From: Prevotella sp.
GTDB lineage: Bacteria; Bacteroidota; Bacteroidia; Bacteroidales; Bacteroidaceae
Direction of reading: 5' to 3'
Assembly: GCA_017428055.1 (NCBI GenBank)
Contig: JAFRRN010000077.1
Coordinates: forward strand, 1 to 64,000
Length of the DNA: 64,000 nt
The notes under the pieces were generated by a model. It was not told the DNA's origin. It made no database searches and was given only the letters and a program-made list of their open reading frames with translations. Of the stretch, positions 1 through 64,000 are shown piece by piece. The position numbers and the translations under genes were made by a program. Positions within the stretch are counted from its first letter, which is position 1. Each line of letters starts with the position of its first letter.

Positions 1-15
1 AAACTCTCCATTGTA
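1..15 (-). rRNA. 16S rRNA gene, extreme 5' end (partial, runs off the left edge)
   Basis: Read on the minus strand the first bases of the window are ACAATGGAGAGTTT, the known 5' end of Bacteroidales 16S rRNA, which continues GATCCTGGCTCAG beyond the window. The gene is therefore transcribed leftwards out of the window. The consensus promoter at 246-276 and the long non-coding leader fit an rRNA operon. The exact mature 5' end is estimated. Only about 15 bases are visible, so the call relies on this short match plus context. Confidence 0.75.
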
Positions 16-245
16 AAAATGTATCTCGTCAAAATTGACTTCTGTCTTTCCTGGTCGTTTATTATTGTTCCGACAATTGCCGAAAACGAAATTGACTTTT
101 TTGGACTCGCAATCGACAGACCTTATCGTCTATATAGAATCTATATAAAAGAAAGGTATGTCGAATTTCTTGTACTACTTTTCTGTCTCCTATGTAACCC
201 TTTCAAAGATCTATGTGCTTGCCCGTTTTTGAGCGAAAGCGGTTG
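16..245 (-). other. rRNA operon leader, with possible boxA
   Basis: This is the transcribed spacer between the rrn promoter and 16S. It has no convincing gene. On the minus strand, ATCTTTGAAA (about 201-210) resembles a boxA antitermination signal as found in other rrn leaders. A repeated TCTATATA pair (around 129-147) and the palindrome GTCAAAATTGAC (about 29-40) may form processing or folding elements. The leader role is inferred from position; the boxA assignment is weak. Confidence 0.55.
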
Positions 246-276
246 CAAAGGTATGAACTTTTACAATACCGACAAA
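246..276 (-). promoter_or_regulatory. rRNA operon promoter
   Basis: On the minus strand there is a -33 TTTG (273-276) and a -7 TACCTTTG (246-253) separated by 19 bp, which matches the Bacteroidetes primary sigma factor consensus TTTG-N19-20-TAnnTTTG. It points towards the 16S gene at the left edge, with transcription expected to start near 239. Confidence 0.7.
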
Positions 277-939
277 ACTTTTTGCAAGAAATTTTTGAAA
301 AAAGGTTCACTTTTTCTTGTTTCTTTACATTTTTGCGCTAATTTAGGTGTTTCCCGTCTGTTATTTGTGGCTTTTTTCTCGTTTTTATCCTTCAAAGAGC
401 ATAAAAAGTGATTTGTCAATAATAAATCACAAACAACGCCCAAATAAAGGCCAGTTTTCCAGACAACCTTAACTTTACCCGCGAAGACCGCCCTTAATGG
501 TGTTTTTAATAACCCACTGAATATCAACACATTAGCAAAAAACCCACTAAGAAAGAGCGTCTACAATCCACTTTCCAGCCCCCTAAATGCCCCATTTTAA
601 CATTTTTTCTGTGGCATCCGTCCCTGGCAAATGCCACGTATGAGCCAGATAACTGTGGCAGTTATCGTCGATAGATGCCACACAAAAAATGTTAAATGGA
701 TATTTTTACCCAGATTTAGCGAAAAAGCCACTTATCCCATAAGCCCCATTCATCGTTGACGATTCTATTTCAAGGATTTTCCCGACCATCATTTTGTCCG
801 CATTTTTCATCATAATAGCCAGGGGAGGAGGTCTATTCCCATAGGGCAACCGCCCAGGAGAGCCAAGGCAAAAGACCATTCAAATGCGAAAAATAGCGTT
901 AAATAATCCTTAAACGCCTCATAATCACACATTATTTAT
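277..939. other. Intergenic region upstream of the rrn promoter and the DUF4468 operon
   Basis: AT-rich spacer between the leftward rrn promoter and the rightward operon at 975. The short reading frames here have no recognisable protein features. The only structured element seen is the palindromic repeat at 594-697. Confidence 0.5.
594..697. repeat. Palindromic intergenic element, copy 1
   Basis: The left arm ATTTTAACATTTTTT..GTGGCATC is mirrored by the right arm GATGCCACACAAAAAATGTTAAAT, with one mismatch and one indel. Smaller inverted segments lie inside (TGGCAT and ATGCCA words, and GGCAGTTATCGTCGATAGATGCC). It is clearly related to the elements at 24291-24394 and 57239-57339. It looks like a REP- or MITE-like dispersed element; no coding capacity. 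Confidence 0.75.
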
Positions 940-947
940 TATTTTTG
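940..947 (+). promoter_or_regulatory. Promoter -7 element for the DUF4468 operon
   Basis: TATTTTTG fits TAnnTTTG, and the start codon at 975 lies 28 bp downstream. No good -33 TTTG is evident upstream. Confidence 0.5.
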
Positions 948-974
948 CGTTTGATTTTAGAAAGAACCATACAG

Positions 975-1622
975 ATGAAAAAGATTATTATGACCATGAT
1001 TGCCATGCTGCCTATCGTAGGCATGGCGCAGAACGAGGGGTGGAAGCCCACCGACAACACCCAGCAAGACCATAAAAGAAAAGCCTTAATACAGAAGAAC
1101 CCCGCCAACGAAGACCCGAAATATTTAGAAGGAGCCATACCCATGGAGAACGGGAAAGTGGTGTTCACGCTTGACTATGATGTTCCTGGTGCGAGTGCCG
1201 ACCATATATACCATATTATATATAAGGTGTTGGAAGGCATGACCCAGGAGGAAAACCAGTTCAAGGCGAGCAAGATAGCCATTGCGAACAAGGAAGACCA
1301 TGTTATCGCCGCCCGCTTCAAGGAGTGGCTGGTGTTTCAGAACACGCTGCTGTCGCTTGACCGTAGCGTATTCAACTATACCATTATCGCCACCTGCACC
1401 GATGGCCATGCCAACGTAACCCTCTCCCGCATCAGTTATGAATACGAGAAGGAACGCGAGGGAACGGAAGGCATCGAGACCACCGCCGAGGAATGGATTA
1501 CCGACGAGTATGCCTTGACAAAGAAGAAAAACCGCCTCTCCAAGTACACAGGCAAATTCCGCCGCAAGACCATTGACCGTAAGGACGAGATCTTTGAATC
1601 GATCGTTTCAGCATTACACTAA
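975..1622 (+). CDS. DUF4468 domain secreted protein
   Basis: 215 residues. An in-frame ATG at 945 overlaps the promoter, so the ATG at 975 is chosen; it gives a classic signal peptide (MKKIIMTMIAMLPIVGMAQ). The mature part, with an early strand-rich segment (GKVVFTLDYDVPG) and a long alpha/beta region, fits DUF4468, a Bacteroidetes family with a TBP-like fold whose exact role is unknown. It is the first gene of an operon with a small membrane protein (6 bp downstream) and a Porin_10 protein. A periplasmic or envelope role linked to the porin is plausible but inferred. Confidence 0.75.
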   Translation: MKKIIMTMIAMLPIVGMAQNEGWKPTDNTQQDHKRKALIQKNPANEDPKYLEGAIPMENGKVVFTLDYDVPGASADHIYHIIYKVLEGMTQEENQFKASKIAIANKEDHVIAARFKEWLVFQNTLLSLDRSVFNYTIIATCTDGHANVTLSRISYEYEKEREGTEGIETTAEEWITDEYALTKKKNRLSKYTGKFRRKTIDRKDEIFESIVSALH

Positions 1623-1628
1623 CAGCAG

Positions 1629-1859
1629 ATGGCCAACAACGAGTCTCCCACCCCACCGCATCGCCGTCCCTTACGCCAGCCGAAGGAACGTGACAAATAC
1701 TTCAAGTTGCGCAACATCCTCAACATCATATTCATGGTTGGGGCGATTGTGGGATGCCTGGTCTTTTATTATTCAGACCACCTGACAGGCACCATCGTCA
1801 TCATGGGCGCGATGGCATTCAAGTTTGTCGAATGTGCGCTTCGGATTTTCAATCGATGA
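1629..1859 (+). CDS. Small two-helix membrane protein
   Basis: 76 residues. It has a hydrophilic, Pro/Arg/Lys-rich N-terminus (residues 1-28) followed by two hydrophobic segments (about 30-48 and 52-66), predicting an inner-membrane hairpin. The stop codon overlaps the start of the porin gene (ATGA at 1856-1859), implying translational coupling. Family not recognised; the function is unknown. Confidence 0.7.
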   Translation: MANNESPTPPHRRPLRQPKERDKYFKLRNILNIIFMVGAIVGCLVFYYSDHLTGTIVIMGAMAFKFVECALRIFNR

Positions 1860-4162
1860 GCAAGAAGTACGTATCCACATTGCTCCTTCTCCTCATGACG
1901 GCAACGGCATGGGCGCAGCTTGACGACTACAGCCAGATAACCTCCGACGGGCAGGTTCTCGACCCCACGCAACGCCGCAGCACGGCGGACTCGCTCAGCA
2001 CCGACAAGGAAATACCCAAAGGCATCAAGGCATGGACGGTGGACGAGCGGTTTGGCGACCGCCGGGAGGTGGCATTAGACACCGTCTCCCACATGTTCAT
2101 GAACAGCATCTTCACCACGGGTTTGCGTGGCGAATACAATACCACGGGCAACCTGGGCTCGCCACGCATCCATCGCATCGCCATCGACCGACCGTTGTAC
2201 CAACAATTCATCTTCACCCAGCCCTACAGTTATTTCATCACGCCGGTAGAGGAATACCATTTCACAAACACCCTATCGCCCTTCACCAACCTCACCTATA
2301 ACACCTGCGGCGACCGAACTAATGGCGAGGACCATCTCGTAGCCAAGTACGCCGTGAACGCAGGCAGGCGTCTGGGCTTCGGATTCAAGTTTGACTACCT
2401 CTATGGACGTGGCTACTATTCCTCCCAAAGCAGTTCCCACTTTAACTATACCATTCATGGGAGCTACCTTGGCGACCGATACCAAGCCCACCTCCTACTC
2501 TCCACCAACCACCAGAAAGTGGCAGAAAACGGTGGCATCAACAACGACTTTTACATCACTCACCCTGAGAGTTTCAGCAACAGCTACCAAGACTCGGAGT
2601 TACCCACCGTCTTGAACCAGAACTGGAATCGGAACGACAACCAGCATGTGTTCCTCAGCCACCGCTACAGTGTGGGGTTCAAACGCAAGATACCCATGAC
2701 CGAGGACGAAATCAAGGCCCGCAAGTTTGCCTTGGCCGCCCAAAAGGACAAGGAAAAGCGGGATGCGAAAGAAAAGAAAGGCAAGGGAGACAGGGAGGAC
2801 GAGGACAACCAAGGAGGAAAACAATTTGCCGGCCGTCCCGACGATGCCAAGGTGGTGGGCGCGGAATCCGACATCATCGACAAGGAGGACGGCCAACGCA
2901 TCGCCGTAAACGGGAAGGCAGAGGCCGACAGCCTATTGGCGCAAGGGCGGCAGGCAGAAGAAGACACCACTTGGCTCAAGGATGAATACGTACCTGTCAC
3001 CAGCTTCATCCACACCATGAAGATAGACAACTACCGCCGCATCTACCAAGCATACGAGACCCCCACCGACTATTACGCCTACACATATTATAATATAGGG
3101 GAGCTGACGGGCGACTCCATATACGACAAGACACAACACCTTGACGTGAAAAACACACTCGCCATTTCCCTGTTGGAGGGTTTCAACAAATGGGCAAAGG
3201 CAGGGCTAAAGGGTTTTGTGACCAGCGACTTGCGGCATTTCACATTACCTGACTCACTCGGTGGCACCAACAGCTACAACGACCATAACCTCAGCATCGG
3301 CGCACAACTCAGCAAGACACAAGGCAACACCCTGCATTACAATGCCACAGTGGAGACTTGGTTGAGTGGGGATGATGCGGGGCAACTGAAAATCGACGCT
3401 ACTGCCGACCTCAACTTCCCGTTGTTTGGCGACACGGTGACATTGGCGGCAAGCGGTTTCGTTTACCATCAAACGCCGACTTTCTACTTCAAACATTACC
3501 ACTCACGGCATTATTGGTGGGACAACAGCTTGGATAAAATCATCCACACACGCATCCAGGGATTGTTCAGTTATCGAAAAACGCACACCACCCTACGCGT
3601 GGCGTTTGACGAAATCAAGAACCACACCTATCTATCACAGAGTTACCAAATAGGAGCAGACAATGAACGAACAGGGAATACTGTCAAGGCAAACCAATGC
3701 GGTGATGCCATCAGCCTGATAACCGCATCGCTAACGCAAGACCTCTCGTTGGGTCCGTTGCATTGGGAGAATGTCATCACGTGGCAGAAGTCAACAAAAG
3801 CCGATGTGCTCCCCGTTCCCGACCTCAACATCTATACCAACCTCTATTTGCGATTTAGGATTGCACGGGTGCTGAATTGCGAGATGGGGGCAGACGCCTA
3901 TTTCTTCACCAAGTACTACGCACCCGACTATAGCCCTGCCCTTGGGCAATATACCGTGCAGGAAGGCGACAGCCGGATGAAGGTGGGCGGCTATCCCATA
4001 TTGGATGCCTATGCCAATTTCCAGCTGAAGCACACCCGTTTCTTCGTGATGATGAGCCATGTGAACGCAGGAATGGGCAACCGAGAGTATTTCCTCACTC
4101 CACATTATCCACAGAATGGGCGCATCCTGCGGTTTGGGGTGAGTTGGAATTTCTTTAATTGA
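1856..4162 (+). CDS. Putative outer-membrane porin (Porin_10 family)
   Basis: 768 residues. The start at 1856 overlaps the previous stop and yields a signal peptide (MSKKYVSTLLLLLMTATAWA); an upstream in-frame ATG at 1754 would lack one. The rest is rich in alternating aromatic and polar residues typical of beta strands, and the C-terminus ends in an aromatic strand (LRFGVSWNFFN) as in outer-membrane barrels. The pattern and length match Porin_10 proteins of Bacteroidetes. An unusual Lys/Glu/Asp-rich segment near residues 290-340 is probably an extended loop. Substrate unknown. Confidence 0.75.
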   Translation: MSKKYVSTLLLLLMTATAWAQLDDYSQITSDGQVLDPTQRRSTADSLSTDKEIPKGIKAWTVDERFGDRREVALDTVSHMFMNSIFTTGLRGEYNTTGNLGSPRIHRIAIDRPLYQQFIFTQPYSYFITPVEEYHFTNTLSPFTNLTYNTCGDRTNGEDHLVAKYAVNAGRRLGFGFKFDYLYGRGYYSSQSSSHFNYTIHGSYLGDRYQAHLLLSTNHQKVAENGGINNDFYITHPESFSNSYQDSELPTVLNQNWNRNDNQHVFLSHRYSVGFKRKIPMTEDEIKARKFALAAQKDKEKRDAKEKKGKGDREDEDNQGGKQFAGRPDDAKVVGAESDIIDKEDGQRIAVNGKAEADSLLAQGRQAEEDTTWLKDEYVPVTSFIHTMKIDNYRRIYQAYETPTDYYAYTYYNIGELTGDSIYDKTQHLDVKNTLAISLLEGFNKWAKAGLKGFVTSDLRHFTLPDSLGGTNSYNDHNLSIGAQLSKTQGNTLHYNATVETWLSGDDAGQLKIDATADLNFPLFGDTVTLAASGFVYHQTPTFYFKHYHSRHYWWDNSLDKIIHTRIQGLFSYRKTHTTLRVAFDEIKNHTYLSQSYQIGADNERTGNTVKANQCGDAISLITASLTQDLSLGPLHWENVITWQKSTKADVLPVPDLNIYTNLYLRFRIARVLNCEMGADAYFFTKYYAPDYSPALGQYTVQEGDSRMKVGGYPILDAYANFQLKHTRFFVMMSHVNAGMGNREYFLTPHYPQNGRILRFGVSWNFFN

Positions 4163-4231
4163 TTTATCTCAACAATTATTTTTAGGCCCATTTTTTTCCT
4201 ATGAAATTGTTGCTTTGTATGAAAAATATAT

Positions 4232-4239
4232 TAACTTTG
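4232..4239 (+). promoter_or_regulatory. Promoter -7 element of nrdDG
   Basis: TAACTTTG matches TAnnTTTG. The -33 is poor (TTG at about 4208-4210 in ATTGTTGC). The predicted leader before nrdD is about 140 nt and contains an inverted repeat. Confidence 0.6.
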
Positions 4240-4306
4240 CAATCGATTTCAAACTGCAAAAAACGAGAACTTTGTGTTGCCCTTCCGACGAAAAGTTATC
4301 CAAAAC

Positions 4307-4344
4307 GGAAAACTTTTCTTGAAAACGCAAGGCAAAAGTTTTCC
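4307..4344 (+). promoter_or_regulatory. Inverted repeat in the nrdDG leader
   Basis: GGAAAACTTTT (4307-4317) and AAAAGTTTTCC (4334-4344) are perfect 11-bp inverted arms. A related half-site, GAAAAGTTATCC, sits just upstream at 4290-4301. It lies between the promoter and the start codon, so it could be an operator or an RNA hairpin controlling the anaerobic reductase. It does not match the NrdR box that I know. Confidence 0.5.
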
Positions 4345-4386
4345 AAAAAGGACAACTAATAACGATAGAAACAACCGAAACCTGAC

Positions 4387-6504
4387 ATGGAAATAAAAAA
4401 CTTTACCATTACCAAGCGCGATGGCTCAAAAGACCGATTCTCTTTAGACAAGATCATGAATGCCATCATCAAGGCTTTTGAATCCAAGAACCACCCCATT
4501 GACTTGGGTTCCATATCTAAGATTATCAGCCACCTCAATATCCACGATGACATCAAGGTGGAGGATATCCAGAACCAAGTGGAGGAGGCTTTGATGAGAG
4601 AGGGGTATTTTCAAGTTGCCAAGTCATTCATGCTCTACCGCCAACAGCACACCGAGGACAGGGAGACCTTGGAACGCTTGAAGTTTTTGACCGAATATTG
4701 CAAGGCAGCAAATGCCGCCACCGGGTCGAAATATGATGCCAACGCCAATGTGGAACACAAGAACATCGCCACGCTCATAGGCGAGCTTCCCAAGTCAAGT
4801 TTCATCCGCTTGAACCGTCGCCTGCTGACAGACCGTATCAAAAAGATGTATGGCAAGGCGTTGGCTGACGAATACCTCGACATGCTGACCCACCACTTCA
4901 TTTACAAGAACGACGAGACCAGCCTTGCCAACTATTGCGCATCCATCACGATGTACCCCTGGCTCATCGGCGGGACGGCATCTATCGGTGGCAACTCCAC
5001 CGCTCCCACCAACCTGAAGTCGTTTTGCGGCGGCTTTGTAAACATGGTGTTCATGGTATCGAGCATGCTCTCCGGTGCGTGTGCCACGCCAGAGTTCTTA
5101 ATGTACCTAAACTATTTCATTGCCCTTGAATATGGCAAGGACTATTATAAGGAAGCAGACAAGGTGGTAGACCTCTCCTTGAAGAGACGCACGATAGACA
5201 AAGTCATCACCGACTGCTTTGAGCAAATCGTCTACTCCATCAACCAACCAACGGGAGCGCGCAATTACCAGGCCGTATTTTGGAATGTCGCCTATTATGA
5301 CAAGTTCTATTTCCAGAGTTTATTCGGCAATTTCTATTTCCCCGATGGCAGCCAGCCAGACTGGGAGGGTCTGTCGTGGTTACAGAAGCGATTCATGAAA
5401 TGGTTTAACAAGGAACGCACGAAGACCGTACTGACCTTCCCCGTGGAGACGATGGCATTGCTGACGAAAGATGGCGACTGCATGGACAAGGAGTGGGGTG
5501 ACTTCACGGCCGAGATGTATGCAGAGGGGCATTCGTTCTTCACCTATATGAGCGACAATGCAGACTCGTTGAGCTCTTGCTGTCGGTTGCGCAACGAAAT
5601 CCAAGACAATGGCTTCAGCTATACCCTTGGCGCAGGCGGTGTGTCTACGGGGTCGAAGAGCGTGTTGACCATCAACCTGAACCGTTGCATCCAATATGCC
5701 ATCAACCACAAGATGGACTATAAGGAATACCTCTCACATATCATAGACCTCTGCCACAAGGTACAACTCGCCTACAACGAGAACCTCAAGGAATTGCAGA
5801 AACAAGGCATGTTGCCGCTTTTCGACGCCGGCTACATCAACATCGGACGCCAATATCTCACCATTGGCATCAACGGGCTGGTGGAGGCGGCAGAGTTCAT
5901 GGGGCTGGAAATCAACGACAACCCCGAATACCTGAAACTCGTGCAGACCATCCTTGGATTAGTGGAGAAATACAACCGTCAATACAGGAGCAAGGACATA
6001 TTGTTTAATTGCGAAATGATCCCCGCAGAGAACGTGGGCGTGAAACACGCCAAGTGGGACAGAGAGGACGGCTATTTCGTGCCGCGCGACTGCTATAACA
6101 GCTATTTCTATGTGGTGGAAGACGACTCTTTGAACATCATCGACAAGTTTAAGCTCCACGGCGCACCCTACATCCAGCACCTCACAGGAGGCTCTGCCCT
6201 GCACATGAACCTGGAAGAGCATCTGTCAAAGGCACAATACCGACAGCTGTTGAAGGTGGCGGCAAAGGAGGGATGCAACTACTTTACATTCAATATCCCC
6301 AACACCATCTGCAACGACTGTGGGCATATCGACAAGCGATACCTCAAGGAATGCCCACATTGCCACTCCAAGAATGTGGATTACATGACGCGAATCATCG
6401 GATATCTCAAGCGGGTGAGCAACTTCTCAGAGCCTCGACAGCAAGAGGAGCACCGTAGGTTTTACGCAGGAAAGGAAAAACTCGCCGTTGCTGAATCATG
6501 CTGA
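4387..6504 (+). CDS. nrdD: Anaerobic ribonucleoside-triphosphate reductase
   Basis: 705 residues, full length. It reduces ribonucleoside triphosphates to deoxy forms under anaerobiosis using a glycyl radical. The N-terminal ~90 residues form an ATP-cone (ITKRDGSKDRFSLDKIMNAI). The catalytic barrel follows, with the cysteine-rich stretch SLSSCCRLRNE. The C-terminus holds a zinc site (CNDCG...CPHCHS) and the glycyl radical loop RIIGYL, with Gly at about 672. The 3' end overlaps nrdG by 7 bp, so the two are co-translated. Expected in the cytoplasm of an obligate anaerobe. Confidence 0.97.
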   Translation: MEIKNFTITKRDGSKDRFSLDKIMNAIIKAFESKNHPIDLGSISKIISHLNIHDDIKVEDIQNQVEEALMREGYFQVAKSFMLYRQQHTEDRETLERLKFLTEYCKAANAATGSKYDANANVEHKNIATLIGELPKSSFIRLNRRLLTDRIKKMYGKALADEYLDMLTHHFIYKNDETSLANYCASITMYPWLIGGTASIGGNSTAPTNLKSFCGGFVNMVFMVSSMLSGACATPEFLMYLNYFIALEYGKDYYKEADKVVDLSLKRRTIDKVITDCFEQIVYSINQPTGARNYQAVFWNVAYYDKFYFQSLFGNFYFPDGSQPDWEGLSWLQKRFMKWFNKERTKTVLTFPVETMALLTKDGDCMDKEWGDFTAEMYAEGHSFFTYMSDNADSLSSCCRLRNEIQDNGFSYTLGAGGVSTGSKSVLTINLNRCIQYAINHKMDYKEYLSHIIDLCHKVQLAYNENLKELQKQGMLPLFDAGYINIGRQYLTIGINGLVEAAEFMGLEINDNPEYLKLVQTILGLVEKYNRQYRSKDILFNCEMIPAENVGVKHAKWDREDGYFVPRDCYNSYFYVVEDDSLNIIDKFKLHGAPYIQHLTGGSALHMNLEEHLSKAQYRQLLKVAAKEGCNYFTFNIPNTICNDCGHIDKRYLKECPHCHSKNVDYMTRIIGYLKRVSNFSEPRQQEEHRRFYAGKEKLAVAESC

Positions 6505-6962
6505 AATACGTCAACACATCCGTGGTATTCCAGGAAATCCCTGACGAGGTGACCCTTGCCATCAACATCTCCAACTGCCCATGTCGTTGCCCCGGTTGCC
6601 ATAGCCACTATCTGTGGGAGAATATCGGACAGCCACTCACCCCAATGGTACTTGACGAATTTGTCAGGGAATATGGCAAAGACATCACCTGCGTCTGTTT
6701 CATGGGCGGGGATGCCGAGCCTACATACGTCAACACGTTGGCAAGATTCATGCACCAGACACACCCAGAATACAAAGTGGCATGGTATAGCGGCAGGGTG
6801 CGCATACCCTCCTCGGTCAAGAAAGCAGACTTTGACTACATCAAGGTGGGGCCTTACATCAAGCACTTGGGATGCCTGAAAGACCGCACCACCAACCAAA
6901 GGCTATACAAACATGCAGTTGGCGAAGACTTTACAGACATCACCTCCCACTTTTGGAAGTGA
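6498..6962 (+). CDS. nrdG: Anaerobic ribonucleotide reductase activating protein
   Basis: 154 residues. A radical SAM enzyme that installs the glycyl radical on NrdD. The Cx3Cx2C cluster motif is C27-C31-C34 within NCPCRCPGCHS, with an extra Cys29. The FMGGDAEP segment matches the glycine-rich SAM-binding stretch of the family. Overlap with nrdD fits the usual nrdDG pair. Confidence 0.95.
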   Translation: MLKYVNTSVVFQEIPDEVTLAINISNCPCRCPGCHSHYLWENIGQPLTPMVLDEFVREYGKDITCVCFMGGDAEPTYVNTLARFMHQTHPEYKVAWYSGRVRIPSSVKKADFDYIKVGPYIKHLGCLKDRTTNQRLYKHAVGEDFTDITSHFWK

Positions 6963-7006
6963 TGTCTGCTTCTTTTCTGCTTTCATCCGAATAAATCCCA
7001 TAATGA

Positions 7007-7267
7007 TTCATAAGTAATTCTTACGCTTCGACATTCGTCTCGTTGACGCTTGTCATGGGCATAGTATTTCAGTTACCCGTCATAGCGTATTTCCTTGGAA
7101 AGATGGGATTTATCACTTCGGCGATGCTCTCCCAATATCGTAAACATGCTTTTATCGTCATCATGCTGTTGGCAGCTATCATCACACCACCCGACATCAT
7201 GACGCTCATCTTGGTCACTATCCCACTCTACTTATTGTTTGAAGTAAGTATCCATATTATAAAATGA
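7007..7267 (+). pseudogene. tatC: tatC remnant (C-terminal third only)
   Basis: The frame from FISNSYASTF (7007) through the TTG at 7043 to the stop reads like the last third of TatC: LVMGIVFQLPVIAYFLGKMG, then the conserved AAIITPPD segment, then PLYLLFEVSIHIIK. TatC is normally about 250 residues with six membrane helices. Here only about 86 codons remain, an in-frame TGA precedes them at 7004-7006, and no tatA or start codon is seen upstream. It is most likely the decayed end of a deleted gene. Translation from TTG 7043 is conceivable but would not give a working translocase. Confidence 0.75.
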
Positions 7268-7309
7268 AGATTGAAGACAAGCTTTTTCAGCATTATCTTC
7301 AATCTTCAT
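7264..7309. terminator. Hairpin between tatC remnant and trxB
   Basis: A perfect 14-bp inverted repeat, ATGAAGATTGAAGA (7264-7277) and TCTTCAATCTTCAT (7296-7309), lies between the remnant and the convergent trxB gene. Position suggests a bidirectional terminator, although no long T-tract follows. Confidence 0.5.
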
Positions 7310-7332
7310 AAATCTTCTTTCAATATATACTG

Positions 7333-8262
7333 CTATGCGTTGAGGAAGCGCTCCGCCTCCAATGCCGCCTTGCAACCACTACCTGCCGCCACGATGGCCT
7401 GCCGATAGGTGGGGTCGGCACAGTCGCCGGCGGCAAACACGCCAGGGATATTCGTGCGCGGGGTGCCATCGATGGTGCGGATATAGCCTGTCTCGTCAAG
7501 GTCGAGCCATCCCTTGAACACGTCCGTATTGGGCTTATGGCCAATGGCAAGAAAGAAACCATCGATGGGGAGGTCGTACTGACGCTTGTCTGCCTCCCCC
7601 TTACGGTACACCACGTGTGCGCCCTCCACGCCATTGTCGCCATAGAGTCCCACGGTGTTATGCTCAAAGAGAATCTCTATCTTCTCGTTTTCCGCCACCC
7701 TGCGTTTCATCACGTCGGCAGCGCGGAGGTAAGGCTTACGCACAATCATATAGACTTTCTTGCACAATTGGGCAAGATACAACGCCTCTTCACAAGCCGT
7801 GTCGCCACCGCCAACGACGGCGACCGTCTTCTTCCGATAGAAGAATCCGTCGCATGTGGCACATGCCGACACTCCCTGCCCGTTGTATTTCCGCTCATCG
7901 TCAAGCCCAAGGTACTTGGCACTTGCCCCCGTGGCGACAATGACGCTGTCTGCCTCTATCTCCACACCACGGTCGGTAGTGAGGATGAAAGGACGTTGTG
8001 AGAAATCCACTTTCACGATGATGCCATCGCGGATGTCCGCCCCAAAGCGTTGGGCTTGTTTTTGCAAGTCCATCATCATCTGGTTGCCGTCAACGCCGTC
8101 GGGATAGCCGGGGAAATTCTCGACCGTGGTGGTGGTGGTGAGTTGCCCTCCCATCTGCAATCCACAATAAAGGACAGGTTGTAGGTTGGCTCGTCCTGCA
8201 TAGATGGCAGCGGTGTACCCTGCTGGTCCGCTGCCAATGATCAAGCATTTGGTCTTTTCCAT
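7333..8262 (-). CDS. trxB: Thioredoxin-disulfide reductase
   Basis: 309 residues, full length. A flavoenzyme that uses NADPH to reduce thioredoxin. It has an N-terminal FAD-binding GSGPAG (about 10-15), the redox-active CATC (C134, C137), an NADPH-binding VVGGGDTACEEA, and the C-terminal FAD motif GVFAAGDCAD. It lies 1 bp downstream of the peroxidase gene, forming a two-gene thiol and peroxide defence operon. Confidence 0.96.
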   Translation of the reverse strand: MEKTKCLIIGSGPAGYTAAIYAGRANLQPVLYCGLQMGGQLTTTTTVENFPGYPDGVDGNQMMMDLQKQAQRFGADIRDGIIVKVDFSQRPFILTTDRGVEIEADSVIVATGASAKYLGLDDERKYNGQGVSACATCDGFFYRKKTVAVVGGGDTACEEALYLAQLCKKVYMIVRKPYLRAADVMKRRVAENEKIEILFEHNTVGLYGDNGVEGAHVVYRKGEADKRQYDLPIDGFFLAIGHKPNTDVFKGWLDLDETGYIRTIDGTPRTNIPGVFAAGDCADPTYRQAIVAAGSGCKAALEAERFLNA

Positions 8263-8263
8263 G

Positions 8264-8812
8264 TTATAGGAGTTCCTCTATCTTAACGGCGATGTTCTCC
8301 ATCTTCTCGGTGGGTTCGAAGCGAGCCACCACCTGTCCTTTCTTGTTGACGAGGAACTTGGTGAAGTTCCATTTAATGTCTGCCTTTTCCTTGTAGTCTG
8401 GGTCGGCTTTCGTCAACATATCGTCGAGGATATGGGCAATGGGATGTTCCATGTCCCAACCTGCAAATCCTTTTTGTTCCTTAAGGAAAGCAAAAAGAGG
8501 TTCTGCGTCATCACCATTCACCTTTACCTTCTTAAAACGAGGAAACTCAGTGCCAAAATTCAACTTGCAAAACTCATGGATGGAGTCATCTGTACCTGGT
8601 GCTTGTTGTCCAAACTGATTGCAGGGGAAGTCAAGGATTTCAAATCCTTGTGAATGATACTTCTCATAGAGTTTTTCCAACTCGTCGTATTGAGGTGTAA
8701 ACCCACACTTGGTGGCTGTGTTGACGATGAGGAGAACCTCGTTGGCATACTCTTTGAGAGATACTTGCTTGCCTTTTCTGTCTTTGACAGAGAAATCATA
8801 GACGGTTTTCAT
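8264..8812 (-). CDS. Glutathione peroxidase family thiol peroxidase
   Basis: 182 residues, cytoplasmic, no signal peptide. The peroxidatic cysteine is C36 (NTATKCGFTP), in place of the animal selenocysteine. The family Gln (Q70 in FPCNQFGQQ) and the Trp-Asn-Phe site (WNFTKF) are present. Bacterial members of this type usually take electrons from thioredoxin, and the adjacent trxB supports that here. First gene of the operon. Confidence 0.93.
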   Translation of the reverse strand: MKTVYDFSVKDRKGKQVSLKEYANEVLLIVNTATKCGFTPQYDELEKLYEKYHSQGFEILDFPCNQFGQQAPGTDDSIHEFCKLNFGTEFPRFKKVKVNGDDAEPLFAFLKEQKGFAGWDMEHPIAHILDDMLTKADPDYKEKADIKWNFTKFLVNKKGQVVARFEPTEKMENIAVKIEELL

Positions 8813-8843
8813 TTCTTTTAGTTAATTGGTAAAAATTGTTACG

Positions 8844-8851
8844 CAAAGATA
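8844..8851 (-). promoter_or_regulatory. Promoter -7 element of the peroxidase-trxB operon
   Basis: On the minus strand TATCTTTG fits TAnnTTTG, about 32 bp before the peroxidase start. No clear -33 TTTG at the right distance. Confidence 0.5.
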
Positions 8852-8955
8852 ATGAATAAAATTGAATATTCCGTTTTCTTGACATATTATTAAAGTTTAT
8901 TAGGGATTTTCCCCTAAACAATAGGCATAATCCTACCAAAGAATATGGAAAACCT

Positions 8956-8987
8956 TTTGCCCAATAGAAATAAAAGCCGTATTTTTG
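8956..8987 (+). promoter_or_regulatory. Promoter of the two-lipoprotein operon
   Basis: TTTG (8956-8959), 20 bp, then TATTTTTG (8980-8987): a full match to the Bacteroidetes consensus. Start codon 28 bp downstream. Confidence 0.75.
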
Positions 8988-9015
8988 CACAAAGAAACCA
9001 TAAAACAGATAAAGC

Positions 9016-9522
9016 ATGACTAAGAAAATCTACACCCGGCTCATGATGGCTTTGTTTGCGATACTCTCGCTGACGGCTTGCGATAAGGATCACGAGATGG
9101 CTTATTACCTCGATGGCTATTGGAACGGACAGATCCGCGATGACTATGACTCGTATGTCGTAAACATTGAATTTGTCCAAAGTACAGGTTTCTCTCGCTC
9201 TGGATATGGGTATGAGGAGGACTGTAGTTGGAATGGACACGTCTCGCGTGTCAAGTTCGACTGGACGGTACGCGACCAATGTATCTACTTACACTATACC
9301 GATGGCACATCGTATGTGATGGAATGCGACTATTTCCCACGTTATGCGAGGGAAGGCGAAATCTTCCGTGGTAAAATATATAATGAACGCACAAAGGTAG
9401 ATATAGCAGACTTCATGCTTCGCAAAAGCTCCAACCATAGCGACCGATCTCTTGAGACGGACTCCGTTGTGGTGACAGATACCAAACCTAATGTTGAACT
9501 TAAAGAAAGCGAACTGAAATGA
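9016..9522 (+). CDS. Lipoprotein, unknown function
   Basis: 168 residues. A lipoprotein signal peptide with lipobox LTAC (Cys about 22) is followed by acidic residues, favouring export to the outer membrane in Bacteroidetes. The mature part begins with the motif YWNGQI and is strand-rich, suggesting a small lipocalin-like barrel. The next gene encodes a related protein and overlaps by 4 bp (ATGA). Family not identified. Confidence 0.75.
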   Translation: MTKKIYTRLMMALFAILSLTACDKDHEMAYYLDGYWNGQIRDDYDSYVVNIEFVQSTGFSRSGYGYEEDCSWNGHVSRVKFDWTVRDQCIYLHYTDGTSYVMECDYFPRYAREGEIFRGKIYNERTKVDIADFMLRKSSNHSDRSLETDSVVVTDTKPNVELKESELK

Positions 9523-10145
9523 AAAGATTTACTTTATTCGCCTTGTTGGCAATTTTCACAGTGACTCCACTTGTCCTGACAGGATGCGACGATGACCCTT
9601 GGTATGATAACTACAATTGGCGCAACCGCAACTGGTATGGTCGCAATGATCAAGGGGGCAACCAAGGACAAGGCAACAACTCCATAGAAGACGAGGGAGC
9701 TTGTCTTGTAGGAACATGGGTTGGGCAAATGGTCTATACCTATCCCGACGACAAAGGAAACATCGGTCAGGCGCAATTTGATGCCGAGATGATTTTCAAG
9801 CTCAACAGCAACAACGTTTACACCGAGGGTGTGGGAACGGAGATTGACCGTGCTGGGAATGACACGCAGACGCTCTCATTCACCTGGTACATCGACAGGT
9901 ATGGGAACATCTACGTGCGCTATTCCGATACGGGCAAGACTTTTATGCTCGATGTAGAGAGTACCACCAAGGGATTCTATCTCGACGACAGCCAATTCAA
10001 CGGCTACATGGTGGCACAGAAGGACGTGGAGGAAATCGAGTTTAGCTTCACACGCGGTGGCAATAACAACAAGCGCAGCCCTGCCAAGGCGAAGAAGCTC
10101 AAGACCGATACCTCAAATATCCCCTACATGCTTGTTAAGAGATAA
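9519..10145 (+). CDS. Lipoprotein related to its upstream neighbour
   Basis: 208 residues. The lipobox LTGC lies near residue 23, followed by DDD. A low-complexity Asn/Arg/Gly/Gln-rich linker (about 30-55) leads to a strand-rich domain opening with GTWVGQM, parallel to YWNGQI in the upstream protein, and sharing the order of aromatic strands (FTWYIDRYGNIYVRYSDTG here, FDWTVRDQCIYLHYTDGT there). The pair probably arose by tandem duplication. Function unknown. Confidence 0.72.
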   Translation: MKRFTLFALLAIFTVTPLVLTGCDDDPWYDNYNWRNRNWYGRNDQGGNQGQGNNSIEDEGACLVGTWVGQMVYTYPDDKGNIGQAQFDAEMIFKLNSNNVYTEGVGTEIDRAGNDTQTLSFTWYIDRYGNIYVRYSDTGKTFMLDVESTTKGFYLDDSQFNGYMVAQKDVEEIEFSFTRGGNNNKRSPAKAKKLKTDTSNIPYMLVKR

Positions 10146-10160
10146 TTGCCAATAGCATCT

Positions 10161-11411
10161 TTATCTTTTGGAAGACCAATAATCCTTCACGTCTTCCCAA
10201 CGATAATAAGGTGGGGTGTCTGTGCCGATAGGCAACGACACCTCCCTTTCATTTAACAACACCTTGACAAGGATGTCATTGTCTTCAGGGTTGCTGCGGT
10301 AAAAGACAACTTGAAGATTGCTCGCCATGGGGTAGATACGGTAGGTATGCCATAGGGCAGAGTCAAGTTGTTCAACAGTACTATATTCATGGTCGTAATT
10401 GTTGACACCCATCCTACATACCAATGGTAACAATACGGACTCATGACCGAAACGAAGATGTGCGCTGACACCCCCTTCGGCAATAGCCTTGTTGGCATCG
10501 TCAAGCATCCGCCCTAACAGTATTCACGTTATTCCCCCTCTATGGTTGTTATTATATGCCCCCGTGTTTTTCCTATGCCAGATGTCATATAATTCGTCAT
10601 CATTGAAAATCTCATACAGGGAAATGCTATCGCGCAAGGGCGTGTTTTGCAATTGCGAAACCAGTTCAAAGAGATTCCATGCAAAGGTTGCCATACCCAC
10701 ACTCTTCGCATAGTTCATGTCAGTGAAGAACTGTGATGCCACACGGGTACCATCGATCGTGGGAAGAACTACGTTTCTCGCTTCCCTCGTCTCCCCTCGC
10801 TCTTTTGCATTACTTGCCTGATAGCCAGGAAGGATGAAAGACATGTCTTTGACGGCTGCATCATGATGTATTTTCATCTTGGGTTGATGGGCATAGAGCT
10901 CTTGTAATACATTTTCCATAGACAAGACACATCGGATATAAATGGAACTACGGGCATCAATATACGACGTATCTGTAAAGAGTTCAGGAAAGTTCTTCAC
11001 CATCCGCTTGGCAATGCCTCGCATTTGGGAAACACCCACCTGTGTCAGTTCCCCATATCGGTCGGCAGCCTCCTCATCCATCTTGGCAAGACGCTCCCAT
11101 ATCATCCTCCCAAAGTCAGATAGCACCCCAGCCATTTCTGCTTCGCGCAATGTCTTCAAGGGTTCAGTATAGGATGTAGGTTCTATCAAATGCCGTGAGC
11201 CATGCCTACCATAATGACTCATATAAAAAGGCTTTTTACCTGCTGGAGGAGGCGTGAGTGTATCTTGAATGAATGCCAATGGATAGTCAGCAAGCGACCC
11301 TGCCGATAGACAGACATTCTTCACGATATCCTCTTTGGCTTGCTGCCCATGTACCATGACTGATACAGCCAACCAAAAGAAAGTGATGGTGATTGTTCTT
11401 CTTATCATCAT
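10161..11411 (-). pseudogene. Histidine-type phosphatase interrupted by an in-frame TGA
   Basis: Two open segments (11411-10524 and 10508-10161) lie in the same frame and together give a histidine acid phosphatase of about 416 residues, a typical full length. The first part has a signal peptide and the catalytic RHGxR motif (R69 H70 G71 S72 R73); the second has the distal HE pair (RFGHE, near 323-324) that completes the active site. They are split only by TGA at 10526-10524 after HRGGIT. Relatives include phytases and acid phosphatases of the periplasm. It is the last gene of the minus-strand run and overlaps the LRR gene by 4 bp. Either a recent nonsense mutation, a sequencing error, or two polypeptides. 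Confidence 0.8.
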
Positions 11412-13492
11412 TTGACGATTGTCTTTTTTCCTTCAATAATATAGATACCCTGTCCTACCTTCACATTGGATGAAGATGGGATGCCTTGTAGATTATAGAT
11501 GCCAGCCTGCGCTTTTTGTTTTTCCACAAGACGAATGCCTGTGGCACTCCCCTTCAAAGACAAGATTGCAGGATGCCCCTCTGTCATAGGAAAAACCAAA
11601 AAAGAGCGGAATGCATCAATGGTCTCTTCTGGTCTCCAAACAAAAGCGTCACCTTGTTCATTCAACGTGTAAACATCCGTTTGGAGACCACGTGCCAATG
11701 TACCATATAGTCCATTATACGACATGTCCTGCGTATGATGAAGGGTGGTATGAGTCGCACGAAATAGCAAAGGGCAACCTCGCAAGTCATGGAAAGACCC
11801 TCTTTCCACGGCGGGAATAGCCATTAAATAAGGCCTGTTGGCCTCCCACTGGTCAATATCATGGAGAAACAAGCCATTGGCACTTACTTTCGAAAAATCA
11901 CAAACCCACATATTCTTGTCCTTATCATCCTCTCCGTGATGCCAGTCTAATGCCTCATGGTTATCCGCCCTCTCAATACGCCCTACAGAGAATGGAATGA
12001 CGATGCCCTCCCATCCTCCATGTCCATCTGTGCCTATCATGGGTGTTCGAACATAGTCCACCTCTTCCACCTCCACATCAAAAGGAACATAAATATCATG
12101 ACCATCTACAAGATGAATTGTCTGCGCCTTGTCATCGCATATTACATTATGATCGTGTAATCTCTCTGCCATAACAGAACCATCATCCACCAAATAAAGC
12201 GTATTGGGATTGGAGTTGGGAATGACTTCTGGAGAAAGGATGTCGCTCAAGTCCACCGCAACCGCCTCATCTGGTATCACCATCGGATGGGTTATCTCAT
12301 GGTAAGTCTGCAAGCCATTGGCATTCCATACAGCAAACTGACCATCTTTTTCCAAGATGACACGAATGCTCATACCACTTTTAGCGTGGGCAATTCTCAA
12401 GCAATTGCCAGCATCCACTTGCTCTGTTACATCTTCGCCATCAAGCGTGACAGAATAAATGCGCCATCCCTCATTGGCATTGATGTGAAGAGTAACAGGT
12501 TGCCCCTCCTGTATGTCGATTTGCAAACTGCCATTTCGGTCGTGACATAGTGTGATGAAAGCCTCCCTCTTTTCAAAAAGAACTTTCAACACAGAATGAT
12601 GGGTCATCTGTGGACAACGAAGAGTGTCTCCTTGCATCCATGGCAACATTTCCATGTCATTAAGCGTAATGCTTTTCAACGTATAACCATCTCCAGCCTT
12701 GACTATCACGGTCGGCCGAGAATCCTTTTCCACAGGGAAAGTTCCTGTGTTGACACTATCCCTACCATTCCAGATGACACACCCTTCCCCTTTCGTAACA
12801 ACGGAGAGAAGCACTTTCCCATCGTAATCCTCACAATCTATGATATGTGTGAAAAAGTTCCATCCATAAGAAGCATGATATGCGTTTGTTGAACCCTGCG
12901 GCACAAACACCACGACGCTATCCATTTGTATACCTTGATAAGCATTCGCCAATTCCATTTGGGCAAACACTGGAGGGGTCATGGTATTCACCGAAAGGTG
13001 GCGAAGGGACTTACAATTGGTAAAACAGGCACGTCCGATAGAATGTGTTGTTGCAGGAATGGTGATTTCCGTAAGTGCCTCACAACCATGAAAAACATAA
13101 TGGCCTATCGATTCTATACTATCACCTAAGGAAATGGCTGAAAGGGAAGTGCAACCATAAAAAGCACGATTGGAAAGATGCTTGACAGTATTGGGCAAGG
13201 TGATTGCTTTTAATTGATAACGACAGAGAAAGGCTCCATCGCCAATGGCAACCACTTTGTAAGTTGTACCCTTATACGAAACGACTGCGGGAATAATCAA
13301 GACACCTCGGTAATCAACACTGGCATCGCATACCACCTCAACGGTTTTGTTGGTACTTGACAAGATTTGATAGGCAAAGCCATCATTGATGAAATCTGCC
13401 GCCCTGCAAACCAAGGAAAAAGCCAAGCACAAAAGGATGATCCTAATTTTTCTCATCATTATTCTTGTTGTCATTGGTAAAGATGTTGTCAT
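11408..13492 (-). CDS. BspA-like leucine-rich repeat secreted protein
   Basis: 694 residues. The start at 13492 overlaps the mfd stop (ATGA); an internal start at residues 12-13 would give a cleaner signal peptide (RKIRIILLCLAFSLVCRA). LRR_5/BspA repeats span about residues 60-190 (IGDGAFLCRYQLKAITLPNT, then YGCTSLSAISLGDSIESIGH). Strand-rich domains follow. The C-terminus ends GIYNLQG...GQGIYIIEGKKTIVK, the tail common on Prevotella secreted proteins and resembling a type IX secretion signal. Probably cell-surface adhesion or binding. Its location directly after mfd is unusual. Confidence 0.8.
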   Translation of the reverse strand: MTTSLPMTTRIMMRKIRIILLCLAFSLVCRAADFINDGFAYQILSSTNKTVEVVCDASVDYRGVLIIPAVVSYKGTTYKVVAIGDGAFLCRYQLKAITLPNTVKHLSNRAFYGCTSLSAISLGDSIESIGHYVFHGCEALTEITIPATTHSIGRACFTNCKSLRHLSVNTMTPPVFAQMELANAYQGIQMDSVVVFVPQGSTNAYHASYGWNFFTHIIDCEDYDGKVLLSVVTKGEGCVIWNGRDSVNTGTFPVEKDSRPTVIVKAGDGYTLKSITLNDMEMLPWMQGDTLRCPQMTHHSVLKVLFEKREAFITLCHDRNGSLQIDIQEGQPVTLHINANEGWRIYSVTLDGEDVTEQVDAGNCLRIAHAKSGMSIRVILEKDGQFAVWNANGLQTYHEITHPMVIPDEAVAVDLSDILSPEVIPNSNPNTLYLVDDGSVMAERLHDHNVICDDKAQTIHLVDGHDIYVPFDVEVEEVDYVRTPMIGTDGHGGWEGIVIPFSVGRIERADNHEALDWHHGEDDKDKNMWVCDFSKVSANGLFLHDIDQWEANRPYLMAIPAVERGSFHDLRGCPLLFRATHTTLHHTQDMSYNGLYGTLARGLQTDVYTLNEQGDAFVWRPEETIDAFRSFLVFPMTEGHPAILSLKGSATGIRLVEKQKAQAGIYNLQGIPSSSNVKVGQGIYIIEGKKTIVK

Positions 13493-16400
13493 TCGTTATT
13501 CTCCATCTGCCGTAAGGCATAAACAGCCTCGCCCACGGTGGGAACTTGCGAGACGTGCATGAGGCGACGGCCATTCTGCTCACGCAAGTCGCAACGACGG
13601 GTATGGCGCGTGATATAATTCAAGACATGCTCAAAGGCGGTACTTTGGTAATAGGCACTATGGGGATTGGAGACGAACTGCATCACCATCTTACCTTGTC
13701 GGAGGGCGATTTTTTCACATCCCAAACGCTTGCCCAAGCGTCGCAAAGCCACCACTTGCATCAATTCCTCGCCCTCTTTCGGCACGACTCCGAAACGGTC
13801 GATGAGACGTTTGCGGTATTTCTCCAACTCCCTATCGTCCTCAATGTTGTCAAGTTCACGATAGAGAGCCATCCGCTCGGATGACCCTGGCACATAGCTA
13901 TCGGGAAAATACATTTGCAAGTCGCTCTCGACGGTGCAGTCATCCACGAAATTGTCGCCCATGACCTTCTTCCCTTGTGCCATTTCGTTGGCAAACATTT
14001 CCCCAAACTCGTCGTTCTTGAGTTCGGTGATGGCTTGCGAGAGAACCTTTTGGTAGGTGTCATACCCCAGGTCTTCCATAAATCCGCTCTGTTCTGCCCC
14101 AAGAAGGTTGCCCGCGCCACGGATGTCAAGGTCTTGCATGGCGAGGTTAAAGCCACTGCCCAATTCAGAGAATGTCTCCAAAGCCTCCAACCTTCGTCGC
14201 GACTCTGGCGGCAATACGCTCAATGGTGGCGCGAGGAGATAACAAAAAGCCTTGCGGTTGGAACGTCCCACGCGCCCCCGCATCTGGTGTAGGTCGCTCA
14301 GTCCGAAACGATGGGCATTATTGATGATGATGGTATTGGCATTGGGAATATCAACCCCATTCTCCACAATGGTCGTGGAGAGCAGCACATCATAATCATA
14401 ATTGATAAAGCCCATCACGATTTTCTCCAGTTCCTCGGGTTTCATCTGCCCATGACCGATGGCGATACGACAGTCAGGCACATATTTGAGGATGAGCCTT
14501 TCTATCTCCAAGAGGTTGGATATACGGTTGTTCACAAAGAACACCTGTCCATTTCGACTCATCTCAAAGTTGATGGCATCGGCGATAATCTCATGTCCAT
14601 ACGTTCCCAACTCCGTGTGGATAGGATAACGATTAGGCGGTGGTGTGCGGATAATGCTCATATCGCGCGCTCCCATCAGTGAGAACTGAAGGGTGCGGGG
14701 AATAGGTGTTGCCGACATGGTGAGTGTATCGACATTTGATTTCAACTGCCGTAATTTCTCTTTTGTGCTAACACCAAACTTCTGCTCTTCATCTATAATC
14801 AACAAACCGAGGTCATGCCATTTCACGTTCTTGCCAATCAACTTGTGTGTTCCGATAAGTATGTCTATCTTTCCCGACTGCAAGTCATCCAACACCTGCC
14901 GTGTCTGGGCTGCGGTACGGGCACGGGAAAGATATTCGACACGCACGGGGAGGTTACGAAGGCGGTCAGTAAAGGTGTGGAAATGCTGGAAAGCCAAAAC
15001 CGTCGTAGGCACTAACACTGCTACTTGTTTGCTGTCACAAGCAGCCTTGAAGGCTGCACGGATGGCAACCTCTGTCTTTCCGAAACCCACGTCACCACAT
15101 ACCAATCGGTCCATGGGGCGCGAACTTTCCATGTCGGCTTTCACCTCCTGTGTGGCTTTCAGCTGGTCGGGTGTGTCCTCATAAAGGAAAGATGCCTCCA
15201 ATTCATGTTGCAAATAGGAGTCTGGCGAATAAGGGAAGCCCTTTTCTTGCCGTCTTTTCGCATAGAGCTTGATGAGGTCGCGGGCAATATCCTTGATTTT
15301 CTTCTTCGTCCGTTCCTTCAAGCGTTCCCAAGCACCCGACCCAAGGATGCTCAAACGGGGTGGCTCGCCCGTGTCACTCCTACGGTATTTAGAAATCTTG
15401 TATAGCGAATGGATGGACACATCCACCTTGTCATTGTGCTGGTAGATGATGCGGATGACCTCTTGGTAGCCATTGCCGTTAGGTATGCGTAACAACCCGG
15501 CAAACTTACCGATGCCATAATCTACATGCACGAGATAGTCGCCATATTCCATCTCTTGCAACTCCTTCATGGTAATGGCCATCTTGCCGGCACGGGCTTG
15601 TTGGTTTTTGAGGTTATATTTATGGAAACGGTCAAATATCTGATGGTCGGTAAAGAAACATGCCTCAAGGTCATGGTCTATAAAACCCTCATGTAGTGTC
15701 TTGTCAATGGCTGTAAATTGTATCAATCCACCCATAGCCCTCTCTTGGCTGCTGGCATCCATATAGCTCTCCACCGCCCCTCGTTCATCGAATATGTCCT
15801 TCAATCGTTGTTGTTGTTTTGAACTATCGGCGAGTATATATAACTTATAACCTTTTTGGATGTAACTTTCGAGAGATTGTTTAAGCAATTCTATGTTCTT
15901 ATGGAACAAGGGCTGTGCTTCAATATGGAATGTGATGGTTGCCTGTGGCGTTCCCGTCGTATGGTTTCCAAATTCCACATGGCGGAAACAAGCCACATCC
16001 TCGTCGTATTGGGACGGTCTGTAGAGTTGGCTCTCACGTTCCATGTCCTTCTTGATGAGAGCCTGCTCCATCTCTGTTGCACCTTCCATTCGCTCCGCCA
16101 TGGCTTGCGTGGAGAATCCCTCCCGATAAACTTGTTCAATGACATCGTGTGTTTGAGCAAAGTCCTTCATCACAAGGATGGCATCTTGTGGAAGGAAACG
16201 GAGGAAAGGTATCTTGTCGGTTACGATTTTCGACAATTCAGGGATAATCTCCACCACCATTTTCATTTCCTTCGACAATTGGTCTTGCACGTCAAAGGTA
16301 CGGATGGTTTCTATCTCGTCGCCAAAGAAGTCTATCCTATATGGCCACTCACATGAATAGGAATAAACGTCTATAATGCTTCCGCGCACTGCATACTGCC

Positions 16401-16935
16401 CTGGCTCATAGACATAATCCGTCTCATGAAAACCAAAATCGCGTAAACTATGCTCAACATCTGTGTGGTCAATGATTTGCCCCACTTTCAACTTAAGTAT
16501 TCGCGTGTCAAGATTCCGCTTGGAGATGACCAGTTCCGCCATCGCCTCAGGATGTGTCACTATATACAATTGGGGAGGCTGAACTTCTCGTGTACTGAGT
16601 TTACCAAGAACCTTGGTGCGGAGAATCTCATTGGCAGCATCGCGCTGGCCGTATTTGATGGCTCTGCGATAAGACGAGGGAAAAAATAAGACACGTTCCT
16701 CATCCATGATTTGGGTAAGGTCATGGTAGAAATACCCCGCCTCGTCAGCATCGGGTAAAACAAAAACAAACGTGAAACTCTCCTTCTGCGGCAATGAGGC
16801 AAACAACAAAGGAGTAGCAGAAGTGTGCAAGCCTTGCAAAAGAACGGTCTTGACAGAACCGTCGGAAATCGCCTTGGCAAAAGCCTTACATTGGGGCGAC
16901 AACCCATATAAATCCCTGATACTACTGATTTCCAT
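13489..16935 (-). CDS. mfd: Transcription-repair coupling factor
   Basis: 1148 residues, full length. Mfd displaces RNA polymerase stalled at DNA damage and recruits UvrA. The N-terminal UvrB-like part is followed by the CarD-like polymerase-interacting domain (from about 470, GDYLVHVDYGIGKFAGL). The translocase motor has Walker A GDVGFGKTE, the DEEQ box (IIDEEQKFG), and motif III TATPIPRTL. The C-terminal TRCF domain is present. It sits 12 bp upstream of the next minus gene's end, within a long co-directional run. Confidence 0.97.
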   Translation of the reverse strand: MEISSIRDLYGLSPQCKAFAKAISDGSVKTVLLQGLHTSATPLLFASLPQKESFTFVFVLPDADEAGYFYHDLTQIMDEERVLFFPSSYRRAIKYGQRDAANEILRTKVLGKLSTREVQPPQLYIVTHPEAMAELVISKRNLDTRILKLKVGQIIDHTDVEHSLRDFGFHETDYVYEPGQYAVRGSIIDVYSYSCEWPYRIDFFGDEIETIRTFDVQDQLSKEMKMVVEIIPELSKIVTDKIPFLRFLPQDAILVMKDFAQTHDVIEQVYREGFSTQAMAERMEGATEMEQALIKKDMERESQLYRPSQYDEDVACFRHVEFGNHTTGTPQATITFHIEAQPLFHKNIELLKQSLESYIQKGYKLYILADSSKQQQRLKDIFDERGAVESYMDASSQERAMGGLIQFTAIDKTLHEGFIDHDLEACFFTDHQIFDRFHKYNLKNQQARAGKMAITMKELQEMEYGDYLVHVDYGIGKFAGLLRIPNGNGYQEVIRIIYQHNDKVDVSIHSLYKISKYRRSDTGEPPRLSILGSGAWERLKERTKKKIKDIARDLIKLYAKRRQEKGFPYSPDSYLQHELEASFLYEDTPDQLKATQEVKADMESSRPMDRLVCGDVGFGKTEVAIRAAFKAACDSKQVAVLVPTTVLAFQHFHTFTDRLRNLPVRVEYLSRARTAAQTRQVLDDLQSGKIDILIGTHKLIGKNVKWHDLGLLIIDEEQKFGVSTKEKLRQLKSNVDTLTMSATPIPRTLQFSLMGARDMSIIRTPPPNRYPIHTELGTYGHEIIADAINFEMSRNGQVFFVNNRISNLLEIERLILKYVPDCRIAIGHGQMKPEELEKIVMGFINYDYDVLLSTTIVENGVDIPNANTIIINNAHRFGLSDLHQMRGRVGRSNRKAFCYLLAPPLSVLPPESRRRLEALETFSELGSGFNLAMQDLDIRGAGNLLGAEQSGFMEDLGYDTYQKVLSQAITELKNDEFGEMFANEMAQGKKVMGDNFVDDCTVESDLQMYFPDSYVPGSSERMALYRELDNIEDDRELEKYRKRLIDRFGVVPKEGEELMQVVALRRLGKRLGCEKIALRQGKMVMQFVSNPHSAYYQSTAFEHVLNYITRHTRRCDLREQNGRRLMHVSQVPTVGEAVYALRQMENNE

Positions 16936-16947
16936 GTATCACCAAGG

Positions 16948-17700
16948 TCAGGCTTGGGGCATGGAGGGGTATTTCCGAAACCATCCATCCCACCGCATTC
17001 GCAACACACCAAAGAATGCCTCGCCAAAGATGCCACCACTCATCTTGCTCGTCCCCTCCCTGCGGTTGACAAAAACGACAGGCACCTCCTTAATCTTGAA
17101 ACCAATCTTATAAGCCGTGAACTTCATCTCTATCTGGAATCCATAGCCTTTGAAACGAATCTTGTCGAGTTCGATGGTTGAGAGAACACGCCGCTTGTAA
17201 CACTTGAATCCCGCCGTGGTGTCGTGAACAGGGAATCCCATGACCAAACGGACATATTTTGAGGCGAAATAACTCATCAACACTCGCCCCATGGGCCAAT
17301 TCACCACATTCACCCCACTGACATAACGCGACCCAATGGCAAGGTCATAGCCCTCATCATGGCACGCCGCATAGAGCCTCGGCAAGTCATTGGGGTCGTG
17401 ACTGAAGTCGGCATCCATCTCAAAGACATATCCATAGTCACGCTCCAAGGCCCATTTGAATCCCGCGATATAGGCGGTGCCAAGCCCTTGTTTTCCTTTC
17501 CTCTCCAAGATAAACAGGCGGTTGGGAAACTCCGTATCTATCAGATGATGTACAATCTGTGCTGTCCCATCGGGACTGCCGTCGTCAATGACAAGGATAT
17601 GGAAGCATTTTTCAAGGGAGAAAATCCTACGAATAATCTTCTCGATGTTTTCCTTCTCATTGTACGTCGGTATGATGATGATGCTATCGCTTTTATCCAT
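16948..17700 (-). CDS. Polyprenol monophosphomannose synthase (GT2)
   Basis: 250 residues from ATG 17700; the open frame extends upstream to 17886 but that part overlaps the previous gene and is Arg/Lys-rich, unlike the family. Motifs: PTYNEKENI at the N-terminus, DDGSPDGTA, and DADFSHDP for nucleotide-sugar and metal binding. No C-terminal membrane segments, so it resembles the soluble Dpm1-like type that transfers mannose (or a similar sugar) from GDP-sugar to polyprenyl phosphate. In Bacteroidales this could feed protein or surface glycan O-glycosylation. Confidence 0.88.
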   Translation of the reverse strand: MDKSDSIIIIPTYNEKENIEKIIRRIFSLEKCFHILVIDDGSPDGTAQIVHHLIDTEFPNRLFILERKGKQGLGTAYIAGFKWALERDYGYVFEMDADFSHDPNDLPRLYAACHDEGYDLAIGSRYVSGVNVVNWPMGRVLMSYFASKYVRLVMGFPVHDTTAGFKCYKRRVLSTIELDKIRFKGYGFQIEMKFTAYKIGFKIKEVPVVFVNRREGTSKMSGGIFGEAFFGVLRMRWDGWFRKYPSMPQA

Positions 17701-17704
17701 ATCG

Positions 17705-18298
17705 TTATTCGTGAATTTCTTCCATGACATCTTGCAACACGCCCTCACGCTCTGGTTCGGGTGTGGGTTTGGGAGCAGCCTCTGTTTCTGTAACAGTCTC
17801 CTCTTTACGTACCTTGGGACGTTTCTTCTCCTTATCGGGGTCTTCGTCTGTTTTCTTCTCACTGGCAACAGTTTGATCCATGTCAACGATGTTGCGATTG
17901 AGGGTGTTGAGCCTATAGAGCTTGTTCACCTTACCAAAGTTAGCAACAATGGAAATGTATTTTTCATCCTTATCAAGCATGGCACTCTCCACACTACCGT
18001 TGTCAACGCCGCTGATTTGCACCTCTTCCAAATTCTTCAGTTTCCCATCGAAATAATATAAGATGCCACTATTGAGGTAATACATGCAATGACGTTCCTC
18101 ATCGGGAAAACGTGCCACGACGATAGACCCTTTGGGAAGCATGGCTGAAAGACTGTCAAAAACCTCGTATGTGGTGAGTTTCTCTTTGGGAGAATCCCCC
18201 TTTTTCTGTGAACACGACACGGTGTATGATGCGCATACTGACATCATACACCAAATAAGAATCAGGTTTAGTACTTGTTTGTTTGTCTTTGTTTTCAT
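17705..18298 (-). CDS. Lipoprotein with acidic/proline tail, unknown function
   Basis: 197 residues. A signal peptide ends in the lipobox YTVSC (Cys29). The middle part (about 45-140) is a compact domain (YYLNSGILYYFDGK). The C-terminal 50 residues are highly charged and Pro/Glu-rich, probably disordered. The stop lies 4 bp before the mannose synthase start. Family not recognised. Confidence 0.68.
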   Translation of the reverse strand: MKTKTNKQVLNLILIWCMMSVCASYTVSCSQKKGDSPKEKLTTYEVFDSLSAMLPKGSIVVARFPDEERHCMYYLNSGILYYFDGKLKNLEEVQISGVDNGSVESAMLDKDEKYISIVANFGKVNKLYRLNTLNRNIVDMDQTVASEKKTDEDPDKEKKRPKVRKEETVTETEAAPKPTPEPEREGVLQDVMEEIHE

Positions 18299-18320
18299 AT
18301 CTATACAGTATTTGATATTT

Positions 18321-19079
18321 CTATTGGTCAGGATTCTCTACATATCCCTGATATTCAGGAATAAGACCACTCATGATTATCTTGTAACTCTGCTCTTCTG
18401 CCTGACGGACATTCTCCACACCTTTGCCGATGGGAGGAATAGGCTGGTGGATGGTCAGTGAGAGCGGATGCCAACAGACAAAATGCCCATCGCGCATACG
18501 TGGCATGACATCAAATGAACCATTGATGGTTATTGGCACCACCGGCAACTGCAAGTCGTCTGCAAGCATAAAAGCACCGCGCCGAAACAAGCCCATGTGT
18601 CCCGTGAATGTTCGCGACCCCTCGGGGAATACGAATAGCGACATACCCTCTCTTAATATCTCACGTGCCTTATCATAAGTCTGGCGAACCTTGCTGGGTC
18701 CCCGTTTGTCAACGAAGATTTGGTGAGATGCCTCGCAGGCAATTCCCACGAGGGGAATCTTTCGCAACTGTCGTTTCATCATCCATTTGAAGTTTCGGTT
18801 TAAGAAACCGTAAACCAAGAATATATCGAAAGCCCCTTGGTGGTTGCTCACGAACACGTATGACTGATTGCTGTCTAAGTTTTCCCTCCCCTCCACTTTG
18901 ACGGGAAGGAGCAAGATGCGGACAATAAACCATCCCCACCACTTGCCAGGGTAATAACCCCAGAAATGACCATTACCTATCCAGCAACCCACCATCACGG
19001 TGATAGCTGTGATGATAGTAGCAAGAAGCCCTAATGGCAATGCCACAAACAGTTGATATATCCTATACAGATATTTCAT
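18321..19079 (-). CDS. 1-acyl-sn-glycerol-3-phosphate acyltransferase (PlsC family)
   Basis: 252 residues. It acylates lysophosphatidic acid to phosphatidic acid in membrane lipid synthesis. N-terminal hydrophobic segments (about 10-35) are followed by the HX4D motif (NHQGAFD, near 80) and the FPEGSRTF motif (near 150). Gap to the upstream metallophosphoesterase is 3 bp. PlsC itself is the simplest reading; a paralogue acylating another lipid cannot be excluded. Confidence 0.9.
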   Translation of the reverse strand: MKYLYRIYQLFVALPLGLLATIITAITVMVGCWIGNGHFWGYYPGKWWGWFIVRILLLPVKVEGRENLDSNQSYVFVSNHQGAFDIFLVYGFLNRNFKWMMKRQLRKIPLVGIACEASHQIFVDKRGPSKVRQTYDKAREILREGMSLFVFPEGSRTFTGHMGLFRRGAFMLADDLQLPVVPITINGSFDVMPRMRDGHFVCWHPLSLTIHQPIPPIGKGVENVRQAEEQSYKIIMSGLIPEYQGYVENPDQ

Positions 19080-19082
19080 CTC

Positions 19083-20252
19083 CTACCTTTCCCTTCTTAA
19101 GGTGATAACCGCTATCTCTGGCGACACGCCGTAACGGAATGGGATGAGGGCGCCGATACCCGAAGTAACATATAGCATCCTGCCATCTTCCGTATACAAA
19201 CCATAGCCATCCGTTGTCCTCAACCGCGAGAATCGATAGCCAAAGAGTTTCACCTGTCCACCATGGAAATGTCCACTCAATGTCAATTGTGCCTTTGAGA
19301 ATGTCAGGATGGAGTCACGCCATGTCTGTGGGGTGTGTTGCATCATGATGACGAAGGAGCCTTCCCTAACCTCATTCAATGACTTGGCAAGATTCATCTT
19401 GGTGTGTTCCTTCTTCATGCAGCCACTCTCCTCGCCCGCAATGACAATCGACTTGTCGCCACGGCGGATGGAACGGTGTTCGTTACGAAGCAACGTCCAC
19501 CCATATTGAGTCTGCCTACTTGCCATCTCACGCATATTGGCAGCCTCGATGGCAGGATCCTCATGAGTATAATCATTATAGTCATGGTTACCCAAGACGG
19601 AAAAGACACCGTCCTTGGCTTTTAGTTTCATGAGGATGTCCTGCACGGGATATAGTTCCGAAGGCTTCACGTTCTGCAAGTCGCCGAGGAATAGGATGGC
19701 ATCTGCCTTCTGTGCGTTGATAGAATCAACATCCCTTTCCAGCAACTTCTTCCGCCATCCCGTGAAACTACCAACGTGCGCATCAGAGAACACGACGAGG
19801 CGATAGCCGTCAAAGGCAGCGGGCAAGTCCTTGAACGACAGTTCCATCCTATTGACGTCCAACTGCCGAACACCTATCGTACTGCCATAGATAAGGACAA
19901 ACACAGCATACACCGCCAAGAAAAACCCAACGAGATTTCCCCAGTTCCTGCGTGTGTTACGTATGATGCACCATGCTTTACCAAAAGCAGAACAGAGTGC
20001 ATAAATGGTAACTGGAACCACGAGGATTCCTAAGAGAAATAAATACACATTGACTATCCCGATATTATCGGGAATAAAATTCTTCGTAAACGATAGATAT
20101 ATCGTGTACAGAATCATGAATACGGCTGGTGCCCACCACAAAAGGCGTTTCAGCCTATTACCCCTAAAACGTTTCTTGAGATAGCGTTTTTCCAAATACC
20201 AATAGGAAAACACTATCATGAATAAAATAAATATTGATATTCTTGCTATCAT
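19083..20252 (-). CDS. Membrane-anchored metallophosphoesterase
   Basis: 389 residues. Four or so N-terminal membrane segments (about 1-20, 35-55, 65-90, 105-130) precede a calcineurin-like phosphoesterase domain with metal ligands in FSDAHVG, LGDLQN, LGNHDYND and LSGHFHGG. Proteins of this shape are often annotated YkuE/LpxH-like; the substrate is unknown, though the neighbouring lipid gene suggests a phospholipid or lipid-A-type diphosphate. Overlaps the next gene by 4 bp. Confidence 0.88.
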   Translation of the reverse strand: MIARISIFILFMIVFSYWYLEKRYLKKRFRGNRLKRLLWWAPAVFMILYTIYLSFTKNFIPDNIGIVNVYLFLLGILVVPVTIYALCSAFGKAWCIIRNTRRNWGNLVGFFLAVYAVFVLIYGSTIGVRQLDVNRMELSFKDLPAAFDGYRLVVFSDAHVGSFTGWRKKLLERDVDSINAQKADAILFLGDLQNVKPSELYPVQDILMKLKAKDGVFSVLGNHDYNDYTHEDPAIEAANMREMASRQTQYGWTLLRNEHRSIRRGDKSIVIAGEESGCMKKEHTKMNLAKSLNEVREGSFVIMMQHTPQTWRDSILTFSKAQLTLSGHFHGGQVKLFGYRFSRLRTTDGYGLYTEDGRMLYVTSGIGALIPFRYGVSPEIAVITLRRER

Positions 20253-21046
20253 ATTATAAATCTCCTTATCAATTCTATAGGAAGACCACGGCGTCGAGCA
20301 TAGTCGCGCAATTGATCCTCGCCAATCTTTCCCAACTCAAAATAGCGGGCTTCAGGGTGTGCCATCATCAACCCCGACACACTGGCATGGGGTTGCATCA
20401 TGCCCGTCTCGGTCAAGGTTATCCCTATCTGCTTCATGCCGATGAGGTCCGAGAGGACGAAGTTGATGCTTGTATCGGGCAAAGAGGGATACCCCACAGC
20501 AGGGCGAATGCCCTGGAACGCCTCGACATGCAACTCCCGTATGGTGAGATTCTCATCGTGTGCATAGCCCCAATACTCCTTGCGAACCTCCTCGTGCATC
20601 CTCTCGGCGGTAGCTTCCGCCAAACGGTCGGCAAGGGTCTGCGCCATCATCTGCCGATACCCGTCATGCCCCTTATATTCACGCTCCATGCTGGCATCAA
20701 CGGTGGTCGCAAATACGCCCACTCGATCCTTGACACCCGATGACAGAGGACGAACGAAGTCTGCCAAGCACAGGCAAGGTGCGCCCTTCTTCCTTGGCGT
20801 TTGTTGTCGCAGCATGGGTATGCGAGTCCCTCCCACAATGATGTCATCACCATCGCTGTTGGCTTCCATAATGTCAAAGATGGCATACGTATGGTAATGC
20901 CCTTCCATATCTTGTAGCAGGGCTTGCGCCTCTGCCTTCAATTGTCGTTTCTCCGCCTCAGGCTTGCCCGTGAGTCCCCAAGCGTGGTGGAAATAGTCCC
21001 AATTGATATATGGGACAACTTCACCTATTCTATATATAAGTTTCAT
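20249..21046 (-). CDS. Stand-alone methionine synthase B12-activation domain protein
   Basis: 265 residues. The sequence matches the C-terminal SAM-binding activation domain of cobalamin-dependent methionine synthase: DFV near 105, DRLAEATAERMHEEVRKEYW (about 150-170), GIRPAVGYPSLPD (about 195-207), and TETGMMQPHASVSG. In MetH this domain drives reductive methylation of oxidised cobalamin. Here it is a separate protein overlapping pyrC by 4 bp and the phosphoesterase by 4 bp. It might reactivate a truncated MetH encoded elsewhere. Confidence 0.87.
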   Translation of the reverse strand: MKLIYRIGEVVPYINWDYFHHAWGLTGKPEAEKRQLKAEAQALLQDMEGHYHTYAIFDIMEANSDGDDIIVGGTRIPMLRQQTPRKKGAPCLCLADFVRPLSSGVKDRVGVFATTVDASMEREYKGHDGYRQMMAQTLADRLAEATAERMHEEVRKEYWGYAHDENLTIRELHVEAFQGIRPAVGYPSLPDTSINFVLSDLIGMKQIGITLTETGMMQPHASVSGLMMAHPEARYFELGKIGEDQLRDYARRRGLPIELIRRFII

Positions 21047-22380
21047 CTAAAGGCAACTTCCTCCCCCCTGTACCCATCGTCAAACTCGCCGTCACGATAG
21101 ACGACATGCCCGTTGCAGATGGTATGGGTCACTTTCCAGTTGAACAAATGCCCCAAGAGCGGACTCCATCGGCACTTGCTCTGGATGATTTCTTCCGTCA
21201 CCGTCCAAGGACAATGTGGCTTGACGATGGTGATGTCTGCCTTACCACCTTCACGGATGAATCCCCTATCCCGAACCTCAAAGAGTCGGGCAGGGTTGTG
21301 TGCCATCAGTTCTACCAACCGCTCAATGGTCAACACCCCCTCGTCAACCAATCCTAACATAATGGGAAGTGAGAATTGTATCATGGGCATCCCCGAAGCC
21401 GCCCTCGCACATCCTCCCAACTTTTGGGAGAGCAGATGGGGTGCATGGTCTGTGACGACGGTGGCAATCTTTCCATGTGTCAAAGCCTGACGGAGCATAT
21501 CCCTGTCATGCTCCGTCTTCACGGCGGGGTTGCATTTGATAAGCCCACCCTTCGCTTGGTAGTCCTTTTCCGAAAAGAGCAAATGGGCAATGACCGCTTC
21601 CGCCGTTATCTGGGAACCTACGCTACCATCCAACATGTCAAGTTCCTTGGCGGTAGAGACATGGGCTACATGTAGCCGTGTGCCATGCTCACGCGCCAAC
21701 TCAATAGCCAACGATGACGACTTGACACAAGCCTCCTCCGATCGTATTACAGGGTGAAACCGTATATCGGGATCATCGCCATACTTCTCTTTCATCGCTT
21801 GCATATTGCGGTCGATGGTGGGAGTGTCCTCACAATGGGCCATCAATGGCAACCCTACGTTCTTTACCGCCTCAAAGACCGATGCCAATGATTCGCGCCC
21901 TCCAACCTGCATGTTGCCCGTACTGGCACCCATGAACAATTTTATGCCAGGGAGGCGATGCCTGTCAAGGCGTTGGAAATCACCATTATTATCACCCGTT
22001 GCCCCAAAAAAGAAGCCGTAGTTGACATGGCTATGCCGCTTTCCCAACTCCTGTTTCTCTTCCCAAGCGGCAAGGGTGGTGGTCTGTGGGATGGTATTGG
22101 GCATGTCGAAGTATGATGTCACCCCTCCGTAAGCGGCAGCACGGCTCTCGCTATCGATGTCTGCCTTCTCTGTCAATCCCGGTTGGCGGAAATGCACATG
22201 GCTGTCGATGATGCCTGGTAAGACAAAACACCCCCTTGCATCCACCTCCAAATCGCAGATGCCAAGGGGTTGACTCGAACCTTCAATGACGGAAACAATC
22301 CTATCTGCCTCTATCGAGACAGACCCCTCAAAACATCTTCCCTCATTGACTATGTTTCCACCTCGGATTAACGTTCTCAT
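21043..22380 (-). CDS. pyrC: Dihydroorotase
   Basis: 445 residues. It catalyses ring closure of carbamoyl-aspartate to dihydroorotate in pyrimidine synthesis. Metal-binding H61 and H63 lie in IDSHVHFRQPG, with further amidohydrolase signatures (HVAHVSTAKE and VVTDHAPH). Length and motifs fit class I dihydroorotase of Bacteroidetes; allantoinase is the main alternative but no purine catabolism genes are near. Located 11 bp after the DUF4369 gene. Confidence 0.93.
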   Translation of the reverse strand: MRTLIRGGNIVNEGRCFEGSVSIEADRIVSVIEGSSQPLGICDLEVDARGCFVLPGIIDSHVHFRQPGLTEKADIDSESRAAAYGGVTSYFDMPNTIPQTTTLAAWEEKQELGKRHSHVNYGFFFGATGDNNGDFQRLDRHRLPGIKLFMGASTGNMQVGGRESLASVFEAVKNVGLPLMAHCEDTPTIDRNMQAMKEKYGDDPDIRFHPVIRSEEACVKSSSLAIELAREHGTRLHVAHVSTAKELDMLDGSVGSQITAEAVIAHLLFSEKDYQAKGGLIKCNPAVKTEHDRDMLRQALTHGKIATVVTDHAPHLLSQKLGGCARAASGMPMIQFSLPIMLGLVDEGVLTIERLVELMAHNPARLFEVRDRGFIREGGKADITIVKPHCPWTVTEEIIQSKCRWSPLLGHLFNWKVTHTICNGHVVYRDGEFDDGYRGEEVAFR

Positions 22381-22391
22381 CTCTCGTGGCT

Positions 22392-23183
22392 TTACTTGCT
22401 TCCCGCAGGTGCCGCCAACTCGTTGGGAGTGGGCGCAGGAGCCACGGGTGATTGTGGGGTGATGGGTTGTGTCGTGTTGGGCACATCCTTCATGCCATTC
22501 ATGATGGCTTGGTTCTCCTGTGCCTTTTGATAATAGTCCTTCACGTATGGGTCGTTCTTGAACTTGTCTGTCGCCTTACTCATGATGTCCTCAATCCACG
22601 GGGTCAACTCTGGATAGCGATAGCCCGCTGTCACCATAAAGAAAACCCCTGGACCCAATACATTATCGAAGTTGTCAGTGACGAAGGATGTCACCAGATG
22701 ATCCTCCTCCTCAGAGATTTGCGCCGCCTCGGCATTGAGTTTGGCGTTCACCTGCCGCATATCCTCGCCCTCCATGATGGCTTGGTCGTGCTTGTGCACG
22801 AGTTCTGCTTGCCTTGCTTTCAGTTGGTTATATTGGCTAAAGAACCTGAAAAGCTCATCGTTGAGTGGTGTGCCACTGGCTGTTTGCTGGGTTATATCAA
22901 GTTTGATGGTGATGTCGCCTTTTTCCAACACCACTGGCAGGATATTCTCATTGTCCATGAAAATGTTGGCCATACAGGCGGTGTCCACCGTCCCAGAGAA
23001 ATGAAATTGCCCATGTACCACTTCGCAGGAGTCCACATTCTTGAAGTCATTATTCCTCAATACCTTCAGATAGAGACTGTTTCCATCAAGCCCCGAGAGG
23101 TTTGACGTGCCTTGAATGTTATAGGTTCCCATGCAAGAAGTAAATGTGAGCAGCGAGAGGATTGAGTAAAAAATCTTGTTCAT
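22392..23183 (-). CDS. DUF4369 lipoprotein
   Basis: 263 residues. Lipobox FTSC with Cys17. The N-terminal beta domain (LDGNSLYLKVLRN, then the VDTACMANIFMDN segment) matches DUF4369, often found ahead of thioredoxin-like domains in Bacteroidetes. Here no CxxC thioredoxin domain follows; instead there is a helical region and a Pro/Thr/Ala-rich tail. First gene of the long minus-strand run. Function unknown. Confidence 0.8.
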   Translation of the reverse strand: MNKIFYSILSLLTFTSCMGTYNIQGTSNLSGLDGNSLYLKVLRNNDFKNVDSCEVVHGQFHFSGTVDTACMANIFMDNENILPVVLEKGDITIKLDITQQTASGTPLNDELFRFFSQYNQLKARQAELVHKHDQAIMEGEDMRQVNAKLNAEAAQISEEEDHLVTSFVTDNFDNVLGPGVFFMVTAGYRYPELTPWIEDIMSKATDKFKNDPYVKDYYQKAQENQAIMNGMKDVPNTTQPITPQSPVAPAPTPNELAAPAGSK

Positions 23184-23224
23184 AAAACTTCGTTTCTTCT
23201 TCCTACTATATAGAATCTGAATGA

Positions 23225-23232
23225 CAAAGGTA
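23225..23232 (-). promoter_or_regulatory. Promoter -7 element of the DUF4369-pyrC-mfd run
   Basis: TACCTTTG on the minus strand, about 41 bp before the DUF4369 start. The -33 region is AT-rich without TTTG. Confidence 0.5.
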
Positions 23233-23318
23233 CGATGTATTAGCGAAGTGGGAAAAAAATTTTATGCTATTTAATTGATTTGGGTAGACTTTTAGTATTT
23301 ATTCACGCAAAAAGGCGG

Positions 23319-23738
23319 CTATTCCTTCTTTAACTCAGCCGAAATGCGATGTGTGGTATACACTTCCAAGAAGACGGCAATGAGCAAAATAACCACCCAT
23401 TTGTTGTACACATAGCTCATGTATTCATAATATCCAGCATCGCCATGATACATAAACAACGGCAACAGGAAACGATATGCCGTGTCAGCCATAAGCACAC
23501 CTGAAAGGATAAAGAGGATACCCGCCAAGTCCTGGATGCGCTTCAAACGACGGACTGTAAAACTCTCCCCCTCATACGACTGCATCATCTGCACGACGGA
23601 GAACAGCGTCGCACCCGCCAAGAACAACCAGCACACCACTCGCTGCTGCCACAAGAACACAAAACAACCCACACCGATGACCATCAACAGGCCACCGATA
23701 AGAAACAAGATGCTTAAACGCTTATTTTGCTGACTCAT
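23319..23738 (-). CDS. Four-helix inner-membrane protein, unknown
   Basis: 139 residues from ATG 23738 (MSQQNKRLS); an upstream start at 23768 lies deeper inside the ftsB-like gene. Four hydrophobic segments (about 10-30, 33-48, 75-95, 112-130) predict an integral membrane protein. It overlaps the preceding FtsB-like gene by 17 bp, so it is probably co-translated. Family not identified. Confidence 0.72.
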   Translation of the reverse strand: MSQQNKRLSILFLIGGLLMVIGVGCFVFLWQQRVVCWLFLAGATLFSVVQMMQSYEGESFTVRRLKRIQDLAGILFILSGVLMADTAYRFLLPLFMYHGDAGYYEYMSYVYNKWVVILLIAVFLEVYTTHRISAELKKE

Positions 23739-24063
23739 GGCTCTGTGGAGTGGCAGGGGTAATGTCATCGCTCAACACGAAGATGTCCTCGTCGTCTGCC
23801 TTCATGAAATACCGCTCACGCGCAATCTTCTGAATGGCCTTGGGGTCGCGCTTCAGCTCGCGCAACTGCCTCATATCCACCTCGTTGCGGTCATTGTATT
23901 TCTTGATTTCAGCCTTCAAGTCACTAATCTGCAACTCATACTGGATGCGCCGCATAAAACTGTTCTCATCGACGAACCCAACGACAACGATGCCTATCAC
24001 GACCACTATCAAATACTTATAGTGATCCAAGAAATTGATTAAGCCACGGTAATACTTCTTCAT
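23722..24063 (-). CDS. FtsB/DivIC-like septum formation initiator
   Basis: 113 residues. A short cytoplasmic N-terminus, one membrane helix (about 17-35), then a coiled coil (about 38-72) ending in the family pattern DPKAIQKIARERYFMKADDE. This matches FtsB/DivIC proteins, which bridge FtsL and FtsQ in the divisome. It leads a two-gene unit with the four-helix membrane protein. Confidence 0.88.
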   Translation of the reverse strand: MKKYYRGLINFLDHYKYLIVVVIGIVVVGFVDENSFMRRIQYELQISDLKAEIKKYNDRNEVDMRQLRELKRDPKAIQKIARERYFMKADDEDIFVLSDDITPATPQSHESAK

Positions 24064-24569
24064 AATCGCTTGTTTTGCCTACAAAAGTAAACAAAAAAAC
24101 GGAAAACGGAAAAAAGAATGACCGATTTTTTTGAAAGCAAAGCAATTACGATACCCAAAACCGACGTGTAATAAGTGATGAAAAATGTTGACAAAACAAT
24201 GATTGGGGAAAAACGCGAAATAGAATCATTGAAGATAATCGAATCATCCAGATTATCCAGAATTTCTGGAAAATCCAGACGAAAGTAGCCATTTAACATT
24301 TTTTGGGCGGCATCCGTCGGCGATAGATGCCGCATCCGTCACACGTAGATGGGGCATTTATGGGGCGCGGATGCCCCCCAAATAATGTTAAAATGCCACA
24401 TTTACAGGCGGCAAGAGACACCCTTGTTTCGTATATCATTGATATTCAGCGACTTGCAGAAAAGCGAAAAAAAGGGCGTTTTTCCAGCCAAAGACAAGGT
24501 TGGTGGCAAATAACGCAGCCACGGAGGCTCATTTCATGACATTATTTTGACGATTTCGGGAAAAATGCT
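24064..24569. other. Intergenic region between ftsB-like gene and aroB
   Basis: A long divergent spacer. It holds a minus-strand -7 candidate (TACTTTTG, 24082-24089), the palindromic element at 24291-24394, and the aroB promoter -33 at the right end. No supported gene. Confidence 0.5.
24291..24394. repeat. Palindromic intergenic element, copy 2
   Basis: The left arm ATTTAACATTTTTTGGGCGG and the right arm ending CCCCCCAAATAATGTTAAAAT are inverted copies with a few mismatches. The interior is GC-rich with further inverted words (GATGCCGCATCCGTC). Same family as 594-697 and 57239-57339. Confidence 0.75.
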
Positions 24570-24577
24570 TATCTTTG
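24546..24577 (+). promoter_or_regulatory. aroB promoter
   Basis: TTTG (24546-24549), 20 bp, TATCTTTG (24570-24577): full Bacteroidetes consensus, about 28 bp before the aroB start. Confidence 0.8.
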
Positions 24578-24605
24578 CAGGCGATTATTATTCAGTTGGT
24601 ATGTT

Positions 24606-25667
24606 ATGGAACAGAGGATTGTTATTTCGGAGAACTTACAAACAGACATCGCCATAGCCATCTCGGAATGCGAGCATGACAGGCTGTTTGTCTTGGTAGA
24701 CGAGACCACTAAACAGGAATGCTGGCAACGGATTAAGCAATATATGTGCTTGCGCAACGCACAACTGATAACCATCGGTGCCACCGACACGCACAAAGAC
24801 CTCGAGTCGTTGGCACACGTATGGAAGGCGTTGGGCGACGGTGGGGCTACGCGCCACTCATGTCTGGTCAACCTTGGTGGCGGCATGGTGACAGACCTTG
24901 GCGGTTTCGCCGCCTCCACCTTCAAGCGTGGCATCGACTTCATCAACATCCCCACCACCCTATTGGCGATGGTAGACGCGTCGGTGGGCGGCAAGACGGG
25001 CATCAACTTCAATGGATTGAAGAACGAGATAGGTGTTTTCAATGATGCCAAGTTTGTCATCCTCAACACACAATTCCTCGAGACGCTCGACGCGGAGAAT
25101 ATCCGCTCGGGCTATGCCGAGATGCTCAAGCACGGCTTGATTAGCGAGGAAAAGATGTGGGCTGAATTAGTAAACTTCCCCTTATGTGAACTTCCCGACG
25201 GGAAACACCTACAACAGTTGCAGCGGATGGTCGCCGAGTCAGTGGCTGTCAAGGAACATATCGTGGACATTGACCCACGGGAACAGGGCTTGCGCAAGGC
25301 ATTGAACCTCGGCCACACATTTGGCCACGCCTTCGAGTCTTGGTCGATGAAACACGATAAGCCCGTGCTCCATGGCTATGCCGTGGCATTCGGCTTGGTG
25401 TGCGAGCTATACCTCAGCGTCGTGAAGACTGGCTTCCCGACGGACAAGATGCGCCAGACGGTGGCTTTCATCAAGGAGAATTACGGAACCATCGGCATCA
25501 CTTGCGACGACTATGACGGGCTGATCGCCTTGATGAGACACGACAAGAAGAACACGGCAGACACCATCAACTTCACCCTCTTGGGCAACATTGGCGACAT
25601 CCGCATCAACCAAACTGCCACCGAAGACGAAATCAAGGAGGCATTTGACTTCCTGCGGGAGGGATGA
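24606..25667 (+). CDS. aroB: 3-dehydroquinate synthase
   Basis: 353 residues. It converts DAHP to 3-dehydroquinate in the shikimate pathway, using NAD and a divalent metal. The NAD-binding loop NLGGGMVTDLGGF, the PTTLLAMVDASVGGKTGINF block, and the metal ligands in LGHTFGHAFE are all present. Own consensus promoter. The downstream GH43 gene starts 59 bp after its stop. Confidence 0.96.
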   Translation: MEQRIVISENLQTDIAIAISECEHDRLFVLVDETTKQECWQRIKQYMCLRNAQLITIGATDTHKDLESLAHVWKALGDGGATRHSCLVNLGGGMVTDLGGFAASTFKRGIDFINIPTTLLAMVDASVGGKTGINFNGLKNEIGVFNDAKFVILNTQFLETLDAENIRSGYAEMLKHGLISEEKMWAELVNFPLCELPDGKHLQQLQRMVAESVAVKEHIVDIDPREQGLRKALNLGHTFGHAFESWSMKHDKPVLHGYAVAFGLVCELYLSVVKTGFPTDKMRQTVAFIKENYGTIGITCDDYDGLIALMRHDKKNTADTINFTLLGNIGDIRINQTATEDEIKEAFDFLREG

Positions 25668-25726
25668 GCCTAATCCATACATCATTTATCATACAACAAT
25701 TTCATTAAAGACAAAATAAAAAACCT

Positions 25727-26755
25727 ATGCGCTTACACTTTTTTACCTTTTTACTTTTGTACCTTTTCACCTTTTCTTTCAACGTGAATGCCCAGCGATT
25801 TAGCGGCAACCCCATCCTGATGGGATTCCATGCAGACCCCGAAGTGATGTACTCGCACCAGACGGGACGCTATTACATCTACTCCACCACCGACGGCACA
25901 CCCGGCTGGGGCGGCTGGTACTTCACGTGCTTCTCGTCGGCAGACCTGACGATGTGGAAATATGAGGGCATCATCCTCAATCTCCCCCGCGACACGAAGT
26001 GGGCAAGCGGCAACGCCTGGGCACCGTGCATCGAGGAGAAGTTGGTGGACGGCAAATACAAATACTATTATTATTACAGCGGCGAGACGGGACACGGCAA
26101 GGCGATAGGCGTTGCCATCGCCGACTCACCCACCGGGCCATTCGTGGACCCCGGCAAGCCCATCATCGACAAACGGCCAGAGGGGCAGAAGAATGGGCAG
26201 CAGATTGACGTGGACGTGTTTACCGACCCCGACACGGGAAAGAGCTATCTCTACTGGGGAAACGGATATATGGCGGGCGCGGAGCTGAACGACGACATGA
26301 CCTCCATCAAGGAAGAGACCGTCGTAAGGATGACCCCGCGCGGCGGCACGTTGCAGGATTATGCCTACCGTGAGGGCACCTACGTGTTCAAGCGCAATGG
26401 CATCTATTACTTCTTGTGGAGCGTAGACGACACGGGGTCGACCAACTACCATGTGGCATACGGCACGAGCGACTCGCCTTTAGGCCCCATCCAAGTCGCA
26501 GAGAACCCCGTCATCCTCATCCAAGACCCCGAACAGGAGATCTATGGCACGGCGCACAACAGCGTGTTGCAAATCCCCGGTCGCGATGAGTGGTATATCG
26601 TCTACCACCGCATCAACAAGAACTACATCGAGAAGGACAAAGCCCCCGGCATCCACCGCGAGGTGTGCATCGACAAGATGGAGTTCAACGCCGACGGCAC
26701 GATTAAACCAACCAAGCCCACACGGCAGGGTGTGAGGCAGCTCAATAATCATTAA
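25727..26755 (+). CDS. Glycoside hydrolase family 43 enzyme
   Basis: 342 residues with a signal peptide (cleavage after VNAQ). A five-bladed propeller fits GH43, enzymes that cut arabinofuranosyl or xylosyl residues from plant polysaccharides. Probable catalytic residues: base D37 (FHADPEV), pKa modulator D161 (QIDVDVFTDPDTG), and acid E216 (YREGTYVF). No accessory module. Exact specificity cannot be read, but an arabinan or xylan target is likely, consistent with the GH127 arabinofuranosidase at 33742. Confidence 0.88.
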   Translation: MRLHFFTFLLLYLFTFSFNVNAQRFSGNPILMGFHADPEVMYSHQTGRYYIYSTTDGTPGWGGWYFTCFSSADLTMWKYEGIILNLPRDTKWASGNAWAPCIEEKLVDGKYKYYYYYSGETGHGKAIGVAIADSPTGPFVDPGKPIIDKRPEGQKNGQQIDVDVFTDPDTGKSYLYWGNGYMAGAELNDDMTSIKEETVVRMTPRGGTLQDYAYREGTYVFKRNGIYYFLWSVDDTGSTNYHVAYGTSDSPLGPIQVAENPVILIQDPEQEIYGTAHNSVLQIPGRDEWYIVYHRINKNYIEKDKAPGIHREVCIDKMEFNADGTIKPTKPTRQGVRQLNNH

Positions 26756-26818
26756 AGATGAAAAATGAAAGATGAAATAGTAAGCATTTCTTTAATGTTT
26801 AATGTTTCATCTTTAATG
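26750..26818 (+). terminator. Inverted repeat after the GH43 gene
   Basis: CATTAAAGATGAAA (26750-26763, overlapping the stop codon) and TTTCATCTTTAATG (26805-26818) are perfect inverted arms flanking about 41 nt. Probably a transcription stop before the next promoter. Confidence 0.45.
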
Positions 26819-26820
26819 TT

Positions 26821-26851
26821 TTTGGGCTTTCCCTTTTGTTTATTACCTTTG
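26821..26851 (+). promoter_or_regulatory. Promoter of the GT2 gene
   Basis: TTTG (26821-26824), 19 bp, TACCTTTG (26844-26851): full consensus, 21 bp before ATG 26873. It supports that start over the upstream in-frame ATG at 26765. Confidence 0.75.
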
Positions 26852-26872
26852 CAAGCCCAAAGTGAAGATGCG

Positions 26873-27634
26873 ATGAAGGTAACCATCATTACCGTAGCCT
26901 ATAATAGTGCCAAGACATTAGCCGATGCCATCGAGTCTGTATACAACCAGACATACGATGACATCGACTATTGGATTATTGATGGACAATCCACAGACTC
27001 CACGATAGACATCATTAAAAGCTACGAAAATAAGTTCAAAGGACGGTTACATTGGGTATCAGAGAAAGACAAAGGCATCTATGATGCCATGAACAAGGGG
27101 ATTCGCCTATCCATGGGAGACATCATTGGCATCTTAAACTCTGACGACTTCTTCACCTCAAACGATGTCATTGAGAGGATGGTTTCACAGTTTACTGACG
27201 ACGTAGATGCCATTTACGGCGATGTCCATTTCGTGAAAGAAGCCAACCTTAACAAGTCTGTAAGATATTATTCAGGCAGTATTTTCAAGCCTTGGCTTGT
27301 CAAATTTGGCTTTGTTCCCCCGCATCCATCCTTCTATGCCCGCCGTGAGGTGTTTGACAAGTATGGCCTCTATGACGACTCGTATAAGATTTCTGCAGAT
27401 TTCGAGATGATTACCCGCCTTTGTTGTAGGCATCACGTGAAGATGAAGTACCTGCATTTAGACTTCGTGAGTATGCGTATAGGCGGAGCGAGTACACGGA
27501 GTTGGAAGAGCAGGATGGAAGGGACAAGGGAGGTTGTCCGCGCCTGTCGTAACCAAGACATCAAGACATGTAGACTGATGGTTTACATGAAATATCCCAT
27601 CAAGATTATCGAGTCCTTGCTGATACGCAAGTAA
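26873..27634 (+). CDS. Glycosyltransferase family 2
   Basis: 253 residues from ATG 26873, which gives a typical GT2 start (MKVTIITVAYNSAKTL). Nucleotide-sugar and metal motifs: IIDGQSTDST (about 50-60), KGIYDAMNKGI, and the DxD-like LNSDDF. It resembles transferases of capsule or exopolysaccharide clusters. The next gene encodes an undecaprenyl-phosphate sugar transferase, so the two probably build one surface glycan. Confidence 0.88.
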   Translation: MKVTIITVAYNSAKTLADAIESVYNQTYDDIDYWIIDGQSTDSTIDIIKSYENKFKGRLHWVSEKDKGIYDAMNKGIRLSMGDIIGILNSDDFFTSNDVIERMVSQFTDDVDAIYGDVHFVKEANLNKSVRYYSGSIFKPWLVKFGFVPPHPSFYARREVFDKYGLYDDSYKISADFEMITRLCCRHHVKMKYLHLDFVSMRIGGASTRSWKSRMEGTREVVRACRNQDIKTCRLMVYMKYPIKIIESLLIRK

Positions 27635-27766
27635 GACCACCACGATACGGTGGCATCATGCCTTTTCGGGTATCTTTTTGCATTTTTTATTCCAATGTTT
27701 TTTAATGTTTATATAATAAATGTTGAAAAATGTCGTTTTAACTATGTAAACAAATCAATATTGGGA

Positions 27767-28432
27767 ATGATACAAACCGTCATGGTCAATTACAAGTTAA
27801 ACGACGACATATATAATCCAAGATACATTTCGGACGGCATGAATGAGATGGAGCGCAACATCAAGCGTATATTGGATTTCATTGTCGCTATCATTTGCTT
27901 GGTTGTTTTCTCACCCCTGTTCCTCGTGTGTTACATCGCCGTGAAAAGAGAAGACGGCGGTCCGGCCATTTTCAAGCAAGAGCGGATAGGGAGATTTGGC
28001 CGGCCGTTTAACATTTACAAGTTCAGGAGCATGAGGTTAGACGCGGAAAAAGACGGGCCGGCATTGTACCAGCACGAAAATGACACACGCATGACCAACA
28101 TCGGGAAATTCCTTCGGGCGCATCACCTCGACGAACTTCCACAGCTTTGGAACGTAGTGAAGGGCGACATGGCATTCATCGGGCCGCGCCCGGAGCGTGA
28201 GTTCTACATCAACCAGATTATGCAGCACGACCCCCGCTATCGCTATCTCTACCAGATACGCCCCGGTGTGACATCGTATGCCACGCTATACAACGGCTAT
28301 ACGGACACGATGGAGAAGATGTTGCGTAGGCTTGACCTTGACCTCTATTACCTGGAACATCGCTCCTGGTGGTTTGACATCAAGATTTTGGTCAAGACTT
28401 TCATCAACATTGTCTTTGGCAAAAAGTTCTGA
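27767..28432 (+). CDS. Undecaprenyl-phosphate sugar phosphotransferase
   Basis: 221 residues from ATG 27767; ATG 27839 (MNEMERNIKR) is an alternative. One N-terminal reentrant or membrane helix (FIVAIICLVVFSPLFLVCYI) precedes the catalytic block of the bacterial sugar transferase (WcaJ/PglC) family: FKQERIGRFGRPFNIYKFRSM, then the DELPQLWNV and FIGPRPE motifs. It starts a surface glycan by loading a sugar-phosphate on undecaprenyl phosphate. It belongs to the short PglC-like class lacking the extra N-terminal helices. Confidence 0.9.
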   Translation: MIQTVMVNYKLNDDIYNPRYISDGMNEMERNIKRILDFIVAIICLVVFSPLFLVCYIAVKREDGGPAIFKQERIGRFGRPFNIYKFRSMRLDAEKDGPALYQHENDTRMTNIGKFLRAHHLDELPQLWNVVKGDMAFIGPRPEREFYINQIMQHDPRYRYLYQIRPGVTSYATLYNGYTDTMEKMLRRLDLDLYYLEHRSWWFDIKILVKTFINIVFGKKF

Positions 28433-28448
28433 CAAACGAATGCAAACT

Positions 28449-28484
28449 AAAATATCCACCCCATCAATACGAGGTGGATATTTT
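28449..28484. terminator. Bidirectional terminator
   Basis: A perfect 12-bp inverted repeat, AAAATATCCACC (28449-28460) and GGTGGATATTTT (28473-28484), with A- and T-rich outer arms. It lies exactly between the convergent sugar transferase and SprT-like genes. Confidence 0.75.
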
Positions 28485-29168
28485 CTATATATAGCGGATA
28501 GAATGGCCGTCACATGCCATAGGCGCTGCCTTCCGCAGATGCTCGTCAATGACATCTGCTTCCACATAATGCACCTTCAACGCAGCGGAGTTGGGATATT
28601 GATTGAAGAATATGTCATTGCTCATATAGAGTTGCACCCTCGAAACTTCCTTCACGCTCGACACTTGATTGTAATACTTCAAGATGCTTGGCAACACACG
28701 GGGCAACACCTTGATACCAATCTTCCCATTATGAAATGTCACGACAGCCACGACATGGTATCGTTGCCGCTTATCTACCAACTCTTCTTTCTGTTCTTTC
28801 GTGCTATGGTGGGCGATGGTGATGTTGCGATGATACTTCATGTTGATGTCATTCATCATCTTACGGAACAATGAGCCATGCGCCGAGTTGTCTTTCAACT
28901 GGTTGTAGTGGATATAATAATGGATCATCTCATGGATGATGGTGTCTTCCACTTCCCTCTCTGGCAAGTCTATGCGCACATTGATGCGAAGTCGGAAGTC
29001 GTAGCAAATGACATTTCCCGACTTGTCGCGCCGTTTCCTATACACACACTGGCCCAAGAAAGTCTTGGCATCGCTCAACAGGATGGGGATGCGAGGCAAC
29101 GTCCCACCAAACATCTGTTGGTTGAACTCGTCAAACTTCTTTTCTACGTATGGAACAGTCGCCTTCAT
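28485..29168 (-). CDS. SprT-like zinc-dependent protease domain protein
   Basis: 227 residues, no signal peptide. The SprT/Spartan-type motif HExxH is at H79-E80-H83 (IIHEMIHYYIHYN), with downstream conserved HGSLFRKMMNDIN. A basic C-terminal part follows. Eukaryotic relatives cleave DNA-protein crosslinks; the bacterial role is unclear. It is the last gene of a five-gene minus-strand set and starts 4 bp after the metalloprotease gene. Confidence 0.82.
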   Translation of the reverse strand: MKATVPYVEKKFDEFNQQMFGGTLPRIPILLSDAKTFLGQCVYRKRRDKSGNVICYDFRLRINVRIDLPEREVEDTIIHEMIHYYIHYNQLKDNSAHGSLFRKMMNDINMKYHRNITIAHHSTKEQKEELVDKRQRYHVVAVVTFHNGKIGIKVLPRVLPSILKYYNQVSSVKEVSRVQLYMSNDIFFNQYPNSAALKVHYVEADVIDEHLRKAAPMACDGHSIRYI

Positions 29169-29172
29169 CCTA

Positions 29173-31329
29173 TCACTTCACATAAACCTTCTTGCCACCT
29201 TGGATATAAATACCCTTGGGCAACGTTGAAGAGTTAACGACTTTCGTTCCCGTCAATGTGTACACATCGCCATTGGAAGTAGTGGAAGAATTGGCATTCA
29301 CCCATTGGATTCCCGTCGGGTCGTCATAGTCAATAGATGCCAGATACGACTGGGCAGCACCATTCTCCTCCCCTATCGTGACATGGAAGATGAAACGTGC
29401 TGTGGCACTTTGCCTGAAATTTTGCTTATAGACGATGGCTTGCCCAATGGTATAAGAATCTCCCACATGGCACTTGCCAGGGTTTTGTCCTATCGTAAAT
29501 GCCAAGCTTGACGTATTGAACTCTGAAAAGACATAACTATTGTTGGCATTCCAACCACAAACCATACCGTCTTGGTTGAACCAATGTCCATAGCCATTCG
29601 CAGTGGAACCGCTCTCTGCCAACGAGTAATCCGTAGGATTCAAGGGATAGAACATCATCTTACCATTGCCGGGACCATTGACGCTATATGCCTGCAAGGC
29701 ACTACCGATACGTGACAACTCACACTGGAACGCCGTGCCGAGCATGGCGGCAGCCCTTCCACCGAGGTTGACGGTGGTACTCCTGAAATTAATCTTATCA
29801 GCAGGCAACACCACATGGAAGTCAAACGTGATGTCTGCCACGCTACGCTTATCCAAGGTCGGCGAAGCATACACGGTGGCATTACCGCCTATATCCGTTC
29901 CTTCAAACGACACACGATAGGGCCAACGGTCATCAGCAGCGAATTTCTCATCCCATTTATGCTGGATATAACGTTTGAGGGCTGGCGACACTACGAGCCA
30001 CATACGGTCAGTATTATCGGGAACAGTGAAAGAGAGCGTCACTGTCGTTTCCTCGCCTCCCGTGCAATAGATGGAGTCTTGAGAGAAGTATTGCCTTGTC
30101 CCATCCTTCAGCAATGCTACATATCCCAGACGAAATCCACGATATGAGCCATTGATGACTTGGTAGTTGTCAACATTGGCTTTCGAGAAAACGCTGTTGC
30201 CATCTAAATATTCACCGGGGTCACCGTTAGCCAATTTGGCATCATAGCGCAACGCCGTGAAATGGGTCGTGACCTCCGTCCCTGCATCAGGAACGTTGAG
30301 GGGGATGACATTGAAACCCGTCGATTGGGGCGCACTTGCCAATGCCACTTGGTAAGACCCGTCCTCGGTCAGCGCACAACGATAGGTGAAGTCGCCGATA
30401 TATGGATTGCGATAGGGCTTGCATACCTCCAAGTCCCACGTCACCAACCGACATGCATAGTCGAAATACATCTTATATAACTCATCGACACTCAATCCCT
30501 TGTAGTCCATCAGCACTTGGTTGAAATCCTTGACACTGGTCTCCGGCCAGTTCCAAACGTTGGCGACGGTCTTGATGTCTTTGTAATATTGGCAAAGGTA
30601 ATAGAAGAACCAATAGCTCTGGTAGCGATGCCACTCATGGGTAAACGCATAGTTGTGGGAATTGCGAAACACGCCAATGCTCTGGTCATACATCAACTCG
30701 GGATAACTCTGGTTAGCTTGCCATTGCGCCGTCTGCTCCCATGTCACGCTGCCATTGCCCACGGCACCGTGGAAACCCGTCTGTACATTCCACAGCGACC
30801 CCTGCTTGGAAGCCTCCGAATAGCACATGTAATGGAAGGAGTGCCCTATCTCATGCGCCACGCTATGGCCTACGGGCTTACAAGTGGCAGGGTTGAGCCA
30901 TAAAGCTGATACTTGATAGTCGTATCCTCCTCCATAACAAGTCCAGGTGTCGGTATGGTTCATCAGCACCATCACCTTGTATTTGTTCAAGTTGGAGTTG
31001 TTGGGATCGACGAAGCCGAGTTGGTTGATTTCCAAGTCAAAGAACGCCTCGCACTTCCTCAACAAGTCATCGATGTCAACATTATAAAACCCCGACACTT
31101 CCGATGGCGACGTCTTGCCATAATACTTATCCCAGAAGACGATGACATTATCCGTCTCCTTGCTCCTCGACTTCGACCAAGTGTATTTGTTGTCGGGGTC
31201 GTTCTCGGCATAGAGCAAGGTGTCTGTCCGTGACTGTCGCCATTCATTGGGAATATAGACTGTCTTTTGCGCCCCTACACATATCCATGAGGCAAAAAGG
31301 ACAAATGCCGTAAGAGTAATCTTTTTCAT
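29173..31329 (-). CDS. Secreted metalloprotease-like protein (DUF6055-type) with DUF4859-like module
   Basis: 718 residues. Signal peptide to about 20. The N-terminal half carries HEIGHSFH (H159, E160, H163), a zinc-metallopeptidase motif, within a DUF6055-like domain. Residues about 520-670 form a DUF4859-like beta module (GHWFNQDGMVCGW and FIFHVTI). The tail LPKGIYIQGGKKVYVK is the Prevotella secretion-type C-terminus. Likely exported to the surface; substrate unknown. The same beta module occurs in the adjacent CotH protein. Confidence 0.8.
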   Translation of the reverse strand: MKKITLTAFVLFASWICVGAQKTVYIPNEWRQSRTDTLLYAENDPDNKYTWSKSRSKETDNVIVFWDKYYGKTSPSEVSGFYNVDIDDLLRKCEAFFDLEINQLGFVDPNNSNLNKYKVMVLMNHTDTWTCYGGGYDYQVSALWLNPATCKPVGHSVAHEIGHSFHYMCYSEASKQGSLWNVQTGFHGAVGNGSVTWEQTAQWQANQSYPELMYDQSIGVFRNSHNYAFTHEWHRYQSYWFFYYLCQYYKDIKTVANVWNWPETSVKDFNQVLMDYKGLSVDELYKMYFDYACRLVTWDLEVCKPYRNPYIGDFTYRCALTEDGSYQVALASAPQSTGFNVIPLNVPDAGTEVTTHFTALRYDAKLANGDPGEYLDGNSVFSKANVDNYQVINGSYRGFRLGYVALLKDGTRQYFSQDSIYCTGGEETTVTLSFTVPDNTDRMWLVVSPALKRYIQHKWDEKFAADDRWPYRVSFEGTDIGGNATVYASPTLDKRSVADITFDFHVVLPADKINFRSTTVNLGGRAAAMLGTAFQCELSRIGSALQAYSVNGPGNGKMMFYPLNPTDYSLAESGSTANGYGHWFNQDGMVCGWNANNSYVFSEFNTSSLAFTIGQNPGKCHVGDSYTIGQAIVYKQNFRQSATARFIFHVTIGEENGAAQSYLASIDYDDPTGIQWVNANSSTTSNGDVYTLTGTKVVNSSTLPKGIYIQGGKKVYVK

Positions 31330-31376
31330 TGTATTTTCTGATTATAATTGCCTGTTTATTCTCTTTAAAAGGTTTC

Positions 31377-33281
31377 TTACCAACCCCACCACCATCCTCC
31401 GCCTTGGTTTTTGATGGTGAAATGGACGGCGACATTCACCTTCTTCAGGGTTGAACCTACCTGATACTGGAATTGCATGGTGACAGTATGCGCGTCGTCG
31501 TAGCAGTTTTGGGGATGCACACCACATGTCCAGTTGAACAAGTCGTCATACACCTCTATATAGACATGCCCCTCGCTCCAAGTAAGTGGGTCTCCATCTT
31601 CATTAAACCAGCCGCCATAGACCCCGTTAGTGTGGTTTTGCCCATCGCTGCCATCGGCAAATAACGGTATGATTGTTACTTTCGCAGGACTGAAAGAAGA
31701 CTCATCCACGCCAAGGAGTTCCAACACCTTCCCCCGATCCACTTGCACTTGCACGTCTTGGCTATAGCCTTTGTCCTTATCTAAAGTCACCTCGCAAGTG
31801 ATAGTGCCACAGAGTGTCTCGTCATGAATGGGCGTGTCGTCAGGTTCGGGGATATTGTTGATCAGCTCCGTCATGTACTTCGCACGGTTGACGAGCCATT
31901 GGTGCATCTTCTCCACTTCCGTGGAAAAGTTCTTTTCACGTATAGGCCAACGAGCCGCATCACGTGTCATGGAACCTTGATCAAGATTGGCGATATACTT
32001 CTCCATCACCGCCCAGTTGCGCGTAACGATGGAATCGGCATATTTGTTCCACTCCTCCTTATACCTTTGCACAAACTCCTTACATCCGAAGAGGTTGGTG
32101 AAGAACTGCGGAACATAGTTGTAGTTGCCGTTGCGTTTATAGGGATTGCTGCCCATCACCGTCTCACGGTAGTCGGTAAAGAACGTGTGGTTGGTCTCCA
32201 TGTGGCTCCAGTCGAAGTCATATCCCGCATCGAAATCCCAAAGAGGTCCCATCACCCATTTGCCATCACCATCCTTGTGCATGAAGATGCTACGGGGAGC
32301 AGACAGTTCTACATTATATATATATTCCTGGATCTGTAGATAATGGATAAACGATGTCATGTCCATCAATGAGTCGGCGGCATGAAAGTTCCTGTTCTTG
32401 ATGGCGTTCTCTAAGACGGCAAAAATCTCCTTGATGGAGTCGCGCACCGTTGGGGTGAGCAAGTCGTCATCGGGATATTTCACCGCCATGGGCATGTTAT
32501 ACACCGTTGACCAGAAATTATCCTCGCCGTATGGGTTTTCCGCCGGTCCATCATCAACGTCTAATGTCACCAAGATACCTCCCTCGTCACTAATATCCAC
32601 GCGGTTCTTGTTTTGTTGTACTTGTTCGGTGAGTTGGTACAAGCCTTTGTAGTCGCCATTGATGAACAGTTCGACATAACGAGTGTGATTGGTAAAGGGC
32701 AATCCCATCCAATGCCCCAGCTCGAAGACAAAAGTGTTCATCAAGTCCGTGATGTCACGGTAGTTGGCAAGCAACACCCAGCTCTTCGCCTTGTCAAGAC
32801 CAAGGAGCTTATGTTTCTCATCCAACTTGATGCGATAAGGTTTCTTGTCGTACCATAAAAACGAGCTGTTGCCGCGCCCGCGAATCTGTCCCGAGCCGGA
32901 ATAATTGCTGAAGCTACCCCTCGCATTCAGGGATATATAACAGTCCTTATAATAATCCTTGGAAGTCACATCCGTCCCGTCATGGGTGGTGATATACATC
33001 TGAAACACCTGGTAAGGGTCTTTGGTCTCTACATCCGACACATCCTCAAACGTCACGCTGTCCACCTTTGCGGCATCGAATGGCACTACGATGTCATTGA
33101 CCATGTTGGCATTCAATTGAGACGACTGTATTCCAAACGACTGCACATCATCTGCTTTTAAAGGGAAATCCCATGTGGCTTGCCTATCCTTGATATGCAC
33201 AAGCACCTGCTCCTGTGCCATACCCAAGCTTGGTATTAGGAACAAGACCGCCAACGAGAGTATCTTTTTCATGGGTCTCAT
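31377..33281 (-). CDS. CotH-kinase family secreted protein
   Basis: 634 residues from ATG 33281 (MRPMKKILSLAVLFLIPSLG, a signal peptide); ATG 33272 is an alternative. CotH core from about 105 to 430: GRGNSSFLWYDKKPYRIKL, then WVLLANYRD, then ELFINGDYKGLYQLTEQV, and the metal-site DFDAGYDFDWS. CotH kinases phosphorylate spore-coat proteins in Bacillus; secreted Bacteroidetes forms sit in polysaccharide loci with unknown targets. The C-terminal DUF4859-like module ends in the odd tail GGGWWWGW. Confidence 0.83.
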   Translation of the reverse strand: MRPMKKILSLAVLFLIPSLGMAQEQVLVHIKDRQATWDFPLKADDVQSFGIQSSQLNANMVNDIVVPFDAAKVDSVTFEDVSDVETKDPYQVFQMYITTHDGTDVTSKDYYKDCYISLNARGSFSNYSGSGQIRGRGNSSFLWYDKKPYRIKLDEKHKLLGLDKAKSWVLLANYRDITDLMNTFVFELGHWMGLPFTNHTRYVELFINGDYKGLYQLTEQVQQNKNRVDISDEGGILVTLDVDDGPAENPYGEDNFWSTVYNMPMAVKYPDDDLLTPTVRDSIKEIFAVLENAIKNRNFHAADSLMDMTSFIHYLQIQEYIYNVELSAPRSIFMHKDGDGKWVMGPLWDFDAGYDFDWSHMETNHTFFTDYRETVMGSNPYKRNGNYNYVPQFFTNLFGCKEFVQRYKEEWNKYADSIVTRNWAVMEKYIANLDQGSMTRDAARWPIREKNFSTEVEKMHQWLVNRAKYMTELINNIPEPDDTPIHDETLCGTITCEVTLDKDKGYSQDVQVQVDRGKVLELLGVDESSFSPAKVTIIPLFADGSDGQNHTNGVYGGWFNEDGDPLTWSEGHVYIEVYDDLFNWTCGVHPQNCYDDAHTVTMQFQYQVGSTLKKVNVAVHFTIKNQGGGWWWGW

Positions 33282-33282
33282 C

Positions 33283-33723
33283 TCACTTCTTCGTAACCTT
33301 AAAGGACTCTTTTCCACCATTCTTCCCGCCGACTGTCACGACATAGGCTCCCTTTGGCAAACTCGACATGTCAATCCGTCGGAATGCGGAGAGGCTTTCC
33401 GCCTCCATCATCTTCTTTCCATCTGTGGAATAAACCACAACTGGAGCATCTGTCTCCACACAGAGGGCATGGGGCATGATGCCAGCAGGGTCGCTCTCGT
33501 CACTCAATCGAAAATCTTTGATGCCACTCCATTCATACCTATCACCATTGACGGATAAGCTACCCTGGTTGAATTTCACCACGGGGGCATATCGCAATCC
33601 ATCGGTAGGGGCATCAAGCGTATAATAGACTTCCGTGCCATCGGCGAGGGTAAAGACCAACGTCTTTGCCCCCACCGCTATGCTTGCCAAGAAGATGGCA
33701 CAAACAAACAAAAACCTTTTCAT
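33283..33723 (-). CDS. Small secreted protein with C-terminal sorting-like tail
   Basis: 146 residues. Signal peptide to about 19 (MKRFLFVCAIFLASIAVGA). The body is strand-rich and the end reads SLPKGAYVVTVGGKNGGKES, close to the type IX-like tails of its neighbours. The CotH start follows 1 bp after its stop. Resembles short Prevotella proteins consisting of little more than an exported tail domain. Function unknown. Confidence 0.68.
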   Translation of the reverse strand: MKRFLFVCAIFLASIAVGAKTLVFTLADGTEVYYTLDAPTDGLRYAPVVKFNQGSLSVNGDRYEWSGIKDFRLSDESDPAGIMPHALCVETDAPVVVYSTDGKKMMEAESLSAFRRIDMSSLPKGAYVVTVGGKNGGKESFKVTKK

Positions 33724-33741
33724 TCTTTTTTAATATCCCGA

Positions 33742-36177
33742 TTAGTCCTTCTTACCATTGACCTTCCACTCCAAGACACCGCCCGACTGGCCTTCCTGCA
33801 ACTTGGCAAGTATCTTCAAGCCCTTGGTACGCACAGGCTTGAAATCGACGCTGTTATAACAATCCTTGCTCACCGTGAAGGGGGAATGAGCCTCCACCTC
33901 CTGCCAGTTGCCCTCGGCATCCTGGTAATAGAGCGTCCAACTCTCCGGCACGCGGAAGTTGCCGTCGTAATGGTCAAAGTCGAGCCAATACACCTGCACG
34001 TTGTCCACCTCGTACTCCTTGTCAAATTGGTAGCTTATCGCCTCCGTCGTGCCACGCTTGAGCCACCAATAGTGATAGGGCTTCGACGTGTCGGACGACC
34101 GCTTTGGCTCCCATTGGTCATTGGTGCCGCCAGCCCAACCGTCGGTGGGTGCCGTTTCGGGCGCGTCGTTCTGGATAGGACCGCGGTTGCTGAATGTCAT
34201 GGCACGGCTGGCAATCGTCTCTGAAGGGGTCGCCACCGCCTTTGTAGGCGTGTTGGCAATCCATATCTCCATCTGGTCGCTGCCACGGTTGTTCCACGTC
34301 GAATAGGGGATGGCACGGAAGGCGACATCTTTGACATTGCCGTCGGGCTGCAGCTCCTTGGCCTGTCCCTCCAACACCACCACACCATTGAGCAATCCAC
34401 TCTCAAAATGTGCCGTGATGTCGGCGCTATTGAGGATGTATTTATTAAACACCTTGTGGTCGCCTTGGTCCTGTCCTTCCAAGCAGAACACGATGGGTCC
34501 GCGCTCCAACGCCACCTTCCCACGGTCATCCTCGGCATTGTCGTTGGCGACAACCCGGCGCACATCCATGGGGAAATCCAGTTCTATCACATCACCCTTC
34601 TTCCATTTGCGGTCGATGACGATATAGTCGCGGTTCTCCGGATAGAGCGATTGGCCATTGACGCTCACGCTATATGGTTTGGCATTATCAATATATGTAT
34701 ATAGGTCATTGCCTATCGGATGCTTCTTCAGCCATCCCGGGACGCGCAGTTTGATGGCAAACTTGCCGCCGCCCTTGTTCACACGAATCTTGACTTTGCC
34801 GTCCCAAGGGTATTCCGTAATCTGCTCCAGTTCCACCCCATTGACTTTCGCCGTGCCTTGCGCATAAAGATTCACATAGATGTCCTTGCCCTGCGCGGCA
34901 TAGATATAATTGGGTACAGACGCGATGAACCGCGTCACGTTGCCCGGGCAACAGGCACACCCGAACCACCGCGCCCTGCCATGCTCGCCGTCGCTCTCCA
35001 ACGGGTTATCATAGAAGAAATGGTCGCCCGACAGGGAAACGCCACTCAACACATTATTATATAACGCGCGCTCGCACACGTCGATGTACTTCGACTCACC
35101 CGAAGCCAGGAACATGCGGTAGTTCCAATACACGTTGGCGATGGCGGCGCACGTCTCGCAATACGCCGTGTGGTTGTTCAACTCATAGTTAGGGCCGAAG
35201 CCCTCGCCCTGCGGGCGGCTGCCGATGCCCCCCGTGATAAACAGCTTCTTCGAGGACATGTTGTTCCAGATACGCTCCAAGGCATGGAAATACGCCGTGT
35301 CGCCAGTCAGCGCGGCGACGTCTGCCACGCCGCTGTACAAGTAGCCCGCCCTCACGGCATGGCCCACAATCTCATCCTGTTGGAGAATGGGCTTGTGGTC
35401 TTGCGAATATTCGCTGGGACGATGACCGTCGGTGCACCGTCCCGTCTCCTCCACGAAATACCTGGCACCCTCAAGATACTTCTTGTTGCCCGTCACCTTA
35501 TAGAGCTTGCACAGTGCCATCTCTATGATGGGGTGACCGCCCGGGCGATGGATCTGCCCCTCATTCGGCCCGAATGTCTTGCAGACGAGGTCGGCATTCT
35601 TGATGGCAACGTTGAGAAACGACCGCTTCCCCGTGGCAAGATAGTGCGCCACGGCTGATTCAATCATGTGACCGCTGTTGTAAAGTTCGTGCGAGTTGAT
35701 CTTCTCCCACTTGCTCCTACCCCACCAGCCGGAGAGGCGGTAGCATTTGTTGGTGACGCAGGTCGTGAGGTAGCCATCCTCCTCCTGCGCCGAGGCGATG
35801 ATGGCAATCACGCTGTCTAAGTAATGGTCCAGCCTGGCATCGTAACGCACCGCCAACGAGTAGCTCGCGCCCTCAATCACCTTGTAAGGGTCGGTGTCGT
35901 CAAACGAGAAGTCACCACGATGCTCGCCCTGCATCAATCCGCCCGCGATGGCGAAATTATCGAAACGCCCGTTCTTCTCACACTCGCGGAATGCGGAGGG
36001 GATGCTCACCGTGCGGTTGGTCTCGATGCGCGGCAGCCAGAAACGGTCGCTCAGACGCACACGTGTAAAAGGCACTTCCACGATGGCGGAGCCACCGGGA
36101 TTAGACTGCCCAACGCCCGCCGAGGCTACGGCAACGGGAAATAGGGCAAGGAAGAGGAAATACTTCTTTAGGTTCAT
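33742..36177 (-). CDS. GH127 beta-L-arabinofuranosidase-like enzyme
   Basis: 811 residues. Signal peptide to about 20. Catalytic (alpha/alpha)6 barrel of the former DUF1680 family: the zinc/catalytic Glu-Cys motif YCETCAAIANV (about 340) and the nucleophile cysteine region GCACCPGNVTRF (about 405-416). The C-terminal 150 residues form a discoidin-like beta domain (VQVYWLDFDHYDG). GH127 removes beta-L-arabinofuranose from plant cell-wall glycoproteins and pectic side chains. It is the first gene of the minus-strand set and pairs functionally with the GH43 enzyme at 25727. Confidence 0.9.
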   Translation of the reverse strand: MNLKKYFLFLALFPVAVASAGVGQSNPGGSAIVEVPFTRVRLSDRFWLPRIETNRTVSIPSAFRECEKNGRFDNFAIAGGLMQGEHRGDFSFDDTDPYKVIEGASYSLAVRYDARLDHYLDSVIAIIASAQEEDGYLTTCVTNKCYRLSGWWGRSKWEKINSHELYNSGHMIESAVAHYLATGKRSFLNVAIKNADLVCKTFGPNEGQIHRPGGHPIIEMALCKLYKVTGNKKYLEGARYFVEETGRCTDGHRPSEYSQDHKPILQQDEIVGHAVRAGYLYSGVADVAALTGDTAYFHALERIWNNMSSKKLFITGGIGSRPQGEGFGPNYELNNHTAYCETCAAIANVYWNYRMFLASGESKYIDVCERALYNNVLSGVSLSGDHFFYDNPLESDGEHGRARWFGCACCPGNVTRFIASVPNYIYAAQGKDIYVNLYAQGTAKVNGVELEQITEYPWDGKVKIRVNKGGGKFAIKLRVPGWLKKHPIGNDLYTYIDNAKPYSVSVNGQSLYPENRDYIVIDRKWKKGDVIELDFPMDVRRVVANDNAEDDRGKVALERGPIVFCLEGQDQGDHKVFNKYILNSADITAHFESGLLNGVVVLEGQAKELQPDGNVKDVAFRAIPYSTWNNRGSDQMEIWIANTPTKAVATPSETIASRAMTFSNRGPIQNDAPETAPTDGWAGGTNDQWEPKRSSDTSKPYHYWWLKRGTTEAISYQFDKEYEVDNVQVYWLDFDHYDGNFRVPESWTLYYQDAEGNWQEVEAHSPFTVSKDCYNSVDFKPVRTKGLKILAKLQEGQSGGVLEWKVNGKKD

Positions 36178-36290
36178 GTCAAAAAAAGTCGTTGCTTAAT
36201 GAATTATTCACGCCGCAAAGTAAACAAAAAAGAACCATATACGCTGAAAATATCGTACATACAAATGAAAAAATAGTCCTGACTCTTCAT

Positions 36291-37184
36291 TTAATCATGA
36301 ACGCTTGGAAGGGTCAACAGGAAAGCGGCATGGCATCCATGGCATTGCGCCTCGGCAAGCTCAAGCATACCGCCTTGCTGCACCATCATCCTGCGGCTCA
36401 GGGAAAGGCCTATGCCGCTCCCGCCTCGCTTGGTGGTAAAGAAAGGGACAAAGAGAGACGGGCGGTTTGCGGCAGGGATGGGATGGCCGTCGTTTCCTAT
36501 ATATAGTGTTAGTTGCCCATCATGGGAAGAGCCGCCGGGCGCATCGTCCACCTTCTCGACGACAATCTTTCGCGCCCCGGCTTCCAAGGCATTCTTCACG
36601 ATATTCATCAACACTTGTCGGAGCATACCAGCATCTGCGCGTATGGTGATGTCGTGAGGCACATCGACCTCCCAATCCAACCCAGGATAAGTCCTGCAGA
36701 TGTCGTCAAGCAACGGGCGGAGGGCAACGTTGGCCAGCACAGGCCGCTCCAACTCCGACATTTTTCGGTAATTGGCAACAAACTCATTCAAGAAACGTGA
36801 GGTGTCGCAGATAGCCTGGATGCCTTCCTCAAGCGGCGTACCTCTCACGTCGTTGCGAGCGAGCATTGACTGGCTGATGCTGGCGATGGGGGCAGTGGCG
36901 TTCATGATCTCGTGCGTAAGCACACGTGTCAGCCGCTCCCACGACTCCACCTCGTTCTGGTTCATTTGCCGGCGGATGGTCTCGCCCAGCTGGTTCATCG
37001 TCTGCTGCATGGCACGCTCGCCGGGCAGCAGCCCGTCGGTAGGAAGGCGGAACGTGAAGTCGTGGTTGCGGATGGCCTCCTGCATCAGATGCGCGCGCAA
37101 TTTCAAGGAACGCTGATGGCGCACAAACGCCCAACAGCCGACGACCAGCAATACACCTATTATAATTATAAACAGCCAAGTCAT
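36291..37184 (-). CDS. Sensor histidine kinase of the export locus
   Basis: 297 residues from ATG 37184, which overlaps the regulator stop by 4 bp. One N-terminal membrane helix (about 2-22) with almost no periplasmic part, then a linker, the phospho-acceptor H box (LTHEIMNATAPI), N box (NIVKNALEAGA) and G box (TKRGGSGIGLS). Lack of an outer sensing domain suggests detection within the membrane, as in kinases paired with ABC exporters. Transcribed away from the exporter genes. Confidence 0.88.
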   Translation of the reverse strand: MTWLFIIIIGVLLVVGCWAFVRHQRSLKLRAHLMQEAIRNHDFTFRLPTDGLLPGERAMQQTMNQLGETIRRQMNQNEVESWERLTRVLTHEIMNATAPIASISQSMLARNDVRGTPLEEGIQAICDTSRFLNEFVANYRKMSELERPVLANVALRPLLDDICRTYPGLDWEVDVPHDITIRADAGMLRQVLMNIVKNALEAGARKIVVEKVDDAPGGSSHDGQLTLYIGNDGHPIPAANRPSLFVPFFTTKRGGSGIGLSLSRRMMVQQGGMLELAEAQCHGCHAAFLLTLPSVHD

Positions 37185-37705
37185 AGCCGCCTCATCTTGT
37201 TGTAGAGGGTCTGGCGGGTGATGCCCAGCAACTCGGCAGCCTGGGTGAGATTGCCGTGGCAATGGTCGATGGCGCGGCGGATATGCCCCTTCTCCATCTC
37301 GTCGAGACTGACTATCTCATCCCGCAAGTCGAGTACGTCCCTCAGCTTGCGCACCAATTCATCGTTGTCCCAAGGCTTGGTGATGAAATCAGCCGCGCCA
37401 TTCTTCAATCCCCTTACCGCCAACGAGACGTCTGCGTAGGCGGTCAGCAATACGACAGGGGTCTGGGGATGCTGCTTGCGGATGGTGCGAAGCCAAAACA
37501 ACCCCTCTTGCCCACTGTTCACCCCAAGCGTGAAGTTCATGTCGAGCAACACCAAGTCGATAGGCTGCTGTGCCATTATCTTCAAGATGTCCTCGGGCTG
37601 CGTCGTTGTCAGCACTTGCTCGAAAGTTTCTTCCAACAGATAGCGCATAGCTGTCAGTATGGAAGTATTGTCGTCTACAATAAGTATCGTTCCGTACCTG
37701 TTCAT
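37181..37705 (-). CDS. Response regulator with receiver and Fis-type HTH, no AAA+ domain
   Basis: 174 residues from ATG 37705 (MNRYGTILIVDD). Receiver domain with D-D pair, phospho-acceptor Asp in LVLLDMNF, Thr (LLTAYAD) and Lys (FITKPWD). It connects directly to a Fis-like helix-turn-helix (HGNLTQAAELLGITRQTLYN). NtrC-type regulators have a central AAA+ domain of about 240 residues; it is absent here, as in PrrA/ActR-type regulators. So it should act on sigma-70-type promoters. Probably binds the dyad at 37724, 47013 and 49623. Confidence 0.88.
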   Translation of the reverse strand: MNRYGTILIVDDNTSILTAMRYLLEETFEQVLTTTQPEDILKIMAQQPIDLVLLDMNFTLGVNSGQEGLFWLRTIRKQHPQTPVVLLTAYADVSLAVRGLKNGAADFITKPWDNDELVRKLRDVLDLRDEIVSLDEMEKGHIRRAIDHCHGNLTQAAELLGITRQTLYNKMRRL

Positions 37706-37710
37706 GGATG

Positions 37711-37718
37711 CAAAGTTA
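37711..37718 (-). promoter_or_regulatory. Promoter -7 element of the two-component genes
   Basis: TAACTTTG on the minus strand, only 5 bp before ATG 37705, so the message may be leaderless. A TTTG lies 23 bp upstream (37742-37745), a suboptimal spacing, inside the dyad at 37724-37772. Confidence 0.45.
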
Positions 37719-37723
37719 CCACT

Positions 37724-37772
37724 TTCTGTCAAAAAATCATACAAAGGGGTGTATAATAATTAGACAATCTGC
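37724..37772. promoter_or_regulatory. Dyad operator, copy 1 (tolC / regulator intergenic)
   Basis: CTGTC (37726-37730), AATCATACA, then TTAGACAATCT ending at 37770. The outer half-sites are inverted relative to each other (GAYTGTCTAA versus TTAGACARTC, degenerate on the left here). The distance from CTGTC to GACAATCT is 37 bp, identical to copies 2 and 3. Likely binding site for the adjacent response regulator. Confidence 0.65.
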
Positions 37773-37791
37773 TTCCTATCGATTCCAAATG

Positions 37792-37823
37792 CTTGCATTG
37801 AAAAGAATTAACACCTATTTTTG
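37792..37823 (+). promoter_or_regulatory. tolC-hlyD promoter
   Basis: CTTG (37792-37795), 20 bp, TATTTTTG (37816-37823). The -7 lies 46 bp from the end of the dyad, exactly as at permease 3 and permease 4. ATG of tolC is 24 bp downstream of the -7. Confidence 0.7.
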
Positions 37824-37847
37824 CATCAACAAATACACGAAACGAAC

Positions 37848-39170
37848 ATGAAACAAGCATTGCTAATCCTTCTTGCCTTTGCCACACGGCAGGTTGCCGC
37901 CCAGACATCCTGGACCATGCAACAATGCATACAATATGCCGTGGAACACAACCATGAGGTGAAACGGGCAGAGTTGGAACTTGACAACTACAAAGCTGCC
38001 AAGACCGGAGTCATCGGACGATTCCTGCCATCTGCGGACGCAGGCATCGGGGCGCAATACAGCTTCGGGCGTGCCATCGACCCTGAGACCAACGGCTATA
38101 CCGATGTCAGTACCTTTTATAATGGTTATCAAATATCGGCATCGCTACCCGTTTTCGACGGATTCAGCCGTCTGCATGCGCTAAAGGCAGCCCATGCAAG
38201 TATGCTCATGGGACACCATGCCTTACGCCAAAAACAAGACGAAACAGCCCTTAGCGTATTGCAGGCTTTTACCAATGTGGCATATTACGAAGGACTGGTC
38301 ACGATGGCAGACGAAAAGTTGAAAGAGGCCACCTTGTTACTCAAACAGACACAAACGCTCGAAGAGGTTGGTCGTAAAAGTGCGGCTGACGTAGCCCAAA
38401 TGGAGTCGCAGGAAGCCGAAGCCGAATACGAACTGGCCCGCCAGCGAAACCTACTCGCCTCTGCCCTGCTGGAGTTGAAAAAGACGATGGCTTTCCCAAT
38501 GGGAGACACCTTGTCGCTGTCTGTCAAGAATCATGGAGAGTGGCAGCACGACCCAGGCTTGTGCATAGAACCTACCACCAAGGCTCTCGAACTCAATCCC
38601 GAACTGCAGGCAGCCCGTTACCGTGTGCAGACAACAAAACATGAGTGGCACCAAGCCCGCGCATCCCTTTTTCCCTCTCTCTCTGTAGGCGTAGGCATGA
38701 ACACCACCTATTATAAGACGCTGCACTCTGAAACGGCTGCCTCTTTTGGCAACCAGTTTAAGAACAACATGGGGGAATATGTGAGCTTTACCTTAAGCAT
38801 TCCACTCTTCAATCGCCTACAGACCATTACCAATATCCGTCGTAAAAGAAACGAACACCAAATGGCACATGAGGCTTACGAACAGACACAACTCGAACTG
38901 GAAAAACTCGCTCGCGAGGCTTGGCAAGACTGGCAGGGATTCCTGAAGCAAGCCATCCAGATGGAGAAAAAGGTGGAGGCTGATAGCCTTGCCTATCTGT
39001 TGACACGCAGACAATTCGAGGAAGGCCTGAGTACGGCCATTGACCTACACACAACCTCATCGCAACTGCTTAACTCAAAAGCCACCCTGCTACAATGCCA
39101 ACTGATGGCGATGGTGAAAGAACAATTAGTAAGATACTATCAAGGAGAAACAATATGGACAGAGCAATAG
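37848..39170 (+). CDS. TolC-family outer-membrane efflux protein
   Basis: 440 residues from ATG 37848, giving a signal peptide ending RQVAAQ. Two long helical segments rich in Ala/Glu/Gln (about 130-225 and 330-420) and strand-forming aromatic stretches between match the TolC duplicated fold. It forms the outer-membrane exit channel of a tripartite pump with the membrane-fusion protein that follows (16-bp overlap) and the ABC permeases downstream. Confidence 0.92.
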   Translation: MKQALLILLAFATRQVAAQTSWTMQQCIQYAVEHNHEVKRAELELDNYKAAKTGVIGRFLPSADAGIGAQYSFGRAIDPETNGYTDVSTFYNGYQISASLPVFDGFSRLHALKAAHASMLMGHHALRQKQDETALSVLQAFTNVAYYEGLVTMADEKLKEATLLLKQTQTLEEVGRKSAADVAQMESQEAEAEYELARQRNLLASALLELKKTMAFPMGDTLSLSVKNHGEWQHDPGLCIEPTTKALELNPELQAARYRVQTTKHEWHQARASLFPSLSVGVGMNTTYYKTLHSETAASFGNQFKNNMGEYVSFTLSIPLFNRLQTITNIRRKRNEHQMAHEAYEQTQLELEKLAREAWQDWQGFLKQAIQMEKKVEADSLAYLLTRRQFEEGLSTAIDLHTTSSQLLNSKATLLQCQLMAMVKEQLVRYYQGETIWTEQ

Positions 39171-40408
39171 AAAAGACCAAGGCGCAACAAATGAGGAAAT
39201 ATTGGCCGTACATGGTAGGTGGATGCCTACTACTGGCGGTGCTTTCGTGGGTGGTCTTTGGCAACCATGCCTCGACATTGAAAGTAAACAGGAATGAGCT
39301 GACCATCAGCGAGGTGAGGAGCGCAGAATTCAAAGACTATGTACGCACCAACGGACAGGTACTGCCCATCCAAGTGGTACAGATCTCCCCTGAAGAAGGC
39401 GGCATCGTAATGGAAAAGGTGGCAGAGGAAGGCACAATGGTACGTAAGGGCGATGTCATCGTGCGCTTAAGCAACTCAAATCTCGACCTCCAAATCCTAA
39501 ACGCCGAGGCAGAACTCGCAGAGAAGCAAAACCTACTTCGCAATACCCAAGTGGCGATGCAACAAGACCGACTGAACAACCAGACCGAGCAAGCCCAATT
39601 AGACATGGACACGCAGCGCAAGCAGCGCACCTTCGAGCAGAACAAACGGCTTTACCAAGAAAAGCTCATCAGCCGTGAGGATTACCTCCAGTCGCAAGAG
39701 GATTACCAGCTTTCTTCCAAGAAACGCTCCTTGGTGTCGAAGCGCCTGAAGCAAGACTCCATCTATCGCACGGTACAGATGGACCAGATGGAGGACAACC
39801 TACAGAACATGCGCCGCAACGTGGTGCTCGTCCGCCAGCGCAAAGGCAAGCTCGAAGTGCGTTCCGCCATCGATGGCGAGTTAGGATTGCTCGACGTAGA
39901 GTTGGGACAGAGCATCACTCCCGGCCAGAAGATCGGCCAAATAAACGACCTCTCTGACTATAAAGTCCAGGCGCAAATCGATGAACACTACATCGACCGG
40001 GTGCGACAGGGGCTTACAGCCACATTCACCCGTGGCGACAAGCGGTATCAATTGCAAGTGCGCAAGGTCTATCCGGAGGTGCGCGAGGGCAAGTTCCGTT
40101 GTGACTTCGTCTTCAAAGGCGAGCGTCCCGAGAACATCCGCACGGGCCAGACCTACTACATCGACCTCGAACTGGGCCAACCAGAGCAAGCCGTACTCAT
40201 CCCTCGCGGCACGTTCTTTCAGACCACAGGGGGGCAATGGATTTTTGTTATGGACAAGAGCGGCTCGAAAGCCTATCGCCGCCAGATTCGCATAGGTCGC
40301 CAGAACCCGCAGTATTACGAGGTACTCGAAGGCTTGGAGCCTGGCGAGCGTGTCGTCACCAGCGGCTACGAGGCATTTAAGGACAATGAAGTGCTGGTGA
40401 TTAAGTAA
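39155..40408 (+). CDS. HlyD/MacA-type membrane-fusion protein
   Basis: 417 residues from ATG 39155; a good ribosome site (AAGGAG, 39142-39147) supports this start within the tolC end. One N-terminal helix (about 18-36), a lipoyl-like half (EGGIVMEKVAEEGTMVRKGD), a coiled coil (about 95-230), the second lipoyl half, and beta-barrel domains. It links the inner-membrane exporters to TolC. Confidence 0.92.
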   Translation: MDRAIEKTKAQQMRKYWPYMVGGCLLLAVLSWVVFGNHASTLKVNRNELTISEVRSAEFKDYVRTNGQVLPIQVVQISPEEGGIVMEKVAEEGTMVRKGDVIVRLSNSNLDLQILNAEAELAEKQNLLRNTQVAMQQDRLNNQTEQAQLDMDTQRKQRTFEQNKRLYQEKLISREDYLQSQEDYQLSSKKRSLVSKRLKQDSIYRTVQMDQMEDNLQNMRRNVVLVRQRKGKLEVRSAIDGELGLLDVELGQSITPGQKIGQINDLSDYKVQAQIDEHYIDRVRQGLTATFTRGDKRYQLQVRKVYPEVREGKFRCDFVFKGERPENIRTGQTYYIDLELGQPEQAVLIPRGTFFQTTGGQWIFVMDKSGSKAYRRQIRIGRQNPQYYEVLEGLEPGERVVTSGYEAFKDNEVLVIK

Positions 40409-40528
40409 GGTGTCGATGAAGAAACAAGGCACTAAGGAGGGAGAAAAGACGTAGCAAACAGGGAGGAAACCTATACATAGACGGGAGAAAACCTATATCT
40501 CGCTTGTTTCTGCCAACCGTCCGTATGA

Positions 40529-40548
40529 ATTAGGGCGGTCGCCCTAAT
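40529..40548. promoter_or_regulatory. Palindrome before permease 1
   Basis: ATTAGGGCG-GT-CGCCCTAAT, a perfect 9-bp inverted repeat in the 239-bp gap between hlyD and permease 1. It could form an RNA hairpin that attenuates the downstream genes or bind a regulator. No consensus promoter is obvious in this gap. Confidence 0.45.
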
Positions 40549-40647
40549 CCATCAGAGTGCCCGACCACAATAATGATACCGACCGCCCAAAACCAAGTTT
40601 TATATAATGAAGGCAATACGAACAGAAGAATTAAGCAATATAGAAGA

Positions 40648-43044
40648 ATGAATAGTTATCTGAAATTCCTGAGCCGCCATCGGCTGTTTACCATCATCAA
40701 TATCGTGGGACTGTGCCTCTCGATGGCTTTCCTGCTGCTGTTGGGCGACCTAATCTATCGTCAGACAACGGTAGAGAACTATCAGACACGTGCTGACAGA
40801 ACCTTCGTCGTAGGCAATGAAATGTGCATGATGTCGAACTTTCGCGTTGGCGAGCGGCTGAAAGACCGTTTCCCTGAGGTGGAAGACTGGTGTTCGATGG
40901 CAGGTTACAGCATAACGTTCAGCATCCAAGGCCAGGAGGCTAACACCAAAGTGCTGGTTACGGGTCAGAACTTCTTCACATTCTTCGACTACCCGCTGCT
41001 GACGGGCGATTGCCAAAAGGTGCTCAGTGCGCCCAATCTGATTGTGGTGAGCAAGTCTTTCGCACAGCGTTATTGGCCTGATGAGAGTCCTATCGGAAAG
41101 GAGATGGTACTGGGCGATGAAACAGAATTAGGCGACGCGAACGATGGGAAAGCACGCATCACCTATATCGTCAGTGGCATCATGGACGACTTCGACCGCT
41201 CCATTGTTCCTGACGGATATGAATGCGTATTCAATGTAGAGAACCTTCGCCACTTCCACTACTCGGCCTGGAGCGAGCAGATGGGCAATGCCAGTTGTTG
41301 TGTGTTGTTCCTGATGCAGCGCGAAGGCTGCGACTTGCAGAGCAAGACAAAAGACATGCGCGACTATCTAAAGACTTTTTTCTGGATATACCAGATGGAG
41401 GCAGCAAAAGAACTGACTCTCACCCCATTCTCTACGCTCTATTACGATGCGATGGAATGCTCGTTAGGACAGGAAGACATCAATCACGGCAGTCGGAAGA
41501 TGGCCCGCCTCTATGTAGTTGTTGCCCTACTGGTGTTGGTGTTCGCCATCTTCAACTACGTGAACCTGAGTGTATCGCTCACCACTGAGCGTTCGAAGGA
41601 AATGGCCACAAGGCGACTGTTAGGTCTATCGCGCCTTCAAGTCTTCGGCAAACTGATAGGCGAGAGCATTCTCTTCACGGCGATTGCTTTCATGATAGCC
41701 TATCTGATAGCCATCGCCCTACAAGACAAGGCGATGGAAATGGCCAATTGCCCGTTGGACTTGTTGAAAGATACGGGCGTTACCACCATCATAGCCTTTC
41801 TACTTGGTGTCATTCTCGTTGGCTCATTGGCAGGTTTCGTGCCAGCCACGATACTCAGCGGCTATCAACCCATCGACATCGTTCGTGGCACATTCCGCCG
41901 CCGTGTGCGCCAGCGTTGGAGTCATGCGCTGATGGTGTTGCAGGCCGTCTTCGCCATCGTCATGCTGACTGTCACGCTATTGCTGGGTAACGGTATCCGT
42001 GAGCGCATGAACCGCCCATTAGGTTACGACATCGAAAATATCCTTGAGGCTTGGGACGTTGCTACCCTCAACGAAAGCCAGCGGCAGACATTCCGCAGCA
42101 AATTGCTTGAACTGCCAGAGATAGAGGCTGTTGGCTTCGGCTATGGCACACCCCTTGAGGGGCTGGAAAACCAGACGGTTTCTGCCGATGACGGAACGGT
42201 GGTTAGTATGCGATTTCTGATGGGCGACAGTTGCTTCTTTAACATCTTGAACATCCACCCAGAGAGAACCTACATCGATAAAGGCTTGGGAGCCAACCAC
42301 CAGTTGCTACGGCAATTCGGGAAGCACGATGACGAGAGGAAGATTGTGACAGCCGATGGAAAGGTGAATTTTGAAATAGGAGCCGTTTATCCCGATATCG
42401 TCTATCAGAACGTCATGCGCGAAGAGGAGCATCCTACACCTATTATATATATAAGGGAAGATGAATTCCGCGACAGTATTGATAACTATGCGAGCAGAAG
42501 ATACGGGAAGCCTCGCTTGGGACTAATAAGATATTGTGGTGAGCGTAAGAAGGTGGAGAATGCCATCAAGCGGCAGATTAGTACGCTTACAGGCCGTGAG
42601 GCGGAAGATGTCCACTCGCTCTCCCAGCGTCATCGGGAATGGTACGAAGACTACGAGCGGTTCCTCGACGTGCTGACGGTCTTTACGGTGGTTGCCTTGT
42701 TGATAGCCATCCTTGGCTTGATGGCGATGAACAGTTACTTTGTAGGTCAGCGTCGTCGTGAGATTGCCGTGCGCCGCGTCTTCGGTGCTGAAATCAACAG
42801 TATCACCCTGTGCCTGCTCCGTACCGTCGCCATCCAGTCGCTTGTCGCCGCTGTCATCGCCATCCCTCTCTCCTGCTGGATTGCCCCGACGGTGGGCAGC
42901 ATTTCCGGACTCCGCATCGTGATGCAGCCCCTGCCGCTCGTCCTCTCCCTCCTGATTGTCCTCGCCGTCAACCTGCTGACCGCCACCTTCCAAGGCTGGC
43001 GCGCCGCAACGGAGAATCCAGTCAACAGCATTCAGACAGAGTGA
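40648..43044 (+). CDS. MacB/FtsX-type ABC permease 1
   Basis: 798 residues from ATG 40648 (MNSYLKFLSRHRLFTIINIV); an upstream in-frame ATG at 40573 gives a hydrophilic extension unlike the family. Architecture: N-terminal helix, MacB periplasmic domain, three-helix FtsX domain (about 295-430), helix, second periplasmic domain, second FtsX domain to the end. It is thus a fused pair of MacB-type half permeases without an ATPase domain. C-terminal signature TENPVNSIQTE. Works with the single ATPase at 52443 by inference. Confidence 0.9.
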   Translation: MNSYLKFLSRHRLFTIINIVGLCLSMAFLLLLGDLIYRQTTVENYQTRADRTFVVGNEMCMMSNFRVGERLKDRFPEVEDWCSMAGYSITFSIQGQEANTKVLVTGQNFFTFFDYPLLTGDCQKVLSAPNLIVVSKSFAQRYWPDESPIGKEMVLGDETELGDANDGKARITYIVSGIMDDFDRSIVPDGYECVFNVENLRHFHYSAWSEQMGNASCCVLFLMQREGCDLQSKTKDMRDYLKTFFWIYQMEAAKELTLTPFSTLYYDAMECSLGQEDINHGSRKMARLYVVVALLVLVFAIFNYVNLSVSLTTERSKEMATRRLLGLSRLQVFGKLIGESILFTAIAFMIAYLIAIALQDKAMEMANCPLDLLKDTGVTTIIAFLLGVILVGSLAGFVPATILSGYQPIDIVRGTFRRRVRQRWSHALMVLQAVFAIVMLTVTLLLGNGIRERMNRPLGYDIENILEAWDVATLNESQRQTFRSKLLELPEIEAVGFGYGTPLEGLENQTVSADDGTVVSMRFLMGDSCFFNILNIHPERTYIDKGLGANHQLLRQFGKHDDERKIVTADGKVNFEIGAVYPDIVYQNVMREEEHPTPIIYIREDEFRDSIDNYASRRYGKPRLGLIRYCGERKKVENAIKRQISTLTGREAEDVHSLSQRHREWYEDYERFLDVLTVFTVVALLIAILGLMAMNSYFVGQRRREIAVRRVFGAEINSITLCLLRTVAIQSLVAAVIAIPLSCWIAPTVGSISGLRIVMQPLPLVLSLLIVLAVNLLTATFQGWRAATENPVNSIQTE

Positions 43045-43356
43045 AAGATTCCAAGTTGATTAGTTCTTGAATTATATCAAAATGAACGAACCATATTATG
43101 AAACGTTGTTTAGATTGTTACCCTGTATTTTGTACAAATTTTGGTTTAATTTTGTTCAATTTCTCGCCAAAAGCGATAGATAAAGGGGCGCACAACGTGC
43201 GGAAATTATCCAAAATGGGAATCAAAATTATATCAAAATTTTGTTCAGGCATAGCCCTATATTTTGTTCAAATTTAGTGATAATTTTCGTTCAATTTCTC
43301 GCCAAGGGCGATTCCAATAATAGTTCTTAAATTCTCACAAACTTATAAACTCACAA
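43045..43356. repeat. Leader repeats between permeases 1 and 2
   Basis: Two tandem copies of an AT-rich block (about 43071-43175 and 43220-43315), each with TATTTTGT, CAATTTCTCGCC and a small hairpin TCGCCAAGGGCGA (degenerate in the first). They flank a GGGGCGCACAACGTGCGGAAAT block (about 43185-43215). The same blocks recur at about 49826-49972 before permease 4. The region ends with CTTATAAACTCACAAATG, the start leader shared by permease 3. No gene. Confidence 0.6.
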
Positions 43357-45726
43357 ATGAAGACAATCATCAGAAACTTTACATCGATATTCAGGAAGTT
43401 TGCTGCGGCAAATGTGTTGAACCTGTTGGGCTTGAGCCTGGCCTTTGCCTCATTCTTCGTCATCATGACGCAGGTGAACTACGACTTGGGCTACAACAAG
43501 AGTTTTACGGAGTACGGAAACCTGTATCGCATGACCATGAAGTTAGGGGCTGGTTACGAAGACTATGGCAGAACGCTTCCCCGCCCGGTGGTGGAACGCA
43601 TGGCGGCAGCGTCGCCTCACGTTACGGGCCATGCCGTGATGCAGGGCTGGACTAATATTGACCAGTATATCGTGGGCGAGCAAGAGTTCACGTTGAATCT
43701 GATATATGGAATCCATGATTTCCTCGGCATGTTTAAGCCAACCGTCATTGGCGGTGACTTGAAGGGGTTAAACCAACTGGCTAATATCGTGCTGCCGCGT
43801 TCTGAGGCGATGCGCATATTCGGTACTGCCGATGCGGTGGGCAAAACCATGAAATACAAATGGGACAATGGCTGGCTTTTCAATGTCTGTGCCGTGATAG
43901 AGGACTATCCGGAAAACAACTTCCTGCATGGGGCTTGTTTTATTGGCATTAATTCCAATGAAGACAATTACAACAACTGGAACTATGATGCCTATATACG
44001 TGTGGATGATGCCGCAAATCTGCCGACTGTGCAGAAGGCCTTGCGTAAGACCGCCGTTGAACTCTTCAAGGAAAAGTTTGAATTAACAAAGGAAGAGGAA
44101 GAATCCTTGCAAGTGGTATTTACCAATGTGGCTGATACCCATTTCTCAAAAGTCCTTGACAAATCAGCCCCTGGCAGGAGTTCCGTCTATTTGCTCATCT
44201 GCTTCTCGCTGTTGATTGTCGTGATAGCGGCTGTGAACTTCATGAACTTCACTTTGGCAGAAACCCCTATGCGCATCCGCAGCATCAATACCCAGAAAGT
44301 ATTGGGCGCAACGACGGCACAACTGCGAGGCAGCCTGATGGCAGAGGCTGTGCTAATTAGTCTGATAGCCTTCATCGTGTCGTTAGGATTCGTGTATATC
44401 GCTCATGACTTGGGCTTGCAGCAGTTGGTGCAGGGCAGCATTTTGTTGCAGGACCATCTGCCGCTGATTGGCATCACCCTGCTACTAAGCATCGTGGTGG
44501 GTTTGATGGCTGGTGCCTATCCGTCTTACTACGTCACATCCTTCGCGCCAGCCTTGGTGCTGAAAGGCTCTTTCGGCCTCTCTCCCAAAGGTCGTGTGCT
44601 GCGTACCATCTTGATTTGCTTGCAATTCGTCGGCTCCTTCGTACTGGTCATTGGCGTAGGGATTATGTATTTGCAGAGCTACTTCATCTATCACACCGAC
44701 TACGGCTTCGACAAGGATGAGGTGTTGGTAGTGAGCACGGCACCTGACACGCGTAACAAGGTGGATGCCATCGACTCAGATTTGCGTTCGATTTCCGGCA
44801 TTGATGGGGCAAGCCTGTCTCAGAGCATTCTGGGTAGTAGTGATCGCTATCAGACGTGGGGCAGAGGTAATGGCGACAAACACATGAACTTCACCTGTTT
44901 CTTCGTGGATTGGCGATTCCTCGATGTCATGGGTATCGATATCGTGGAAGGTCGCAACTTCCGGAAAGACGATGGTGATGTGTATATCTTCAGCGAGTCG
45001 GCAAAGAAGCAATACCCTTGGCTCACCGTTGATCAGCCCATTACTGATGACGACTATTCTGTAGTAGGCTTTTGTAAAGACATCAAGTATTCCTCATTGC
45101 GAGTGGACGACAGCCAGCAACCTATCGCCTTCTTTGTCCCCAGTCCGAATGGCAGTTATTGGTATAATGGCTCTTGGCGTAACCACTTGATGGTGCGGGT
45201 AGCCAAGGGAGTGGACAAACGGGAAGCCAAGCAGAAAGTGATGGAGACGGTCAACAAGTACGAGAAAAACCAGCCTCTTGACATCAGCGGACTGCGTTAT
45301 ATGGATGAAGTGCTGGAAAAGACCTACCAGCAGGAAAGCCTCTTTACCAAACAGATTCTGCTGTTCTCGCTGCTCGCCATCCTCATCAGCATGATAGGTG
45401 TGTTTGGCATGACGATGTTCGAGAGCGAATACCGTCGCAAAGAGATAGGCATCCGCAAGGTGTTTGGTAGTTCCACGAAGGAAATATTGACGATGTTCAA
45501 CAGACGCTACCTGTATATCCTGTTGGGGTGTTTTGCGGTGGCGGCTCCTATAGGTTACATGCTGGGCGTGCATTGGCTCGAAGGCTTTGCTGTCCGCACC
45601 GCCATCTCGCCCTTGCTCTTCTTAGTGTCGTTCCTGCTCATCACCTTGATTACCATGCTCACAGTCACCTACCAGAGTTGGAAGAATGCCAATGAAAATC
45701 CTGTCAACAGCATCAAGAACGAATAA
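43357..45726 (+). CDS. MacB/FtsX-type ABC permease 2
   Basis: 789 residues. Same duplicated MacB-FtsX layout as permease 1. The central stretch KGSFGLSPKGRVLRTILICL and the C-terminal NENPVNSIKNE closely match permease 3, showing that these two are the nearest paralogues. FtsX segment ESEYRRKEIGIRKVFGSSTK near 685 is conserved. Start supported by the shared leader CTCACAAATGAA. Exports an unknown amphipathic or peptide substrate by analogy with MacB. Confidence 0.9.
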   Translation: MKTIIRNFTSIFRKFAAANVLNLLGLSLAFASFFVIMTQVNYDLGYNKSFTEYGNLYRMTMKLGAGYEDYGRTLPRPVVERMAAASPHVTGHAVMQGWTNIDQYIVGEQEFTLNLIYGIHDFLGMFKPTVIGGDLKGLNQLANIVLPRSEAMRIFGTADAVGKTMKYKWDNGWLFNVCAVIEDYPENNFLHGACFIGINSNEDNYNNWNYDAYIRVDDAANLPTVQKALRKTAVELFKEKFELTKEEEESLQVVFTNVADTHFSKVLDKSAPGRSSVYLLICFSLLIVVIAAVNFMNFTLAETPMRIRSINTQKVLGATTAQLRGSLMAEAVLISLIAFIVSLGFVYIAHDLGLQQLVQGSILLQDHLPLIGITLLLSIVVGLMAGAYPSYYVTSFAPALVLKGSFGLSPKGRVLRTILICLQFVGSFVLVIGVGIMYLQSYFIYHTDYGFDKDEVLVVSTAPDTRNKVDAIDSDLRSISGIDGASLSQSILGSSDRYQTWGRGNGDKHMNFTCFFVDWRFLDVMGIDIVEGRNFRKDDGDVYIFSESAKKQYPWLTVDQPITDDDYSVVGFCKDIKYSSLRVDDSQQPIAFFVPSPNGSYWYNGSWRNHLMVRVAKGVDKREAKQKVMETVNKYEKNQPLDISGLRYMDEVLEKTYQQESLFTKQILLFSLLAILISMIGVFGMTMFESEYRRKEIGIRKVFGSSTKEILTMFNRRYLYILLGCFAVAAPIGYMLGVHWLEGFAVRTAISPLLFLVSFLLITLITMLTVTYQSWKNANENPVNSIKNE

Positions 45727-45743
45727 AGCTAACGAGTGTTGTT

Positions 45744-45781
45744 CGGGCGAAATCATCCTCTTTTGGGTTAGATTTCGCCCG
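45744..45781 (+). terminator. Hairpin after permease 2
   Basis: CGGGCGAAATC (45744-45754) and GATTTCGCCCG (45771-45781): a perfect 11-bp stem directly after the permease 2 stop, followed by a T-containing stretch. Likely a rho-independent or attenuating terminator separating permease 2 from the ATPase gene. Confidence 0.65.
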
Positions 45782-45814
45782 TATTCTTGCAATACATATA
45801 TAATTTTAGGAACG

Positions 45815-45869
45815 TAATCCAAAAAATCTGGATAAAATTTTGGATTATGCTTTCGGTTTATTAACTTTA
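45815..45869 (+). promoter_or_regulatory. Promoter and overlapping operator of the DUF4143-type ATPase
   Basis: -33 TTTG (45839-45842), 19 bp, -7 TAACTTTA (45862-45869). The 10-bp inverted repeat TAATCCAAAA (45815-45824) / TTTTGGATTA (45838-45847) covers the -33 element, so a bound dimer would block transcription. This gene therefore has its own control apart from the exporter. Confidence 0.6.
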
Positions 45870-45888
45870 CAGCGCAAATTGTAAAGAT

Positions 45889-47022
45889 ATGGAATTAGTA
45901 AAACGAACACTTCAAGAAGTGATTGAGAAGCGGATGTTCAGTGGGAAGGCCATCTTGCTGATAGGGGCACGACAGGTTGGCAAAAGCACCTTGTTAGAAC
46001 AGGTTGTGAAGAATCGGCAGGAGCCTGTGCTTCGTTTGAATTGTGACGAACCAGAAGTGCGGACAATGTTGGAGGCTATCAACACACAGGAGTTACATTT
46101 GCTGATAGGACAGCACCGGATAGTGATGATTGACGAGGCCCAGCGGGTTACCAATATAGGACTGACGTTGAAACTGATTACTGATGGGTTCCCCGATGTA
46201 CAATTGCTGGTCACAGGCTCTTCGTCGTTCCAATTACGCGATGTGGTCAATGAGCCATTGACAGGGCGCAAGTGGGAGTATAACCTGTTTCCCCTCTCTA
46301 CAGGCGAACTTCTGGACGACAGGGGGCTGATAGGTTTGAAGCAGACATTGGAGTCGCGCCTGATATATGGCTCCTATCCCGATGTACTGAATCACTCAGA
46401 CGACGCAAAGGCTGTGCTGACTAACCTGTCGGGCAGTTATCTCTATCAAGACCTTCTGTCGTTGGAAGGTGTACGCAAGCCTGCTTTACTCGAGAAGTTG
46501 TTAGTGGCCTTGGCCTTGCAAGTAGGCAGCGAAGTGTCGTATAACGAACTGGCTCAGACCATTGGTTCAGATACGAAGACTGTGGAGAAATATATCAATC
46601 TGTTGGAGAAGTGCTTTGTTGTGTTCCGTCTGTCGGCTTTCAGCAGAAATCTTAGGACAGAACTAAAGAAAAGCAGGAAAGTGTATTTCTATGACAACGG
46701 CATTCGTAATGCCATCTTGCAGAATTTCACACCGTTGGCATTGCGCACAGACGTGGGGGCACTTTGGGAGAACTTCTTCATCAGCGAGCGGATGAAGTAC
46801 AACCATTACTCGGCCAACTATGTGCGAAGTTACTTTTGGCGGACTACGCTACAGCAGGAAATAGACTATATCGAGGAGCAGGATGGGCAATTCATGGCTT
46901 TTGAGATGAAGTGGAACCCAAAGAAAACTACCGCATCCGTTCCTGCGCCTTTCAAGAAAGAATATCCCCTCAAGCAGTTCGTAGTCGTAACGCCAAATAA
47001 CTATTTAGACTGGACTGTCTAA
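45889..47022 (+). CDS. AAA+ ATPase with DUF4143 C-terminal domain
   Basis: 377 residues. Walker A GARQVGKST (about 26-34), Walker B IVMIDEAQ (about 78-85), and a TGSSSFQL sensor segment. A DUF4143 domain with winged-helix and PD-(D/E)XK-like features follows (EIDYIEEQDGQFMAFEMKWN). These orphan ATPases are common and mobile in Bacteroidales; role unknown. It is unrelated to transport and interrupts the permease array, with its own terminator upstream, its own promoter, and its stop codon inside dyad copy 2. Confidence 0.9.
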   Translation: MELVKRTLQEVIEKRMFSGKAILLIGARQVGKSTLLEQVVKNRQEPVLRLNCDEPEVRTMLEAINTQELHLLIGQHRIVMIDEAQRVTNIGLTLKLITDGFPDVQLLVTGSSSFQLRDVVNEPLTGRKWEYNLFPLSTGELLDDRGLIGLKQTLESRLIYGSYPDVLNHSDDAKAVLTNLSGSYLYQDLLSLEGVRKPALLEKLLVALALQVGSEVSYNELAQTIGSDTKTVEKYINLLEKCFVVFRLSAFSRNLRTELKKSRKVYFYDNGIRNAILQNFTPLALRTDVGALWENFFISERMKYNHYSANYVRSYFWRTTLQQEIDYIEEQDGQFMAFEMKWNPKKTTASVPAPFKKEYPLKQFVVVTPNNYLDWTV

Positions 47023-47061
47023 TAATCATACAGAGAACCGTCAATTTTTTTGACAATCTGC
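47013..47061 (+). promoter_or_regulatory. Dyad operator, copy 2 (permease 3)
   Basis: GACTGTCTAATAATCATACA (from 47013) and TTTGACAATCTGC (to 47061). CTGTC to GACAATCT is 37 bp. The left half overlaps the stop of the ATPase gene. Immediately downstream a hairpin (CATCCGCC...GGTGGATG) lies between dyad and promoter. Confidence 0.7.
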
Positions 47062-47080
47062 ATCCGCCGATGCCTAAAGC

Positions 47081-47112
47081 ATTGGTGGATGTATTTTATT
47101 GGCGTAACTTTG
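47081..47112 (+). promoter_or_regulatory. Permease 3 promoter
   Basis: ATTG (47081-47084), 20 bp, TAACTTTG (47105-47112). -7 begins 46 bp after the end of the dyad's GACAATCT. Leader of about 57 nt with repeated CTTATAAACTCA units before ATG 47177. Confidence 0.7.
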
Positions 47113-47176
47113 CAGAGAGTTCTTGGGGTCTCACAGGCTCACATTCTTATAAACTCATAAACTTATAAACTCACAA

Positions 47177-49564
47177 ATGAAAGAAGTATTGAGAAATGTC
47201 TGGTATATGGCGCGCCGCTTCAAGATGGCGACGGCGCTGAACTTCGCAGGGCTGGCGGTGGCCTTCGCCTCCTGCTATTTGTTTCTGACGCAAGTGGTGT
47301 ATAACCATTCTTATAATAAGGGGCTGGCAGACAGTGGGAAGCTCTACCGCGTGGAGACACCGGCCATGTTGGACCACGGCAAGTGGCAGTCGATGGTGAA
47401 CCGTTTCCTTGCCGAGCAGCTTGACTCGATGCCGCAGGTTGAGGGCATGGCCCTGTTTGAGAGTTGGAACTGGGACATGCGGTTTGCCAAGGAAGGCACG
47501 GAGTTCACGTTCAGTGGCTGCAACGTCAGTTACGATGCCCTGACGACGCTTGCCCCACGGGTGCTGGACGGGAAGGTCGGCTGGTCGGATGACGACCACC
47601 GGGGATTCATCCTGCCCGCGTCCATCGCCATGAGGTATTTCGGCACCACGCAGGCAGCAGGCCTCCATCTATGGAATGGCAAGGACAGCATCTTGGTGAG
47701 GGGCGTCTTCGAGGACTTCCCTGAGAACTGCTTTGCCAGGAACTGCATCTACGGCCATATAGGCGACGAGAACAAGGGCAACTTCCAGAACTTCAACTAC
47801 AACTGCTACTTGAAGCTCAGGCAACCCTTGGACGTGGAGCAAGTGAGACATACCATTTTGGACCCGCTGTTGGAGCGAATCCACCAAATGTACATAGAAC
47901 ATGGCTATGAGGACCAATGGGATGAGGCAGATACAAGAGAACGCCTCAACCTACGGCTGGTACCCGTCACGGAGACGTGGTTCTCGGGCGTGGATGCTGG
48001 GCAGGACAGAGGCAACAAGGCTGTTGACCTGATTCTGCAACTGTCGTGCCTGTTGGTCATCATCATCGCCGCCATCAACTTCCTGAACTTCACGTTGGCA
48101 GAGAGCCCCATGCGCATCAAGAGCATCAACACGCGGCGCGTACTGGGAAGCACCGTCGGACAACTGCGCCTCGGATTCGTGGCTGAGACGGTCTTCACTT
48201 CGCTGCTGGCCTTTGGCCTGTCTGTAGGCATCTGCTACCTGTTGTCGCAGTGGCCGCCCATCAACGACCTGGTTGTAGGCAGCATTGCGCCCAGCCATCA
48301 CGGCATGCTATTGGCAGCCCTTGCCGTCGCTGCCGTCTTGGTGGGCATCGTGGCGGGTCTCTATCCGGCTTTCTACGTCACCTCGTTCCAGCCCGCATTG
48401 GCACTGAAAGGCTCTTTCGGCCTTACGCCCAAGGGTCGAAGGCTACGCACGGCATTGCTCTGCTTGCAATTCCTCATCACCAGCATCATGGTGGTCTATA
48501 TCGGCATCCTCTGCCTACAGAGCCACTACATCTTCAATTCTGACTATGGCTTCGAGAAGGATGAAATCCTGTATTGCGATACGTGGGAGATTCTTGACAG
48601 GCAAGACGCCTTGCGCTCAGAGTTGATGCAGCAGACGGGCGTAACGGACGTGGCCTACTCGCAATTCACGCTTGGCACATCCGACAGTTATATGACGTGG
48701 GGACGTGGCGACAAGGACCATGAAGTGCATTTCGTCGCCCTGCCCGTAGACTGGCACTATCTGCGCACGATGGGCATTGAGGTCGTCGAGGGGCGCGACT
48801 TTACGGAGCACGATGGCGACTGCTATATCATCAACGAGGCCGCCCGCAAGAAATGGGACTGGGTGGAGATGGACAAGAAGCTGTTAGACACCGACGAGTC
48901 AATGACCGTTGTCGGCGTGTGCCAGAATGTGCGCTTTGGCTCTACCCGTGTTGACAACAACGACACGCCGATGGTCTTCCTCATTTATGGCGAAAACTAC
49001 CTGAGCCGCGGATGGGCGAACAATCTCGGCATGATGAACGTGCGTGTGGCGGCTGGTGTCGATAAGGTGCAGATGCGCCAGAAGATCAAGGAAACCTGCA
49101 TGAAGCTCGGCGCACAGCACGAGCCAGAGGTCAGGTTCCTCGACCAAGACTTGGAGAATACCTATCAGGATGAGTTCCGCTTCATCCGCCAAGTGATGGT
49201 CTTCTCGTTCATCTGCCTGATTATTACCCTCATCGGCGTGTTCTGCATGACGATGTTCGAGACGGAGTATCGCCGCAAGGAGATAGGCATCCGCAAGGTG
49301 ATGGGTTCCTCGACGCGGGAAATCCTGCTGATGCTCTGCCGTCATTATATCCTGCTGCTCGCCATCAGTTTCATCCTTGCAGCACCCATTGCCTACCACA
49401 TCGGCACCCAATGGCTTCAGTCGTTTGCCGAGCGCACACCCATCCATTGGTGGCTCTTCCCCTTGGCCCTGCTCGCCGTTGCTGTCGTCACCCTCGCTAC
49501 AGTCGTCATCCAGAGCTGGCGTACAGCCAATGCTAATCCCGTAGAGAGCATCAAGACAGAGTAA
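47177..49564 (+). CDS. MacB/FtsX-type ABC permease 3
   Basis: 795 residues, same layout as permeases 1 and 2 and closest to permease 2 (KGSFGLTPKGRRLRTALLCL, then TEYRRKEIGIRKVMGSSTRE, and C-terminal NANPVESIKTE). GC content appears higher than in permease 2. Own promoter with dyad operator. Confidence 0.9.
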   Translation: MKEVLRNVWYMARRFKMATALNFAGLAVAFASCYLFLTQVVYNHSYNKGLADSGKLYRVETPAMLDHGKWQSMVNRFLAEQLDSMPQVEGMALFESWNWDMRFAKEGTEFTFSGCNVSYDALTTLAPRVLDGKVGWSDDDHRGFILPASIAMRYFGTTQAAGLHLWNGKDSILVRGVFEDFPENCFARNCIYGHIGDENKGNFQNFNYNCYLKLRQPLDVEQVRHTILDPLLERIHQMYIEHGYEDQWDEADTRERLNLRLVPVTETWFSGVDAGQDRGNKAVDLILQLSCLLVIIIAAINFLNFTLAESPMRIKSINTRRVLGSTVGQLRLGFVAETVFTSLLAFGLSVGICYLLSQWPPINDLVVGSIAPSHHGMLLAALAVAAVLVGIVAGLYPAFYVTSFQPALALKGSFGLTPKGRRLRTALLCLQFLITSIMVVYIGILCLQSHYIFNSDYGFEKDEILYCDTWEILDRQDALRSELMQQTGVTDVAYSQFTLGTSDSYMTWGRGDKDHEVHFVALPVDWHYLRTMGIEVVEGRDFTEHDGDCYIINEAARKKWDWVEMDKKLLDTDESMTVVGVCQNVRFGSTRVDNNDTPMVFLIYGENYLSRGWANNLGMMNVRVAAGVDKVQMRQKIKETCMKLGAQHEPEVRFLDQDLENTYQDEFRFIRQVMVFSFICLIITLIGVFCMTMFETEYRRKEIGIRKVMGSSTREILLMLCRHYILLLAISFILAAPIAYHIGTQWLQSFAERTPIHWWLFPLALLAVAVVTLATVVIQSWRTANANPVESIKTE

Positions 49565-49622
49565 AGCGACTCCGAAATCATAAAGGTTATTGATTCTCGT
49601 ATAGAAAAGCAATTTTTTCTTT

Positions 49623-49671
49623 GACTGTCTAAAAATCATACACTTAACCGTTTAATTATTAGACAATCTAC
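49623..49671 (+). promoter_or_regulatory. Dyad operator, copy 3 (permease 4)
   Basis: GACTGTCTAAAAATCATACA (from 49623) and ATTAGACAATCTAC (to 49671). The arms GACTGTCTAA and TTAGACAATC are inverted copies with one mismatch. CTGTC to GACAATCT is 37 bp, as in copies 1 and 2. It is the most complete copy. Confidence 0.72.
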
Positions 49672-49690
49672 ATCCGCCAGGGTCAAAAAC

Positions 49691-49722
49691 CTTGGCGGAT
49701 TTGTTTTATTGAGGTAATTTTG
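49691..49722 (+). promoter_or_regulatory. Permease 4 - ATPase promoter
   Basis: CTTG (49691-49694), 20 bp, TAATTTTG (49715-49722). The 46-bp offset from the dyad is conserved. The resulting leader of about 320 nt is unusually long. Confidence 0.68.
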
Positions 49723-50048
49723 CAATGAGTTCTTGAGTTGATTAGTTCTTGAGTTCTCACAAACTTATAAACTCACTAACAAACCTGCTGAAAATGGAAG
49801 ATAATTAAAAATGAAGAATGCGGAAAGGGGACGCACTACGTGCGGAAATTCTACAAAATTGGAATCAAATTTATATCAAAATGAATGAACCATACTTTGG
49901 AACGTTGTCTTGGTTTTTGCCCAGTATTTTGTACAAATTTTGAAATTTTTTTGTTCAATTTCTCGCCAAGGGCGATTTCCTACCCACGGGCGGAAACACT
50001 GTTCCGCCCCTACAAGCCCAAACTTATAAACTTATAAACTCACAAAAT

Positions 50049-52403
50049 ATGATTAGTGCAATTAAGACATTAAACAAGCGGGGACAGCATAATTGGACGA
50101 AGATCCTGTGCATAGCCGTAGGACTGGCCGTAGGTGTCGTGCTATTGGGAAAGGTGGGCTTCGAGCAGTCGTGGGATGACTTCTTCCCCACGAGCAACCG
50201 CATCTGTGTGGTGTGCGAGGATATTATCCGCGATGGTGAGTACAAGCATTTTCCGCAGACGGCGGGAGCCATTGCCCCAGCCCTGAAACGCTACTGTCCG
50301 CAGGTGGAAGCCGCCACGCGCTACACGGCCTTTGCTGGAGACATGCCCATCGTGACAGACGACGACAAGCGGGTGCGCACCAACTATGCCCTCGTTGACA
50401 GTTGTTTCTTCGACGTGTTCCCCTTCCGAGTGCTGGCAGGTAATGCAAAGAAGACGCTCAGCCAAGTGGACTATTGCATGATTCCCCGTTCACTTGCCGA
50501 GAAGTTGGGCGGTGACATCATTGGCAAGAAGGTTTGGTATAACAAGCGTGGCGGATGGGCGTTGACCGTTGGCGGCATCTACGAGGACATACCGCTGAAC
50601 TCCAAGTTGCATGGCATGGAGGTGATGGTCAGTATGCCGACGATTACCAAGATTATGTGGGATGGTCGCGAGAACTGGTTAGGCAACGACCGCTATGAAG
50701 GATATGTCCGTCTAACTGATGGCATCAGCCCGGACGACTTGAAACCGCAGATTGAGAAGATGAAGCAGGAGAAACTACCTTTGGACGAACTGAAGAAGGC
50801 GGGCGTGGATATGGGATTCTCATTGCAGCCGCTTATCGACTATCATTCAAACGATGAGGGCACACGCCGGATGACATGGATTCTCTCGCTGCTGGCAATA
50901 GTACTCATCGGCTGTGCCGTGATGAACTACCTACTTCTCGTCATTGGCGGCATCAGCCAACGTGCCCGTGAGATGGCAGTCCGTCAATGCTATGGTGCCG
51001 ATGCCCGCCATATATATAATAAGGTGATGGCAGAGAGCGTCGTCCACCTGTTATTGTCGTTGGCTTTGGCAGCCCTATTGCTCTATGTGGCGAAGGACAC
51101 TGTGGAAGATCTCACGGGGGCATCGCTGCCGACGCTGCTGACAACGGGCAGCAACGTGGGGATGGTTGCGGCGACGTGTCTTGTCGTGCTGCTCATCACA
51201 GGTCTCGTGCCAGGCTATATCTACACCCATATCCCTGTAGCCGCTGCCTTCAAGAACTACAGCCAGAGCCACCGCCTGTGGAAACTCCTGTTGTTAGGCC
51301 TACAGTTTGCCTCGGCGACATTCCTCATCGTCCTGCTGATGGTGGTTGGTCGTCAATACAAGATGATGGTGAATGATAATCCGGGCTACGACTTCCAAAC
51401 CCTGGGTATATTAGACACCAATGATCTCTCGGGCAAACAGAGACAACTCATTATGGACGAATTGCGTAAGTTGTCAACAGTGGAAAGCGTGACAATCTCA
51501 TTTGCCAACCTAACCAAATATCAGAGCGGCGACAATATCTATCTCCCAGGTGATGACCATGAATATATGAACATTGCCGACCTTTACTTCGTTGGTGATG
51601 GCTACTTCAACGTGATGGGCATCCCCGTTATCTCTGGCCGGACTTTTACGGAGCAGACCGATACACTCTGCGAGGTGATGGTGAGCAGGAGGTTTGAGGA
51701 GCGCATGAAGGAGTTAGCTGGTTGGGAGCGAGCTGTAGGCAAACAGGTTATTGTTACATCATTCAGCAAGCAGCATACCATTGTTGGTGTCTACGAAGAC
51801 CCCCGAATAGGCAGTATCGCCAATCCTGATACTCGCGGCAGTGTTTGCTTCTACAGTAAGAACACGGACTTGATGGCGAATATCCTCATTCGCTTCCATA
51901 CGATGGATGGGCTTGATGACGCTAACAAACGGCTTAAGGAAGTGGTTCCCGACAATCCTGACATAACCATCTACCCATACAGTCAGATGATGACAGAACT
52001 TTATACCGATGCCCACCGCTTCCGCACCACCGTACTCATCGGTGGCCTGGTGGCACTGATCATTGCACTCATCGGACTCATCGGCTACCTCGCGGGCGAG
52101 ATTGGTCGCCGGCAGAAAGAGATCGCCATCCGTAAGGTGAACGGCGCAAAAATAGCCGACGTGCTCCGACTGTTCCAGACAGACATCTTGCGCGTTGCGC
52201 TGCCAGCAACGGCAATAGGAGCCTTCGCATCCTGGTATGTCGCCCGCCTGTGGTTGGAGCAATTCAGTGAGAAGACACCATTGCTGCCGATACTCTTTAT
52301 TGTCGGTGCCCTGCTGGTGATTGCCATCATCCTGGGTGTTGTATGGCTCGGCTGCTATCGCGTCGCCTCCAGCAATCCCATTGAATATCTCAAATCAGAA
52401 TAA
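50049..52403 (+). CDS. MacB/FtsX-type ABC permease 4
   Basis: 784 residues, the most divergent of the four (N-terminus MISAIKTLNKRGQHNWTKIL, C-terminus SSNPIEYLKSE), with the same fused MacB-FtsX layout and the conserved segment REMAVRQCYGADARHIYN. The ATPase gene follows after 39 bp, so both are in one transcript. Confidence 0.9.
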   Translation: MISAIKTLNKRGQHNWTKILCIAVGLAVGVVLLGKVGFEQSWDDFFPTSNRICVVCEDIIRDGEYKHFPQTAGAIAPALKRYCPQVEAATRYTAFAGDMPIVTDDDKRVRTNYALVDSCFFDVFPFRVLAGNAKKTLSQVDYCMIPRSLAEKLGGDIIGKKVWYNKRGGWALTVGGIYEDIPLNSKLHGMEVMVSMPTITKIMWDGRENWLGNDRYEGYVRLTDGISPDDLKPQIEKMKQEKLPLDELKKAGVDMGFSLQPLIDYHSNDEGTRRMTWILSLLAIVLIGCAVMNYLLLVIGGISQRAREMAVRQCYGADARHIYNKVMAESVVHLLLSLALAALLLYVAKDTVEDLTGASLPTLLTTGSNVGMVAATCLVVLLITGLVPGYIYTHIPVAAAFKNYSQSHRLWKLLLLGLQFASATFLIVLLMVVGRQYKMMVNDNPGYDFQTLGILDTNDLSGKQRQLIMDELRKLSTVESVTISFANLTKYQSGDNIYLPGDDHEYMNIADLYFVGDGYFNVMGIPVISGRTFTEQTDTLCEVMVSRRFEERMKELAGWERAVGKQVIVTSFSKQHTIVGVYEDPRIGSIANPDTRGSVCFYSKNTDLMANILIRFHTMDGLDDANKRLKEVVPDNPDITIYPYSQMMTELYTDAHRFRTTVLIGGLVALIIALIGLIGYLAGEIGRRQKEIAIRKVNGAKIADVLRLFQTDILRVALPATAIGAFASWYVARLWLEQFSEKTPLLPILFIVGALLVIAIILGVVWLGCYRVASSNPIEYLKSE

Positions 52404-52442
52404 TTGCAAGTCAACAAAAATGTCAACAAATAGTAAAATAAA

Positions 52443-53120
52443 ATGATGATTAAGTTAGAAAACATTCAGAAGGTATTCCGCACGGAAGAGGTGGAGACCG
52501 TTGCCCTTGGGGGCGTTTCGTTTGAAGTGAAGAAAGGCGAGTTCGTGGCCATCATGGGACCGTCGGGCTGCGGTAAGTCAACGTTGCTCAACATCCTGGG
52601 CCTACTCGACAATCCCACCAGCGGGAAGTATTGGCTCGACGGCGAGGACGTGGGGCAACTGAAGGAGAGCCAGCGCACCCGTGTGCGCAAGGGGCAGATC
52701 GGCTTTGTGTTCCAAAGTTTCAACCTGATAGACGAGCTCAATGTGGAAGAAAACGTAGAATTGCCGCTGACCTATCTCGGCGTACCCAAGAAAGAGCGCA
52801 AGCGGCGGGTGGAAGAGGTGTTGCGCCGCATGGCTATCAGCCACCGCTCCCACCATTTCCCCCAGCAGCTCAGCGGCGGCCAGCAGCAGCGTGTCGCCAT
52901 CGCCCGTGCCGTGGTGATGAATCCCAAGCTCATCCTCGCCGACGAACCGACGGGAAACCTCGACTCAAAGAACGGCTTGGAAGTAATGCAGCTTCTCACC
53001 CAGCTGAACCAGGAAGGCACCACCGTCTTGATGGTAACCCACTCCGAGCGCGACGCCAGCTATGCCGACCGCATCATCAGCCTCTTGGATGGCCAAGTGG
53101 TGCCAGAGGTCGATCTTTAA
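52443..53120 (+). CDS. ABC transporter ATP-binding protein (MacB/LolD type)
   Basis: 225 residues. Walker A GPSGCGKST (about 39-47), Q-loop region GFVFQSFNLID, signature LSGGQQQR, Walker B LILADEPTGNLDS, and switch His in VTHSE. Matches the MacB/LolD subfamily that powers FtsX-type permeases. The only ABC ATPase in the locus, so it probably serves all four permeases, or different permease pairs. ATG 52446 is an alternative start. Confidence 0.95.
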   Translation: MMIKLENIQKVFRTEEVETVALGGVSFEVKKGEFVAIMGPSGCGKSTLLNILGLLDNPTSGKYWLDGEDVGQLKESQRTRVRKGQIGFVFQSFNLIDELNVEENVELPLTYLGVPKKERKRRVEEVLRRMAISHRSHHFPQQLSGGQQQRVAIARAVVMNPKLILADEPTGNLDSKNGLEVMQLLTQLNQEGTTVLMVTHSERDASYADRIISLLDGQVVPEVDL

Positions 53121-53152
53121 CCATTCAACGAATTTAGTTGCCTTGCTTTTAG

Positions 53153-53187
53153 GTTTTGGGGTGGGAAATATAATCTCACCCCAAAAC
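53153..53187 (+). terminator. Terminator of the export locus
   Basis: GTTTTGGGGTG (53153-53163) and CACCCCAAAAC (53177-53187) form a perfect 11-bp stem followed by TTTATTA, just after the ATPase gene. Confidence 0.75.
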
Positions 53188-53262
53188 TTTATTACATGAA
53201 AGATACTTACAAAAAATAAAATCTATGATACACTTGGCAAAGTGACTTATATAAAAAGAGGT

Positions 53263-53270
53263 TAATTTTG
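53263..53270 (+). promoter_or_regulatory. Promoter -7 element of the large secreted protein
   Basis: TAATTTTG, 58 bp before ATG 53329. No TTTG at the expected -33 position. Confidence 0.45.
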
Positions 53271-53328
53271 CACCGTGAAACTGAAATAATCCTAATTTAT
53301 CATGTTTAATAACTTAAAACTTTCTGAA

Positions 53329-56300
53329 ATGAGAAAAATTTACAAAATGTTTCTTGCCCTGGTGCTTTGCGCATTGGGCGCAATGAATGTCAATGCAGAG
53401 GAAACCACTCCCCTGACTCCTGACATGTTCTTCTCATGGGACGGATGGGATGAGAACGCCCAAAAGATCGGTCCCTCGGAGAATTGTCTTTATGAACTCG
53501 GCGTATCCTCAGGCCAGCCTTACGGCGACTCAAGGGTAATCGACTATGCCGACCTGTCACTTTATTCAAAACTGATCCTGACGGTATCAGAGGGCACGCC
53601 GCGCTTCCTCTTCAACCGTGACATGGACGAAGGCCAATGGAATGAGATCGAGAGCGAGTCTCACTTAATTGACAACACGAAAAACGGATGGTCCGCCAAG
53701 TATTTCTCACAGGATGGCGAGACATTCACTGTTGACCTGAAACTCATGGTGAAGGAAAAGGGCTTTGCCCACCTACATGCCATCAAGGGCGCAAACTGGG
53801 CAAACGTCACCGTCAACAGCATGGAGTTGGTGCGCGAGGGCAAGGCACAAATCGTGGGATGGACCGACCTGATCACCAACGGTGACCTGGAGGGCGACGA
53901 TGTCAGCTGCTTCTATTCAAAGGAAAACGCAAGCGCACCTTTCCCATCAGTCATTACCGATGGCGTAGGTGTCGACGGCAGCCGTGGCATCCAAGTACAT
54001 TCCGCAGCAGGCGCAGCCCAAGACTGGGACGCACAGTTCTGGATCAACCTTCCCGAGACCTTACCTGAGGGAACGAAGTACCGCATCTCATTTGCTTATC
54101 GTGCCAGCATGGATGCTTCCGCCGACACACAGGCGCACCGCGACCCCAGCGATTACATCCACTATGAGATGATTGGCTCGCCCAACTTCACCACAGAGTG
54201 GCAAGTTTACAACGTCGAAGGCGCAATCACCGCACAGCAATCGGGCGAGAACACGATGCACTCCATCGCGTTCAACCTCTCCAAGGACAAGAGCAACGAC
54301 ATCGACTTCTTCTTCGATAACATCAAGTTTGAGGTTTACAAATACGGCACCGTCGCAGAGTTTAGCGAGGATGTCATCCAACTCGACTTTGGCTTTGAGA
54401 CCAACGTGGTAGAGCTGACAAAGGCTTCCGGCAAGAGACGCTTGCTCTATCCTACCAACTGCGTGACCGTGAAGGTGAATGGCGAGACCCGTTCCATCAC
54501 GTCCGTCGAGGGCTACGACGATGGCCGCTTCTATGTGTTCCTCGATGAGGGCACCAATGAGGATGACCTCGTTCAGGTTTCATTCACGAACCCAACAGAC
54601 CCCACCTTCCACCTTACCTATACCTCCGGTCCCGGTGGCGACGTGCCTAACTTCTCCGGTGAGGCTACTTACAACTTTGAGATTCCTTTCCATGAGAAAG
54701 ACGACGTTTATCCTTACGCTTACTTGACACCAGCCATCATCAAGGCTGACCCAGAGGATGGCTCGTTCAACCTGCCTAACAGCATCAAGGAATTCAAGGT
54801 GACATTCGACAAGGTCGTTGACTGCCAAGCCATCGAGGCAACCCTCAACAACCAGAAGCTCATCGTAACACCCGCTGAGGGATTCGCCGAGGAGCTCACC
54901 TTGACGCGCAACGGCTCAGAGGACTTGAATACCGACGCTTACGAGATCCACATCACGAAGATTTATCCCGAGTTGCGACTGGACGACTCCATCTATGGCG
55001 ATACCATCTACACCATCAATGTCGGCAAGGTGGAATTCGACCCCAATGACGTTCCCGAGGACCTCCTGCCCGCCACTTGCTTCGCCAATGCGTCAAACGG
55101 CGGCATCCCCGAGGGATTCGTTGTCATCTTCGGCGAGGAGACACGTGTCGCTCCTAACACCTACGGCTCTGGCTCACGTCTGTTCGACTTCGGTGCCGGT
55201 GGCGACTTCACCAAGGGTCTCTATTTCCGTAGCGACTATGTAGAGTATGGTAGCGATCCTAACTACCTGCTGACATTGAAGAGCGGCAAGAAGTACAATA
55301 TCCACTTCAACGCAGCCGCTTGGAAAGACAATGGCACCCACATGAAGTTCGAAATCCTCAACGAGGGCGACGAGGTCGTATTTACCCAAGTGGTGAAGAC
55401 CGCTCCTAACGTCAACGGCAGCACAGGTGCCGTGAATGGCTCCACAAACGTTGACCTGAAGTTCTTCCCGGAGGCTGACGGCAATTACAGGCTGAGATGG
55501 AGACCCGCCACCAACGACAATGGTGACCAGGGAAGTTTCAACGAGGTGATTCTCGCCAACCCACAAGTGAAGTATGTGCCTAACGTGGCTGGCGTGGAAG
55601 AAACACAACTCTTGGCAACCGCACTGGAGAATGCCAAGTCTACCCTCGCCGCCAACGCCGATGAGCGTTTCGACGGTCCCGCATACACCGCTCTCGACGA
55701 GGCCATCAAGAAGTATGAGGCAGAGTCTCCTAACTACACCGCCCCCTCGGCATATAGGAACGCCGCCGCTGCCCTTGACGCTGTCACGCAGGCCATGAAG
55801 GACCACCGCACACTCTGCGACACTTACGACCCACTGCCACAGCAAGCACAGGACATCATCACCAACAATGCCGACAACAAGTTTGCGAAGACATCCCTCT
55901 ATGCCACTTTGGAAACCCTCGTAGACAAGTACGCCACCAAGGTGACTGAGTCTGTTTACAATCCCGACACAGAGCTGGAGGAGCTTATTACCACCCTTGT
56001 CATCAAACAACTCAAGGACGACAATGAGCTGCAAGCCGCCATCGACGAGCTGAAAGACGCTGTCAACACGGCAAGCCTACTCTTCACCGAGGGTGCCTCA
56101 CAGACATCCGACACCGGCTTCAAGGTGCTCTTTGAGCGCATCCGCTTGGGTATTGCCTCATTGAAGAGCCTCGGCGTGGCAGACGACGACCCGCTCATCG
56201 TAGCCGCCAACAACACCCTGGACGACGACGATGCCATAGCAGACCAAATCAAGAACCGCCTGAAAGTGATTGTCTACGGACAATTGAAGGATCCCACAAA

Positions 56301-57066
56301 CACGCTCTTCGAGGAGAAGGTGGACGAGAACACGTTTGAGTCGTACACCGACACTTACGACATGACCGTATTTGTGAAGAACCCGAATGTCTACAAGCAG
56401 CAAGACAACATGAACTTCACCGACGAGAACGTTCCCGGATGGGTGACGCCAGAAGGCTACAACAGGCCCGGACTGAGCGTAGGATGGGGACAGCCCAGAG
56501 GCAACAACGAGATTGCCGAGGACTGCATGTTCCAGACCTGGGGCAGCAGTTACAGGGTGGAGCAGACCATCGACGACCTCCCCGCAGGTGTCTACACCAT
56601 CAAGATTGGATTCGGCGAGCGCATGAACGATGACGAGGCCAACATGGTTGACAGCTACATCTATGCCAAGACCACCGAGACAGCAGAGGGCGAGAACGGT
56701 CAGACCACCGACGTACCAGGCATCGGGCAGTCGTTCCCATACGCCAACACGGTGATTGAGAACGTGGTCGTCACAGACGGCATCCTCACCATCGGTGCCA
56801 ACGCCGGCGCATCATCACACACATTCTTCAACGACGTGAGACTGCTCCTCGCAGGAGCCGCACAGAACTTTGACTACACCACCGCCTACAACGAGGCCAT
56901 CACCTCCATCGACGACATGGTGGCACGCCCGGCAAGCATCCGCTCCATCGAGATCTTCGACCTCAACGGCCGCCGACTCTCCAAGGCAGCCACCAAGGGT
57001 GTTGTCATACTGAAGAAGCACATGGACGATGGCACGGTAGTCACCGAAAAGGTGATCAAGAAGTAA
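53329..57066 (+). CDS. Large secreted multidomain protein with carbohydrate-binding-like module
   Basis: 1245 residues from ATG 53329, giving a signal peptide (MRKIYKMFLALVLCALGAMN); ATG 53302 would add nine residues. After an N-terminal beta domain, residues about 190-350 resemble a CBM4/9-like jelly roll (ITNGDLEGDD..., then FFFDNIKFEVYKYG). Ig-like beta domains and a helical FIVAR-like segment (about 770-890) follow, then a further beta domain (TWGSSYRVEQTIDDLPAGVY). The C-terminus carries RSIEIFDLNGRRL and ends in a lysine-rich type IX-like tail. Probably surface-bound and glycan-binding; no catalytic motif found. Confidence 0.75.
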   Translation: MRKIYKMFLALVLCALGAMNVNAEETTPLTPDMFFSWDGWDENAQKIGPSENCLYELGVSSGQPYGDSRVIDYADLSLYSKLILTVSEGTPRFLFNRDMDEGQWNEIESESHLIDNTKNGWSAKYFSQDGETFTVDLKLMVKEKGFAHLHAIKGANWANVTVNSMELVREGKAQIVGWTDLITNGDLEGDDVSCFYSKENASAPFPSVITDGVGVDGSRGIQVHSAAGAAQDWDAQFWINLPETLPEGTKYRISFAYRASMDASADTQAHRDPSDYIHYEMIGSPNFTTEWQVYNVEGAITAQQSGENTMHSIAFNLSKDKSNDIDFFFDNIKFEVYKYGTVAEFSEDVIQLDFGFETNVVELTKASGKRRLLYPTNCVTVKVNGETRSITSVEGYDDGRFYVFLDEGTNEDDLVQVSFTNPTDPTFHLTYTSGPGGDVPNFSGEATYNFEIPFHEKDDVYPYAYLTPAIIKADPEDGSFNLPNSIKEFKVTFDKVVDCQAIEATLNNQKLIVTPAEGFAEELTLTRNGSEDLNTDAYEIHITKIYPELRLDDSIYGDTIYTINVGKVEFDPNDVPEDLLPATCFANASNGGIPEGFVVIFGEETRVAPNTYGSGSRLFDFGAGGDFTKGLYFRSDYVEYGSDPNYLLTLKSGKKYNIHFNAAAWKDNGTHMKFEILNEGDEVVFTQVVKTAPNVNGSTGAVNGSTNVDLKFFPEADGNYRLRWRPATNDNGDQGSFNEVILANPQVKYVPNVAGVEETQLLATALENAKSTLAANADERFDGPAYTALDEAIKKYEAESPNYTAPSAYRNAAAALDAVTQAMKDHRTLCDTYDPLPQQAQDIITNNADNKFAKTSLYATLETLVDKYATKVTESVYNPDTELEELITTLVIKQLKDDNELQAAIDELKDAVNTASLLFTEGASQTSDTGFKVLFERIRLGIASLKSLGVADDDPLIVAANNTLDDDDAIADQIKNRLKVIVYGQLKDPTNTLFEEKVDENTFESYTDTYDMTVFVKNPNVYKQQDNMNFTDENVPGWVTPEGYNRPGLSVGWGQPRGNNEIAEDCMFQTWGSSYRVEQTIDDLPAGVYTIKIGFGERMNDDEANMVDSYIYAKTTETAEGENGQTTDVPGIGQSFPYANTVIENVVVTDGILTIGANAGASSHTFFNDVRLLLAGAAQNFDYTTAYNEAITSIDDMVARPASIRSIEIFDLNGRRLSKAATKGVVILKKHMDDGTVVTEKVIKK

Positions 57067-57103
57067 AGGCGAACAATACCATATTGGTTTGTCAATATTA
57101 TAT

Positions 57104-57139
57104 CACAAAAAGGGCGCAAATCTTTGCGCCTTTTTTGTG
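57104..57139 (+). terminator. Rho-independent terminator
   Basis: CACAAAAAGGGCGCAAA (57104-57120) and TTTGCGCCTTTTTTGTG (57123-57139) form a strong stem with a 2-nt loop and built-in T-run, 38 bp after the stop of the large secreted protein. Confidence 0.85.
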
Positions 57140-57238
57140 TAATGCGCACTCTATTTGTGAAAACGCGCGAAAATGGCAAAAACGCAAACCACTGAAAACC
57201 AAGCATATAGCACAACAACATCTCTGCCGATGCGCCAA

Positions 57239-57339
57239 TTTAACATTTTTTGGGCGGCATCTATGGGCAAAAAAGGGCGCATCCGTCGGCGACGGATGCG
57301 GCAGTTATCAGCGATAAATGCCGCCCAAAAAATGTTAAA
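57239..57339. repeat. Palindromic intergenic element, copy 3
   Basis: The arms TTTAACATTTTTTGGGCGGC and GCCGCCCAAAAAATGTTAAA are perfect inverted copies. A second inner palindrome (CGCATCCGTC-GGC-GACGGATGCG) sits within. It shares GGCAGTTATC...GATAAATGCC with copy 1, showing common origin and the same orientation. Confidence 0.8.
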
Positions 57340-57505
57340 GGGATATTTCCGACCGAAACGCCTACCATTTTAAGGCTTGTTAAGCATCACATACGGCTCC
57401 CACTACCCTATTTCACAAAAACCCACAAGGGCCATTTTGTCAAGATGATTCACAGGAATTTCCCGCCTTGAGGATTTGCCCCGCGTGAAAAAAAACGGCA
57501 ATTTC

Positions 57506-57536
57506 TTTGAACATTCGCCAAATAATCGTATCTTTG
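57506..57536 (+). promoter_or_regulatory. Promoter of the candidate structured RNA
   Basis: TTTG (57506-57509), 19 bp, TATCTTTG (57529-57536): full consensus with no protein gene for more than 450 bp downstream. Confidence 0.72.
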
Positions 57537-57542
57537 CCAACG

Positions 57543-57855
57543 GGTTTTTGCGGCAACAGGCGCAATCCACCCAAGACATATTAGACATTTGAAGCGTTAT
57601 GCTCTTTCTTGCAAGCTGAAAACCTGAGAAATTTTCAATCATTGCAGAATGTGGATGGGGGATAGTGAGTACTCACAACCGCCGGAAATAAGAGAGGTCA
57701 GACATATCGGCTTCACGCTTTTGCGTGGAACTGCCGTATATTAGTTCATCTTTCTTATTTCGGGTAATTCTCAGGACCCTCAGCTTGAAGATGTGGAATA
57801 CAGTTCCACGCTTCTTGCGTGATAACCATCCAACCACACCAAGCAAACCCTTCAT
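57543..57855 (+). ncRNA. Candidate structured non-coding RNA
   Basis: About 310 nt downstream of a consensus promoter, with long nested complementarity. Closing arms: GGGTTTTTGC (57542-57551) with GCAAACCC (57843-57850). Middle helix: CAAGCTGA..CCTGAGAA (57612-57630) with TTCTCAGG..TCAGCTTG (57768-57786). Inner helix: CCGGAAATAAGAGAG (57682-57696) with CTTTCTTATTTCGGG (57750-57764), which encloses ATATCGGC...GCCGTAT and CACGC-TTTT-GCGTG. Side hairpins: GTGAGTACTCAC and GTGGAATACAGTTCCAC. No open frame of note. Does not match tmRNA, RNase P, SRP or 6S features I know. Ends are estimates. Confidence 0.5.
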
Positions 57856-57939
57856 GGCATATTAACGGCGTTTCGTACACCCACAACCCCATTTCATACA
57901 ATGGGACGTGGCAAACACGGAATTAGTCAATAGATTACA

Positions 57940-57947
57940 TACCTTTG
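57940..57947 (+). promoter_or_regulatory. Promoter -7 element of the LRR-dockerin protein
   Basis: TACCTTTG, 53 bp before ATG 58001. The -33 is not clear. Its presence suggests that the candidate RNA upstream is a separate transcript rather than a leader. Confidence 0.5.
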
Positions 57948-58000
57948 CAACGCGCTCACATACAAACGATTATATATTCATCATAAAAACATTACACATT

Positions 58001-61000
58001 ATGAAACACAAATTATTACTAATCCTGCTCGCCCTGTGCATACCCTGGGCAGCATGGGCGGACGTCGAAATCGACGGCATCTATTACAATTTAGTGGCAA
58101 AGGCGAAAATTGCCGAAGTGACAAATGGGGGAACGACAGGGCAATACTCCGGCAATATCGTCATCCCTGAATCTGTGACCTACGAGGGAGTGACCTACTC
58201 CGTGACAACCATCTACAGTGAAGCGTTTCGAGACTGTTCTTCATTGACGGGCATCACTATTCCCAACAGCGTGACAACCATTGGAAATAAATCATTCCTT
58301 AGCTGTTCGCGTCTGACCTCTGTCGAGATTCCCAATAGCGTCATTTCCATCGGTAGTTATGCATTCTATAACTGTAGAAGAATAGTGTCGTTGGTCTTAC
58401 CGTATAGTGTATCCATTATTAATGAAGGAGCTTTCGAAAATTGCTCCTCATTAACCTCTGTTGAGATTCCTGCCAGCGTGACAACCATCGGCAATTCGGC
58501 TTTTTACAGTTGCTCTGCCCTGACCTCTGTAGAAATTCCAAGCAGCGTTTCCGTTATAGATAGTTACACCTTTTATAACTGTACCTCGCTGACCTCGGTT
58601 TCTATTTCCAATTCAGTTATCGCCATTTGTGGATATGCGTTCTACGGCTGTACGAGCCTGATCTCCGTAGAAATCCCCAGCAGCGTGAAATTCATCGGCG
58701 GCTATGCTTTCTATGAATGCAATGAGTTGAAGGAAATCTCATTGGGTAGTGGGGTTGTCAATATTGGAAAAAGTTCCTATTTTTACGATAACGACGATAA
58801 TTATCATTATTTAAACTCTGATGGAAACACATTTGCCTTATGCAAGAATCTCGAAACTGTGAAATGCCATACCGAGAGTGTGCCGACCACCAATACCAAT
58901 ACCTTTGACCAGTCATTAGTTGAATATGCCACCCTGTACGTTCCCGAAGGTTCTGTTGAAAGCTACAAGGCGACAGAGCCTTGGAGCGGCTTTGGCACGA
59001 TTAAGGCATTGACGGATGATGCCAGCGCGACCCCCATTCTTGTTGACGGCATCTATTTCGTGTTTGACGAGGAGAGCGGAACGGCTACCGTTGTGGCTGG
59101 CGATGTCGCCTACATGGGGGAGGTGACCATTCCGTCTACTGTAACATACAATGGCACGGACTATAGCGTTACCGCCATTGCCGAAAAGGCGTTCCAAGGA
59201 TGCAGCGACTTGACCTCGGTATATATCCCTGAAAGCGTAACGACGATTGGCGACTATGCCTTTGACGGCTGCGACAACCTGACGTATGTCACCGTGGAGC
59301 TGTGGACTCGCAGCGGTGAGCTGCCCACCATCAACGCCACGACTTTCTCGAACATGGCGAATGCCACGTTCCACATCGAGGGTCTCGACGGCTATTGCGC
59401 CTACGAGAAGATCAAGAACAAGGTGTGGGATGAGTTTGGCACGATAGACTGCGACATCCATTCGGAGAATTACTGGTCGGAATATGCCATTCCCCAATAC
59501 GACTTCACCGCCGATACGGAGGAGGGCGCAGGGATGGAATACGTGAAGTTGACTGACACCACCTGTCAAGCAGGCGCCAACCTGACGGATGTGTACACGT
59601 TGCAATATGAGGGTGGCGGCCAAATCGCCTGTGGAGCCAAACGCAAGCAGCGTGCATCTGCCAAGAAGAAAGTGTCGCCTTACGACGATAATGCCAACAC
59701 CATTACCATCCCATCGACGGTGAATGGGCTGACGGTGACAAGGATTGGCGCACACGCCTTTGACAGCTATTCGAACTATGAATACTATGAAGATGCCGAG
59801 ACGGGTGAACCAATGGAAGTGGAAGTGAGATATGTTACGACCAACGACAACCTTACCGCCGTCTACATCCCCGCAACGGTGACGGAGATTGCCAGCGGCA
59901 CGACGACGAGGGAGGTGAAGTACAAGAACCCATTGGGACTGATGGACTCATTCATCGAGGAATACATTGGCTACCCGGCTGCGAATACTGACGAGGGCGC
60001 ATTCACCAACTGCCCCAACCTGCGGACGGTGGTGGTGGGGATGGCGACGCCCATAGCCATCGAGGCGAATGCCTTTGCCAACTATGATGCCACGCTTCAT
60101 GTGCCTACGGGCAGCAAGGCGGCATACATGGCAGCCGCCAACTGGAGTCGCTTTGCCGAAATCAAGGAGTATTCGGGCAGTATCGACCTGGAAAGCCTCG
60201 CCAACGAGGATGGCATCTTCTACACCTACGACACGGAGAGCTACAAGGCTACGGTTACGGGTGCCGCCGAGGGCATGACGGAGGTGAATATTCCCGACTT
60301 CGTGGTACACGACAGCAAGACCTACGCCGTGACCGCCATTGCCAAGGAGGCGTTTATGGACCACGGCATGACCTCGGTCGTCGTGCCTTACACCATGACG
60401 GACATCGGCTATGACGCTTTCCGCGGTTGCAAGAACCTGGCATCGATGGCAGTGGAAGATTACCATTCGTACATCGTGCAGCTGGCACCGCCGCGCGTGG
60501 AAGGCCTGGTGGACGTTGACGGCACGAAAGACCCTGCCGCCAAGCGTGCGCAGGGCGACCTCCGCGTCTATGGCGATGCGGACGGCAATGGCGCGTATGA
60601 CTCGCGCAACGGCTGCAACGCCATCATCCGCACGGCGACGAACACGCTTGTGGCGGGATGCCAGACGACGGCCATCCCCGACGACGTGGAGACCATCTAC
60701 GACCATGCCTTCTACGGACATACCAACCTCAAGGCGATAGACATCCCCGCCTCGGTGAAGGCCATCCGCAGCGGGGCGTTCTATGGCTGCACAGGGTTGG
60801 AGACCGTTACCTTTAACGAGGGATTGGAGGCCATCGACAACTATGCATTCTACGGATGTTCGAAGCTGACATCACTCTATATCCCGTCGACGGTGACGAG
60901 CATTGACCTCAATGCCTTCAAGAATTGCACGGGGCTGGCCAAGGTCGTAGCACCCAACATCGCTGCATGGTGCGCCATCTCGTTCGGCAAGGATGCCAAC

Positions 61001-62536
61001 CCACTGGCGAATGCCGAACATCTCTATATAGACGAGAATACAGAGGTAACGGAGCTGGCGATACCTCAAGGGGTGACGGCAGTGGGCAACTATGCCTTCT
61101 ACAACGCCAAAGCCATCACCAGCGTGACGATACCCGCCACGGTGACAGAACTCGGAGGCTATGCGTTCTACGGCTGCGACAACCTGACATCCGTCACGGT
61201 GGCATGGGCGGAACCCATCACCATCGGTTCGTCGCGCTTCTCCAACCGCGCCAATGCCATCCTCTACGTACCCACGGGTACGAAGGCACTGTACGAGGCG
61301 GCGGACTACTGGAAGGAGTTTAAGGAGATACATGAGGTGGCCATCGACGGCACGGTCCTCATCGACGGCATCTATTACGCATTGGACGGCACGAGCGGCA
61401 CGGCAACCGTGGTGAGTGGCGACAACGCCTATACGGGCAGCGTCACGATCCCCGCACAGATAGAATATGGCGGCGTGACATATCCCGTGACCGCCATCGG
61501 CATCAAGGCGTTCCAAGGCTGCGGCGAGCTGACATCCATAGACATCCCCAGTTCCATCGTGACGATAGACGACTATGCCTTCCAAGGCTGCTCGTCGCTC
61601 GCGGAGGTCAATATCCCCGCCTCGGTCACAACGCTCGGCGGATACGTCTTCGACAGTTGCGACAACCTGGCATCGGTCACCGTGAATTGGACAGACGCCG
61701 GCTCCATCCCCGCCATCGGGAAGTCACGCTTCCCCAACCGCGCGAACATGACACTCTACGTACCCAAGGGCATGAAGGCTCTATACGAGGCGGCTGACTA
61801 TTGGAAGGAGTTTAAGGAGATTGTCGAGATGGAAGATGACACCATAGAGGTGACGGACATCTCGGAGATGGATAATGCGATTTACATCGAGCCGTTGGAG
61901 GCAAGGGCTGGCGAGACGGTGGCATTGGACATCCAGATGAAGAACACGCTGTCGCCCGTGGGTTGCACCTTCAGACTGACGTTGCCAGAGGGATTCAGCC
62001 TGCAGAAAGACGAGGATGGCGATTTGGTCTATGAGATGGGCAGCCGTGCCAAGAAGATGTCGGTTGTTTACATGGCAAGCGACGGAAGGACTTTCGACTT
62101 TTCGTTGACACCATTGTCTGGGACCGCCACGATTACCGGAACGGAAGGGACATTCATCACGCTTCAACTGGAAGTTCCCGAGGGTACCCCTACGGGTAAT
62201 TATGAAATCCTACTCACAAGGAACCTCATCGAGAGTAAGGACGATACAAACATGACCATCGAAAACGCCCTGACCGATATCGTTTCCGCCGTCACGATTA
62301 CCGACTACCTCCTTGGAGATGTCAACGGTGACGGGAATGTCACACCTGCCGATGCCATCATGATTTTGTACCATTACTTCGGCGTAGAGCAGACGGGATT
62401 CATATTCAAGGCAGCTGATGTCAATGGCGACGGGAACATCACACCTGCCGATGCCATCGAGGTTCTCTATATATATTTCAATGCCGGGAGGAGCAATTCT
62501 CCAGCGTTTACTAATCAAACATTGGATCCACAATAA
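58001..62536 (+). CDS. BspA-like LRR protein with cohesin-like and dockerin modules
   Basis: 1511 residues from ATG 58001 (MKHKLLLILLALCIPWAAWA signal peptide); the open frame extends to 57908 without support. Many LRR_5 repeats of 23 residues (SLTSVEIPxSVTTIGxxAFxxC type), in blocks at about 40-330, 360-440, 570-770 and 870-1260, separated by small domains. Residues about 1280-1420 are a cohesin-like beta sandwich (LPEGFSLQKDEDGDLVYEMG). The end has two dockerin-type calcium loops (DVNGDGNVTPAD and DVNGDGNITPAD). Likely a surface adhesin or scaffold component. Co-transcribed with the next gene (20-bp gap). Confidence 0.85.
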   Translation: MKHKLLLILLALCIPWAAWADVEIDGIYYNLVAKAKIAEVTNGGTTGQYSGNIVIPESVTYEGVTYSVTTIYSEAFRDCSSLTGITIPNSVTTIGNKSFLSCSRLTSVEIPNSVISIGSYAFYNCRRIVSLVLPYSVSIINEGAFENCSSLTSVEIPASVTTIGNSAFYSCSALTSVEIPSSVSVIDSYTFYNCTSLTSVSISNSVIAICGYAFYGCTSLISVEIPSSVKFIGGYAFYECNELKEISLGSGVVNIGKSSYFYDNDDNYHYLNSDGNTFALCKNLETVKCHTESVPTTNTNTFDQSLVEYATLYVPEGSVESYKATEPWSGFGTIKALTDDASATPILVDGIYFVFDEESGTATVVAGDVAYMGEVTIPSTVTYNGTDYSVTAIAEKAFQGCSDLTSVYIPESVTTIGDYAFDGCDNLTYVTVELWTRSGELPTINATTFSNMANATFHIEGLDGYCAYEKIKNKVWDEFGTIDCDIHSENYWSEYAIPQYDFTADTEEGAGMEYVKLTDTTCQAGANLTDVYTLQYEGGGQIACGAKRKQRASAKKKVSPYDDNANTITIPSTVNGLTVTRIGAHAFDSYSNYEYYEDAETGEPMEVEVRYVTTNDNLTAVYIPATVTEIASGTTTREVKYKNPLGLMDSFIEEYIGYPAANTDEGAFTNCPNLRTVVVGMATPIAIEANAFANYDATLHVPTGSKAAYMAAANWSRFAEIKEYSGSIDLESLANEDGIFYTYDTESYKATVTGAAEGMTEVNIPDFVVHDSKTYAVTAIAKEAFMDHGMTSVVVPYTMTDIGYDAFRGCKNLASMAVEDYHSYIVQLAPPRVEGLVDVDGTKDPAAKRAQGDLRVYGDADGNGAYDSRNGCNAIIRTATNTLVAGCQTTAIPDDVETIYDHAFYGHTNLKAIDIPASVKAIRSGAFYGCTGLETVTFNEGLEAIDNYAFYGCSKLTSLYIPSTVTSIDLNAFKNCTGLAKVVAPNIAAWCAISFGKDANPLANAEHLYIDENTEVTELAIPQGVTAVGNYAFYNAKAITSVTIPATVTELGGYAFYGCDNLTSVTVAWAEPITIGSSRFSNRANAILYVPTGTKALYEAADYWKEFKEIHEVAIDGTVLIDGIYYALDGTSGTATVVSGDNAYTGSVTIPAQIEYGGVTYPVTAIGIKAFQGCGELTSIDIPSSIVTIDDYAFQGCSSLAEVNIPASVTTLGGYVFDSCDNLASVTVNWTDAGSIPAIGKSRFPNRANMTLYVPKGMKALYEAADYWKEFKEIVEMEDDTIEVTDISEMDNAIYIEPLEARAGETVALDIQMKNTLSPVGCTFRLTLPEGFSLQKDEDGDLVYEMGSRAKKMSVVYMASDGRTFDFSLTPLSGTATITGTEGTFITLQLEVPEGTPTGNYEILLTRNLIESKDDTNMTIENALTDIVSAVTITDYLLGDVNGDGNVTPADAIMILYHYFGVEQTGFIFKAADVNGDGNITPADAIEVLYIYFNAGRSNSPAFTNQTLDPQ

Positions 62537-62556
62537 TATTATAAACATAAATAATT

Positions 62557-63807
62557 ATGAAAAAGTATCTTTTTATAATGTTCACTTGCCTCTTAGGTTG
62601 GGGCAACGTGATGGCAGACAACATTATTATTAATGATGTGACAATACCCCAAGGCGGCATGGCAGAGTTAGCTGTTGGGTATATCTTTACCAGCGAGGAT
62701 GCCAAAGTGGGATTTACCTTGCCCTTCATTTTTCCAAAAGGTATCAAGTTTGCAACAGATGGTGACGGTGAACCCCTTTATGTTCAAGGTGAAGCCATAA
62801 AAAAGTTCAGTATCACGTTTGTTGGTAACAACATCCAGGCATTTCCTTCAAGTGAAAACTCCACGATAAAGGGGACAGGGGGAACTTTGTTGACACTTTA
62901 CATCAGTGCCGCAGCCGAGTTGGAGGTTGGAAGTACTTATGAGGTATTGGTGAAAGCTCCCCTCTTCCAAGTAAAACAGGATGGAAAGACTGAAGACATG
63001 AAACTGAATGACTACAGTTTCAAAGTCACCATTGGCGATCCTCTTGACTCCCGCACCGTCCTCGACGAGACATCCACGGTGATGCCCGAGGCGGCTACGA
63101 GTGTGGACGTGCGTGTACGCCGCACATTAACCGCCGACGTATGGAACACCATCGTCTTGCCTTTCTCCATGACGAGCCAGCAGATGGAGGAGGCGTTTGG
63201 CGATGGTGTCCAACTGGCGGACTTCACAGGTTGCGAAGCTACGTATGACAATGAAGACGATGAATACGCCTCTGCCATCAAGGTGAATTTTTCCGATGTC
63301 TCTGCCATTGAGGCCAACCACCCTTATATCATTAAGGTGAAAGAACCCATCAGCGAGTTTACCGTGGATGGCGTAGACATCAATCCCGAAGAGGATTTGT
63401 CTGTGAATCGGGATGAGTATCGAACAGGGAGTGGAACAAAGAAAGACCCTTACGTTTATCATTATAACAGCTTTGTTGGTACGTATATGGCCAACACGGA
63501 TGTTCCCAAACAGACCATATTCCTCAACGGTAACAAGTTTTGGTATTCCACGGGCTTAACGAAAATGAGAGCCTATCGTGCCTACTTCGACTTCTATGAT
63601 GTGTTGGCTGATGTGGAAGGAGCCGAGTCAAAGATTAGTTTCGTGGTGGATGGCGAGGCAACCGACATCATGGGCATCTCCGCCCCGAGGTATGTGGAGG
63701 GCGACGTTTACAACGTGCAGGGTTTGCATGTAGGCAAGGATGTTGACATGAATCGTCTGCCCAAGGGCATCTATATCGTGAACGGAAAGAAGTATAGCGT
63801 TAAATAA
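62557..63807 (+). CDS. Secreted protein with cohesin-like module and C-terminal tail
   Basis: 416 residues. Signal peptide to about 20. Residues 22-165 match the cohesin-like module of the upstream LRR protein (FPKGIKFATDGDGEPLYVQG aligns with its LPEGFSLQKDEDGDLVYEMG). A second beta domain follows (WNTIVLPFSMTSQQMEEAFG), a type frequent in Prevotella secreted proteins. It ends LPKGIYIVNGKKYSVK, the type IX-like tail. Function unknown. Confidence 0.78.
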   Translation: MKKYLFIMFTCLLGWGNVMADNIIINDVTIPQGGMAELAVGYIFTSEDAKVGFTLPFIFPKGIKFATDGDGEPLYVQGEAIKKFSITFVGNNIQAFPSSENSTIKGTGGTLLTLYISAAAELEVGSTYEVLVKAPLFQVKQDGKTEDMKLNDYSFKVTIGDPLDSRTVLDETSTVMPEAATSVDVRVRRTLTADVWNTIVLPFSMTSQQMEEAFGDGVQLADFTGCEATYDNEDDEYASAIKVNFSDVSAIEANHPYIIKVKEPISEFTVDGVDINPEEDLSVNRDEYRTGSGTKKDPYVYHYNSFVGTYMANTDVPKQTIFLNGNKFWYSTGLTKMRAYRAYFDFYDVLADVEGAESKISFVVDGEATDIMGISAPRYVEGDVYNVQGLHVGKDVDMNRLPKGIYIVNGKKYSVK

Positions 63808-63822
63808 GAGGAGGAAAGAATC

Positions 63823-64000
63823 ATGAAAAAGACATATCAATCCCCGGCATTGGAACAGGTTTCCGTGAATGCCATGCAACTGATGCAAGCGGCGAGCGGC
63901 GTGTATGGTGATGGCGCGGCAAGCGACATCACCTACGGCGGCATGGACGACAATGGTGGCATGCCCCCTCAGGCGAAGCCCGCCAGCGTGTGGGAAGACT
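63823..64000 (+). CDS. Short Prevotella-type peptide gene (partial, cut by window end)
   Basis: Begins MKKTYQSPALEQVSVNAMQL; at least 59 codons are visible with no stop before the window ends. The opening MKKTYxxPxxExVxV followed by a short Gly/Ala/Asp-rich tail is typical of small proteins frequently found beside Prevotella secreted-protein genes. A ribosome site (GAGGAGG) lies 15 bp after the previous stop, so it shares the operon. It might be a ribosomally made peptide; its role is unknown. Confidence 0.65.
   Translation, partial: MKKTYQSPALEQVSVNAMQLMQAASGVYGDGAASDITYGGMDDNGGMPPQAKPASVWED

What the first reader, a model, noticed from the sequence alone, without database searches (positions are those of the whole stretch)
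37724..49722. Three identical regulatory modules define a local regulon of the export locus
The dyad GAYTGTCTAA...TTAGACARTC occurs at 37724-37772, 47013-47061 and 49623-49671. In all three, CTGTC to GACAATCT is 37 bp, the end of the dyad to the -7 element is 46 bp, and the -33 (NTTG) to -7 gap is 20 bp. Such exact spacing shows a working activator site about 80 bp upstream of the start. The two-component regulator next to copy 1 carries a Fis-type helix-turn-helix and is the natural binder. The exporter would thus be switched on as three coordinated units: tolC-hlyD-permease 1/2, permease 3, and permease 4-ATPase.
Basis: partly seen in the sequence, partly recalled or inferred. Interest (0 to 1): 0.75.

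Follow-up and report, generated by a model that had tools for sequence, protein, structure and literature searches.

The report
Motorless NtrC-type switch for an exporter
In this bacterium, likely a rumen Prevotella relative, three gene groups of an exporter carry the same paired 17-base inverted repeats at one fixed distance from an ordinary-type promoter sequence, and the regulator gene beside them is a relative of sigma-54 activators that lacks the ATPase motor; it likely lost that motor and is predicted to switch the exporter on without sigma-54.

Summary
In detail: three modules, identical spacing, nowhere else in the 4.2 Mb assembly at up to 3 mismatches. The "dyad" is really two tandem 17-bp inverted repeats 23 bp apart, followed 49 bp later by a Bacteroidota TAnnTTTG -7 element with an NTTG -33. 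In 80 of 80 named loci, mostly Prevotella-type, there are 126 such modules, 119 with the -7 at the same offset.
The neighbouring regulator is receiver + Fis helix-turn-helix without an AAA+ domain. Related exporters in the family lie near full-length receiver-AAA+-Fis (NtrC-type) regulators and carry the same kind of tandem repeats, but before sigma-54 -24/-12 promoters. By script, 21 of 25 loci with short regulators have the -7 layout and none the sigma-54 one; 16 of 25 with full-length regulators have the sigma-54 layout and none the -7 one. On rooted trees the short regulators are one clade among full-length ones.
Best explanation: the motor was lost once, the enhancer pairs were kept, and the promoters moved to the housekeeping sigma factor. 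Copies 2 and 3 hold a terminator-like hairpin between repeats and promoter; repeat 1 overlaps the regulator's own promoter. Binding and activation are untested.

The parts
36291..37184 (-). sensor histidine kinase (HATPase_c), its ATG overlapping the regulator's stop codon (ATGA)
   Evidence: Pfam PF02518 E 2.8e-14 (searched as 36291-37190); sequence
37184..37705 (-). response regulator, 174 aa: receiver + Fis-type HTH (HTH_8), no AAA+ domain
   Evidence: Pfam PF00072 and PF02954 above cut-off, no AAA+ family; alignment with four full-length relatives shows the AAA+ block absent
37711..37718 (-). -7 element TAACTTTG of the regulator gene, 8 bp beyond the outer end of dyad 1; ATG 5 nt after it
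37727..37743 (+). module 1, upstream dyad TGTCAAAAAATCATACA
37750..37766 (+). module 1, downstream dyad TGTATAATAATTAGACA
37792..37795 (+). module 1 -33 element CTTG
   Evidence: conserved at this offset in 108 unique modules
37816..37823 (+). module 1 -7 element TATTTTTG
   Evidence: offset conserved
37848..39170 (+). TolC-type outer-membrane factor (OEP)
   Evidence: PF02321 E 2.3e-52 (searched as 37839-39170); start codon by eye
39095..40408 (+). HlyD-type periplasmic adaptor
   Evidence: PF13437; NF038010 DarC 218.7 bits, below its cut-off 450
40573..43044 (+). FtsX/MacB-type permease 1
43357..45726 (+). FtsX/MacB-type permease 2
45889..47022 (+). AAA_14/DUF4143 ATPase gene between permeases 2 and 3; its stop codon lies inside dyad 1 of module 2
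   Evidence: PF13635, PF13173
47016..47032 (+). module 2, upstream dyad TGTCTAATAATCATACA
47039..47055 (+). module 2, downstream dyad CGTCAATTTTTTTGACA
47059..47093 (+). terminator-like hairpin inside module 2, followed by TTTTATT; its 3' arm holds the -33 ATTG
   Evidence: z -4.62; 15 pairs, the longest stem listed
47105..47112 (+). module 2 -7 element TAACTTTG (-33 ATTG at 47081-47084)
47177..49564 (+). FtsX/MacB-type permease 3
49626..49642 (+). module 3, upstream dyad TGTCTAAAAATCATACA
49649..49665 (+). module 3, downstream dyad CGTTTAATTATTAGACA
49672..49700 (+). terminator-like hairpin inside module 3, followed by TTGTTTTATT; its 3' arm holds the -33 CTTG
   Evidence: z -5.03; 12 pairs, second longest
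49715..49722 (+). module 3 -7 element TAATTTTG (-33 CTTG at 49691-49694)
50049..52403 (+). FtsX/MacB-type permease 4
52443..53120 (+). ABC ATPase of the exporter
   Evidence: PF00005; NF038007 DarD 299.4 bits, below its cut-off 375

Best explanation
The three modules are the likely binding sites of the adjacent response regulator, which is a receiver plus Fis helix-turn-helix without an AAA+ domain and which likely descends from a sigma-54 activator (NtrC type) that lost its ATPase motor. Each module is two tandem 17-bp inverted repeats (shown), 23 bp apart, whose second repeat ends 49 bp before a TAnnTTTG -7 element with an NTTG -33 element 20 bp further up (shown). Phosphorylated regulator dimers would sit side by side at roughly -70 and -93 and recruit the housekeeping RNA polymerase (sigma-ABfr) by direct contact, probably with the alpha-subunit C-terminal domain (inferred from geometry). 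Full-length relatives beside related exporters go with the same kind of tandem repeats but with a sigma-54 -24/-12 promoter 53-55 bp downstream (shown), so the enhancer was kept while promoter class and motor changed, once, at the base of one clade (inferred from the tree). The exporter would be read as three units; in copies 2 and 3 a terminator-like hairpin between repeats and promoter would end the preceding unit (predicted). The first repeat of copy 1 overlaps the regulator's own promoter, so the same binding would repress the regulator gene (predicted).
For: Whole-assembly uniqueness: 3 hits, all in the locus. Family scan: hits in 4 of 201 genomes; relatives scan: 3 of 60, G000, G209, G231, which hold short regulators at 100, 83 and 86%; the only other one above 80%, G224, is cut by its contig end together with the region to be searched. 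126 modules in 80 of 80 named loci, -7 at offset 45 after the 44-bp core in 119, 44 in 1, 46 in 2, none in 4; in 108 unique modules chosen for the -7 alone, -33 TTG is 86/94/91% conserved. Survey of 66 exporter loci: of 25 with a short regulator, 21 have tandem repeats + -7 by script, 0 a sigma-54 site at the matching offset; of 25 with an AAA+ regulator, 16 have tandem repeats + sigma-54, 0 the -7. Two further short-regulator loci beside another transporter (L046, L047) have the -7 at the same 49. Trees: short forms one clade, 33 of 61 rows, 100/99 (bootstrap not fully settled), 32 of 64 rows, 97/99. The genome keeps one rpoN and one strong sigma-54 activator elsewhere. Hairpins: 32 of 43 modules away from the regulator reach -10 kcal/mol (42% of their shuffles) against 14 of 65 beside it (13% of shuffles). 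Regulator -7 at 8-9 bp beyond dyad 1 in 51 of 62 unique segments.
Against: No binding, transcript or start-site data exist here. Regulator type and promoter type change on one stretch of the tree, so their match is one event, not 50 independent ones. Rows not settled by the script: short class L140 and L141 (found with a looser cut), L174 (just outside the searched stretch; read by eye) and L165 (second dyad degenerate, -7 at 48 by eye); AAA+ class 9 loci without a script-found tandem, each with a sigma-54-like site of 10.5-17.8 somewhere upstream. That looser measure does not separate the classes fully: 3 of 25 short loci also reach 10.0 or more (window 10.0, inside the OEP start; L144 10.5; L170 15.1, upstream of its dyads). 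Four of the 66 loci (L044, L045, L048, L051) were found through the regulator or module, not the adaptor. A first tree with a very long outgroup row did not recover one short clade (2 changes, 24% of bootstraps with one). Half-site and recognition helix do not covary cleanly (L046/L047 keep the N of LYNK but have TGTATGA arms). 11 of 43 modules away from the regulator have no strong hairpin, and the terminator scan as a whole finds no excess over shuffles (11 against 11.8).
Confidence: 0.78

Rival explanations
1. The spacing is identical only because permease genes were duplicated with their upstream DNA; the modules need not be functional.
For: Copies 2 and 3 share the hairpin and flanks and could be paralogous duplicates.
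Against: Across 108 unique modules the repeats, the -33 and the -7 are kept while most spacer positions vary; copy 1, upstream of an unrelated gene, keeps the spacing without the hairpin; more distant short-regulator loci keep 23 bp and 48-50 bp with other repeat sequences.
Confidence: 0.07
2. The promoters are still sigma-54 promoters (TTGGCGTAACTTTGCA in copy 2 resembles -24/-12) and the regulator works with another activator's AAA+ motor.
For: rpoN is present and one strong AAA+ activator exists elsewhere in the genome.
Against: Best sigma-54 score at the relevant offsets is 2.2 or less in the 21 short-regulator loci scored, against 10.7 or more in the 16 AAA+ ones; in copies 2 and 3 the GG-GC spacing is one base short; the TAnnTTTG is kept at one offset.
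Confidence: 0.05
3. The regulator is mainly a repressor at all these sites, and phosphorylation releases it.
For: Dyad 1 overlaps the regulator's own promoter, a repressor-like position there.
Against: At the exporter promoters the repeats lie about 60-100 bp upstream, like those of the full-length relatives, whose family activates from there (recalled); the -33 is off-consensus (CTTG rather than TTTG), as expected of activator-dependent promoters.
Confidence: 0.1
4. Another DNA-binding protein binds the repeats.
For: No binding data.
Against: Repeats of the same geometry accompany this regulator family in both its short and full-length forms, and among 60 relatives the close modules occur only in genomes with a close regulator.
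Confidence: 0.05

Closest known systems
NtrC-type bacterial enhancer-binding proteins and their upstream sites
   Same: Receiver and Fis-type HTH of the same subfamily; the Bacteroidota full-length relatives have the same kind of paired 17-bp repeats; adjacent histidine kinase
   Different: No AAA+ domain at all, and the promoters are -33/-7 rather than -24/-12
NtrC-type proteins lacking GAFTGA that act at sigma-70 promoters (Rhodobacter capsulatus and Caulobacter NtrC, Vibrio cholerae VspR; passages of PMC10274813)
   Same: An enhancer-binding protein that left sigma-54 for the housekeeping sigma factor
   Different: The NtrC cases described there lose a loop within the AAA+ domain; here the whole domain is gone, and both states are seen beside related exporters of one family
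ActR/PrrA/RegA redox regulators (NF033791)
   Same: Receiver + Fis HTH without AAA+
   Different: Scores 68.1 bits against a cut-off of 250; the receiver's nearest matches outside its own clade lie in frames of 437-521 codons, full-length NtrC type where read
Sigma-54 control of FtsX-like ABC permeases in Bacteroidia (PMC12316311, passages)
   Same: Same kind of exporter, predicted there to be under sigma-54 in this class
   Different: The window's lineage likely replaced that control
sigma-ABfr promoters of Bacteroides (TAnnTTTG at -7, TTTG at about -33; PMC7366714, one passage)
   Same: -7 element of the modules
   Different: -33 is CTTG rather than TTTG in most modules

Membership tests
NtrC-type enhancer-binding protein | Receiver domain with phospho-acceptor Asp | tested here: met
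   PF00072 86.1 bits; D55 and K110 invariant in 11 aligned regulators
NtrC-type enhancer-binding protein | Fis-type HTH | tested here: met
   PF02954 57.4 bits
NtrC-type enhancer-binding protein | AAA+ sigma-54 interaction domain (PF00158) | tested here: not met
   Absent in the window's protein; present in L051 and L194 relatives
NtrC-type enhancer-binding protein | Acts at -24/-12 promoters | tested here: not met
   By sequence only: no sigma-54 site at the offset used by full-length relatives
ActR/PrrA/RegA | NF033791 model above cut-off | tested here: not met
   68.1 bits against 250
sigma-ABfr promoter | TAnnTTTG at -7 | tested here: met
   3 of 3 copies; 119 of 126 modules at one offset
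sigma-ABfr promoter | TTTG near -33 | tested here: inconclusive
   NTTG 20 bp upstream; C mostly in place of the first T
Darobactin-type exporter (DarBCD) | NF038007/NF038008/NF038010 above cut-off | tested here: not met
   299.4/375, at most 88.6/700 and 218.7/450 bits
Direct activator of the three units | Binding and activation in vitro or in vivo | not testable with these tools
   needs bench work

The most novel reading that the evidence does not exclude
A whole sigma-54 enhancer circuit was converted into a housekeeping-sigma circuit in place: excision of the AAA+ motor turned a looping enhancer into a rigid direct-contact activator site, and the new -7 TTTG grew out of the old -24 TTTGG, which lies within a few bases of the same position (TTTG at 53-56 after the repeats, against TGG starting at 53-56); two present-day promoters (L163, L190) read as both types at once.
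Probability: 0.25. Interest if true: 0.87.

Novelty: new variant of a known kind. Interest (0 to 1): 0.7.

Why it matters
Sigma-54 activation needs an ATP-driven motor; [quoted passage not shown] Here related exporters, the same kind of enhancer pairs and both regulator forms exist side by side in one family, with named strains on the derived side (Prevotella ruminicola KHT3, Xylanibacter ruminicola D31d and Ga6B6, X. brevis ATCC 19188), so the steps of such a switch could be tested directly. It also gives a sharp, searchable regulatory motif and an enhancer-terminator-promoter arrangement inside a gene cluster.

Tried and rejected
First genome pattern was one base too long and found none of the modules; the correct one is. 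Sigma-54 reading of copies 2 and 3 considered and rejected on spacing and scores. LytTR-type repeats considered from the ACCGT-like core of copies 2 and 3 and dropped, because that stretch is the variable arm of the downstream dyad in other species. Enteric sigma-70 scan found no excess over shuffles (8 against mean 12.5). That the -24 element became the -7 element was looked at: only 2 of 28 script-found sigma-54 loci carry an overlapping TAnnTTTG, which I judge no more than composition could give (not computed), so it stays a conjecture. First tree, with the very long L053 row as outgroup and L170 present, needed 2 changes; one search left out L170 and L053, but the same L053 protein came back as L029, and three more added rows duplicate L051, L052 and L055; one search put L170 back, left L053/L029 out, and gave one clade. 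The AAA+ row L178 (cut by its contig end) is in none of the trees. The kinase and the cargo of the exporter were not pursued. Papers: the listings showed no description of an AAA+-less NtrC-type regulator in Bacteroidota; several listings were capped (20 of 93, 15 of 858, 10 of 15, 8 of 12), and most subscription journals are not held, so this is no proof of novelty. Read: passages only of PMC12316311, PMC10274813 and PMC7366714; others only as listings.
Full report
Observation. They are the only three in the 4.2 Mb assembly (93.57% complete) at up to three mismatches of a 44-base pattern, and the reversed control pattern finds none. The arms are less uniform than stated: 4 of 6 are exact.

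Anatomy. Relatives make the structure plain. Each block is, in consensus, TGTCTAAAAATCATACR - N6 - TGTCTAATTTTTAGACA: two tandem 17-bp inverted repeats starting 23 bp apart, of which the first has one divergent arm (TCATACR) that is itself strongly conserved. Downstream follow TCTGC, a run of A, CTTG, 20 bases and TAACTTTGCA. In 80 of 80 named loci (the best 80 of 528 regulator relatives; titles mostly Prevotella, Prevotellaceae or Xylanibacter, many from rumen samples) a PSSM finds 126 modules; the TAnnTT[TC]G stands at offset 45 in 119, at 44 in 1, at 46 in 2 and is missing in 4: two with a near match (L079, L080) and two low-scoring ones (L092, L117). After removal of identical modules 108 remain, the window's three included, chosen for the -7 at exactly 45; in them the -33 TTG is 86, 94 and 91% conserved. 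The -7 matches the Bacteroides sigma-ABfr consensus TAnnTTTG (PMC7366714, one passage).

The regulator. The gene at 37184-37705 (-) encodes a receiver and a Fis-type HTH and no AAA+ domain. Its nearest relatives outside its own clade lie in frames of 437-521 codons, and the alignment with four of the full-length proteins shows their AAA+ block missing cleanly between receiver and HTH in the seven short forms; two full-length relatives tested carry PF00158. It is not an ActR/PrrA/RegA member by model score. The genome still has rpoN and one strong sigma-54 activator elsewhere (215.9 bits; five further matches of 21.8-35.3 bits are of a strength that AAA proteins in general give, since all 14 control genomes ring).

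The comparison that decides. I anchored a survey on the exporter's HlyD adaptor: 201 genomes of the family, 90 with a match at E 1e-60 or better; 60 of the first 63 match rows were fetched. With the window, L044, L045, L048, L050 and L051 this makes 66 loci, of which L044, L045, L048 and L051 were found through regulator or module and not through the adaptor: 25 with a short regulator, 25 with an AAA+ one, 16 with none on the stretch. Short class: 21 of 25 have tandem repeats with period 23 and the -7 at 48-50, none a sigma-54 site at the corresponding place (best score 2.2). Of the other four, L140 and L141 show -7 at 49 with a looser cut, L174 has the module just outside the searched stretch, and L165 has one clear repeat and a -7 at 48 (both by eye, from the print). 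AAA+ class: 16 of 25 have tandem repeats (period 21-23) with a sigma-54 site 53-55 bp after them (score 10.7 or more) and none has the -7; the other nine have a sigma-54-like site of 10.5-17.8 in the region but no script-found tandem. On that looser, position-free measure three short loci also reach 10.0 or more: the window (10.0, at the OEP start), L144 (10.5) and L170 (15.1, upstream of its dyads). Without regulator on the stretch: 10 sigma-54 (54-56 bp), 2 readable as both (L163, L190), 4 neither. Two more short-regulator loci beside another, smaller transporter (L046, L047) have period 23 and -7 at 49.

One event. On trees of receiver + HTH, the short forms are one clade among AAA+ forms: 100/99 for 33 of 61 rows with L028 and L032 as outgroup (its bootstrap had not fully settled), 97/99 for 32 of 64 rows with L170 left out. 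A first tree with the very long row L053 did not resolve it (2 changes; 24% of bootstraps with one). In one search the nearest AAA+ rows are L193 and L194; L194 and L195 have sigma-54 at 54 and already period 23. So loss of the motor and change of promoter class map to the same stretch of the tree; because it is one stretch, the 25-against-25 contrast is not 50 independent tests.

How it likely works. Taking the start a few bases after the -7 (recalled convention), the repeats are centred near -70 and -93, positions at which activators such as CRP contact the alpha C-terminal domain (recalled). I therefore infer two regulator dimers that recruit sigma-ABfr polymerase directly. Shown: repeats, spacing, promoter class by sequence, domain content, co-occurrence. 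Inferred: binding, phosphorylation dependence, contact, activation.

Three units and their borders. Copies 2 and 3 hold hairpins of -23.4 and -20.8 kcal/mol (z -4.6 and -5.0) followed by T-rich tails, copy 1 none (-2.0, z 0.36). They have the two longest stems in the terminator scan of 37600-50100, although the scan as a whole finds 11 sites against 11.8 in shuffles. Across species 32 of 43 modules away from the regulator reach -10 kcal/mol or lower (42% of their mononucleotide shuffles do; means -16.9 and -9.3) against 14 of 65 beside the regulator (13% of shuffles; means -7.4 and -6.4). The 3' arm of the hairpin holds the -33 element. This looks like a terminator for the preceding unit placed between enhancer and promoter of the next.

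Self-control. In 51 of 62 unique segments beside the regulator its own TAnnTT[TC]G starts 8 or 9 bp beyond the outer end of dyad 1, and in 28 of 62 its ATG follows 21-22 bp from the dyad. Dyad 1 would thus block the regulator's promoter, and in such cases the mRNA would be nearly leaderless.

Known or new. Enhancer-binding proteins that work at sigma-70 promoters after losing GAFTGA are known (PMC10274813, passages), and sigma-54 control of FtsX-type permeases in Bacteroidia has been predicted (PMC12316311, passages). Loss of the whole motor with promoter switch beside retained enhancers was not in the (partly capped) listings of my searches. I file it as a new variant of a known kind.

Noticed in passing
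window 37703-37718 (-): The regulator's -7 element is 5 nt from its ATG; the mRNA is predicted to be leaderless or nearly so; in 28 of 62 unique relatives' segments the ATG lies at the same 21-22 bp from the dyad.
   Followed up: partly
window 45889-47022: A DUF4143/AAA_14 ATPase gene sits between permeases 2 and 3 and ends inside dyad 1 of module 2; among the 66 loci labelled only the window's shows it.
   Followed up: no
L049:10102 (G010:C6): A module with the -7 at the same offset (by eye) lies before a permease gene on a contig other than the regulator's (G010:C2, L151): a possible unlinked target.
   Followed up: partly
dyad 1 of window-clade modules: Its downstream arm TCATACR is not the clade's own half-site TTAGACA but resembles that of other short-regulator loci (TGTATGATTATCATACA in L158, L161), and it is nearly invariant: perhaps a selected weak or asymmetric site.
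   Followed up: no
L163, L190: Two exporter promoters read both as sigma-54 (-24 TTTGG) and as TAnnTTTG at exactly offset 49.
   Followed up: partly
kinases beside short and AAA+ regulators: Kinase frames next to short regulators are often about 300 aa, those next to AAA+ regulators often 380-490 aa (stop-to-stop frames), with exceptions both ways (L138, L144, L156; L180, L181, L183, L192); the sensor part may have been cut down too.
   Followed up: no
window 57908-62536: 1542-aa protein with BspA-type leucine-rich repeats, a dockerin type I domain and a cohesin match below its cut-off.
   Followed up: no
window 53302-57066: 1254-aa ORF directly downstream of the exporter ATPase without any Pfam match; a candidate for something connected with the exporter.
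   Followed up: no
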